Origin: Acidimicrobiaceae bacterium
GTDB taxonomy: Bacteria; Actinomycetota; Acidimicrobiia; Acidimicrobiales; RAAP-2
Direction of reading: 5' to 3'
Assembly (NCBI GenBank): GCA_003132305.1
Contig: PKXJ01000028.1
Span: 29,795 to 70,703 of the forward strand
Length of the DNA: 40,909 bases
A program made the translations under genes and the position numbers. The notes under the pieces are model-generated. The model was not told the DNA's origin and searched no databases. It saw only the letters and a program-made list of their open reading frames with translations. This document shows positions 1-40,909 of this stretch, piece by piece; position 1 is the first letter of the stretch, and the number at the start of each line of letters is the position of its first letter.

Positions 1-432
1 CTGATCGCCGGTGTAGTGCAGCAGCGACACGCCGGCCCGTGCCCAGGCCATCATGGTGAGGCCCGAGCAGTCGAAGGCCGCGGGACCGGCACCACCCCAG
101 AGGTACGGCTTGCCGAGCTGGGCCAGCGCGTAGGTGATCGCCACGGTCTCGGCCGCCGTCGCGTCGGCGGGCATCACGTAGTTCGCGGGCAGGCCGTCAC
201 TGACGACCGGCGAAGTGGGCAGGGTGGCGATCGCCGCCGCGCCACAGTTCGCGTTCGAGGACGGTGTCGTCGTAGTCGTTGTCGTTGATGTCTTCGAAGA
301 CGTCAGCGTGGACAGCGTGCACGCAGCGGCCTGGGCCGTGCCGCCCACCGTGGCGAACAGGACGGCCAGGCCTAAGAGGGCCACCACGAACACCGCGAGG
401 GGCACCGCAAGCAAGAGCACGACTCTCTTCAC
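1..432 (-). CDS. NlpC/P60-family cell-wall hydrolase, C-terminus cut by window edge
   Basis: Reading leftwards from a GTG at 432, the frame stays open to the window edge. Residues about 5-35 form a hydrophobic signal peptide or membrane anchor after a VKR start. A Ser/Thr-rich linker with seven consecutive Thr follows, and then a domain with the pattern AQLGKPYLWGG and DCSGL. The Cys at about residue 122 in DCSGL is the catalytic cysteine expected of NlpC/P60 peptidases, which cleave peptidoglycan stem peptides outside the membrane. The catalytic His lies beyond the window. The GTG overlaps the stop of the upstream sortase gene (GTGA), so the two are translationally coupled. With the adhesin they form a surface-assembly operon, and the hydrolase may open the wall for the attached protein (inference). 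Confidence 0.85.
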   Translation of the reverse strand, partial: MKRVVLLLAVPLAVFVVALLGLAVLFATVGGTAQAAACTLSTLTSSKTSTTTTTTTPSSNANCGAAAIATLPTSPVVSDGLPANYVMPADATAAETVAITYALAQLGKPYLWGGAGPAAFDCSGLTMMAWARAGVSLLHYTGDQ

Positions 433-1151
433 CTGCGCACCGCGATCTTGACCGAAGGGTTCCGCGGGCGTGGCGCAGGCCAAGGGGGAGGAAAGTCCTG
501 CGCCACGCTCACGGCTAGTTGCCCCGGCACGTCGGTGCCGGTGGCGATCTTCATCTCACGCGCCGGCGCGGGCACGGCGGTGGCGAGAACATTGTCGGCG
601 TACTGGTGAGTCGCCGCGTTAAAGGCGCCGCCGCAGGTGACCAGTACCAATCGGCGAGCTCCGCCCGTCGCGAACAGCGCCTGGGGCAGATCCTTCTTCA
701 AGACCGCCCGGAGACTTACGACGCTCCACACGCTCACGACGCCCGCCCGGTTGGCCAGATACACGGTCGCCCCTGGCGCAATATTCGCGAGACCGCCCAG
801 TGCGCCGGGGCCCTGGCCGACCCAATTGATGTGTCCCGCGACGATGGTGGTGCCCGCGTTGGCCAGACGTCCCCACTCGCCGACGTCGTGCACGTCGCCC
901 GGGATAACCAACTCGTGATCCACAATCGACGTGGTCACCACGGCAGCGTCAACGTGCAGCGACGGAATCACCAGGTGATCGGCCACTACCTTCGTACCGG
1001 AAGGTTGGACGGGCAGCGTGGCCGCGCTCTTGAGCACGAAGGGGTGCTTCACCAGTGGTGCACTAGCGAGGGGGCGACTCAGGACCGCCGCCCCCACCAG
1101 CACCAGGCCCACTGCGGCACAGGCCACTGCCGTTCGGGCAAGGATGCTCAT
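429..1151 (-). CDS. Class F-like sortase (transpeptidase)
   Basis: This 240-residue protein has an N-terminal membrane anchor (residues 5-27) and a sortase barrel. It carries TIVAGHINW with the catalytic His107 and LVTCGG with the nucleophile Cys173, which matches actinobacterial class E/F sortases. These enzymes cut a sorting signal on an exported protein and join it to the cell wall. The position after Tyr184, where relatives usually have the catalytic Arg (YRDN-type motif), is Ala185, so the Arg is either missing or supplied elsewhere. The ATG overlaps the stop of the giant adhesin gene (ATGA) and its own stop overlaps the hydrolase start, so it is probably a dedicated sortase for that adhesin. 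Confidence 0.85.
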   Translation of the reverse strand: MSILARTAVACAAVGLVLVGAAVLSRPLASAPLVKHPFVLKSAATLPVQPSGTKVVADHLVIPSLHVDAAVVTTSIVDHELVIPGDVHDVGEWGRLANAGTTIVAGHINWVGQGPGALGGLANIAPGATVYLANRAGVVSVWSVVSLRAVLKKDLPQALFATGGARRLVLVTCGGAFNAATHQYADNVLATAVPAPAREMKIATGTDVPGQLAVSVAQDFPPPWPAPRPRNPSVKIAVRR

Positions 1152-4100
1152 TCCTGGCCCCTGGCGTTTCGACGCTTGCGACCGATGTCGACCAACAGCA
1201 CGGCCAGCGCAAGCAGTGCCAGGCCGCTCGCCAGCAACGTCTTGTTCAGCCCGGCCGGCACCGCACCACCGGTGTTGATATTCGTCGTGGAGTGACCCGT
1301 ACCAGTTCCACCCACTCCCTTACCCGAGCCGCTGACGCTGGCGAACGCCTGCTCATTCGTCGACGTGGGCGGCGTCGTCGTGGTCGCCCCCGAGGCCGTC
1401 AGCGTCACCGTCTCCGCCCAGCCGTAGCAACCGGCCTGCGTTGGTACCGGGCCGAGCACCGTGCCGGTACCGTCGGCGCCGAGCACGGCGGTGAACACTT
1501 GGCTGGACGCCACCCGCCACTGGGCGAGCGTCAGGTCCGCGCAACTCATCGAGGCTGGCGGCGCCACGGGGCCGTACAGCGTGCCGGTAATTGTGCCGGG
1601 CTCTCCGTCATCGACGGCCACGTCGATGCTGTCGGCCACCCCGCCGCCGGGAGTCAAATACTTCGTGCGGATATGTGACACGACCGAGGCCGGTGTCAGC
1701 AACGGTATAGGTGGGTCCGTCGCGAGCACGCTGTACGCCGTCGCGCCCGCCGGGATCGTAAACGTGGTCACGTTGCTGCCCGCGATGTAATAGCCACGCG
1801 GCGCCTGGGTCTCGATGAGCTCGTAGGTCGCTCCCTGCATGAAGTAGAGACCCGGGACATTGATCGTTACGGCGTTCGTGCCACTCACGAGGCCCGTCGC
1901 CAGAATGTTGCCGCTGGCGTCGGCCAGGTTGAACACCGCTCCGGCAATAGGCGTACCGGTCGGGTCAGTGGTTGACGCCTTGGTGAGGGTCACCGGGACC
2001 GCAATCAATGTCTGTTCACTCACTACCAAGGGTGACGACGACGCACCCGCACCTGACGGATCCAGAGTCAGGCTCTCGGCCCAGGCGTAGCAACCCGTCG
2101 CGGTTTCCTCGGGACCAGTGACGCTGTAGGTGCCGTTGCCGCTGATCCCGACGGTGATGACCTGACTGGGCGATGTTTCGAACTGGGCGAGCGTGAGATC
2201 GCTGCACCTCATCGAGGCCGGCGGCGTCACGGGCCCGTACAGCGTGGCCTGGATGAGGCCGGATTCGCTGTCGTCACCGCTGACGACGACCGAGTCGGTA
2301 AGACGGGTGCCCGGCGCTTGGTCCGACGCACTCACCTGTGAGCTGAGACTCGGCGTCGGCATTGGGGGGTCGAGCACCAGGGCCGTGTCGGTGGTCACAC
2401 CGCTGGGGACCACGAACGTCGTCACGTTGTTCGTCGGTACGTAGTAGCCGGCGGGCGCCGTGACCTCCACCAACTCGTACGTGGCACCCTGCATGAAGTA
2501 CAGTCCGGGGACATTGATCGCCACGGCCCTCGTGCCACTCGTGAGGCCCGTCGCCAGCACGACGCCACTGCTCGATTCGAGAGTGAAGACAGCGCCGGCT
2601 ACGGGTGCGTCGGTGGGATCTAACGTTGACGCCTTCACGAACGACACCGGGATCGTCACCAGCGACGACTCGGTAGGCACCGTGGGCAGGGACGTCGCCA
2701 CCGCGTTCGAGGGGGTCAACGTGAGGCTCTCTGCCCAGGCGTAGCAACCCGTCGAGTTGGGAACAACACCAGTGATCACCACGGGACCGTCGCCGGTGAT
2801 AACAACGGAGTAGCTCTGGCTCGCCGACGCCTCCCACTGCGCGAGGGTCACGTCAACACAGCTCATCGAGCTGGGCGCCGCGACCGGTCCGTACAACGTC
2901 GCGGTGATTGTTCCGGCCTCTCCGTCGTCGCCCGAGACGGTGACGGTATCGGTCAGGGCGGTCGTGGCGACGCTCACGACCGGTGCGCCGACCTGCGTCG
3001 AGAGCGCGGGCGTGGGCATCGGCGGGTCGGTGACCGTCACGGTGTACGCAGCAGTTGGTGCAGTGACTGGCCCTTGTGGGAGTTCCATGACGTTGGCGAT
3101 GCCTCCGAATGCTCGGTCGTAGCCCACGGCGACGCACGTCGTCGCGCTCGCACAACTGACGCCCCGGTCGTAGCCGGTGCCGGTGGTCGGATCACCGACA
3201 GCGGATGACTCCGCGCTCCAGGTCCAGGTGCCGCCCGACAGGGTACCCACGGTGGCGATGGGATCGTAAGGGTCCTGGCCAACGGCGACGCACGACGTCG
3301 CACTGGGACAACTGACGGCGGTGAGTTCGCCGTAGCCGGAGGGGTCCGGCACGATGACCGTGTCCGCTGTCCAGATCCAGCTACCCCCGGACAGCGTGCC
3401 CGACGTGGTGATGGACTGGGCGCCCGCGTCGAAGCCCACGGCGACGCACGTTGTCGCAGTGGAACAACTAACGCCGTAGAGGTAACCCGCACCGGAAGCG
3501 TCAGCCGAAACTGGTGACTCGGTGGTCCAGGTCCACGCGCCACCGGACAACGCGCCGACAGTAGTGATGGACTGGTTACTGCCGTTTTGAAGGCTGCCGT
3601 CGTAACCCACGGCGACGCACGACGTCACAGTGGGGCAACTGACCGCGTTGAGCCGGCCGTAGCCAGTGGAGTCGGGCGTGACGACTGACTGCGTGGTCCA
3701 GGTCCACGCGCCACCGGAGAGAGTGCCGACGGTAGTGATGCTCTGGTAGGTGTTGTTACTGCTTTCGTATCCCACAGCAACACAGGTCGTCGTGGTGGGA
3801 CAGCTGACGCCGGTGAGTTCGCCCTGGCTACTCTGTCCGGGCACCAGCGACTCGGCGGACCAGGTCCACGCGCCACCGGAGAGAGTGCCGGCAATGGTGA
3901 TGTTGTTTCGGTTGGAGTTGAAACCCACGGCGACGCACGACGTCGCACTGGGACAACTGACGGCGGTGAGTTCGCCGTAGCCGTTGCCGGCCTGGGTCTC
4001 GGCGCTCCAGGTCCAGGTGCCACCGGACAGAGTGCCAATGGAGGTGGCGACCTGTTGAGAGTTGTCGATGCCGACGGCAATGCAGGTGGTGGCGCTGGGA

Positions 4101-6358
4101 CAGCTGACGGCGAAGAGTTGGCCGGTGGGGCGAACGCCATTATTGGGGCTCGGCGCAATTGACGTCGTGGCCGCCATGGAGAGCACCGTGTACGCGGTCG
4201 CGTCCATCGGTACCGTGAACGTCGTCACGTTGCCGGTTGGAACGTAGTAGCCAGGGGGAGCCTGGGTCTCGATGAGCTCGTAGGTCGCGCCCTCGGGCAT
4301 TCCTCCCGACACGAGTTGATCAATCTCCACGGGTGTCGTTGCGCTCGTGATGCCCGTCGCCAAAATGTTGCCACTGGCGTCGGCTAACGAGAAGACCGCG
4401 CCGGCAACTGGCGTGTCCGTGGGGTCAGTGGACGACGCCTTGACGAAGTAGACCGGCACGGTGATGGCGGTCGATTCCGTGGGTGAGGTGGGTGAGGACG
4501 AGCCCGTGGTACTCGAAGGAGTCAGGGTGATCGTGTCGCTCCAGCCGTAGCAACCAGCCGACGCTGAAGTCGGGCCGGTGATGGTGTAGATACCGTTGCC
4601 GGTTATATCGGTCGTGAAGGTCTGGGTTGCTCCCGCTTCCCACTGGGCGAGCGTCAGGTCGCTGCAACTTCCCGTGGCGGACGGCGCCACCGGGCCGTAC
4701 AACGTTCCGATGATGACACCGGCCTCTCCGTCGTCGCCAGAAACCGTGACGACGTCGCTCAAGACCGTGCCCGGCAGTCCGCTATCCAAAGTGACCTGCG
4801 TCGCGACCGTTGGGCTTGGAACTGGTGCGTCAGCGACAATTACCTCGTCGGTGGTCGCGCCGGCGGGAATCGTGAACGTGGTCACGTTGTTCGCTGCGAT
4901 GTAGTAGCCAGCGGGAGCCGCCGTCTCGATGAGCTCGTAGGTCGAGCCATCAGTCATACCGCCGGACACGAGTTGGTCGATCTCTAGCGGGGACGTCGTG
5001 CTCGTGATGCCCGTCGCCAGCACGTTGCCGCTGCCGTCGGCCAGGTTGAATACGGCGCCCGCGATCGGCGTGTCAGTGGGATCAGCTGTCGAAGTCTTGA
5101 TCATGTACACCGACGCGGTATTGGGCGGTGGCGGAGGCGGCGTCACCACTGAGGCCGGGTCGGCCACCGTGACCGTCATGGTTCCTCCGCTGGCAGGCGT
5201 CGTAAACGAGGTCACGTTGTCCGTTGGAACCGTGTAGCCCGAAGGTGCCGACGTCTCGACCATTTCGTAAACGGTGTCGGGTTGCATCGGCTCACCGTTG
5301 TTAGCGGGCTCGATCAAGGTATCGATCTCAACGGGAGTTGTCTGAGTAGTGACACCGGTATACAACACCGTTCCGCTGGCGTTGGCAATGTTAAAGACCG
5401 CGCCAGCTATTGGAGTATCTGTGGCGTCACCGGATGCCACCTTGATCAAGTAAACCGTGACGGGTGCGCCGACGATGGTTCCGGTGGCAGTCGTACCCCT
5501 AACGGTTGCTGAGGCGTTACTCCGCGTAATTCCGAGCAGCATGGTTTGACCACCCGAGCCGGTCGGAGCCAAGCCAAGGTCGGCGACACCCGTAGGCAGT
5601 CCGTACCGGGAAGTGAAGTTGGCGGAGAAGGAGTCGCCGGCGTTGTCGTCGGTCCACGTGAAGGACGCATTCCCGCCACCGCCGGTAGTGGCGTTCGTCC
5701 AGGCGAACGAGCTGAACTCCCCCGCGCCGCCAACGGCGGGACTGAGGATCTGAACGTCGGGGACACCACTGCCGTTGCCGGCCGCGACGTGGACCTCGCC
5801 GGTGTAGGTCCTTCCGGCCACGTAACCACCCGCAGGCGCCGCCTGGAGCGTCGCACTAATGGTCCACGTACCGGGATAGTTGTCGATGAAGTTGGTTACG
5901 GTGCTGATCGACGCCGCAGACACCGGACCGCTGTCAATGCTGCCGCCTCCATAGGTGTTGTACGCGACCATCGAGATTCCGCCGGCGAGATTGTCCGCAC
6001 TCAGACCGAGTGCGCCACTGCCTGTCTGGGCGGCGAGCCAACCGAGCGTTGCTTCCGAGGCGTTGGAGACGGCCGAGACGGTGTAAGTGTCATGGGTGAT
6101 CGCCGGGTTGTCCGGGCTGGCCTGACCGGGATCGACGCAGTAGCCGTAGAGCGTGCCGTCGGTGGTGTCGAGAACGTAGGCGCCCCAGTAGTGCGAGGAG
6201 TAGCCGCCGTAAGTACCGTCACCGGGTCCTGTCGTGTTCGCGGCGGCGGCGATACCGATTGCCGCAGCGAGCATAGCTACACAGATGAATGGAACGAGTA
6301 AACTTTTGCATATCCATTGTAGATGAATTCTGTTACCTGTACTCGGCTGATGCGACAT
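1148..6358 (-). CDS. Giant sortase-substrate surface adhesin with SpaA/CnaB and repeat modules
   Basis: I prefer the ATG at 6358, preceded by AAGGGGTGGG, over the in-frame ATG at 6412, which has no clear ribosome site. This gives 1736 residues. A signal peptide (about 12-40) is followed by a region with YGYC (Cys74) that resembles Gram-positive thioester domains, although the partner Gln motif is not obvious. Five SpaA/CnaB-type domains follow (about 300-400, 415-508, 633-727, 1232-1330, 1453-1548). They have the Lys near the start and the YELIETxAPxGYY glutamate that make intramolecular isopeptide bonds. Four two-cysteine modules (LYGPVAP, DLTLAQWE, GCYGW) alternate with them, and seven SCPSATxCVAVG repeats occupy 747-1096. 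The C-terminus has NINTGG, a membrane helix (about 1703-1727) and RKRR, a sorting-signal layout. It is exported and anchored to the wall, probably by the adjacent sortase. The ligand is unknown. Confidence 0.85.
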   Translation of the reverse strand: MSHQPSTGNRIHLQWICKSLLVPFICVAMLAAAIGIAAAANTTGPGDGTYGGYSSHYWGAYVLDTTDGTLYGYCVDPGQASPDNPAITHDTYTVSAVSNASEATLGWLAAQTGSGALGLSADNLAGGISMVAYNTYGGGSIDSGPVSAASISTVTNFIDNYPGTWTISATLQAAPAGGYVAGRTYTGEVHVAAGNGSGVPDVQILSPAVGGAGEFSSFAWTNATTGGGGNASFTWTDDNAGDSFSANFTSRYGLPTGVADLGLAPTGSGGQTMLLGITRSNASATVRGTTATGTIVGAPVTVYLIKVASGDATDTPIAGAVFNIANASGTVLYTGVTTQTTPVEIDTLIEPANNGEPMQPDTVYEMVETSAPSGYTVPTDNVTSFTTPASGGTMTVTVADPASVVTPPPPPPNTASVYMIKTSTADPTDTPIAGAVFNLADGSGNVLATGITSTTSPLEIDQLVSGGMTDGSTYELIETAAPAGYYIAANNVTTFTIPAGATTDEVIVADAPVPSPTVATQVTLDSGLPGTVLSDVVTVSGDDGEAGVIIGTLYGPVAPSATGSCSDLTLAQWEAGATQTFTTDITGNGIYTITGPTSASAGCYGWSDTITLTPSSTTGSSSPTSPTESTAITVPVYFVKASSTDPTDTPVAGAVFSLADASGNILATGITSATTPVEIDQLVSGGMPEGATYELIETQAPPGYYVPTGNVTTFTVPMDATAYTVLSMAATTSIAPSPNNGVRPTGQLFAVSCPSATTCIAVGIDNSQQVATSIGTLSGGTWTWSAETQAGNGYGELTAVSCPSATSCVAVGFNSNRNNITIAGTLSGGAWTWSAESLVPGQSSQGELTGVSCPTTTTCVAVGYESSNNTYQSITTVGTLSGGAWTWTTQSVVTPDSTGYGRLNAVSCPTVTSCVAVGYDGSLQNGSNQSITTVGALSGGAWTWTTESPVSADASGAGYLYGVSCSTATTCVAVGFDAGAQSITTSGTLSGGSWIWTADTVIVPDPSGYGELTAVSCPSATSCVAVGQDPYDPIATVGTLSGGTWTWSAESSAVGDPTTGTGYDRGVSCASATTCVAVGYDRAFGGIANVMELPQGPVTAPTAAYTVTVTDPPMPTPALSTQVGAPVVSVATTALTDTVTVSGDDGEAGTITATLYGPVAAPSSMSCVDVTLAQWEASASQSYSVVITGDGPVVITGVVPNSTGCYAWAESLTLTPSNAVATSLPTVPTESSLVTIPVSFVKASTLDPTDAPVAGAVFTLESSSGVVLATGLTSGTRAVAINVPGLYFMQGATYELVEVTAPAGYYVPTNNVTTFVVPSGVTTDTALVLDPPMPTPSLSSQVSASDQAPGTRLTDSVVVSGDDSESGLIQATLYGPVTPPASMRCSDLTLAQFETSPSQVITVGISGNGTYSVTGPEETATGCYAWAESLTLDPSGAGASSSPLVVSEQTLIAVPVTLTKASTTDPTGTPIAGAVFNLADASGNILATGLVSGTNAVTINVPGLYFMQGATYELIETQAPRGYYIAGSNVTTFTIPAGATAYSVLATDPPIPLLTPASVVSHIRTKYLTPGGGVADSIDVAVDDGEPGTITGTLYGPVAPPASMSCADLTLAQWRVASSQVFTAVLGADGTGTVLGPVPTQAGCYGWAETVTLTASGATTTTPPTSTNEQAFASVSGSGKGVGGTGTGHSTTNINTGGAVPAGLNKTLLASGLALLALAVLLVDIGRKRRNARGQE
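3072..4118 (-). repeat. Seven tandem SCPSATxCVAVG repeats inside the adhesin
   Basis: Seven copies of a 40-55 residue unit are visible. Each has VSCPSATTCVAVGYD followed by a variable stretch and then GTLSGGxWTW, with two Cys about six residues apart. The first six copies are complete; the last ends without the GGxWTW strand. Seven beta-rich repeats would suit a seven-bladed propeller, but that is an inference from repeat number. At DNA level the copies are clearly related but not identical, for example the repeated CACGACGTCGCACTGGGACA (3290-3310 and 3937-3957). Confidence 0.8.
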
Positions 6359-6493
6359 CCCACCCCTTACGCTAGAAGTTTCTGTGACGCAGAGTAGCAT
6401 ATGTATACTCATAAGCAGGGCAAATTTCCAGATTCCTCAAGATTTCTCCTGCGAGTCCCCTTGAAGAGTACCTAAATACAGGAAATAGCATCA

Positions 6494-6522
6494 TTTACAA
6501 GCAAACATTGCTCTGATATGAT
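6494..6522 (+). promoter_or_regulatory. Sigma70-type promoter giving a leaderless transcript
   Basis: TTTACA (6494-6499), a 17-base spacer and TATGAT (6517-6522) form a near-consensus -35/-10 pair. Only six bases separate the -10 box from the ATG at 6529, so transcription should start at or next to the A of the start codon. There is no ribosome site upstream of that ATG, which agrees with a leaderless mRNA. The whole 6413-6528 stretch is AT-rich and separates this gene from the divergent adhesin operon. Confidence 0.65.
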
Positions 6523-6528
6523 TAATCA

Positions 6529-7005
6529 ATGGATACGAAACTTCTAACTCTCAGTGAAGCCGCCCGAGCGTGCCACAAGTCGCACGGGACCTTGCGGCGA
6601 TTGATCGAAGCCGGTGCATTGATACCCGAGCCCCGGGAAGATCAAAATAAGCGCATCTTCGTGAGCGTGGCCGCTCTCAACAACGCCGGACTAGAGATTC
6701 TGGATGAACCGTTCAGGGGAGGCCGGTCCTACGTTGCCGACGGTGAGGTGGAGCGACTGAAGGCCGAGCTGGAGGCCGCGCACGGCGAGATCGCCGAGCT
6801 TCGAGCACAGTGCGAGGTACTGGTGAGCGGCGTGAGTCGCATCGAAGTGGCTTTGGAGGGTACCCGAGCGGCCTATGACGCGCTGCGCCGAGTGCGGGTT
6901 GTTAGCACTCCCCCCGCGCCGTGGCTTCCGACCAATCCCCGACGTCGATCCACTGACGCGGGCACTGATTCACTCGACGTGAAGCCCGGTCAACGGACTA
7001 AGTAG
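6529..7005 (+). CDS. MerR-like helix-turn-helix protein with coiled coil
   Basis: This 158-residue protein begins with a DNA-binding fold of the MerR/excisionase kind: LTLSEAARACHKSHGTLRRL (about residues 6-25), followed by an IPEPREDQNKRIFVS wing-like segment. Residues about 72-120 are rich in Glu, Leu and Ala in heptad order and should form a coiled coil for dimerisation. The tail is basic and disordered. It is probably a DNA-binding regulator or replication/mobility accessory protein. It lies divergent from the adhesin operon and could regulate it (inference from position). The start is fixed by the promoter six bases upstream of the ATG. Confidence 0.7.
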   Translation: MDTKLLTLSEAARACHKSHGTLRRLIEAGALIPEPREDQNKRIFVSVAALNNAGLEILDEPFRGGRSYVADGEVERLKAELEAAHGEIAELRAQCEVLVSGVSRIEVALEGTRAAYDALRRVRVVSTPPAPWLPTNPRRRSTDAGTDSLDVKPGQRTK

Positions 7006-7021
7006 CACCTGTCCGGGATGT

Positions 7022-8134
7022 TCAGAGTCCTGCGACGACAACCCAGCAAGGCCCAAGTGGAGTGCCCGCTGGTTGGAACGCAACTGCAACGGAGATGGAC
7101 GTGTAGTTCGGGTTCACGATCGCGTCATAATGACCGTGCCCATCGACGGCAAGCCCCGGCCCCTCAGCCCACCACGCACTTACGGCTGCTACGGCTGCTT
7201 GTTGCGGCGTGTCAGTCGCCGTAATGTTCCACGCCGCTATGCCCGGATCGTCGGCAGCCGACACGAAAAGAAGGGCGCTTAGTTCCACGCCGGCGGCATT
7301 GTTGATCAGTGCCAATGGATGCAGGCCAAGAGTGGCGCGGTCGGCATTAATCAGTGCCGCCACTCCACAGTCCCCGCACGAGGCAAGGCCTGAAGTGGGG
7401 GTTGGGATTGTCGTCGTCGTGGTGGTCACCGGTGACTTGGGAGCGCCCTTCCTTTCCTTGTAACCGCGAGGACACCTCGGGCTCACCGACGTCACCTTCT
7501 TGGTCGCTGATCCCTTGACGCACGAAATAGTCGAGGCTCTCTTGTAACCGCTGGGACACTTCGGGCTCACCGACGTCACCTTCTTGGTGGTCCTACCGCG
7601 CATGCAAGTGATGGACGTCTTTGCGGCAGCCGGCACTTTGGTCGTAGTTGTCGTAGTGGTGGTTGGTGAAGTTGATTCCGCGGTCCCCGATATGGGCGTA
7701 GTCCACCCATAACAACCCGCAGTTGCGGCGACGGGGCCGACGATCGTTACGGGGCCGCTGGCGCTAACTACCGTCCCTAACAAATTGGGAATCATCGAGG
7801 TATAGACACCGACGCCCGGACTCTCCGTGTCGAATTGAACGAGCGTGAGAGTGGAGCAGACACCGGACGTCGGGACTGGCAGAGGCCCCCAAAGGTACTC
7901 TGATACTCCAGTATTGGGAGTATCAGTGGGATCGCTCGCGGTCACGGTGATCGATGGTTGCGTTCCCGCAGCAACGTACTCGGTAGTGAGGTTCGCGCCG
8001 AGCATTGGATACGGCACCGTCGCATTAGCGGTTGTCGACGTGGCGGCGGCACCTGGAGATTGGACCACTAGCGGGACGCCTAGAGCGACGCACGCAAGCG
8101 CGAGCGACATATTGCGCAGCCAGATCCCCTTCAC
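7022..8134 (-). CDS. Secreted CAP (SCP/PR-1) domain protein with CPxGYK repeats
   Basis: The GTG at 8134, preceded by GGTGAA, directly precedes a good signal peptide (LALACVALGVPLVV, cleavage near AAATS). This gives 370 residues; the open frame upstream of it lacks signal-peptide character. The N-terminal half has the same LWGP/LTLVQFD/GCYGW two-cysteine module as the neighbouring adhesin. A Thr-rich linker leads to two KKVTSVSPxCPxGYK repeats (about 173-228), then a second Thr run, then a CAP-like domain (about 250-370) with ALINADRATLGLHPL, a Trp-rich middle and GHYDAIVNPNYTSISVAV. CAP proteins are extracellular and have varied roles; no enzymatic function can be claimed. It converges on the MerR-like gene with only 16 bases between them. 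Confidence 0.75.
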   Translation of the reverse strand: MKGIWLRNMSLALACVALGVPLVVQSPGAAATSTTANATVPYPMLGANLTTEYVAAGTQPSITVTASDPTDTPNTGVSEYLWGPLPVPTSGVCSTLTLVQFDTESPGVGVYTSMIPNLLGTVVSASGPVTIVGPVAATAGCYGWTTPISGTAESTSPTTTTTTTTKVPAAAKTSITCMRGRTTKKVTSVSPKCPSGYKRASTISCVKGSATKKVTSVSPRCPRGYKERKGAPKSPVTTTTTTIPTPTSGLASCGDCGVAALINADRATLGLHPLALINNAAGVELSALLFVSAADDPGIAAWNITATDTPQQAAVAAVSAWWAEGPGLAVDGHGHYDAIVNPNYTSISVAVAFQPAGTPLGPCWVVVAGL

Positions 8135-8162
8135 TGATTCACCGTTACGGCGAGCCGCTTCA

Positions 8163-8303
8163 TCATGGGCAGGGCCTCTCGATGTCGAGCTCGATGAGTG
8201 CCAACTGACGCGCAGCGTTGACTGAAAGAGCGCCACTTGGACGAGACAGGAAAAAGGATTCAGCAGAAATCCCTCTCGGCCGCGGAATGCTGCTCGTCGT
8301 CAT
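8163..8303 (-). CDS. Small 46-residue protein upstream of the CAP gene
   Basis: The ATG at 8303 is preceded by AGGAGGTGGGACC, a very strong ribosome site, and the reading frame ends 28 bases before the CAP gene start. The peptide (MTTSSIPRPRG..., ending IERPCP) has no signal peptide or membrane segment and matches nothing I recognise. It may be a real small protein or a leader peptide that couples translation to the CAP gene. The ribosome site is the main support. Confidence 0.45.
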   Translation of the reverse strand: MTTSSIPRPRGISAESFFLSRPSGALSVNAARQLALIELDIERPCP

Positions 8304-8750
8304 GGTCCCACCTCCTCGTCTATCGCTAGCAGAATCCTGTAACAACGTATTCACAACATCTTGCTACCGACTGCTTCATTGAGTTCGTTCCGGCCAATGA
8401 CACACCGCAATGGGTTCCGAATACTCGGTTCCTGACGGTGCTGAGTATTTCCGTTTACGCATCTTGGGACCGACGGTGTGACTCGTTGCCGGCCACACTC
8501 TCCCGACGTGTGGCGACGGAAACCACAACAACGCCGACGGCCACAAGCAGGAGGAGATCCATCGCGCGTGGCTTCGGCTGAGCCGCCAAGTGCACACGGA
8601 CGCTAACGGTTCCGATGTGCAGTTTCGACGACTCAAACGATATTGCGACACCCGCACCAATCCACCGAGCCCCTTAAATGCGAGCAACCTCACACCACTT
8701 CGAGAAGCGGGTGCGCGGGGGTGGGATGAAGTTACAGCGTGACTGCATTT
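8304..8750. other. Intergenic stretch without a convincing gene
   Basis: No open frame here combines a plausible start with protein-like composition. The stretch should contain the promoter of the small-protein/CAP unit near 8310-8400 on the minus strand, but I see no clear -35/-10 pair. Confidence 0.5.
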
Positions 8751-8784
8751 GCACCTCCCAGGGCAGGTGTGCCCTGGGAGGTGC
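8751..8784 (-). terminator. Perfect 15-bp hairpin downstream of the secreted-protein gene
   Basis: GCACCTCCCAGGGCA (8751-8765) and its exact complement (8770-8784) enclose a four-base loop, GGTG. The hairpin begins 47 bases after the stop of the minus-strand gene ending at 8831. There is no T-run on either side, so it may be a factor-assisted or actinobacterial U-less terminator, or an mRNA-stabilising structure. Confidence 0.6.
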
Positions 8785-8830
8785 AGACCTCGACGCTGTT
8801 AGAACGTGACGACTCGACAGACGATGCTCT

Positions 8831-9580
8831 TTACCACATGCCGCAGACGGTACCGAGGTCAACGTAACTGCTGCCGTTGTAGTGCCAACCCGTGCCGCTC
8901 CATGTGCTCGAACCGGTGCGCGGTCCCCAGATCACCTCAACGTATTGACCTGTCGACAAGGAAACCGATGAACTGTTTGCGACCAGTGAGCCAGTAGCGC
9001 ATCCGCTACTTACCGTTCCAAGCTCCGAGTGAGCAGAATAGCCGCTACCCGATGCGGTGTACGTGTAAGCGGCAGCCATGTACGCGGAGTTCCCGCCATA
9101 TGTGTATGTGCCCACTGCCACGTACCCGTTCGTGGCGCTGCTGTAGTTGCAACCATTCATACCTGGACAGTAGGAGGAAATAAGGGGGATGATCCCTCCA
9201 ATTGACGGTGAGCTCGTCGAGTTTGCGGTGCACGAGCCAACAAGCACCACGGCGTCGGTGACGATTCCCGCCGGTATACCGGCCGAGCCCGTCGAGACAA
9301 CGGGCTCCAAAGTTGCTGAGATAGTCGTGCAACCTGGTGTCGACGTCGCTATCGCGAGTGGATCTACACTCTCCATCGCCTTCTGCTGAGCACTTGCCCA
9401 AGACTGCCACGTCGCCATCGATGATCCCGCCGCGGGAACCGGAGGTACCGACAGGGATATCGAAGTGCCTGTCGATGCTGAGGCTGGACTCGTCTCCGGT
9501 ATCGCGATCAACGTCAACCCCAGCAGGGATATGGCTGAGGCTACGCCTCGTAAGAATAGATTCTTGTACCAACTTTTCAT
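8831..9580 (-). CDS. Secreted protein of unknown function
   Basis: This 249-residue protein starts at an ATG with AAGGAG seven bases upstream. MKSWYKNLFLRG is followed by a hydrophobic stretch and a signal-peptide cleavage region near PASAST (about residue 35). The mature part is rich in Ser, Gly, Thr and Tyr, with several cysteines and a C-terminal half of aromatic strands (YTYGGNSAYMAAAYTYTASGS, GTGWHYNGSSYVDLG) typical of an extracellular beta-rich domain. I do not recognise the family. It lies just downstream of the sigma factor and its membrane partner, in the same orientation, so it could be one of their targets (inference). Confidence 0.65.
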   Translation of the reverse strand: MKSWYKNLFLRGVASAISLLGLTLIAIPETSPASASTGTSISLSVPPVPAAGSSMATWQSWASAQQKAMESVDPLAIATSTPGCTTISATLEPVVSTGSAGIPAGIVTDAVVLVGSCTANSTSSPSIGGIIPLISSYCPGMNGCNYSSATNGYVAVGTYTYGGNSAYMAAAYTYTASGSGYSAHSELGTVSSGCATGSLVANSSSVSLSTGQYVEVIWGPRTGSSTWSGTGWHYNGSSYVDLGTVCGMW

Positions 9581-9680
9581 TTCGCTGCTCCTTGGTTTGT
9601 CTCATTGACTTGAAGATCGACATTGGTGCCGAACCTTCACCTGCTGACTGAGAACTGACCAGCAAGAGCTTGCAATGACC

Positions 9681-10883
9681 TCATAGTTGGTTGGCGACGG
9701 CAGGAGCAACACCTTGACCCTGGGCAATTTGCACCGGGCCGTAACTGATCAACCCGATTGTTGACGTGACTCCGTTCGACGTGAGAAGCTCCGAGCACGA
9801 GAGGAGAGCACCACTCGTTGGGTCGATCACTACCTGGAACGCCATGTTGGCGCCCGAGGGAACCAACACGGCGGTGCCGGCGCTCCCGTCAGCGGTCGTC
9901 ACTGAGCCGACCAACTTAGCGCCTGGAAGGTTTTCCAGGACCTGATACAGGGCCGAACCCAACTTCGCTGATGCGTCGGGGAGTTGCAGGAGCTGCACGA
10001 GAATCGAAAGCTGCTCGCTTGGTGTGCAACCTAAGGCTGCACTACCGGACCCGTCGAGCACTGGGCACACCTGGGGCGATGGACTCAGTGAGCCGTCCGC
10101 GCCGATCTGTCCGTTGGTGAGAAGCGTCGAGATCGCCGCTGCGCTCTGAGGCAAGTTGTTGATGCTGGTTGTTGCGTTCAGCAGTGAAGTCTGGGATGCC
10201 GACGCCAATGAAAGTCCAAAGCCGCTATATCCACTCACCGTCGCGGCGAAACCTCCGTAGGCGCTTTGATGATTGGCGTTAGCAGGGTTGCCCCCGAGCC
10301 GGTTCGATGAGTCAGATAGGGCGCACGGAATAAAGGGCTTGCCCAGGGCGATCCAGCGCGCTTCGTCAGCTGGCGTAGCGAAGTGGCTGCCACCGGCGCC
10401 GATGGCCGAAGGCGTGATCACTACTTTGCCAGAACCATCAGTGGCGGTCCAACTCTGCATTGTGCCGTTAGCGACGTAGGTCAAGAGCGGTTCGCCCTGA
10501 GCCATGTTGGGACTTCCGAACTGACAGACCAGTGAAACTTGCGCCTCCTGGTAGTAGTACTGGCCCGATGTGAGCATCGGCAACACCGCGGCGTGAGTGT
10601 CAGCCGCAGCCGCGACCTTCAGCGTGGCAGCAACGGCACTCGTGGGAACACTGCCCAAGGTGACCAGCAGCGTTGCCGCGGCGACGGCTGACGCGCCGAG
10701 AGCGCCGATACTCCAGGAGCGCCGAGCATGGCGCGTGCGTTGAGTATTTCGTGGTGAGTCTTTCACGAGCGAAGCAACGATGGTCTGCCAGATCTCGTCT
10801 TGGTGTGATTGCGTCACGTTAGTTAAGTCTGAGATTGCCGGATCGATGGCGCGCAGTACCTCTTCGACGTAGTCGGTAGTCAT
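9681..10883 (-). CDS. Membrane-anchored sigma-factor partner (CU044_5270-like)
   Basis: This 400-residue protein has a short N-terminal cytoplasmic region (1-55) with a basic RHARR cluster, one transmembrane helix (about 57-80) and a large extracytoplasmic domain. The layout and its coupling to an ECF sigma gene match actinobacterial proteins annotated as CU044_5270 family, which probably act as anti-sigma or sensing partners. No HxxxCxxC zinc anti-sigma motif is visible. The start codon overlaps the sigma gene stop (ATGA), so the two are co-translated. Confidence 0.7.
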   Translation of the reverse strand: MTTDYVEEVLRAIDPAISDLTNVTQSHQDEIWQTIVASLVKDSPRNTQRTRHARRSWSIGALGASAVAAATLLVTLGSVPTSAVAATLKVAAAADTHAAVLPMLTSGQYYYQEAQVSLVCQFGSPNMAQGEPLLTYVANGTMQSWTATDGSGKVVITPSAIGAGGSHFATPADEARWIALGKPFIPCALSDSSNRLGGNPANANHQSAYGGFAATVSGYSGFGLSLASASQTSLLNATTSINNLPQSAAAISTLLTNGQIGADGSLSPSPQVCPVLDGSGSAALGCTPSEQLSILVQLLQLPDASAKLGSALYQVLENLPGAKLVGSVTTADGSAGTAVLVPSGANMAFQVVIDPTSGALLSCSELLTSNGVTSTIGLISYGPVQIAQGQGVAPAVANQL

Positions 10884-11497
10884 GAGTCCTCCTTCAAGGG
10901 GTTATTCAGCTGATCAGTGTTCTTCGTGATCAACTCATCGCGGGACACTGCACCGCGAATGCGTTCGAGCGCACGGTGGATACGTACGTTCAAGGTGTTG
11001 ATCGAACAGCCAAGAATTTCGGCGATCTCTGGCCGTGTGAGATCTTCCCAGTAGAGGAGACGGAGAACCTCCTGATCGCTCTCGTTGAGCTGGGTGAACG
11101 CCGATGAGATGTCCATCACGTCTTCGAGGGCAAATTTGTCGATAACGCTGACGTCGGACAGTTCAACGGCTTGAGGCATTCTTCCAAGACGGCGGCGCTC
11201 GTGAGCTACTTCGAAGCCCGCAATTCGATAGAGCCAGGGCAGCGACGGACTCTTCACGCTTGCGAACTTCTTCCAAGCAACTACGAACGCCGCCGCAATG
11301 ACTTCGTCGTGCGAACTAGCTGGGAGACGACGAGTTACGTACCGCGAAAGTGCCGTGAAGTGAAGGCGATAGAACTCCTCGAAAGGGCGAAGAAGCTCTT
11401 CATCGGATTGACTGTTCACGTGGCGACCTTGACTCTTGGTTTCAACTGGTTTACGCCCGTTGCCTCTGCTTTTCTTACAAAATGCAGAAATCTTCAT
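10880..11497 (-). CDS. ECF-type RNA polymerase sigma factor
   Basis: A sigma-2 region is visible at about residues 38-105 (FYRLHFTALSRYVTRRL, DEVIAAAFVVAWKKF, LPWLYRIAGFEVAHERRR). A sigma-4 helix-turn-helix lies at about 130-190 (LNESDQEVLRLLYWEDLTRPEIAEILGCS, NTLNVRIHRALERIR). Length and the two-domain structure fit an extracytoplasmic-function sigma factor. The start is uncertain: a GTG at 11419 preceded by AAGGT gives 179 residues and fits the family better than the ATG at 11497, which adds a basic 26-residue tail. It is coupled to a membrane partner and probably controls envelope or secreted genes nearby. Confidence 0.88.
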   Translation of the reverse strand: MKISAFCKKSRGNGRKPVETKSQGRHVNSQSDEELLRPFEEFYRLHFTALSRYVTRRLPASSHDEVIAAAFVVAWKKFASVKSPSLPWLYRIAGFEVAHERRRLGRMPQAVELSDVSVIDKFALEDVMDISSAFTQLNESDQEVLRLLYWEDLTRPEIAEILGCSINTLNVRIHRALERIRGAVSRDELITKNTDQLNNPLKEDS

Positions 11498-11624
11498 GAC
11501 TTTTTCGCCCGATCGGCAACACAGATGTCAGCACCCGCTTGCCGACTGGGTCACCAGTTGCACGTATCGGCGCGCGCGTTGGTCGAGCTCGTCGAGAGGG
11601 TGCGCGGGAGGTGGGCGTTGGAAG

Positions 11625-11652
11625 GTTGTGCTCACACGTCTGGCACTGTGAT
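11625..11652 (+). promoter_or_regulatory. Candidate promoter of the relaxase gene
   Basis: TTGTGC, a 17-base spacer and TGATAC lie just upstream of the inverted repeat at 11658-11674 and the relaxase start at 11700. The match to a sigma70-type promoter is fair, and the position and spacing are right. It is unproven. Confidence 0.35.
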
Positions 11653-11657
11653 ACGGT

Positions 11658-11674
11658 GGCCCCATCAAGGGGCC
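11658..11674. other. Inverted repeat GGCCCC-ATCAA-GGGGCC upstream of relaxase
   Basis: This perfect 6-bp inverted repeat with a five-base loop lies 26 bases upstream of the MobF relaxase start. MobF relaxases often bind hairpins at an origin of transfer near their own gene, and regulators often bind such repeats. I cannot tell an oriT arm from an operator or an early attenuator by sequence alone. Confidence 0.35.
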
Positions 11675-11699
11675 GATTCCGAGAGGATTCGTCGACCCC

Positions 11700-14600
11700 A
11701 TGATGACGATTCGACGTCTCAGCATCGGAGCAGGCTACAAGTACCTGCTCAAATCAATCGCCGCTGGCGACGGTCCCGAAGGCACCGACAGGTCGGACCT
11801 CGTTCGCTACTACAGCGAAACCGGCACCCCTCCGGGGGTCTTTCTCGGAGCCGGCCTGGTTGGTCTCGACAATGGCCGAGGCGTCGCCGTCGGGCAGTCC
11901 GTCACCGCGGAGAACCTCCAACGGATGCTCCAGGACTGCGCAGATCCGATCACCGGCGAGTTGCTTGGTCGGGCTCCGAGCGCGAAGGCCGTAGGTGGTT
12001 TCGACTTGACGTTCAGCCCCTCCAAGAGCGTGTCGGTGGCCTGGGCTCTGGCCGACAAAGAGACTCGCGAAGTCATCTACCGGTGCCACCAGAAGGCGAT
12101 CGCCGAGGTCCTCGCCTACGCCGAGCGCGAGGTGTTTCACACACGAACGGGCCAGCAGGGCTGCGTTGAGGAGGGCATCGTGGGAGTCGTGGCGGCGAGC
12201 TTCACCCACTTCGATTCGCGCGACGGCGATCCCCAACTCCACGACCACGTGGTCGTGCTCAACCGGGCCCAGGCCACCAGTGACGGCGTCTGGCGCACCC
12301 TCGATAGCCGGCAACTCTTCGCCTCAACGGTGATGCTTTCCGAGATGCACCAGGGCGTGCTTTCTGATCTACTGACCGGCGAACTCGGCTGGGACTGGGA
12401 CGCCCACACCCGGCGCTCCAGCACCGCCCCGAAGTGGGAAGTGGCCGGGGTCTCGAAGCGCCTGATGGATGAGTTCTCGCAGCGCACCACCGCCATCGTT
12501 AGCGCCAAGGATCGTCTGATCGCACAGTTCGAGGACGATCACCACCGCGCGCCCACCGATGTCGAAGTGCTCAAACTGCGCCAGACCGCGACCCTCTCCA
12601 CCCGACGGGCGAAGAAGGGTCTGGGTCTCGGGGACCTCACCGAAGAGTGGGCCGCTCGAGCCACGCCCTACCTCGACGACGAACCCATGTCGTGGGTCCA
12701 CGAGCTGGGAGGTCGGGACGTACTCGCATTCACGAGCACCGAGTTCGAGGACGAGATCCTGCGCGACGTCGCCAACGCGGCACTCGACATCGTGAGCACC
12801 AAGCGCCCGACGTTCTCTCGGGCCAACGTCCAGGCAGAGGTCTTTCGCCAGCTACAGGGTGTCCGCTTTATCGAGCCTGCCGAGCGCATTCTCACGGCTA
12901 CTCGCGCGACCGACCTGGCCGTTACCCAGGCGCTGTTGATTACCACGCCGAACCTGCACCACACGCCACGCTTCCTACTGCGCAGTGACGGCAGCTCTAA
13001 GTTCGAAGGAAGCGGCCACTGGCTCTACACCTCGACGACGCTGCTCAACGCCGAAGCCCGCCTGCTCGATGCTGCTCAGCGCCTCGACGCGACAGTGGTG
13101 GCGAGCGCCACCGTGGCCGCCATTACCGAGCGACGACTCCCCGGGAGAGCCTTCAAGCTCTCTATCGACCAGGCGCACTGCGTCGAGCAGATCACGACCT
13201 CTGGTCGGTCGCTCGATCTTCTTGTGGGCCCCGCGGGCACGGGCAAGTCGACGGCCATGGCGGGACTGCGCGCCGCCTGGGAAGCTGAGCACGGCGCCGG
13301 CTCGGTAATCGGTCTCGCGCCGTCGGCCGCCGCCGCCGAAGTCCTGGGCGAGGACATGGGCATTGACACCGACAATCTCGCCAAGTGGCTCTACGAGCAC
13401 CGCCAGCACGGCCAGCGGGTTCGCGAGCTCGGAGAACTTCGCGAGAGGGCCCGCCTGGGCGCCCTCGCGCGACGTCGTCCCAGCCTCCGACTGCTTGAGG
13501 GTATTCGCCGACGCGAGGAGGCACTGGCTCACTGGACCCTACGCGCCGGTCAACTGGTAGTGGTGGACGAGGCCAGTCTGGCCTCGACGTTCGCGCTCGA
13601 TGAGCTGATGTCGGCCGCCCTCGACGCCCAGGCCAAGGTGGTCCTCGTCGGCGACGGGGCCCAACTCTCCAGTGTGGACGCCGGAGGAATGTTCCGCACC
13701 CTCGTGCGCGAGCGCGGCGAGGACGCTCCCACGCTGGCGGACGTCCGCCGCTTCAAGGCAGCGTGGGAGAAGGGGGCCAGTCTCGGAGTCCGCCTCGGCA
13801 CCAACGCTGCTCTGGCCACCTACGCGACGCACGGGCGAATCTCAGACGGTACCCGTGACGACATGCTCGACGCGCTCTACGACTCGTGGAAGATCGACAC
13901 TGATCGTGGCCTGCACTCGTTGATGCTCGCCAGCGACACTGCGACCGTCAACGAACTCAACGCTCGCGCCCGTAGCGCTCGGGTCACCGGCGGATTCGTC
14001 GCCGAAGAGGGGATCGACGTCGCCGGGGCCATGACGGCTGGAGTGAACGACCTCGTCGTCACCCGCGAGAACGACCGACGACTCACGACGGGCACGGGCT
14101 GGGTCAAGAACGGCGACGTGTGGACCGTCTCGGCAACGCACGAAAATGGTTCAATGACCGTCGCCCGGGCGAGTGGTCACGGCTCGGTCGTCTTGCCAGC
14201 CAGTTACGTCGCCAAGAACGTCGAACTCGCCTACGCGTCGACGGCGCATCGTGCTCAGGGGCGCACCGTTGATACCGCGCACGCGTTCGCGAGCCCCACC
14301 ACTACCCGTGAAGTGCTGTACGTGGCCCTGACGCGAGGTTCAGAGTCCAACCATCTCTACGTGGATACCCACTACGACCCTGATCCTGACACTGGCCACA
14401 ATGGGCTCAGCAAGATCCCGAGCGCCCTGGAAGTGCTCGCCGGCGTGCTGCGCCACGAGGGAGCCGACGTGTCCGCCACCGACATGATCCGTCTGTCGCA
14501 GACCCAGTCCATCGCCGCTCTCGTCGCCGAGTATGACACCATCGTCGCCCTGGCCGACGGTGGGCACTGGGACGAAGTTCTTAGCCAGTCGGGACTCAGC

Positions 14601-15251
14601 GACACCGAGTTCACTCAGGCCAAGGCCTCTCCCGCGTACGCAGCGCTGCTCGCTCAGCTTCGAGACGCGGAGAATCGGGGCTCGGATATTCACACCGAGC
14701 TGCCAATGCTGGTGACGGGTCGCTCGTTCGACGATGCCGACGACATCGCCAGTGTCTTGCACCACCGCATCGATCGCTACGTGACCGGCGTGGGCTACCC
14801 AAGCACACCAGCCAGAGAACTCATCGCTGGAATCTTTCCCCGAACCGGAGGGATTACTGACCCCGATGTCGCTCTCGCACTTAATGATCGTGCCAACGCT
14901 ATCGAACAGCGGGCCCGCGAACTCGCCACGATCGCTATTGATCGTGGTGACACCTGGGTTCAAGCCTTCGGAGACGCTCCTAGAACGGTTGAACTCTACG
15001 AGCACTGGATTTTGGAAGTTGCGACCGGCGCGGCCTACATTGACCGATGGAGTATTGACATCCCTGACAGCATCCTTTACGAATCAATTGACAATCACGA
15101 GCAGAGCACCCAACGCAATCGCATCCTCAGTGCCGCCCAGAGAGCGTGCACGTTGGAAGTCATTGAAGAAGAGCTCGAGGCGCCGGCGTATGTGCCATCA
15201 GCCGACGAACTCTTCGTACCGCCGAACCAGGATTTCGGACTCGATCTGTAG
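11700..15251 (+). CDS. MobF-family conjugative relaxase-helicase (TrwC/TraI type)
   Basis: This 1183-residue protein combines a nicking domain and a helicase. The N-terminal relaxase has candidate catalytic tyrosines (Tyr13/Tyr15 and Tyr37/Tyr38) and a three-histidine metal site in FTHFDSRDGDPQLHDHVVV. The helicase follows: LLVGPAGTGKST is Walker A (about 508-518), VVVDEAS and VVLVGDGAQLSSVDAGG are Walker B and motif III, and YASTAHRAQGRT with YVALTRG are motifs V and VI. Such proteins cut one strand at oriT, stay bound to its end and unwind it for transfer. It appears intact. No coupling protein or type IV secretion gene is visible, so it may belong to a mobilisable or decayed element. Start: the first of two adjacent ATGs. 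Confidence 0.92.
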   Translation: MMTIRRLSIGAGYKYLLKSIAAGDGPEGTDRSDLVRYYSETGTPPGVFLGAGLVGLDNGRGVAVGQSVTAENLQRMLQDCADPITGELLGRAPSAKAVGGFDLTFSPSKSVSVAWALADKETREVIYRCHQKAIAEVLAYAEREVFHTRTGQQGCVEEGIVGVVAASFTHFDSRDGDPQLHDHVVVLNRAQATSDGVWRTLDSRQLFASTVMLSEMHQGVLSDLLTGELGWDWDAHTRRSSTAPKWEVAGVSKRLMDEFSQRTTAIVSAKDRLIAQFEDDHHRAPTDVEVLKLRQTATLSTRRAKKGLGLGDLTEEWAARATPYLDDEPMSWVHELGGRDVLAFTSTEFEDEILRDVANAALDIVSTKRPTFSRANVQAEVFRQLQGVRFIEPAERILTATRATDLAVTQALLITTPNLHHTPRFLLRSDGSSKFEGSGHWLYTSTTLLNAEARLLDAAQRLDATVVASATVAAITERRLPGRAFKLSIDQAHCVEQITTSGRSLDLLVGPAGTGKSTAMAGLRAAWEAEHGAGSVIGLAPSAAAAEVLGEDMGIDTDNLAKWLYEHRQHGQRVRELGELRERARLGALARRRPSLRLLEGIRRREEALAHWTLRAGQLVVVDEASLASTFALDELMSAALDAQAKVVLVGDGAQLSSVDAGGMFRTLVRERGEDAPTLADVRRFKAAWEKGASLGVRLGTNAALATYATHGRISDGTRDDMLDALYDSWKIDTDRGLHSLMLASDTATVNELNARARSARVTGGFVAEEGIDVAGAMTAGVNDLVVTRENDRRLTTGTGWVKNGDVWTVSATHENGSMTVARASGHGSVVLPASYVAKNVELAYASTAHRAQGRTVDTAHAFASPTTTREVLYVALTRGSESNHLYVDTHYDPDPDTGHNGLSKIPSALEVLAGVLRHEGADVSATDMIRLSQTQSIAALVAEYDTIVALADGGHWDEVLSQSGLSDTEFTQAKASPAYAALLAQLRDAENRGSDIHTELPMLVTGRSFDDADDIASVLHHRIDRYVTGVGYPSTPARELIAGIFPRTGGITDPDVALALNDRANAIEQRARELATIAIDRGDTWVQAFGDAPRTVELYEHWILEVATGAAYIDRWSIDIPDSILYESIDNHEQSTQRNRILSAAQRACTLEVIEEELEAPAYVPSADELFVPPNQDFGLDL

Positions 15252-15422
15252 TCACTAGTTGGTGATAACAATATGGCGGACGCGATTCACGAGCCGACAG
15301 ATGAAGATGCCTCCTGAGGTTGAGCTCGTGTGGCCACTCGACGAGATATTGGTTCCCCAGCTGGTAATCGATGACTCAGGTAGGTTCCATTCGGGCGCCA
15401 CATTGCCGACTGAGCACCTCAA

Positions 15423-15896
15423 TTAGGTCCGTTCATCGCGCCGATTCCACGGCGGCACGCCGTGCAGATCCATCCACTCCGATTCGGCCCGCCCAGACTC
15501 ATCCGAATTGGTGACGCGGCACCAAATCTCGATCTCTGCACCTTGATTCAACACCACATTGGCAAGAGCATTGATCCGACAATTGGTCTCTTGGCCACCG
15601 TTTCGTTTGCCCGGTTCGCGCGCGTACGTGTTGTAATCACTGATTGTCGAGTATCCCAATGATCCGAGTCGCTTCGCTAGAGTCGTGCGAGTTTGTCCGA
15701 CATACACAATGTTGCCATTGACCCGCCAAATGTAAACCCCGGGTTCCACAGGGAGTCGGGGCATAACCAGCCGGGCAAAGGGACCATCACCGTACGAGTT
15801 GCGATGCCTGCCCGGACGTGGCGGACCCGGCACAATGTTGAGTCCCCGATGGGCAACAACTCCAGCCAAGGAGAAGTTCTCCAGAGAATCCATCAA
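15423..15896 (-). CDS. GIY-YIG nuclease encoded at the end of the hsd operon
   Basis: This 157-residue protein contains a compact GIY-YIG fold: GVY (53-55), YVG (65-67), Arg70/Arg76, Glu138/Glu140 and a closing PPWNRR with Asn151. These are the residues expected of an active nuclease of this superfamily, which cuts DNA through a Tyr and a metal-bound Glu. The N-terminal 45 residues are basic and Pro-rich. The ATG overlaps the hsdR stop (ATGA), so it should be co-translated with the type I restriction enzyme. Its role there is unknown: it could be an additional nuclease or an accessory effector. Confidence 0.75.
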   Translation of the reverse strand: MMDSLENFSLAGVVAHRGLNIVPGPPRPGRHRNSYGDGPFARLVMPRLPVEPGVYIWRVNGNIVYVGQTRTTLAKRLGSLGYSTISDYNTYAREPGKRNGGQETNCRINALANVVLNQGAEIEIWCRVTNSDESGRAESEWMDLHGVPPWNRRDERT

Positions 15897-18800
15897 TAGT
15901 GCTCTCGGATGTATGCATACGCCCGATCAAATATCTCGCCCTGGGGTGGTAGGCCATTAGATCTAAGCACAAGCCGAAGTTGCTGGCGTACTTCACGGTC
16001 TCCCGGCTGGCTCTCCTGCCAGCCGGTTCCGCGAACTGGTCGCACAATCTGATCGATTCGTTCGACGACGGTCTCGATGATGACTGGGACATCGGGTGGC
16101 GCGTACTCCTCGAGGATCTGAGTCAAAGCCCCGCGGTCAGGGTCCACCACCTTGATCTCACTAAGTCGGCCCTCTTCATCAGCCTTCTCGGCGGTGACGA
16201 GGTCCTTAGCCAACTCAAGGAGCCGCTTGAGAAATTCGACCGAGGCCGCAGCCGAGTCAACCCGAGACCGGCGCAGATCCTCCAGACGCTCGGCCAAGCT
16301 CCTCCAGACCGGATGGTCGCTGGCGCCGGCCAACTTGCGGCGAAGACGGTTTTCTAGGTTTCCGAGCACGTCCTCAATGGTCGGCGGCTCCGGCATTGTT
16401 GGGTCAATATCTGGGAAGAGGTTGAGTTGACGAAAAGCTTCGAAGACCTCCGCATCGATGGCGACGGTCTCGAGTCCTCGGCTGTCGACCTCGAACCCTG
16501 TCACGTACTCGCTAATGAGTGCCGTCGTCTTCGCTCCAAGTCGTTGCCAGAGCAATTTGTCAGGGGCGTCCGTCGGCATGATCGACTTGTAGATCCGGCT
16601 CAACCACTTGTAGTCGGCCTCCACTGGCCTGATCGCAGTATCTGGCCACAAGAATTCGAAGAGGCCCTCAGCCCGGATGAAGTCCGCCGCGAACGAATCC
16701 CGATCCGCCTGCGTGGGCAGGCAGTTCTGCGCTTCATAGAGTTGCTCGAACCCCTTGGCATTGCGGTCTACACCGTGGAAACGAACCATGCACTCGCCGA
16801 CATATTCACCGAGAAGCGTGACCAGTTCGTCCACCTCTGCCGGAAAGGCCTTTCGCTCCGCAGTGTCGCTCACGGCAACGGCCTTTGCGAGTTCACTACC
16901 CATCCCGACGTAGTCCACGACGAGGCCGTGCAACTTCTCCTGGCCGGTGTTCGGGTTGGTCCAGCGACGGTTGGTCCGACAGACCGCCTGAAAGAGCGTG
17001 TGTGCTCGCAGCGGCTTGTCAAGGTACATGACCCCGTCGATCGGAGCATCAAAGCCGGTTAGCAGCTTGGCCGTGACGATGACGAACTTGAGGGGATCAT
17101 CGATGTCTCGGAACCGGTCCTTAATCCGAGCCTCTTGGTCGCGATCGAGGCTCCAGGTATCCCACGCGGCGGGGTCGCCCTTGGCGGTCGTCATAACCAC
17201 CGTGGCCTCCTCGCCCTCTTCCAGCAAGGCAGCGATGGCCTCGTAGTAGGCAACGCAGAGTTCGCGATCGAAGGCGACGACCTGCGCCTTGAGCCCGAGT
17301 GGCGCAACCTTGCCACGGTAGTGCTCGACAATGTCGGCGCAGACTGCTCCGACACGCTCAGGGGATTTCATGATCTGGTCGACCCGGGAAGCCCGCTTGG
17401 CCAAGATGCCAGTCTCACGTTCATCGAGACCCTCGCCTTCTGCCAACTCGATGAAGGCTTCGTCCAAGGCTCTTTGGTCGATATGGAAGTCGACGAGACG
17501 GGTCTCGATGTGAATCGGCAAAGTTGCCCCGTCGGCGATGGAGCGTTCAACCGAGTAGTGATTCATCACGCCCTCGGGGTCGGCGGGGTCGCCGAAGGTT
17601 TCCCAGGTGTTGCGGTCGGCCGTCGAGATTGGCGTTCCCGTAAGTCCGATGAACTTGGCATTTGGGAGGGCCTCGCGCATGTCCAGCCCAAGACGACCCT
17701 CCTGGGTACGGTGCGCCTCGTCGACCATGACGACGATGTTGGAGCGGGTATTCAACTCGCCGGCGTCCTTGAATCGGTAGATCGTGGTCACAATGACTCC
17801 GCGGACGTCCTCGCTCAGCATCTTGCGCAGTTCGTCTCGGGTTTCGGCGGTCTTGAGGCTGGGGATCCCGACCGACGCAAACTCGCCCTGGAGCTGTTCG
17901 ATGAGTTCGAGCCGGTCGAGCACCACGAGGATCGTCGGGGCATCGAGGTCCATGAGCTGGCGGAGCCGTGCCGCGGCGAACGCCATCAGGAGTGTCTTGC
18001 CCGACCCCTGGTGATGCCAGATGAGTCCCTGGCGCTTGCGCGAATCGCGGACCCGCGCCACGATGGCTTCGACAGCTTCGACCTGCGGGTACCGGGGGAT
18101 CATCTTGATCAAGTAACCACCATGCGTGGACGATCGCCGTGAGAAGAGAGTATACGTGCGCAAGATGTCGAGCAACATCTCCGGTGCAAGTAAGAGTTCG
18201 GCCGAACGCAGCACTGAACCGAGCCCCAAGAGTGACAGTTCGTCGGTCGTCTTCGACCACGGGAGCCACATCTCAGGCGGCTGGCGAACAGCGCCGTAGC
18301 GAAGCTCCTTGCCTTCGGTGGCGAAACTCAGGACATTGGGGACGAAGTACGCGGGAGTCTTGACCTCGTAGGCCACGTGGATGTCGTTGGCACCGTTCAG
18401 CCAAGATGTGTGCTTGCTAATTGGAGTCTTCGTCTCGCCGACGACAATTGGGAAGCCATTGACGAAGAGGACCACGTCGTACCGCCGCTCCTCCTTGCCC
18501 GTCTTGAATGTCACCTCGGTCGAGACGATCAAGTCATTGGATTTCGGGTTTTCAAAATCAATCAGATTAATAGGAACATATTCCTCAGCTTCAGAGAAGC
18601 GCACCGTCTTACGGCCGCACATCCAGGTGACCATCTCCTCATTGGCAGCGACCAGTCCATCGTTGGCTGGAGAAAGCAGAACTGCCCGCAAGCGTGGGAG
18701 GACTTCGTGAATCCGATCCGGCCTCTCAGAAATGTCCGGGTTCAATCGCATCAATGCATCGGCAACATAGTCCTCAAGCAGTACGCTGTCATGCTCTCGA

Positions 18801-18898
18801 GGCAGGGATTCGGAATCGACGAACTTCCAGCCGAGGTCCACCCTCATCAGGCGCATTACAAGCGCGTCTTGAACGGCAGACTCAGCGAGCTCTGTCAT
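15893..18898 (-). CDS. hsdR: Type I restriction enzyme, R (motor/nuclease) subunit
   Basis: I chose the ATG at 18898 (MTELAESAVQDAL), which overlaps the hsdS end by 17 bases. It gives 1001 residues, a normal HsdR length. The N-terminal nuclease domain of PD-(D/E)xK type is seen as RYDVVLFVNGFPIVVGETKTP (about 139-158). The superfamily 2 motor has HHQGSGKT Walker A (about 294-301), VDEAHRTQ (about 390-397) and GLTGTP, with a helicase C part including LLTGFDAP. It translocates DNA and cleaves unmethylated targets in complex with HsdM and HsdS. Last but one in the operon hsdM-hsdS-hsdR-GIY-YIG. Confidence 0.95.
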   Translation of the reverse strand: MTELAESAVQDALVMRLMRVDLGWKFVDSESLPREHDSVLLEDYVADALMRLNPDISERPDRIHEVLPRLRAVLLSPANDGLVAANEEMVTWMCGRKTVRFSEAEEYVPINLIDFENPKSNDLIVSTEVTFKTGKEERRYDVVLFVNGFPIVVGETKTPISKHTSWLNGANDIHVAYEVKTPAYFVPNVLSFATEGKELRYGAVRQPPEMWLPWSKTTDELSLLGLGSVLRSAELLLAPEMLLDILRTYTLFSRRSSTHGGYLIKMIPRYPQVEAVEAIVARVRDSRKRQGLIWHHQGSGKTLLMAFAAARLRQLMDLDAPTILVVLDRLELIEQLQGEFASVGIPSLKTAETRDELRKMLSEDVRGVIVTTIYRFKDAGELNTRSNIVVMVDEAHRTQEGRLGLDMREALPNAKFIGLTGTPISTADRNTWETFGDPADPEGVMNHYSVERSIADGATLPIHIETRLVDFHIDQRALDEAFIELAEGEGLDERETGILAKRASRVDQIMKSPERVGAVCADIVEHYRGKVAPLGLKAQVVAFDRELCVAYYEAIAALLEEGEEATVVMTTAKGDPAAWDTWSLDRDQEARIKDRFRDIDDPLKFVIVTAKLLTGFDAPIDGVMYLDKPLRAHTLFQAVCRTNRRWTNPNTGQEKLHGLVVDYVGMGSELAKAVAVSDTAERKAFPAEVDELVTLLGEYVGECMVRFHGVDRNAKGFEQLYEAQNCLPTQADRDSFAADFIRAEGLFEFLWPDTAIRPVEADYKWLSRIYKSIMPTDAPDKLLWQRLGAKTTALISEYVTGFEVDSRGLETVAIDAEVFEAFRQLNLFPDIDPTMPEPPTIEDVLGNLENRLRRKLAGASDHPVWRSLAERLEDLRRSRVDSAAASVEFLKRLLELAKDLVTAEKADEEGRLSEIKVVDPDRGALTQILEEYAPPDVPVIIETVVERIDQIVRPVRGTGWQESQPGDREVRQQLRLVLRSNGLPPQGEIFDRAYAYIREHY

Positions 18899-20075
18899 GA
18901 GGACCCCCCAGCAAGGCATCGTAGGAATTGGGGATCTCAAGATGACCCGATAGGAGTGATGTCAACAGCGCGTACCTAACTTCGGACAATGCTTCCTGTG
19001 AAGCGTGGGCAGCTATCCCAACATCTCGCAGCATTCCAATAAAATCTGCTACCTGATGCTGCTTTTCCAATGCGGGTACTGGAATCTCAATATCAAATAA
19101 CTCTCGTCGATTAATTTTTGGCATCTTCGTCCGACCTGATTTCGCGACGCTTCGCTGGGTGAACGAGTCAGAGAGAAGCACTTCCAGCAAGTACTCAGGA
19201 ATTAGCTCGGCGCATGGCCTGAGCGGATAAGCGTCCGCGCTGCACAGCCCACTCGAAGCAGGGAATGCGGCTTTCCGAAGTTCCGGCCTAATCTTCGAAT
19301 AGATGACGTCACGAGAGTCGAACAGATGTTTGCCGCTTGTTACTCCGTCCTGCTCAGCGCTAAGAAGTGGAAGAAGTGTTCCCTCTGACGAGACAATCTT
19401 GTCGACTCCGATGTGAGGCAGGTTCCTATATTCATCCAGAGTCGGGTTAACGAGCTTCGACTCGATCATTGCAACCTCGCCTAACGGGCGAAGTGATTGG
19501 GTCCAGTCGATCAACTCACTTCTTGCAGCATTCGCAGATTCCCGTGCCCGGCGTGCAACCTCATCAGTGGCGCCGAGCCGTTCGTCAATCACTTCAATAA
19601 GATCCACAATTCGACGCTGCTCCAGCAACGGTGGAACGTCGATCTGGATTTGAGCAAACGCTTGATAGGGAAGACTTCTCCGTCGGTTCACCGTGCCTTG
19701 CGCATTCGAGCGGTACGTCTCGAGCATCGTCGGCGACCTCAACAAGAGCTCGAAGAATCCTGGCTCCTGATCCTTTCCAAACCAAGTTAGAGTCGTGTAC
19801 ATAGGGCTCAGGACTCCAGTGAGGCCCGTTCTATTACGAGCGATTGAACCCTCGTCGATGTGAATAGTGGAATAGGCCCACTCGTCAGGCTTCAACACCT
19901 TGTAGCCCTCTAAATCAGCCGATGCGATCCGCTTGTCGAAATACTCACTAGCAAGCACAACACCGTCGTACTTGGACAAAGAGAAGACGGAAGGCTCAAC
20001 TGCATGATTGCCGAGCTTCTCGTTGTCAATTGAAAGAACATCACCAAGTCGGATAGTGCTCCATTGGTCACGCAT
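18882..20075 (-). CDS. hsdS: Type I restriction-modification specificity subunit
   Basis: This 397-residue protein has the two-target-recognition-domain plan of HsdS. The first domain ends with LPYQAFAQIQIDVPPLLEQRRIVDLIEVIDERL, a conserved coiled-coil spacer. The second ends with RRELFDIEIPVPALEKQHQVADFIGML. These repeats bracket a split DNA recognition site whose sequence cannot be read from the protein. It starts at an ATG overlapping the hsdM stop by eight bases. Both recognition domains look full length, so the system should be functional. Confidence 0.92.
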   Translation of the reverse strand: MRDQWSTIRLGDVLSIDNEKLGNHAVEPSVFSLSKYDGVVLASEYFDKRIASADLEGYKVLKPDEWAYSTIHIDEGSIARNRTGLTGVLSPMYTTLTWFGKDQEPGFFELLLRSPTMLETYRSNAQGTVNRRRSLPYQAFAQIQIDVPPLLEQRRIVDLIEVIDERLGATDEVARRARESANAARSELIDWTQSLRPLGEVAMIESKLVNPTLDEYRNLPHIGVDKIVSSEGTLLPLLSAEQDGVTSGKHLFDSRDVIYSKIRPELRKAAFPASSGLCSADAYPLRPCAELIPEYLLEVLLSDSFTQRSVAKSGRTKMPKINRRELFDIEIPVPALEKQHQVADFIGMLRDVGIAAHASQEALSEVRYALLTSLLSGHLEIPNSYDALLGGPHDRAR

Positions 20076-21567
20076 AGCCCACGGCCTTAAGGCGCTCAGC
20101 CAACTTTGCTTCAGCCGCGCGCAAGGCGACCTGCGCGGTCGCGAGACTGGAAAGCGCCGCTGCGATGTCGGCTCTCTCGCTGTTTTCTGCTTTCAGATAA
20201 CGGCCAATATTCAAATCCCAGCCGTTCTCCTCAATCTCCGCGTGCTCTACAAGACGTGCGAAAACTTTCTCATCACTGCACCCTTCGCCTGACTGGTATG
20301 TAGCCAAGATCGCGTCAGCGTCCGAGTTGTCCATGGTGTTCTGGTTTTTGCCTCTTGAGAACCTAAGTGAACCGTCAACGAACAGAACAGTGCCCTTGCG
20401 CGACAGTTCCTTCTTGGAACGAAATATTAAGAGGCACGCTGGAATGCTGGTCGAGTAGAAGAGGTTGGCCGGCAGACCGATGATAGTTTCCAGTTGATCG
20501 TTCTCAATTAAGCACTGGCGAATCTTTCCCTCAGCACTGCCACGGAATAAGACCCCGTGGGGCATAACCACTCCAAGCCGACCCCCGCTCGGATCCATTG
20601 AGGCCACCATGTGCTGAACCCAGGCGAAGTCCGCGTTGCCCGCGGGTGGTACGCCACATTCAGCTCGACTCCAGGGATCGGAGTTCCAGGTGTCTGCCCC
20701 CCAACCCTTCAATGAAAACGGCGGATTGGCCATGACCACCTTGAATCGCTGGAGCCGTCCTTTGTCGTCGAGGAACCTGGGCTGACGGAGGGTGTCACCT
20801 CGGATGATCTTCGCGTCCTCGATGTCATGAAGGAAAAGGTTCATTCGAGCAATGGCCGCAGTCGTGAGGTTAACTTCTTGTCCGTAGAAGCGCATCTGTT
20901 TAAGTGAACCGCCAGCTTCGATGACCTCATTGGCCGCTTCGACGAGCATCCCACCGGAGCCGCACGCTGGATCGTAGATGGAATCAGTGGGCTTGGGTTC
21001 TAGGATGCGGGTCAGCAGTCTGACGACGGTTCGCGGAGTGAAGAACTCACCCGCCTTCTTACCTGACTCGTCGGCGAATTGCTTCAACAGGTACTCGTAC
21101 GCGTTGCCGAGGACATCGTGTCCGACCGCTTCGGGCGAGAGGTTCAGCGTGCCGAAAGACTCGATGAGGGCTAGAAGAGCTGTCTCGGGAAGCTTGTCCT
21201 TATTGCCCCATGGGACGTCGCCAAAGATTCCGGCCAATGTCTCAGGATTGGCCTGTTGGATGCGGTCGAGGATGTTCTGCAGCGCCACGCCGATGTTCTC
21301 AGCGACTCGACGCAGATCGACCCAACGGCAACCGGGAGGGATCACAAATCGGTGGTAATCGGCTTCGATCTCGTCCGTCAGATCATCTTCGAAGTCCACG
21401 ATCGCCCGTGCCCGCTCGGCGTCCCAACTGTCGTTGATCCGCTTATAAAAGAGCAGCGGGAAGATGTAGGCCTTAAAGTCTGAAGGATCGACCGGACCGC
21501 GAAGAGAGTTTGCCGCAGCCCACAGTCGGCTTTCGAGTTCCTGCTGGCTCACTCCGATTTGAGCCAT
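20068..21567 (-). CDS. hsdM: Type I restriction-modification methyltransferase subunit
   Basis: The ATG at 21567 has GGGGAAAGG seven bases upstream and gives 499 residues; the longer frame starting at 21594 lacks a ribosome site. The N-terminal helical domain (LESRLWAAANSLRGPVDPSDFKAYIFPLLFYKRI) is typical of HsdM. DPACGSGGML (about 199) is the SAM-binding motif and NPPFSL (about 277) is the N6-adenine catalytic motif. With HsdS it methylates adenine in the target and with HsdR it forms the restriction complex. It heads the minus-strand hsd operon. Confidence 0.95.
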   Translation of the reverse strand: MAQIGVSQQELESRLWAAANSLRGPVDPSDFKAYIFPLLFYKRINDSWDAERARAIVDFEDDLTDEIEADYHRFVIPPGCRWVDLRRVAENIGVALQNILDRIQQANPETLAGIFGDVPWGNKDKLPETALLALIESFGTLNLSPEAVGHDVLGNAYEYLLKQFADESGKKAGEFFTPRTVVRLLTRILEPKPTDSIYDPACGSGGMLVEAANEVIEAGGSLKQMRFYGQEVNLTTAAIARMNLFLHDIEDAKIIRGDTLRQPRFLDDKGRLQRFKVVMANPPFSLKGWGADTWNSDPWSRAECGVPPAGNADFAWVQHMVASMDPSGGRLGVVMPHGVLFRGSAEGKIRQCLIENDQLETIIGLPANLFYSTSIPACLLIFRSKKELSRKGTVLFVDGSLRFSRGKNQNTMDNSDADAILATYQSGEGCSDEKVFARLVEHAEIEENGWDLNIGRYLKAENSERADIAAALSSLATAQVALRAAEAKLAERLKAVGYA

Positions 21568-21878
21568 TATCAGACCTTTCCCCATTATCTTCACTCGAGT
21601 TGTTCAATTGACATCCCCATGTAAAGGTTGATCCTATCTAGGGCAGACACTTGAAGTTGAATCGCCCAGGAACACTCGGGAACGACGGTGACTTAACCGC
21701 ATGACTCCAACTAGCTCAGATCTCCAGTGTTCCACATGCCCCCTAAATTAGACCGTGAATCGATCCCTTGATGCGCCCAGGGATTGATCCATCTGCCGGG
21801 CGCCAGAAGGTGCTCCTGGACCCTTGAGTGAGTTTTGGGCGATGATGATGATGCCTTACCCGTAGATGGAGGCGCGAC

Positions 21879-22799
21879 TTGCCCAAGATAGGAAACCAAC
21901 TACTTGACGCTGTGGTCTATCTTTACGGCTCCGAGAGCAACGCTAATGATGGCGTCAGGGCTGGCGGCTCTGGCTTCGTGTTAGGCGTCTGGTCCCAACC
22001 GCAGAACTTGATGTACCTCTACGTCGTTACGAACCGACACGTTGTCCAAAAGGGATGTTCGGTTGTGAGAATGACGAGCGGTAGTAACGAGGTCGTAGTT
22101 AAGGTCGTTCCAGAAGAGGATTGGGTGTGCCCTAGGGGGACGAACGACGACCTCGCTATCTGGCTTTTTGGTACTCAACACCTAACCAATGACATCAACT
22201 TTTCGGCTGTGTCGTTCGACAGGCTCATCATGAAGGAATCAGTCAGTGAGTACAGCGTCGGCGATGATTGCTTCATGCTGGGTCGATTTGTGACACATGA
22301 TGGTAGACAAAGGAATTTGCCAACGGCCAGGTTCGGCAATATCTCAATGCTCCCAACCGAGCCAGTCGAGGTAGGTAGGGACGAGTTCGCCGACCTCTTC
22401 ATGGTAGAAACGCGATCTCAAGCGGGGTATAGCGGATCGCCGGTTTTCTTGTATCGAGAAAAAACGGCGGTCTCCATACCAGTTCGCCCTTCCATTAACT
22501 ACACCACCGGAGTTCGCAATATTGAAGTATCTGCCAGCGAGCGAGTTGACATCAAGCTTCTAGGTGTAAATCTGGGCCAGTTCCCGAGGTTGGCAACCAT
22601 TGTGCAGGTGAACGATAGTGAAGAGGTGATTCAAGGGCAACATCCGGAACTACCTAAAGATGCGCGAGTCGAATTGGGTTCCAGCATGATTGGCGTAGTT
22701 CCGGCCTGGAAACTGCTGGACCTCGTGAACAGAGAAGACGTGCGTTCCGTGAGACAAGAGTCCCGCCCGAGTTACTTGATTGAGACGCCCGGGGCCTAA
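21879..22799 (+). CDS. Stand-alone trypsin-like serine protease in the defence island
   Basis: This 306-residue protein starts at a TTG with GGAGG six bases upstream. A chymotrypsin-fold triad is visible: TNRHVV (His54), NDDLAIW (Asp91) and AGYSGSPVF (Ser185, in a GxSGSP setting like GDSGGP). There is no signal peptide or transmembrane helix, so it should act in the cytoplasm, which is unusual for this fold. The last 90 residues carry no recognisable domain. It lies alone between hsdM (divergent) and a T5orf172 gene (convergent). Proteases of this type occur as effectors in several anti-phage systems, so a role as activated effector is plausible but no partner sensor is adjacent. Confidence 0.7.
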   Translation: MPKIGNQLLDAVVYLYGSESNANDGVRAGGSGFVLGVWSQPQNLMYLYVVTNRHVVQKGCSVVRMTSGSNEVVVKVVPEEDWVCPRGTNDDLAIWLFGTQHLTNDINFSAVSFDRLIMKESVSEYSVGDDCFMLGRFVTHDGRQRNLPTARFGNISMLPTEPVEVGRDEFADLFMVETRSQAGYSGSPVFLYREKTAVSIPVRPSINYTTGVRNIEVSASERVDIKLLGVNLGQFPRLATIVQVNDSEEVIQGQHPELPKDARVELGSSMIGVVPAWKLLDLVNREDVRSVRQESRPSYLIETPGA

Positions 22800-22837
22800 C
22801 AGGATGAATGCTCGGACATGTGACTGGCGCTGAAACA

Positions 22838-23608
22838 TCAACCGTCACCGGTGGCCGCTTTGATGGTGTAGCCCTGGTTCGTCGCGATGCGATCCAGAGC
22901 CTCGAGCGTCGTTGCGAACCATTCGCGCCCAGTTCGTTTGCCAGTGGAGCGAGCGTGTCCGATGTCGTTCAAGGTGTCGTGGAAGATTCGCTCAGCGTCC
23001 TTAAGCGACACGCCGTTTGGTGGAAGGTACACGCGAAGTGTTACGTAGTCCTCTGGCAAGCCAGTTTGTCTTTGCTGCTCACCAATGCGTTCATCAGCGC
23101 TGCGCTCACTCTTGCCGACCTTGAACCAGTAACGGTCTGGGTCAACCTTTTGAGGGACTCGTAAGAAAGTCGGTAGCGAATAAACGTAGATTCCTGGCAT
23201 TGAACCAATTGAGGCTTCCAACTCGCGAGAGCGTTCTTCGAGATCTTCGGCCTCGTGGGCTTGGGCGACGTCGTTAAACGTGAGCTCATCAAGAGCGGCA
23301 ACGAGGTCGTTGAGGTACTGGATTGTGTCAAGCGAAAGTGTGTTGCGTCGGATCAGCGTGCGGATTCTGCCAATGCACTGCCGTGCGATACTCGGAGCTG
23401 AAGGCATGATCCCTTCTGTCAGGAGTCGTACCGCCACTCGGGTATTGGCCGCCGCGCCCTGATTGGCACCACCTCCCCCGTCGACGAGTTCACGGTTCGT
23501 TGCAGCCCCAGCTTCAATCAGGCGGTACACCTGGCCAAGCTGATCAGCAGTGCTCTCGAGCGCTGCTCGAATCTCTGCCCGCACTTCATCAGAGGGTGGC
23601 CGAATCAC
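22838..23608 (-). CDS. T5orf172/GIY-YIG-superfamily protein with helical N-terminus
   Basis: From the GTG at 23608 (GGTGGGAT upstream) the protein has 256 residues; a TTG at 23653 would add 15 without a ribosome site. The first about 135 residues are helical and end in an acidic coiled segment. The C-terminal part has the T5orf172 pattern: GIYVY (139-143), WFKVG (about 161-165), Arg174, AERIFH with Glu206, and GREWF (227-231). Phage and bacterial homologues are annotated as GIY-YIG-like nucleases. The N-terminal extension could be a sensor or oligomerisation part. It is 135 bases downstream of the Gabija-like helicase gene on the same strand, so it may be transcribed with it. Confidence 0.65.
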   Translation of the reverse strand: MIRPPSDEVRAEIRAALESTADQLGQVYRLIEAGAATNRELVDGGGGANQGAAANTRVAVRLLTEGIMPSAPSIARQCIGRIRTLIRRNTLSLDTIQYLNDLVAALDELTFNDVAQAHEAEDLEERSRELEASIGSMPGIYVYSLPTFLRVPQKVDPDRYWFKVGKSERSADERIGEQQRQTGLPEDYVTLRVYLPPNGVSLKDAERIFHDTLNDIGHARSTGKRTGREWFATTLEALDRIATNQGYTIKAATGDG

Positions 23609-23742
23609 GATCCCACCGTACCTCTCAAACCTGCAGTTGTAATCATGTAGCAAATCTGTGGTCCACTCGGACTCAGTGCCTTGTCAGGTGGAAGTCATCG
23701 CCCCCATGACATCAACGACGCCTTCGAGGCTCCATGGTTTTG

Positions 23743-25446
23743 TCAGCCTACTAACGCTCGGGCATCTGTCGGTCTGACGATTACAACCTTATGCCTCGCT
23801 CTCGTAATTCCCACTCGCAGTAACCGCCGACTCGCGATAAACGGTGCTTCCTCCCGACTCTCATCGAAGAATTTGCTCTTGTACTTTCCCTCCACCAGTA
23901 CTACCGCATCGAACTCTTTTCCTTTCGACTTGTGTATGGTCATGATCAGGCAACCTTGCGGATCACGTTGACTGGAAATGATCCTTCCCATATTCAAAGT
24001 ACGCTTCACTATGTCAGACGCGTTGCCGTAGGAGCCTCGTTCGGACCACTCTTGTGCGAGACGATTGCCGATCTCGTCGGTTGCCCGGAAGAGCCTGACG
24101 TAGCGCACGTTGGCGTGAACTTCTTTGAACTCGGGAATCTGAGCAACCACCTCACGCGCCCTTATCCAGTCGGCAGCCGGATCGCCATTGATTTTGAGGC
24201 CAAGATTGAACGCCTCGACCAACTGAATTGCTGATCGAGGGCGTGGCAGAGCGCCTTCGGCCACTTTGTTAGACGCGGTTCGATAGCGGGTCATGGTACT
24301 CTCCGCCGACGCGCTGGGAGTAATTGAATTCTTCACTTCGAAATAGTCGGCAATCGCGGTGAGCGATCTGGACACGGCGACCGAGACGTCACGATCGGGC
24401 CACTCAAGGATTGACGCTATTACTTGAGCAGCCGCTGCAGTAAGCTCGGCGTCCCAAACAACGTCGTGATCGACTGGTCGCAACGAGTAGCCATTGTACG
24501 CATGCTCGACACTGAAAATTGCAGACAAGTCCGCCACAAACGGATTAGCTCGACACAACACCGCAACCGACGGTTCAGTGATCCCCGCCTGACGAAGAGC
24601 GGACAAGGTCCAGATCAGCGCTGCGTGAACCTGTGACTCGAAATTTCGCGTCCAATAGCGGATCACTTGCACATCAGCAGTATCGGGAAGTTCTCGGTTA
24701 TAAAGGATGGCATCCGCGTACTGCAAAATCCCAGCGTCGGGGCTGCGATGATTCTCCCCACCAAGATCAAACTCCGCAGGGTGCAAGAACTCCCGGAGCA
24801 GATCGAGGCGCCGAGGATCGACGCGCGAGTCGTATTCGAAAATACGCTGGTCTGGATCTGCCAGAATCACCAGACGGCTTCCCACGGAGAGGATCTTCAC
24901 CAACTCCCATTGAGCATCGTCAGTGTCCTGAAACTCATCAACGATGATTACGGGGTACTTGTCGGCAATAAGTTCGCGCACTGAAGATGATCTTGCGAGC
25001 AGACCGGCGCTGGAGCTTGCGAACAGATCGAAAACATAGAGTCCGTCTTCCGTAGCCAACCGGAGTCGCTCTGCCTCCCAATCCCCGCCAAAGGCTGCTT
25101 TGTCAACACGCTCCGGCCCAGGAAAGTAAAGCCGCGCTGGTCCTCCAGTTAGGAGTCGTCCGTGCGCCCTCAAAATGTCCATGCAGAATGCGTGATAGGT
25201 CTTGACGTTGATACTCTGGCGCTCTTCAAAAGTCAGCAAATCTCTGCACCTAGTGAGAACCTGGCGAACGGCCGCTCGTGAGAAGCTTAGGAACAGAATC
25301 TCTTGACCAGTCTTCAGATCCGTCATCAGCCGTTGTGCCTTTAACAGTGAGAGCGTCGTCTTTCCCGACCCGGGACCTCCCAGTACCAAGATTGGGCAAT
25401 CTTCGGCCAGGGCTGCTTGTGCTTGCTCCGATAGATCCAGATTCAT
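23743..25446 (-). CDS. UvrD-like helicase, GajB-like component of a Gabija system
   Basis: This 567-residue superfamily 1 helicase has GGPGSGKTT (Walker A, residues 23-31), LFLSFSRAAVRQVL (motif Ia), VIIVDEFQDTD (DExQ Walker B) and LLRVGITRARHKVVIV (motif VI). It lacks the large accessory domains of UvrD/PcrA, as expected of GajB, which is about 500 residues. Its start overlaps the upstream OLD-type nuclease stop (ATGA). In Gabija, the GajB helicase works with the GajA nuclease to cut phage DNA when nucleotide pools fall. Motifs point to an intact enzyme. Confidence 0.85.
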   Translation of the reverse strand: MNLDLSEQAQAALAEDCPILVLGGPGSGKTTLSLLKAQRLMTDLKTGQEILFLSFSRAAVRQVLTRCRDLLTFEERQSINVKTYHAFCMDILRAHGRLLTGGPARLYFPGPERVDKAAFGGDWEAERLRLATEDGLYVFDLFASSSAGLLARSSSVRELIADKYPVIIVDEFQDTDDAQWELVKILSVGSRLVILADPDQRIFEYDSRVDPRRLDLLREFLHPAEFDLGGENHRSPDAGILQYADAILYNRELPDTADVQVIRYWTRNFESQVHAALIWTLSALRQAGITEPSVAVLCRANPFVADLSAIFSVEHAYNGYSLRPVDHDVVWDAELTAAAAQVIASILEWPDRDVSVAVSRSLTAIADYFEVKNSITPSASAESTMTRYRTASNKVAEGALPRPRSAIQLVEAFNLGLKINGDPAADWIRAREVVAQIPEFKEVHANVRYVRLFRATDEIGNRLAQEWSERGSYGNASDIVKRTLNMGRIISSQRDPQGCLIMTIHKSKGKEFDAVVLVEGKYKSKFFDESREEAPFIASRRLLRVGITRARHKVVIVRPTDARALVG

Positions 25447-27308
25447 CCGTCCGGTTCCGCCGCAGACGATTCCGCAACTGTGATCGCCGCAGACCGAACG
25501 CCTATATCTTCATATGCATTGGTCAAGGACTCGTCGATGGTCGTCAAGACTTCGCGGATAAATTCCGGCATCTCTTCCTCCGTCTCGCAATGATCCATGA
25601 CCATGGCTGCGTAGCTCCACGCGTCACCTTTCCGAGCCTTCAGGACCCTAAAGGCTATGTCTCCAACTTGTTCGTCTGGGGTCTCTGATGAATAAGGCCC
25701 TCGGCTAGCGGGGTAGTCAGGTCGCTGTGACACCTCGTCCAAGAACCGACGTAATACCACGATTGGAGTCTGGTCGACGATCAGGCGCTCGATGCCCTTT
25801 TCCGGTGACTGCCAATAATGGTCGAACTTGGCCAAATTCGTTCGAGCCTCCTTGCCCAGTGGCGTGTTCGGTTGATCGAACACAGCAAAGGACGTTTTTG
25901 CAAGAGCTCTGAAAATTGGCCCGTAACGATGGACGTCGCCATCTCCGCTGGCGGTAAAGATTGTGAGACCCGCGAGATCGAAGTGCGTGTACTCGTCGGG
26001 CTTCAGGCCTTCGAGAACTGACGACGCAACTGAGAAGACCGCGGCCTCGGTTGTTCCTTCCACCACCAGGACGGCCTTACTCAAGATCGCTTCGGCGAAC
26101 TGGCGTCGCTCGGTGCGATAGGCCTTGGGCTTAACTCCGGCCGTGTCGATCGGTTCGCCTATTAGAGTTCCTTGAGCGTCCCGATTGAGCATCACGATGT
26201 TGTTGGGCTCAAACTGCTCAATGACATATGGCGAATGGGAGGTGACGATTGACTGACCCATCTCCTGGAGAACAAAACGCGTCACCCGCCGTTGCGTATG
26301 AGGAGGCAGGGCTATCTCTGGCTCTTCCATCGCGAAGATGACTGACTGCTTTCCCCTCAAGTCAGCGATCAAGGTGAGCAGCGCGAAGACCAGTAGGTTG
26401 ATCGAACCAGTACCTTGTCGCGCGTAAGGAACCAGGTGATTGCTGGGCTCGGTGGCGATGAAAAGCCGAACTACTTCTCGCATGTGCTCGCGAGTCAGGT
26501 CCGATGCAAAGAATGCCGCCGAATCATCGCCAGGGGCGAGGTTCACGAACTTCGCGAGCCGCGTCCGAATCTCGGCGCGGACCTCCTTAAGCTGCTCAAC
26601 GTCTCCGATTGCAGGGTCAAGTGTCTGGAGGGTAGTCAAAGTATCGCGCCACATAGCCGTCGCGCCCTCTCCCCCAAGTTTCAGAATCGTATCGAGCAGA
26701 GACCCCCTCTGGAGGCTCAGGGCTCGAGATCCAGTACGTAATGTGCGCAAGAATATGAACCCACATAAACGCTTGTGAGACCGCATGAACTGAGCACGGC
26801 CTTGTCCAAGCTTTGCTAACTCTTCCTCATCCAAGTCGTCGGGTACAGGGACTGGATGGTTAAAGAAGGTGTCACCGACAAAGTCGTCTTCGTCACTGTC
26901 GTACCGGCCTAGGAATAGAAGTGGCAGCGCCCATACCACTCCCTCCGCATCGGCGCGGTCTGCACCGCCTTGCTCCTCATCCATAAACTCGTATGTCTCG
27001 TCATCCCAGCGTCTGATGTGCTGCCCGAATTGGCGCAAGGCTTCGCTGGAGAGGTCAATCAACACAACATCGATACGAATTTCACGTGAGTTTCCATCAT
27101 CTTCGAGGTATTGACCCAAGCAGAAGTCGTGTTCATCAACAACTGGCCGACGATACAGCCGTTCCGGGCCAAGCACGAGGTCGAGCGCTTCACAGACGGT
27201 CGACTTGCCCACGTTGTTACCGCCGACGAGCAGAGTGTTGTCATTGAACCGAACACGACCGATGCCAACACCTCGAAAGTTCTGGATGTCGAGCTGGCGT
27301 ACTTTCAC
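25443..27308 (-). CDS. OLD-type ATPase/TOPRIM nuclease, GajA-like component of a Gabija system
   Basis: This 621-residue protein starts at GTG 27308, with GAGGA about ten bases upstream. GGNNVGKST (29-37) is the Walker A motif of the ABC-type ATPase, and FAMEEPEIALPPHTQRR is the signature and Walker B region with a following SHSPYVIEQF. After the ATPase comes a TOPRIM nuclease starting LVVEGTTEAAVF (about 411) with SGDGD and FAVFDQPNT as likely metal-binding acids. This is the GajA/OLD class 2 architecture, here slightly longer than the about 580 residues of the best-known GajA. It pairs directly with the UvrD-like gene, which is the Gabija arrangement. Confidence 0.85.
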   Translation of the reverse strand: MKVRQLDIQNFRGVGIGRVRFNDNTLLVGGNNVGKSTVCEALDLVLGPERLYRRPVVDEHDFCLGQYLEDDGNSREIRIDVVLIDLSSEALRQFGQHIRRWDDETYEFMDEEQGGADRADAEGVVWALPLLFLGRYDSDEDDFVGDTFFNHPVPVPDDLDEEELAKLGQGRAQFMRSHKRLCGFIFLRTLRTGSRALSLQRGSLLDTILKLGGEGATAMWRDTLTTLQTLDPAIGDVEQLKEVRAEIRTRLAKFVNLAPGDDSAAFFASDLTREHMREVVRLFIATEPSNHLVPYARQGTGSINLLVFALLTLIADLRGKQSVIFAMEEPEIALPPHTQRRVTRFVLQEMGQSIVTSHSPYVIEQFEPNNIVMLNRDAQGTLIGEPIDTAGVKPKAYRTERRQFAEAILSKAVLVVEGTTEAAVFSVASSVLEGLKPDEYTHFDLAGLTIFTASGDGDVHRYGPIFRALAKTSFAVFDQPNTPLGKEARTNLAKFDHYWQSPEKGIERLIVDQTPIVVLRRFLDEVSQRPDYPASRGPYSSETPDEQVGDIAFRVLKARKGDAWSYAAMVMDHCETEEEMPEFIREVLTTIDESLTNAYEDIGVRSAAITVAESSAAEPDG

Positions 27309-27431
27309 GACTTTCGTCCTCGATCCCGCATCTGACTCTGAGCAGATGCATTCACCTCAATACATATATCGATGGGGTCTGCCCCGAATTAGTTGACTCT
27401 GACCACTGAAGCAACGTCGGTCCAGATGTCA

Positions 27432-27611
27432 CTATTTGCTCAAACCCATTGAGCGCAGGAACCTGCGCGTCAAGCCATTTGTCTTGGCGTACACCTTGCG
27501 CCGAGCGTAGCGCTTTCCAAATGACGACGGGCCCTTCTCAGCCGCTTCGAGATTTCCCAAATTACGCGCAGTTCGGTACAACTGTGAACGAGCACTCTTT
27601 TTCCTTACCAT
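27432..27611 (-). CDS. Small basic protein (59 residues) between two defence systems
   Basis: The ATG at 27611 follows GGGAGG with a six-base spacer, a strong ribosome site. The peptide (MVRKKSARSQLYRTARNLG..., with KGPSSFGKRYARRKVY and TNGLTRRFLRSMGLSK) is strongly basic, has no membrane segment and resembles, from memory, small basic proteins found in many actinobacteria and their phages. I cannot assign a function; nucleic-acid binding is a guess from charge. It lies between the RloB-like and GajA-like genes, in the same orientation, with gaps of 69 and 123 bases. Confidence 0.6.
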   Translation of the reverse strand: MVRKKSARSQLYRTARNLGNLEAAEKGPSSFGKRYARRKVYAKTNGLTRRFLRSMGLSK

Positions 27612-27680
27612 TATCAACCTCCCCCAAAGCTCACGTAAAGATGAAACTCAGTGTAAGCGTCAATACCCCGAAGTACCTTC

Positions 27681-28325
27681 TCAGTCGTCGAGTGACTCAA
27701 CTGAAGCAACGAGGCGGTGCATGCCAGAAGATGGGTTGTCGTGCGGGAAGACGGTGGCGTTCTGCATATGGCGATTGTCGAGTTCTGCCGCGCGTTGCGC
27801 CGCAAGACTCACGAGCGGCATGTAAGTGGCGGCATTCAGCCCTTTGTCGGTTGACCGATCGAGTTTTCGGCGGAGTCTTCGAGCATCATCGTTATCTAGC
27901 CACGCACTCTGATCCTGAAAGTGCAGGATCAGCCATATTTCAAAACATGGATTGGACACAGCAAGGTGAATGCAGTTCTGGCGAGCCTGCTCAATAGCGT
28001 CTTTGAGGTCTGGATGGTTTCTCGGCCATTCGACATCGAAGACACACCAGAACTCATCGATCTCACCCTCCTCATCGATCGCACGACTGCGGGCATCAAT
28101 GGCCATCGACACTAGAGTCCGGGGCACTGATCCTCCGTGATCGGTCTCGACTCGAATGTCGACCGCCGCTATGTCGCGCACCGAGGGCTGTCTCTTGAGC
28201 GCGTCGAGGTACTCTGGCTCTGTTCTCTTCCCTTCGCAGAAAACTACCAACGTCTTTCGAGGGCTTCGGATCGCCACTCTCCGTTTGAGTTGCCTGCTGC
28301 CCCTTCCATTACGTTTGCCGACCAT
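27681..28325 (-). CDS. RloB-like protein, second component of an AbiL-like system
   Basis: This 214-residue protein shows TLVVFCEGKRTEPEYL (residues 25-40) and FWCVFDVEW (92-100), the metal-binding glutamate and aspartate of a TOPRIM-like fold, and the RloB hallmark SNPCFEIWLILH (124-135). RloB-like proteins are encoded beside AAA ATPases in AbiL and related abortive-infection systems and are thought to be the toxic nuclease partner. The ATG shares one base with the ATPase stop (TAATG), so the two are coupled. Confidence 0.8.
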   Translation of the reverse strand: MVGKRNGRGSRQLKRRVAIRSPRKTLVVFCEGKRTEPEYLDALKRQPSVRDIAAVDIRVETDHGGSVPRTLVSMAIDARSRAIDEEGEIDEFWCVFDVEWPRNHPDLKDAIEQARQNCIHLAVSNPCFEIWLILHFQDQSAWLDNDDARRLRRKLDRSTDKGLNAATYMPLVSLAAQRAAELDNRHMQNATVFPHDNPSSGMHRLVASVESLDD

Positions 28326-29629
28326 TACGAGTCGCTCGAAGCCAAACCTAAGGCACGACGAAGCATGTACTGGTCAAGTTCAGGAACGGCGCCAAATCTT
28401 CCCTGAAGATACGCCTTCTCCAGGTTCAGCGATCGTCGCACCTTGTCACTTCCGAACTCCGCTAACGCAGTCAGGGTTGTGGCACCACCATCATCCTTCT
28501 CCGTCAGCCAGACCTCGTCTCGATTGAGATGGTTAAGAAGGCTCGTATCGTGCGTCGTGAAAATAAGCTGAGCTCCGTGAGGATTGGTTTCGGGATCTTG
28601 AAAGAGCTCGAGCAGCCGAGCTGAAAGTCGGGGGTGAAGACTCGCGTCGATTTCATCGAAGATGAGAATTCGACCGTTACGCAAGGCGTTGAGCGTCGGA
28701 CCAATCAGCGCAAACCAGGTCTGGGTCCCAGCCGACTCTTCGTCAAGGTCAAAAGCCAATTCCTGCTCGGCTACGCGGTGCATAAGTCGCAACTGGCGTC
28801 TTGGTTCTCTTCGCGCTTGGGTCGAAATGTTAAGTTCGTCCTCCTGCTCCTCCACAATCCGCACATCGTCAATCCCAAGATCTGCGAATCGCAACAACGC
28901 CAAAGCCGATTCTCGTGGACTCTTTGCAACAGAGTCGGGGTCGTCGAAAATTGACCTCTGATATATCGGGTCTCGCTCATCGAACAGGCGCGCTGTCGAG
29001 GACAACGCCGGGGCACCACCCACTAGAGACCGTCGCCATGGCGTCCGGCGCTTGACGCCAAGAACTATCATTCCCGCGAGATAGCGTCCGAAGAATTGAA
29101 CTTCTGGTTCATCAAACCTCATGGCTGCGGACAACGCCAACGTCGTGGGCGTCAAGAGTTCCCGCGTGCCGGCCAGAGTCCCGAGTCCCCGTCGGAAGCG
29201 AATTTCCATGTCTTCTCGCTCGAAGAGCACCCTCCTTCGTCGTTCCGGGTAGCTATACAAGCCCTCGAATTTGACTTCCGAGTCATCGACTTCAACGCGG
29301 TACGTGTATCGCACTCCGCCAACTACGCCCTCCACTTCATACGTCGACGGCATCATGGGTCCTAAGCCGAACTTGAAGGGCTCACGTGGAATGAAGTCAT
29401 CCCACGTGCGTAGGGATCGCCCAACAGCCGCGGAGAGCCATGCCAAAGCCTCGACGACATTTGACTTCCCCGATGCATTGGGCCCGTAGATCCCAGCGAT
29501 CGCCAGCACACGTTCAGAAAGCAGATCAAAACCGCGAGTGGAGGGCCTGTCCTCATCAACGGCAATCATTGATAACTCGATCGGTTCCGATATGGACCGA
29601 TGATTGGAGACTTCAAATCTCAAGAGCAT
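28325..29629 (-). CDS. AAA15/21-type ATPase, first component of an AbiL-like system
   Basis: This 434-residue protein starts at an ATG with AAGGAGGAGACAT directly upstream. GPNASGKSN (49-57) is Walker A. A long helical insertion and the signature region precede RILIFDEIDASLHP (about 318-331), the Walker B, and LIFTTHDTSLLNHLN is the H-loop. This is the SMC-like ATPase family found with RloB in AbiL-like defence. It probably senses infection and holds or releases its nuclease partner, by analogy with PARIS. It is the first gene of a minus-strand series that continues through the Gabija-like genes. Confidence 0.82.
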   Translation of the reverse strand: MLLRFEVSNHRSISEPIELSMIAVDEDRPSTRGFDLLSERVLAIAGIYGPNASGKSNVVEALAWLSAAVGRSLRTWDDFIPREPFKFGLGPMMPSTYEVEGVVGGVRYTYRVEVDDSEVKFEGLYSYPERRRRVLFEREDMEIRFRRGLGTLAGTRELLTPTTLALSAAMRFDEPEVQFFGRYLAGMIVLGVKRRTPWRRSLVGGAPALSSTARLFDERDPIYQRSIFDDPDSVAKSPRESALALLRFADLGIDDVRIVEEQEDELNISTQARREPRRQLRLMHRVAEQELAFDLDEESAGTQTWFALIGPTLNALRNGRILIFDEIDASLHPRLSARLLELFQDPETNPHGAQLIFTTHDTSLLNHLNRDEVWLTEKDDGGATTLTALAEFGSDKVRRSLNLEKAYLQGRFGAVPELDQYMLRRALGLASSDS

Positions 29630-29785
29630 ATGTCTCCTCCTTGCGGCTAGTCTGCGCGTTCACTCGATTCTACGTCAAAACTCGACGACAAGTGCCACTT
29701 GCGTGTAATCTAGACGTATGTTCATGTTCCGGTTATGTCAATCTCACCAAGTTACTAGCCGGTCGGGTCAACGGACGGTTTTCGA

Positions 29786-31642
29786 GTGACTACGCCAATC
29801 GAGAGAATCGGCGCTGAAAAGTTCGCCTTGGCATTTCCTCAAAATTGCCAGAACTTGGCGTGGCTGCTCGGAGCGGGTGCCTCAGCCGCCGCAGGCATAC
29901 CCACCGGCTACGACATGATTATTGATTTCAAGACCCGACTATTCTGCGAAGCGGTGAAGATCCGGCGTCGAGAAGTCGACACTGGCGACCCATTGTGGTT
30001 GCAGCGGATCACCGCATTCTTCGACGACGCTCACGGAATGCCCGCCGCAGGCGACGCCGATGAGTACGCGGCATTATTCGAAGCCGTCTATCCGAAGCCA
30101 AGCGACCGTCGTACATACATTGAGAAGGCAGTCCGTCTTGGTAAGTCATCCTACGGACACAGGGTTCTCGCTGCCCTCATCGCGAGCGGCCAAGTACCCT
30201 GCCTATTCACAACCAATTTCGACCCGCTCGTTGAACGTGCGACTACCGTCGCCGATGAGCTGTTACCCGCCGCCAGCCAGATCCATTTGACCGTGGCAGA
30301 TATTGACAGCGCCGAACGCGCAGAGCGCTGTCTGCGAGAAAGTTCGTGGCCACTGCTAACCAAGCTGCACGGGGATTATAAGGAGGAGAGGCTGAAGAAT
30401 ACATCGGCCGAGCTTGCCCACGAGGACGAGCGACTACTCAAGGTGATGGTCGGATGCTGTGCCCGGTTCGGCTTAGTGGTCGCTGGATACAGCGGCCGTG
30501 ACGCGTCGGTCATGGCTGCCCTCACCGAAGCCATTCCGGGTGGTTTTCCGGCGGGTCTGTTCTGGATAACTCGTCCGGGCACGGCCTTGCTCCCCTCCGT
30601 GGCTGAGTTGCTTGCGCAAGCTTCAACTTCAGGAGTTGTAACTCGCCTTGTCGAAGTGGATAACTTCGATGAATTTGCGAGCTCTCTTGACCGTCAGGCA
30701 ACCTTGCCCGCCATACTGTCGAATCAGGTCCGCTCGGCAAAGCCGGCAGCGCGGGTCCAACCGGTCGCCTTACCGACAGTGGAAATTGCCAGTTTCCCGG
30801 TGCTGCGATGCTCGGCGTTGCCTCTCCTTGAGGTCCCTACCATCGCTCGCCGACTCGTACTCGTCGAGTCTTCAACGACATTGGCCGTTCGGAACCTGCT
30901 CCGGGACAGCGGGACCCACGGAGTAGTCGCCTGCCAAGGCCCGGAAGTCGCTGCATTCGGACAGGACGAGGCGTTGGTCGCCGCCCTCGCTCCGCTTGGC
31001 GCTCGCATCGATGGCGAAATCACCCTTGACCCGCACGCCAATAGTTGGGTCTTGGGACTCCTATATGACGCTCTGACACGAGCGCTGGCGCGTCGCCGTC
31101 CACTACGACCCCAGCTCCGCCGCAGCGGACACTCATTGGTTGTCGCCGTTCCCGATGTCACCCGCGACGATCCTGCCGCCATACGAGATCGCAACGAGCT
31201 CAAGATTCTCCGTGACGCATACGGCAGCGCTCTTAGCGGGACCGCTGGCCAACTTGGACTGCCATTCGCCGAAGCTGTCCGACTGCGACTCGAATGGTGG
31301 CTGAACCGTTGGTGGTGTGTGTTCGATCCATTCACGTGGGTTGAACAACCTCGACGAACATCGACGGGCGAGAGTGACTTCGACAGTCGGGGTAACGAAC
31401 GCCGAGGCGGCGACCCCGTGGGAGATTGGCGACGCGAGCGATGGGCAACTCGCCGCAACAGCGAATGGGCGAGCATCCTCGAAGGGTGGGCACGCCTGCT
31501 TGCCCCCGACGGCGAGACAACGGTCCAGGCGATAGATCTTCGCGGCTCTCCTGGTCTCGACGCTCAGTTCACCCTCACGGTCGCAACAGCGTGGAGCCGA
31601 CCTGGTGGCCAACTCGCCACGACTCCGTCGAGACAGCAATGA
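29786..31642 (+). CDS. SIR2-APAZ protein of a SPARSA-like short Argonaute system
   Basis: Start is the GTG at 29786; the ribosome site is weak (GGACGG). The N-terminal SIR2 domain (about 20-290) has LLGAGASAAAGIP (28-39), FTTNFDP (141-147, Asn144 and Asp146), KLHGDY with catalytic His195 and VVAGYSGRD (231-239), all expected of an NAD-hydrolysing SIR2 domain. The rest, to residue 618, should be the APAZ region that grips a short Argonaute. Together with the following gene this is the SPARSA arrangement, which depletes NAD after guide-directed recognition of invader nucleic acid and kills or halts the cell. Divergent from the AbiL-like genes. Confidence 0.87.
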   Translation: MTTPIERIGAEKFALAFPQNCQNLAWLLGAGASAAAGIPTGYDMIIDFKTRLFCEAVKIRRREVDTGDPLWLQRITAFFDDAHGMPAAGDADEYAALFEAVYPKPSDRRTYIEKAVRLGKSSYGHRVLAALIASGQVPCLFTTNFDPLVERATTVADELLPAASQIHLTVADIDSAERAERCLRESSWPLLTKLHGDYKEERLKNTSAELAHEDERLLKVMVGCCARFGLVVAGYSGRDASVMAALTEAIPGGFPAGLFWITRPGTALLPSVAELLAQASTSGVVTRLVEVDNFDEFASSLDRQATLPAILSNQVRSAKPAARVQPVALPTVEIASFPVLRCSALPLLEVPTIARRLVLVESSTTLAVRNLLRDSGTHGVVACQGPEVAAFGQDEALVAALAPLGARIDGEITLDPHANSWVLGLLYDALTRALARRRPLRPQLRRSGHSLVVAVPDVTRDDPAAIRDRNELKILRDAYGSALSGTAGQLGLPFAEAVRLRLEWWLNRWWCVFDPFTWVEQPRRTSTGESDFDSRGNERRGGDPVGDWRRERWATRRNSEWASILEGWARLLAPDGETTVQAIDLRGSPGLDAQFTLTVATAWSRPGGQLATTPSRQQ

Positions 31643-33126
31643 CTCCCGCTTCGCAACGGAACGGCCGTCGGCCGTCGGCGAACTACGACGTTGCCAAGTT
31701 GCCGCCTTATTCTTCCTTACCCGAGCCGTTGCTACAATTCGCCGCCGACCGTGACGATGCTCGAGGGCCGCATCCCCTCCGTGGGCTTGCCTCCTTTGGG
31801 CCCTACTCGCGGTCTGGACTCGCCACCTATACACCGCAGGTGCGCGTTGCAACCGTCGGTCCGGCGTCAGGTCAACGCGCTATGCGTGAACTCCTCGCAG
31901 GACTAACTCACGAGCACCAACCCGGCGACCGGCCCGACTACGTGCCGCCCTACCCGGGCTTTGCCGCTGTATTCAACGTCGGTTTCGACCTCGCCGATAC
32001 CGACGCCGCGCACATCTCCTTGCCAGACCGCCTCGACCAACTCGGCTCGACAGGTCCTCCGCACGAACGAGTGGCGGCGGCTCTTGCTGGCGCAGTTAAC
32101 CAACTCAACGACGTCCGTCACGCCTTCGATCTGGCAGTCGTGCATCTACCTGATTCGTGGGATGCAGGCTTACGTACTCGCGAGTTCGATGCCCACGACT
32201 ACCTGAAGGCAGTCGGCGCTCTCGCCGGGATCCCCACACAGGTCATCAACGACCGGGCTTTCACCTTCCGGTATCGGGCGTCATTGGCTTGGCGGCTGTC
32301 GATCGCCTCCTACGTCAAGGCCGGCGGGATTCCCTGGAAGCTCGCTCCACTACCCGGCGTCCCTTCGGACACGGCATATATCGGTCTCGCCTACGCTTTT
32401 CGCGGCGACCCCCGCGAAGCCCAGTTCGTTACCTGCTGCTCGCAAGTGTTTGACGCTGACGGTGGCGGCATGCAGTTCGTCGCCTACGACGCCAACGATC
32501 CGGTCGAGGACAGCGATCAGGCACGCCACAACCCATACCTCAGCCGAGACGACATGCGTGCTGTGCTGGCCCGCAGCCTGCGCACCTATCAGTCGCGCAA
32601 TGGCGGACGCGTACCGCGGCGCGTCGTAATCCACAAGACAACGGGATTCCGCAACGACGAACTAGCCGGCGCTGCCGATGCCCTCGAAGCGGTCGAGGAG
32701 GTCGACTGCATCGAGTTGACGACAAATGTGGCCTGGCGAGCAGTATGGCTACAAGCGAGCCGACGAAATAACGAGCGAAGCCAACCCGATCGGTATCCAG
32801 TTCCGAGAGGCACGATGGTCCCCGTCTCTGGAACCGCCGCTCTGCTTTGGGGAGCAGGGAACTCGCCGGGTGTGTCAAGCCGAGGTAATTTTTACCAAGG
32901 TGGCAAGAGCATCCCCCGCCCGCTTCTGCTTACCCGTCACGCCGGATCAGGCCCTCTCGAGATCGCTGGACTAGAGGCATTGGCCCTCACGAAAATGGAC
33001 TGGAACAATGACGCGCTTTACGATCCGGTGCCAGTGACCATCCGTTACTCACAACTGCTCGCCCGGACGATCGCTAACGTCCCATCGCTGCCCCGCGCCG
33101 AATATCCATATCGTCTCTTCATGTGA
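31639..33126 (+). CDS. Short prokaryotic Argonaute (MID-PIWI) partner of SIR2-APAZ
   Basis: The ATG at 31639 overlaps the SIR2-APAZ stop (ATGA), giving 495 residues, the size of short Argonautes (MID and PIWI only). The MID region has candidate guide-phosphate residues Lys190, Gln201 and Lys227 in LKAVGALAGIPTQVI and ASYVKAGGIPWKL. PIWI strands follow, but TAYIGLAYAFRG lacks the first catalytic Asp of the DEDX tetrad (about Ala251), so it should bind but not slice targets. The C-terminus ALTKMDWNNDALYDPVPVTIRYSQLLAR and a final RLFM are typical. It would supply guide-directed target detection to the SIR2 effector. Confidence 0.9.
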   Translation: MTPASQRNGRRPSANYDVAKLPPYSSLPEPLLQFAADRDDARGPHPLRGLASFGPYSRSGLATYTPQVRVATVGPASGQRAMRELLAGLTHEHQPGDRPDYVPPYPGFAAVFNVGFDLADTDAAHISLPDRLDQLGSTGPPHERVAAALAGAVNQLNDVRHAFDLAVVHLPDSWDAGLRTREFDAHDYLKAVGALAGIPTQVINDRAFTFRYRASLAWRLSIASYVKAGGIPWKLAPLPGVPSDTAYIGLAYAFRGDPREAQFVTCCSQVFDADGGGMQFVAYDANDPVEDSDQARHNPYLSRDDMRAVLARSLRTYQSRNGGRVPRRVVIHKTTGFRNDELAGAADALEAVEEVDCIELTTNVAWRAVWLQASRRNNERSQPDRYPVPRGTMVPVSGTAALLWGAGNSPGVSSRGNFYQGGKSIPRPLLLTRHAGSGPLEIAGLEALALTKMDWNNDALYDPVPVTIRYSQLLARTIANVPSLPRAEYPYRLFM

Positions 33127-33662
33127 ACTGCGTCAGATTTCGATACGCCTGACGAGCTGGCGCCGAACCTAACGGTCAACAGCGTGAGTCACTTGCCTCA
33201 CCAATTTCATTCCTCATGGGCCCAGTCGCAGTTCCAAGACCTCCCCATTGATGCTCCGATGGATACATAGGTAATAGTGCAGACGTGGCCAACCGACGTT
33301 GCCGATAGCCAATTCGATAGCCACAGGATCAGCTTTTGGAGAACTCCAGAGAACGTTGGCGGATACTCGACTCCTTCCGGCCAACAAATCTGGGCGTTGA
33401 GCGAAGTCCCTGGGCGCTCTGAAGAGACTCCCAAGTTGCCAGCCTTCAGTTAGATTGTGTATGTCGGCCCCAGGATGTGAACTCGCACGATGTATTGTCT
33501 TCGTGAGAAGACTCGCTGGCGATCAACGACATCGAAAATGTCAGCGTTTCCGTCAGCAAATATTTTGAACTGACATGATCTGCGATGAACGCGCATGAAT
33601 GAAAAGCCTTATAAAATAGGACTTCTTGAACTTGAGTGAACGTCACTGAACCCAACGGGGGC
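33127..33662. other. Gap between the short Argonaute gene and the tRNA fragment
   Basis: About 535 bases after the Argonaute stop contain no convincing gene; the open frames are short and lack ribosome sites. This may be decayed sequence from the edge of the integrated element. Confidence 0.5.
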
Positions 33663-33709
33663 GCATGGCATGCAAGGGGTCCGGGGTTCGAATCCCCGTA
33701 CCTCCACCA
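33663..33709 (+). other. 3' half of tRNA-Ala(GGC): attachment-site-like fragment
   Basis: The stretch reads as a tRNA 3' half: anticodon loop ATGGCAT (33665-33671, anticodon GGC), the anticodon 3' stem strand, a T arm CGGGG-TTCGAAT-CCCCG (33682-33698), acceptor strand TACCTCC, discriminator A and CCA (33707-33709). The 5' half is absent: the sequence left of the anticodon loop does not pair with the anticodon 3' stem. Such fragments are left at the far end of elements that integrate into tRNA genes. By convention the element would lie to the left, with the intact tRNA-Ala outside this window. Confidence 0.7.
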
Positions 33710-33716
33710 AAAGGAA

Positions 33717-33727
33717 GTCTTTGATTG
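33717..33727 (+). repeat. Left copy of 11-bp direct repeat flanking the IS
   Basis: GTCTTTGATTG is repeated exactly at 35389-35399, so the two copies bracket the IS481-family insertion and mark its target duplication. The left copy abuts the TGTAAAAG end; the right one lies four bases beyond the right TTTACA end. Confidence 0.75.
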
Positions 33728-33736
33728 TGTAAAAGT

Positions 33737-33834
33737 CCGGGACGTGTGTCTCACTTTGGCACCGGGACGTGTGTCTCACTTTTCGGCCCGGATTCGCTAC
33801 CGCTGCCACGGCGGCTCCGGGACGTGTGTCCCAC
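33737..33834 (+). repeat. Three subterminal 18-bp repeats at the IS left end
   Basis: CCGGGACGTGTGTCTCAC occurs at 33737-33754 and 33762-33779, and with one change (CCCAC) at 33817-33834. They probably bind the transposase. A related 7-2-7 palindrome, CTGGACG-TG-CGTCCAG, lies at 33870-33885, just before the transposase ribosome site, and may act as an operator. Confidence 0.7.
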
Positions 33835-33902
33835 CCCTTCCACCAGGCTGACACGCTGGCTCTCGGGTTCTGGACGTGCGTCCAGTGTTCGAGGAGGCCG
33901 CA

Positions 33903-35342
33903 ATGTTGATCGAGTTGACCATGGTTGAGCAGCGCTACTTAGCGGTGCGCGAAGTACTCGATACCGGCGCGACGATCACGCAAGTTGCCGCGCAATACGG
34001 CGTCGATCGACGGACGTTGCACCGCTGGCTCACCCGTTACGCCAACGGCGGACTCGAGGCGCTGGCGAACCGTTCGTCTCGTCCGGACTCGAGTCCGAAC
34101 CAGATGGACCCGAAGATCGAAGCGCGACTCGTGATGATGCGCCGACAGCACTCGGGTTGGGGACCGCGCACGCTGCGCACAAAGTTGGTGAACGAATACG
34201 CAGAACGTGCGCCGAGTCGCTCGGCGATCTATCGCGCGCTGGTGCGCCACCAACTCATCGTGCCCGCGCCGCGCCGGCGCCGGGTCCAGGACTACAAACG
34301 TTGGGAGCGTTCGCGTTCGATGGAGCTGTGGCAGATGGACGTGGTCGGACGGATCTACCTCTCCGATGGCACGCAGCTCAGCTGCGTGACCGACATCGAT
34401 GACCACAGCCGCTACTGCGTGAGTGCCCAGTTGGTCCTTCGCGCGACTGCCCGGCCGGTCTGTGACGCCCTGCTCCTCGCCCTCCAGCGTTACGGCCCAC
34501 CCGAGGAGATACTCACCGACAACGGCAAGGTCTTCACCGGGAAGCGGGCCCCCAAACCGGCCACCGTGCTCTTCGACCGGATCTGTCTTAACAACGCGAT
34601 CAAGCACCGCCTCACGGCGCCCTTTTCACCGACCACCACCGGCAAGGTCGAACGGTTGCACCGCACGATGCGCCGCGAGTTCTTTGACGAGGCGCGCTTC
34701 GCGACCATCGAGGAGACCCAGGCGGCGCTGGACGCGTGGGTGGTCCTCTACAACACGCAGCGCGAGCACCAGTCCCTGGGCGACGTGGTGCCGATGCGTC
34801 GCTTCGAGCTCGCTCGTGCTCGCGACGTCGACATCATCGACGGCGACGTCGAGCTCGAGAGCGTCATCGCTACGCGCAAGAGCCTCACCCGCGTGGTCGA
34901 TGACAAGGGCCGTGTTTCGGTGCTGACCTTTCGCTATCACGTGGGCCGCGCTTACAGTGGCGAACGGGTCCAGGTCACGAGTGACGACGGACTGCTCTAC
35001 GTGCACCACCGCGAAGTATTGATCGCCACCCACGCCCGGCGCCACCTCGTTGACGAGGACGTCGCCTTCTCGGCCCAACCACGGGCGAAGGCTCCCACCA
35101 AGGGCGACGAAGTGATCCGCAAAGTCGACCCGACCGGGGCGGTCAGCTTCGCCGGCACCAACTACCGCGTCGGCAACGCCTATCGCGGACGACTGGCCGG
35201 AGTGCGAATCGTGGGCGACACAGTGCAAATCACCGTCGACGACGTGCTCATTCGCACGCATCAATCGCGTCACGACAAGTCCAAGGAATACAGCGCCCTC
35301 GCTCAACCAAACGGCAAACCAAGGAGGAAAGATGTCGCATAG
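33903..35342 (+). CDS. IS481-family transposase with C-terminal extension
   Basis: Start at the ATG at 33903, with AGGAGG six bases upstream, rather than the in-frame start at 33876. The 479-residue protein begins with a helix-turn-helix (TITQVAAQYGVDRRTLHRWLTRY, 24-46). Its integrase-like DDE core has Asp146 (LWQMDVV), Asp206 (LTDNGK) and Glu250 (GKVERLH), with 43 residues between the last two as in IS481/IS3 relatives. About 150 residues follow with two SH3-like strands (GRVSVLTFRYHVGRAY, GAVSFAGTNYRVGNAY) seen in longer IS481 transposases. It seems intact and could be active. Confidence 0.92.
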   Translation: MLIELTMVEQRYLAVREVLDTGATITQVAAQYGVDRRTLHRWLTRYANGGLEALANRSSRPDSSPNQMDPKIEARLVMMRRQHSGWGPRTLRTKLVNEYAERAPSRSAIYRALVRHQLIVPAPRRRRVQDYKRWERSRSMELWQMDVVGRIYLSDGTQLSCVTDIDDHSRYCVSAQLVLRATARPVCDALLLALQRYGPPEEILTDNGKVFTGKRAPKPATVLFDRICLNNAIKHRLTAPFSPTTTGKVERLHRTMRREFFDEARFATIEETQAALDAWVVLYNTQREHQSLGDVVPMRRFELARARDVDIIDGDVELESVIATRKSLTRVVDDKGRVSVLTFRYHVGRAYSGERVQVTSDDGLLYVHHREVLIATHARRHLVDEDVAFSAQPRAKAPTKGDEVIRKVDPTGAVSFAGTNYRVGNAYRGRLAGVRIVGDTVQITVDDVLIRTHQSRHDKSKEYSALAQPNGKPRRKDVA

Positions 35343-35388
35343 GTCCCGAAGCCATAACGTGACACGGGTGGTGAGTCTTTACAGGGCG

Positions 35389-35399
35389 TCTTTGATTGA
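35389..35399 (+). repeat. Right copy of 11-bp direct repeat flanking the IS
   Basis: GTCTTTGATTG, identical to 33717-33727. The interval between this copy and the TTTACA end is GGGC. Confidence 0.75.
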
Positions 35400-36063
35400 C
35401 CGAGAGTGCGCGAACATTCTTGAGAGGGTCCTAACCGTTGCCATAGATTCCGACAAACGACACGTAGCGAGCATGACCCGCTGCCCACCTTCCCCATTCT
35501 GAAGAGGTCATTGACACTGCCAGCGCCACCCAGTGTGCTGTGTTCGTCAACACGAACCGACACTGCGGTACAACTATGTGTCGCCGCAGCTCCCGCAGAA
35601 GCTGCACCAGAGCCAACCAACGAAGGGCCGAAGAGCGAAACCAGGGGCGTGGACTAGTTGGATGTGTCTCATGCGGTGATTATCTCACTTGGCGTACGAG
35701 AAAGGACTTCGCCTGCCTCACAATCCAATCATTCGAAAGCGTCCGATGGTTGTTCCTCTGCTCCTGTCGGAGGTCCAACGCAACACGTCTGCAACCACGT
35801 ACTGGCGTCTTCGGCTAACGAAGTCGCGATTGGTGTCAGAGGGGTCCGCGCAGGTCGACGAATAACGGCCCCGCTCCATTGAAGCGACACCTGTCGACGA
35901 GCGCGCGCACGACGAAGTAGGTGGTTGATCCGCTCGATCACATCAAGAACGTTCACACAAACGCGGAGTACCGCATCCCGCATGTCAATCACCAACAATA
36001 CGGTGGAAGATTTCCCGCTCTGCATCCCGTCATGTTGCACGGCGGACGGGAGGCATTTCAGTA
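35400..36063. other. Gap without a convincing gene
   Basis: Several short open frames exist on both strands, the longest at 35729-36103 on the minus strand (124 codons), but none has a clear ribosome site or family motif. This is probably decayed or non-coding sequence beside the IS. Confidence 0.45.
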
Positions 36064-36115
36064 GGCCAGGGTCTGCCTGGCCACGGGCGCCCGGGTCAGC
36101 CATCCTGACCCGGGC
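36064..36115. terminator. Two tandem hairpins
   Basis: GGCCAGG-GTCTG-CCTGGCC (36064-36082) is followed by a 10-bp stem, GCCCGGGTCA with a seven-base loop and its complement TGACCCGGGC (36089-36115). They lie about 115 bases past the stop of the minus-strand SDR gene. They could be U-less terminators or a repetitive palindromic element. No T-run is seen. Confidence 0.5.
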
Positions 36116-36228
36116 AGGAAGGGAACGGCCAGGACGCGGTGGGTGACCCGCTCAACCAGGTCATTGTGAATTTCCGGGCCAGATTGGTGGGCGTGCTTGT
36201 CGCTCGGGTCTCGCTGCCTCCGTGGTCC

Positions 36229-37056
36229 TTACCAGGTCGAGTCGCCGCGGATGACGGCATCGCTGCCCCCGTCGATGAAAATCACCTGACCGCACAGGTG
36301 GGTGTTCTCCTCGCTCACGAGCCAGGAAAGTAGGCGCGCCGGCACGATGGCCTCCGCGAAGCCGTTGAGGGGCATCGGAACCGCGATTCGCACCTGCTCG
36401 CGCGCCTCCTCGGTCTCGAGCATGGGTGCGGTCATCGAGGTGATGATGATTCCCGGTGCGATCGCGTTGAGTGGGACACTCGCGCCGGCCCACGCCTTCG
36501 AGGGAGCAGTACGACGTATCCACTGCGCGAACGCCTTCTTGGTGGACGCGTAGATCAGCCCGCCGCCCTCCTCGGTCTCGGCCAGGAAGGCTGCTCGGGC
36601 AAGCGCCGCAACCTCATCATGTGCACTCATGGCGGCCACGAGTTCATCGTCAACCGGCATCAGGCTCGCCATGGAGGAAACTCCGACCGCGCGCGGAGCA
36701 GGGGAGCCCGCCAGTAGCGTGCGAAGACCCTCGAGCGTTGCGACCATGCCGAAGAAGTTCACCCCGACGGTCGCGGGAATGGGTGCGACGAGACCCGCGA
36801 TCGCGAGAACACCATCGATCTGCCCACCGCCCAACCGACCCGCTTCAGCAACGAGGTTCTCGCGCCCAGCCGCCGTGGTCAGGTCGACGTTGATGTCGGC
36901 GTTCTTGAGATCGACACCGAGCACCTTCGCACCCCGGCTTGAGAGCAGTTCCGCCGTTTCCTTCCCGATGCCCGAGGCAACTCCCGTAACAACGTATGTC
37001 CGGCTGATTGTCAATACCCCTTTGCATGCGAGTAACGTCAAGAAGCCTATACCCAA
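36229..37056 (-). CDS. Short-chain dehydrogenase/reductase (3-alpha-HSD-like)
   Basis: The Rossmann core shows VVTGVASGIG (TGxxxGIG cofactor motif), GVDLKNADINVDL (an Asp that favours NAD), SSMAS (catalytic Ser region) and YASTKKAFAQW (catalytic YxxxK). Between Ser and Tyr there is a long insertion (about 45 residues) that resembles the substrate loop of 3-alpha-hydroxysteroid dehydrogenase/carbonyl reductase. The C-terminus has FIDGGSDAV. The start is uncertain: the TTG at 37014 after AAAGGGG is closer to the family start, and the one at 37056 adds 14 residues. It probably oxidises or reduces a hydroxy/keto group on a steroid or similar lipid. Confidence 0.85.
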   Translation of the reverse strand: MGIGFLTLLACKGVLTISRTYVVTGVASGIGKETAELLSSRGAKVLGVDLKNADINVDLTTAAGRENLVAEAGRLGGGQIDGVLAIAGLVAPIPATVGVNFFGMVATLEGLRTLLAGSPAPRAVGVSSMASLMPVDDELVAAMSAHDEVAALARAAFLAETEEGGGLIYASTKKAFAQWIRRTAPSKAWAGASVPLNAIAPGIIITSMTAPMLETEEAREQVRIAVPMPLNGFAEAIVPARLLSWLVSEENTHLCGQVIFIDGGSDAVIRGDSTW

Positions 37057-37330
37057 CCGCGGCTCCGGGCGAAGACGGCGACCACCACAACCACCCAGAT
37101 GATCGTGATCGTCCTACAGCGCGCGCCGCGAGTTGATCACCCTGGTGTCGAAACCCGCCGGGTGGCGTTGAGGGGGCTGTCGGTGCGGTTAGGAGGGCAG
37201 CGTTCACTCGCGGATGGACGAGGGATAGGGGTCTGTTCGTCAGTGAAGAACTCCAAGGGCATGGCCAGTGACCTGTCATTCCCTTAGCACGACTTCAGCA
37301 ACGCCATCGGTTTTGTGCGGTCACTCCTAA

Positions 37331-37748
37331 ACACCGGCGAAGACCCTGAAGGTGCTCAACGACGAACGGCGCATGCTCCTCGATCTGTGCTACGAGGGGA
37401 AGATCAGTGCACACGGGTTTCAGCAGGAGGAGACGCAAATCGCCACGACCATCGAGGCGGTTCGCCAGCAGTCGACCGTAGAGAGCCACGAGGAACGTCT
37501 TAAGACGGACCTAGAGGTGCGATTCGAAGAGGTTAGCCCTCATCCTTGCGGATCTCGACATGGAGGCAATCTGGGCCGAGGCGGATGAACGTGAGAGGCG
37601 CATCCTGGTGGAGAACCTCTTGGAATGGATCAAGATTTTCTCCGATCATCTGGAGGCGAAGGTGGTGGGTAGGGCACCGATCCACGCCCTATTTTCCGAG
37701 GTCGGAATCAAGGTACCGGAGAATGTTGGTGTCGAAGGCCCGACGTGA
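37331..37748 (+). pseudogene. C-terminal relic of a serine recombinase, frameshifted
   Basis: Reading from about 37331, one frame gives LNDERRMLLDLCYEGKISAHGF, EEETQIATTIEAVR and LEVRFEEV. Near 37533 the frame shifts and continues as LILADLDMEAIWAEADERERRILVENLLEWIKIF, then VVGRAPIHALFSEVGIKVPENVGVEG. These are the C-terminal helices of large serine recombinases/resolvases. The catalytic N-terminal part is missing. So a mobile element once sat here and only its tail remains. Confidence 0.7.
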
Positions 37749-37800
37749 ACCCGCATGCTGAACAACCGCGATCGCTCAAAAATCCGACATTTCATCCCGC

Positions 37801-37873
37801 GGACCAATCCGACACCACCGGACAGATTCTCTTTGATTCTCGGATGATTCCGACCCCACCGGACCAATCCGAC
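37801..37873 (+). repeat. Direct repeat GGACCAATCCGAC, 60 bp apart
   Basis: The 13-base motif GGACCAATCCGAC occurs at 37801-37813 and at 37861-37873, exactly 60 bases apart, with further ATTCCGAC-like copies between. It lies between the recombinase relic and the tRNA-Lys fragment. It may be a recombinase or regulator site. Confidence 0.45.
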
Positions 37874-37882
37874 CATATCCAT

Positions 37883-37927
37883 CTCTTAATCACAAGGTGC
37901 CGGGATCGAAACCCGAGCGGCTCACTA
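37883..37927 (+). other. Degenerate 3' fragment resembling tRNA-Lys(CTT)
   Basis: CTCTTAA with anticodon CTT, a following TC-stem, the variable loop AAGGTG, then a T arm CCGGG-ATCGAAA-CCCGA, acceptor GCGGCTC, discriminator A and CTA instead of CCA. As with the tRNA-Ala fragment, the 5' half is missing. It may be another attachment-site remnant. One T-stem mismatch and the CTA tail suggest decay. Confidence 0.5.
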
Positions 37928-38107
37928 AAACCAAGGAAGTAAGCCTTCCGCCCGGTTTAACGACAACAGAGCCGCCCCCGAGTACACACCGATGTTAACG
38001 ACATAGTGCGATGTGCGGTCGAAAACATGGACGCCAACTGTCTTCGTGCGCTCAAGACACAACATGCAGGAATTCACCCGCCCGCTGACCCGACCTGTTG
38101 TACAAAC

Positions 38108-39259
38108 CTATCCAAAGGCTCCCGCTTCGAGCAAGACTGATTGACGTTCCTCACTAATTCCCCAACTCGCTAAACCTTCACTCGTTCCCGCACCGGGCGC
38201 GCGGGGGGGTTGGCGAATCACACCCGGCGTCTTAGAGAATCGAGGGGCCGGTTGAGGCTGGACAACAGGATCAGTCACAAACACGTTGCGCTTGGTGTTG
38301 TAGGGATGATGAACGGCCTCGACCGGTGACAGCACGGGTGTCACACAGGCATCAAGGTCACCAAAAACACCAGTCCAGTCGTCTCTGGTTCTGGTCGCGA
38401 AGATTGCTGCGAATCGCCCCTTCATTGCTGACCACTGGTCTCGGTCCATCTGTGCAGGAAGTTCTTCGTCCATGAGCCCAAGTCCACGAAGCAGCTCGTC
38501 GTAAAACTTGGCTTCAATCGCCCCGACCGCCACGTACTTGTGGTCCTTCGTCTCGTAGACCTCATAGAAGTGAGCACCGGTATCAAGAAAGTTCACGCCG
38601 CGCTCTTCGCGCCAGTTGCCAGAATTTATCAATGAATGGGTCATGGCCATCATCGAGGCTGATCCGTCAACCATTGCGGCATCGACCACTTGACCTTCAC
38701 CCGTTACCCGCGCTGACAACACCGCGGCCAAAACACCAAGAACTAGGAAGAGCGCCCCGCCCCCAAAGTCGCCGACGAGGTTCAATGGCGGTAGTGGCGT
38801 CTCACCCGCTCGACCGATTGGCCATAGTGCACCCGACACGGCAATGTAGTTGATGTCATGACCCGCTCGTAGCGCGAGCGGACCGTCTTGTCCAAATCCC
38901 GTCATCCGCCCGTACACGAGACGCGGATTACGGACCCACAGATCGTCGGGTCCTAAGCCCAACCGCTCGGTAACGCCGGGGCGAAAACCCTCAATCAAGA
39001 CATCTGCCTGCTCCGACAACTCGAGCACCAATTCGCGACCGGCGTCACTCTTCAAATCAACCGCAACCGAGGGTCGCGAGCGATTCAAAAGATCCCAGGT
39101 CATTGTCGGTTCGGCGTCAGCATTACCGCGTTCAAGGCGCAAGATGTCCGCTCCGAGATCAGCCAAGAGCATGCACGCGTAAGGCCCTGGGCCAATGCCG
39201 GCAAGTTCGAGTATTTTAAGCCCCTTAAGTGGTCCACTCACGAAATCAGTGTAGGTCAC
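38108..39259 (-). CDS. CaiB/BaiF family, alpha-methylacyl-CoA racemase-like
   Basis: From GTG 39259 (VTYTDFVSGPLKGLKIL) the protein has 383 residues. No strong ribosome site is seen, and a TTG/ATG further up at 39334 reads into the truncated neighbouring gene. Family hallmarks: LELAGIGPGPYACMLLADLGADILRLE, then RAGHDINY with His134 and LVGDFGGG with Asp164, the pair that moves the alpha proton in alpha-methylacyl-CoA racemase, plus VAVGAIEAKFY with a Glu. It would interconvert the 2-methyl configuration of branched acyl-CoA, as needed in steroid or branched-lipid breakdown. It could also act as a CoA transferase, but the His/Asp pair favours the racemase. Confidence 0.87.
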   Translation of the reverse strand: MTYTDFVSGPLKGLKILELAGIGPGPYACMLLADLGADILRLERGNADAEPTMTWDLLNRSRPSVAVDLKSDAGRELVLELSEQADVLIEGFRPGVTERLGLGPDDLWVRNPRLVYGRMTGFGQDGPLALRAGHDINYIAVSGALWPIGRAGETPLPPLNLVGDFGGGALFLVLGVLAAVLSARVTGEGQVVDAAMVDGSASMMAMTHSLINSGNWREERGVNFLDTGAHFYEVYETKDHKYVAVGAIEAKFYDELLRGLGLMDEELPAQMDRDQWSAMKGRFAAIFATRTRDDWTGVFGDLDACVTPVLSPVEAVHHPYNTKRNVFVTDPVVQPQPAPRFSKTPGVIRQPPRAPGAGTSEGLASWGISEERQSVLLEAGAFG

Positions 39260-39714
39260 CTGACCACGGGTCGCCCGCCGTTCGATAATGACCGCTGTCG
39301 ATTTCGATAAGCACCACTGTGGAGTCGACACCACTACCCATCGTCATTGCCAAATGCAGTGCACCCTCGATGGAGTCAATTCCGACACCCAGTTGAATGT
39401 TGTCGGCCAGGTGACGCAGACGGGTTCTCCCCATCATCATGGGCCAAAAACGGATGGGTCACGAAGATTTCGGTGCGGCCCGACTGAGAAAAGAACTCTG
39501 CCTCGCCAATAGAGGCGACCGAGAGACCGCACTCACCTTCCTGAAGCTGATGCCGGGCAAGTTCGAGAGTCTCGTGAGTCTTGAAGTGGTGGAGACGTAT
39601 TCCACGAGTGCGCGACATCTCGGCCAATCGATTGACATTCCGTTGAACAATGTCGACGTCTACTACGAGCGTTGACGTGCCCATTCGCTCGGGCATTCTG
39701 AAAGTCATCACCAT
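39246..39714 (-). pseudogene. Truncated, frameshifted D-threonine-aldolase-like / alanine racemase N-domain protein
   Basis: The first frame (from 39714) gives STLVVDVDIVQRNVNRLAEMS, RGIRLHHFKTHETLELARHQLQ and GLSVASIGEAEFFSQSG, the start of the D-threonine aldolase/D-serine dehydratase-type (fold III PLP) domain with the PLP Lys in HFKTH. Near 39435 the frame shifts and continues as LRHLADNIQLGVGIDSIEGALHLAM and VVLIEIDSGHYRTAGDPW. It then stops where the CoA racemase gene begins. So this is a frameshifted and 3'-truncated relic. Confidence 0.7.
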
Positions 39715-39892
39715 TTACCCATGTCCCTTCGCCCGGGCCTTTCTTGAACTCGTCTCATCTGAATATTAAACGCATCCGATCCATTTCCATCCCGTGTGGA
39801 AATTGAAAAGTAATTTGACAACCGGTGGTCGCCGTTCAAGGTCTCTTCGTCGAGGACCCCCTAACGCATGCTGCAGGATTGGGGCTAAACTG

Positions 39893-40211
39893 CGCGGTGT
39901 GAACGCATCAAGAGTCGCGCCCACGTCGACCACTTCGGAACTTGTGACCATCGGGACTAACAACACCGAACTGGGACCTTCCCCTACGAGTTTGTCGTCG
40001 CCGCGCAGGAGACTCTGACGACGATGACGGGCTCTAACGGCAGTCAGCGCGTCGGCGGCGCGTGGTTGCACTCGGTCCAGGACTATAAAGCCCCCCGCAA
40101 CCTGACCAGAGCTCTCGTGATATGGGCTACTCCGACGACCAGATCGGGCGGTATCTCGGCGGGAATTATCTGCTGGTGTTCCGCGGGACGGTCGGTTTAC
40201 GCGGCAATCGA
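39893..40211 (+). pseudogene. Relic of an M19 (renal-dipeptidase-type) peptidase C-terminus
   Basis: Broken frames on the plus strand give VDHF near 39930, ELVTIGTNNTELG, FPYEFVVAAQETLTT and VQDYKAPRNLTRALV. A frame shift follows near 40118, and then MGYSDDQIGRYLGGNYLLVFRGTVG. This is the C-terminal end of the membrane dipeptidase (M19) family, whose members end with a GYSDEEI...LGGNFLRV motif. At least two frame changes show it is dead. The last part is in the same frame as the following gene. Confidence 0.6.
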
Positions 40212-40909
40212 ATGACGGCGCCATTGTCTGATATCCCGATTGACGCCGTCGTCGAGCCGGTCGTGACAGCGCACGGCGTGCCCGGTATGGCCGTCACCAT
40301 AGTTACGCCCGAGGGTGTGCTGCACCGCGCCTTCGGGCTGGCGGACGTGGGGCGGAAACGACCGGTGACCTCCGCCACGGTGTTTCGTATCGCGTCTGTT
40401 TCGAAAACCATCACCGCCCTGGCGGTGATGCAACTCTGGGAGCGGGGCCTTATCGATCTCGACGACCCAGTCAACAATCACCTCCAGCAATACCGTGTCG
40501 AGTCACCAAAGGGTTCGGGCGAGATCACCGTCCGACACCTCCTCACGCACGTGAGTGGCATCATCGGCGACTTCCGTGGTCGTCACGACCTGATCCATCT
40601 CACGACGAATTTCGGTGTGGGAGCGCCGGCGGGCCGAGCGATTCCATCGCTCCGCGAGTACTATTCCCCGGGGCTGCGCGGCGTGTCTCCTCCGGGGACG
40701 AAGTGGGCCTACTCGAACCACGCTGTCGCGACTCTCGGTGCCGTTGTCGAGGACGTCGTGGGAGTTGATTTCGAGACGCACGTGCAATCGATCGTCCTCG
40801 GGCCTCTCGGGATGACAAGCACAAGCTTCAGTCGACGTCCCGATCTGGCCGCCGATCTCGCCGTGGGGTACCGGCTCCACCGTGGCGCACTCCGGCCGGT
40901 GCGTGATCT
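40212..40909 (+). CDS. Beta-lactamase-fold serine hydrolase, C-terminus cut by window edge
   Basis: The frame is open to the window end. Class C beta-lactamase/esterase motifs: SVSK (SxxK, Ser62 to Lys65) and AYSNHAV (YxN), with LWERGLIDLDDPV and LLTHVSG before it. Such enzymes are esterases, peptidases or beta-lactamases that use the SxxK serine. There is no signal peptide in the visible part. The ATG at 40212 is the start I prefer; an in-frame ATG at 40122 lies inside the M19 relic and would add 30 unrelated residues, so gene callers may extend it. Confidence 0.82.
   Translation, partial: MTAPLSDIPIDAVVEPVVTAHGVPGMAVTIVTPEGVLHRAFGLADVGRKRPVTSATVFRIASVSKTITALAVMQLWERGLIDLDDPVNNHLQQYRVESPKGSGEITVRHLLTHVSGIIGDFRGRHDLIHLTTNFGVGAPAGRAIPSLREYYSPGLRGVSPPGTKWAYSNHAVATLGAVVEDVVGVDFETHVQSIVLGPLGMTSTSFSRRPDLAADLAVGYRLHRGALRPVRD

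Follow-up and report, generated by a model that had tools for sequence, protein, structure and literature searches.

The window analysed here is a stretch of 40,909 nt without any N (C7:29795-70703) in an Acidimicrobiaceae genome of 2.91 Mb and 35 contigs, and it carries the 3' part of a tRNA-Ala(GGC) gene to the right of a relaxase gene and several sets of defence genes. A sequence-only reading had taken this fragment for the displaced attachment site at the far end of an element integrated to its left. The question raised by the locus is whether the fragment is an attachment end and, if so, which element it closed and where the other end of that element lies.

The tRNA-Ala(GGC) fragment

Window positions 33663-33710 read GCATGGCATGCAAGGGGTCCGGGGTTCGAATCCCCGTACCTCCACCAA and comprise one half of the anticodon arm, GGC included, followed by a 5-bp T stem free of mismatches and its loop, the acceptor strand and the CCA end. 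ARAGORN found no tRNA anywhere in the window and Rfam gave no match at gathering scores, and therefore the 5' half of the gene is absent. The sequence-only reading had described the same T arm, acceptor strand, CCA end and missing 5' half, and its coordinates (33663-33709) were correct to within one base. One intact tRNA-Ala(GGC), which that reading had proposed to look for, was found in the genome at C35:13415-13488(-), with a tyrosine integrase gene about 110 bp after it. The window fragment is identical to this gene at 45 of 48 positions and to the intact tRNA-Ala genes of two relatives, G029 and G009, at all 48. Searches of the genome with tRNA-Ala patterns gave no match when the pattern was reversed as a control.

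The genome holds 12 Ala-type fragments (listed in Table 1), a count that leaves out one further place with two mismatches at C19:46193, and all are broken at the same place to within two bases; four of the 12 are degenerate (C21:82015, C33:18595, C33:32112 and C33:627). The attachment repeat is present in about 13 copies. A strict T-arm scan of 247,811 bases of the genome's own contigs, in stretches that overlap, returned 12 places, namely two intact tRNAs, nine fragments (6 Ala, 2 Gly and 1 Val) and one ambiguous place (C35:8323), and none in the reversed control. Across 61 genomes, the tRNA-Ala(GGC) pattern was matched at least twice in 8 of the 37 genomes of the genus, this one included, and in none of the 24 from other families of the order; the present genome had the most matches, nine including the intact gene. 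Consecutive units split by attachment repeats in one orientation were seen on single contigs at C35 and at G028:C62. At C11:5596-5755 the sequence resembles that of the tRNA-Ala locus of G035:C86 over 163 nt at 78%, fragment included, which suggests that the distal chromosomal end of a tRNA-Ala array may lie there. Two of the fragments on C33, at 13770 and 32112 (loci L011 and L012), share 169 nt of upstream sequence at 98%.

A chance T-arm-like sequence, or a decayed tRNA pseudogene with no tie to mobile DNA, would explain the absent 5' half, which is the only point in its favour. This reading has virtually no chance of being right and was ruled out by the identity over 48 nt, by the dozen or so copies broken at one place to within two bases, and by the recurrence, in eight genomes of the genus with this one among them, of a conserved arm whose repeat pair keeps a fixed distance. 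The arm, the repeat pair and the matching intact tRNA identify the window fragment as a genuine attachment end, and in this the earlier claim of a displaced attachment site was borne out.

Table 1. Features of the window and Ala-type fragments of the genome. Positions are those of the window unless a contig is named.
Feature	Position	Strand	Evidence or remark
Right part of conserved backbone	2..288	-	Backbone C7:18208-30082, common to G034:C17 and G029:C17
TrwC/MobF relaxase-helicase	11700..15251	+	PF08751, E 2e-73
Type I restriction-modification HsdR/HsdS/HsdM	15893..21594	-	
Gabija pair GajB + GajA	23743..27308	-	
AbiLii/AbiLi pair	27681..29629	-	
SIR2-containing protein + short prokaryotic Argonaute (SPARSA-like), last genes before arm	29786..33126	+	
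Element terminal arm, ~135 bp	33528..33662	+	Conserved in same-class Ala-type ends of relatives and C21:82020-82168
Direct-repeat pair, class v2, probable integrase arm-type site	33540..33561	+	124 nt before fragment
tRNA-Ala(GGC) 3' part, anticodon loop to CCA, displaced attachment end (attR)	33663..33710	+	45/48 own genome, 48/48 G029 and G009
Probable remnant, left end of next Ala-type unit, interrupted by IS481-like element	33711..33735	+	Comparison by eye, weak (short)
IS481-like DDE transposase	33876..35342	+	rve, LZ_Tnp_IS481
Beta-lactamase-fold protein continuing on C21	40122..40907	+	PF00144
Ala-type fragments	C7:63459 (window's), C11:5598, C21:94773, C21:82015, C35:289, C35:7260		
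Ala-type fragments on C33	627, 13770, 18595, 21575, 26999, 32112		

The integrase family and its target

The tyrosine integrase beside the intact tRNA-Ala (P0001; 379 aa; PF00589, E 3.7e-31) is the cognate enzyme, and it lies on C35 and not on the window's contig; a second copy, broken in two frames, follows the next fragment on C35. A single scan of public genomes yielded 12 relatives of P0001, of which ten are close (60-73%), and six of these ten come from metagenome-assembled genomes (MAGs) titled Acidimicrobiaceae with palsa, bog or fen in the isolate names. The tRNA beside the close relatives is tRNA-Ala(GGC) in three cases and tRNA-Val(GAC) in four, in two others the preceding Ala or Val tRNA has NN within it, and one locus begins at a contig end; these counts omit the two remaining loci, L064 and L065, whose best segments are 34% and 29% alike. 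The public loci overlap with our set of genomes, since L059 is G036:C16 (also fetched as L078) and L056 is G035:C162 at the same coordinates. On the public MAG contigs L055 and L057 the NN gaps fall exactly inside the target tRNA gene, a sign of assemblers breaking or mis-joining at attachment repeats.

The two target tRNAs, Ala(GGC) and Val(GAC), have in common a near-palindromic anticodon arm, CTTGCATGRCAYGCAAG, and the fragments start inside that arm, which from the way tyrosine integrases work would be the expected crossover region. We thus envisage that a P0001-family integrase inserted an element into tRNA-Ala(GGC) by recombination at the palindromic anticodon stem-loop CTTGCATG-G-CATGCAAG; the gene would have been rebuilt at the integrase end, and the severed 3' part left at the far end, the window fragment being the attR made of the element's arm and the target's 3' part.

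A repeat pair in the element ends

The arm that precedes the window fragment is 72-85% identical in nucleotides to those of same-class ends, over stretches that take in part or all of the fragment. Within it stands a direct-repeat pair of 10-mers with a 12-bp period, GTCAGCGTTT CC GTCAGCAAAT. We labelled the variants of this pair v1 to v6, plus a Val class, the window's being v2. In 26 right ends from nine genomes of the genus (this one included) and one public contig, the pair was present in 22, standing 123-125 nt before the fragment in 21 of them and 114 nt in one; the other four had no pair and showed, by eye, a single copy in three cases and a pair with a changed AGC in one. At left ends bearing a P0001-type integrase, the pair follows the tRNA or fragment at a distance of 68-71 nt in 12 of 13 cases (11 of 12 if the doubly fetched G036:C16, L059 and L078, is counted once); in the sole exception, L058, a single base is changed, as judged by eye. 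Among 20,000 random 220-nt windows of the same loci, 414 contained a pair of this kind (7 of 10 or better).

Seven elements, entered by hand, have both ends readable, and their left and right pairs agree at 18-22 of 22 positions, an agreement reached by 2 of 5,040 permutations. This set leaves out the second unit of G028:C62, a mismatch with a v3 pair on the left and half a v4 pair on the right, and G008:C131, with a v3 pair on the left and a single v3 copy on the right. Similarity of the first 62 residues of the integrases was correlated with similarity of the pairs (r 0.54 for 15 integrases, equalled in 0 of 5,000 permutations, kinship ignored). When the same 13 integrases were compared throughout, r was 0.49 for the N-terminus (1 of 5,000) and 0.31 for the remainder of the protein (54 of 5,000), again with kinship ignored. 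Arm-type sites are familiar from lambda-type integrases, and these results suggest that the repeat pair may be an arm-type site bound by the N-terminus of the integrase. This apparent code, by which element ends would be matched to integrases, is the clearest new detail of the analysis.

Matching between both ends was seen across the family; the window's own element offers a right end only. Elsewhere in the genome the v2 pair (up to 3 mismatches) was found only at C21:82133, and this copy and the window's are both right ends, neither of them beside an integrase. In 10 genomes, which are incomplete MAGs, no helper integrase with v3 arms was found among those P0001 relatives whose start could be read; the public locus L054 has an integrase with class v3 arms. 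Between the tRNA-Ala and the fragment of G035:C120 (L071, 4479-13970) lie a Wadjet-like jetABCD set and an AbiEi/AbiEii pair, the AbiEi match being below the Pfam cut-off, and no recombinase was found among six of the unit's 12 ORFs of at least 130 aa, the other six overlapping those scanned. In the fragment at C33:32112, the T-stem region is replaced by sequence resembling a v1 repeat pair.

The conjugative element begins at tRNA-Gly(CCC)

The relaxase and defence genes do lie to the left of the window fragment, as the sequence-only reading had it, the relaxase at a distance of 18.4 kb, but the conjugative element to which the relaxase belongs starts at another tRNA. Where that reading had expected an intact tRNA-Ala there is an intact tRNA-Gly(CCC), at C7:13211-13284, followed by a different tyrosine integrase at C7:15474-16589; the left end is therefore Gly and not Ala. 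To the left of the tRNA-Gly are ORFs that by eye read as clpB, dnaJ, grpE and dnaK. The backbone to the left of the window includes a match to a type IV secretion coupling protein (E 4.4e-6), and the parts of the conjugative element found are the relaxase, this match, the Gly integrase and both Gly ends, along with an Ala end that has no matching left end. C28:202488-206033 encodes another relaxase of this family, with 84% protein identity, and an integrase and a tRNA-Arg(CCT) lie about 23 kb ahead of it.

The stretch from C7:13285 to the window fragment yielded no Ala fragment, since no ungapped place there exceeded 27 of 46 identities (none reached 60%), nor did C7 hold a second v2 pair at up to 3 mismatches. 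The search for left and right direct repeats across C7 gave only matches of 12-17 nt, such as chance would produce. The last genes before the arm were identified by PADLOC as Aga_SIR2 (E 5.4e-195) and pAgo_I (E 1.9e-195), the former also matching Pfam SIR2_2 and the Argonaute having no Pfam domain. SPARSA systems consist of a SIR2-APAZ protein and a short prokaryotic Argonaute, and the predicted SIR2 protein adjoining a short Argonaute fits this definition. The DNA of this region had no match beyond 43 nt in 41 genomes, with 7 candidate places scored in each; given this lack of a counterpart in relatives, the defence block may be a separate Ala unit.

Between 18,972 and 29,794, C7 contains five 2-base gaps and one 73-base gap, the latter at C7:29722-29794, directly before the window starts. 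The part to the left of the window is consequently tied to it by scaffolding.

The Gly island continues on a second contig

At its right end C7 overlaps C21 by 22 nt, and a protein is split across the two contigs, with PF00144 positions 1-205 on C7 and 209-317 on C21, which shows that C7 continues into C21. There, at C21:30110(-), is a tRNA-Gly(CCC) 3' fragment with a Gly arm repeat, whose 23-nt motif agrees at 21 of 23 positions with the copy after the tRNA-Gly on C7. In 342,331 fetched bases of the genome (overlapping stretches) this motif, at up to 4 mismatches, occurs only at C7:13377 and C21:30211. The Gly island so bounded is about 126 kb long, with 57.4 kb of it on C7 and 68.5 kb on C21; from the window Ala fragment onward, another 76 kb or so separate it from the right end of the island. 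The fragment, claimed earlier as the outer end of its element, is thus internal to this island. Also inside the island, and all in one orientation with it (C7:63459), are the Ala ends at C21:94773 and C21:82015 and a Val end at C21:44704; C21:28000-98651 is gapless.

Directly behind the window fragment, the short probable remnant AAAGGAAGTC TTTGATTG was compared by eye with AAAGGAAGTCCTGATAAC at G029:C29:11368, a likeness that is weak because of its shortness. Respiratory nitrate reductase genes (L014, C21:86228-93088; two proteins tested) lie between the Ala ends at C21:94773 and 82015 and are possibly the cargo of an Ala-type unit. The island also holds three tyrosine recombinase genes in a row at C21:47800-50185, resembling a recombinase-in-trio. 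Another stacked site is found at C3:76478-81492 (L115), where an intact tRNA-Gly(TCC) is followed 2.8 kb on by a Gly fragment; the integrase there shares 66% DNA identity with the Gly integrase of C7.

One backbone with different integrases

The backbone is shared with two relatives. On G029:C17 an intact tRNA-Ala and a v2 integrase are followed by backbone colinear with C7:18218-30073 at 72-80% nucleotide identity. G034:C17 shares this backbone from C7:18208 onwards (from 17,937 when compared in translation) and also has the relaxase, with a fragment named by eye as tRNA-Lys-like 12.4 kb after it. These loci show one backbone joined to different integrases or tRNAs, with a shared boundary near C7:18.2 kb. 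G029:C17 ends before the relaxase, G029 as a whole offers at best a distant relaxase match (28%, E 9.8e-8), and in that genome backbone, relaxase and v2 right end were not seen on one contig.

The Gly module of C7 recurs on G008:C102, with 99.7% identity over C7:15183-18239 (the G008 assembly has 6% contamination), while the adjoining 3.5 kb with the chromosomal flank are 90% alike. From this difference, the module probably moved between species recently. On C7 it joins 764 bp of backbone (C7:18208-18971) without a gap. The order across the gaps of C7 agrees with G034 and G029, C7 being about 1.3 kb longer than G034 between 18,971 and 20,509.

Origin of the Ala end

The right end in the window is of the same v2 class as the G029 integrase, and its fragment is closer to the G029 tRNA (48/48) than to that of its own genome (45/48); an origin from an Ala-type integrative and conjugative element (ICE) is therefore the most likely. 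We consider it probable, if well short of certain, that an Ala-type ICE, or its right part, had its integrase module replaced by a Gly-type one, so that the Ala end now persists as a fossil in the interior. On this view an ICE of Ala type, bearing a class v2 integrase of the kind seen in G029, would have brought in both the backbone and the right end, the two travelling together. Its left end and integrase module would then have been swapped for the Gly-type module, with the boundary near C7:18.2 kb, and further Ala-type units would have stacked behind the Ala end of the composite, within the tRNA-Gly(CCC) island that ends on C21. The backbones, only 72-80% alike, give no date for a recent exchange.

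Plain accretion would have it that the ICE is Gly-type throughout and that the Ala fragment marks the end of a unit of its own, of Ala type, which docked within the Gly island; this might be a defence island or a cis-mobilizable element, whose left end was lost or lies in an unreadable part. Right ends of class v2 also terminate units that are not demonstrably ICEs (C21:82020; G017 and G023), and the Ala end may therefore have come from a distinct defence unit added to a Gly ICE. Units with no detected integrase do occur, as at G035:C120, where both v3 arms are present and a fragment lies 9.4 kb from the intact tRNA-Ala; no Phage_integrase match accompanies the six Ala-type fragments of C33, and two more Ala ends lie on C21 inside the Gly island. 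We nevertheless hold accretion to be unlikely, though a serious contender, because neither an Ala fragment between the tRNA-Gly and the window fragment nor a second v2 pair was found on C7, and G029 ties the same backbone to tRNA-Ala and a v2 integrase. An assembly artefact seems improbable. The left half of a Gly-type ICE and the right half of an Ala-type element might have been scaffolded together if the backbone or the relaxase existed in more than one copy, and the N gaps in C7, the second relaxase copy on C28, the number of attachment repeats and the warning given by L055 and L057 of mis-joins at such repeats all point that way. Yet the Gly module runs gapless into the backbone, it is found in the separate genome G008, and the gene order across the gaps agrees with both relatives; the gapless stretch of C21, moreover, puts Ala ends upstream of the Gly right end independently of the gaps in C7.

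Beside the probable exchange of integrase modules, the arrangement of these sequences prompts a broader and rather doubtful idea, which we put forward tentatively. The 3' fragments of tRNA-Ala and tRNA-Val might serve as standing docking sites in a cassette-like manner. Cargo units lacking an integrase, such as Wadjet plus AbiE at G035:C120, would end in an arm whose 12-bp repeat pair stands 124 nt before the fragment, and a helper integrase acting in trans would read this pair as a code through its N-terminal domain. With such a fragment retained at its right end, an ICE could then take up defence units there while moving to another tRNA by its own, different integrase.

Discussion

Accretion arrays and integrase exchange are already known kinds of events, and the record of them here is unusually readable. 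In Dehalococcoides, according to the part of the account used here (PMC3146451), tandem islands at ssrA with respiratory cargo are delimited by an RNA gene and many direct repeats of its 3' end, and 15 of 31 lack an integration module and are proposed to be mobilized in cis by accretion. The present arrays are alike in stacking at one RNA gene with many 3' repeats. They differ from what that account describes, Ccr-type recombinases and tmRNA, in having tyrosine integrases, tRNA-Ala and tRNA-Val targets and paired arm repeats, and in that some ends are nested inside a tRNA-Gly island.

Streptomyces AICEs, as portrayed in the portion of PMC9513070 on which we draw, include several elements and defective remnants stacked at one tRNA, and within one family the elements occupy different sites and have divergent integrases. 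Accretion is common to those elements and ours, as is, probably, integrase switching. Unlike the TraB-bearing AICEs, the element described here has a TrwC/MobF relaxase, and its former attachment end seems to be kept as an internal fossil. The section on CIMEs in a review (PMC5704250) describes elements that keep attL and attR without an integrase, and new elements that insert into a resident's attR. The units reported here, known from their sequence, are similarly bounded by attachment sites, some with no integrase detected (G035:C120), but in contrast to the CIME accounts in that section, arm repeat pairs here identify the integrase class of a unit. That partial tRNA genes arise from integration is likewise stated in PMC9897764. 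Our literature search, which was not exhaustive, found no paper that deals with this bacterial group or treats paired repeats as a code for element ends.

It is easy to dismiss truncated tRNA genes as debris, yet most of those found here bear a readable label that names an integrase class. The dozen or so tRNA scraps in this genome are a record of how mobile DNA has been stacked and reshuffled in these bacteria. With the repeat pair as a label, the left and right ends of islands can be matched even when they are stacked or lie apart, and the label exposes both an ICE whose two ends seem to be of different integrase systems and integrase-less Wadjet/AbiE units at the same site. If the code holds, it would provide a test, from sequence only, of which integrase can move which unit, a practical question for the assembly of defence islands in uncultured bacteria.
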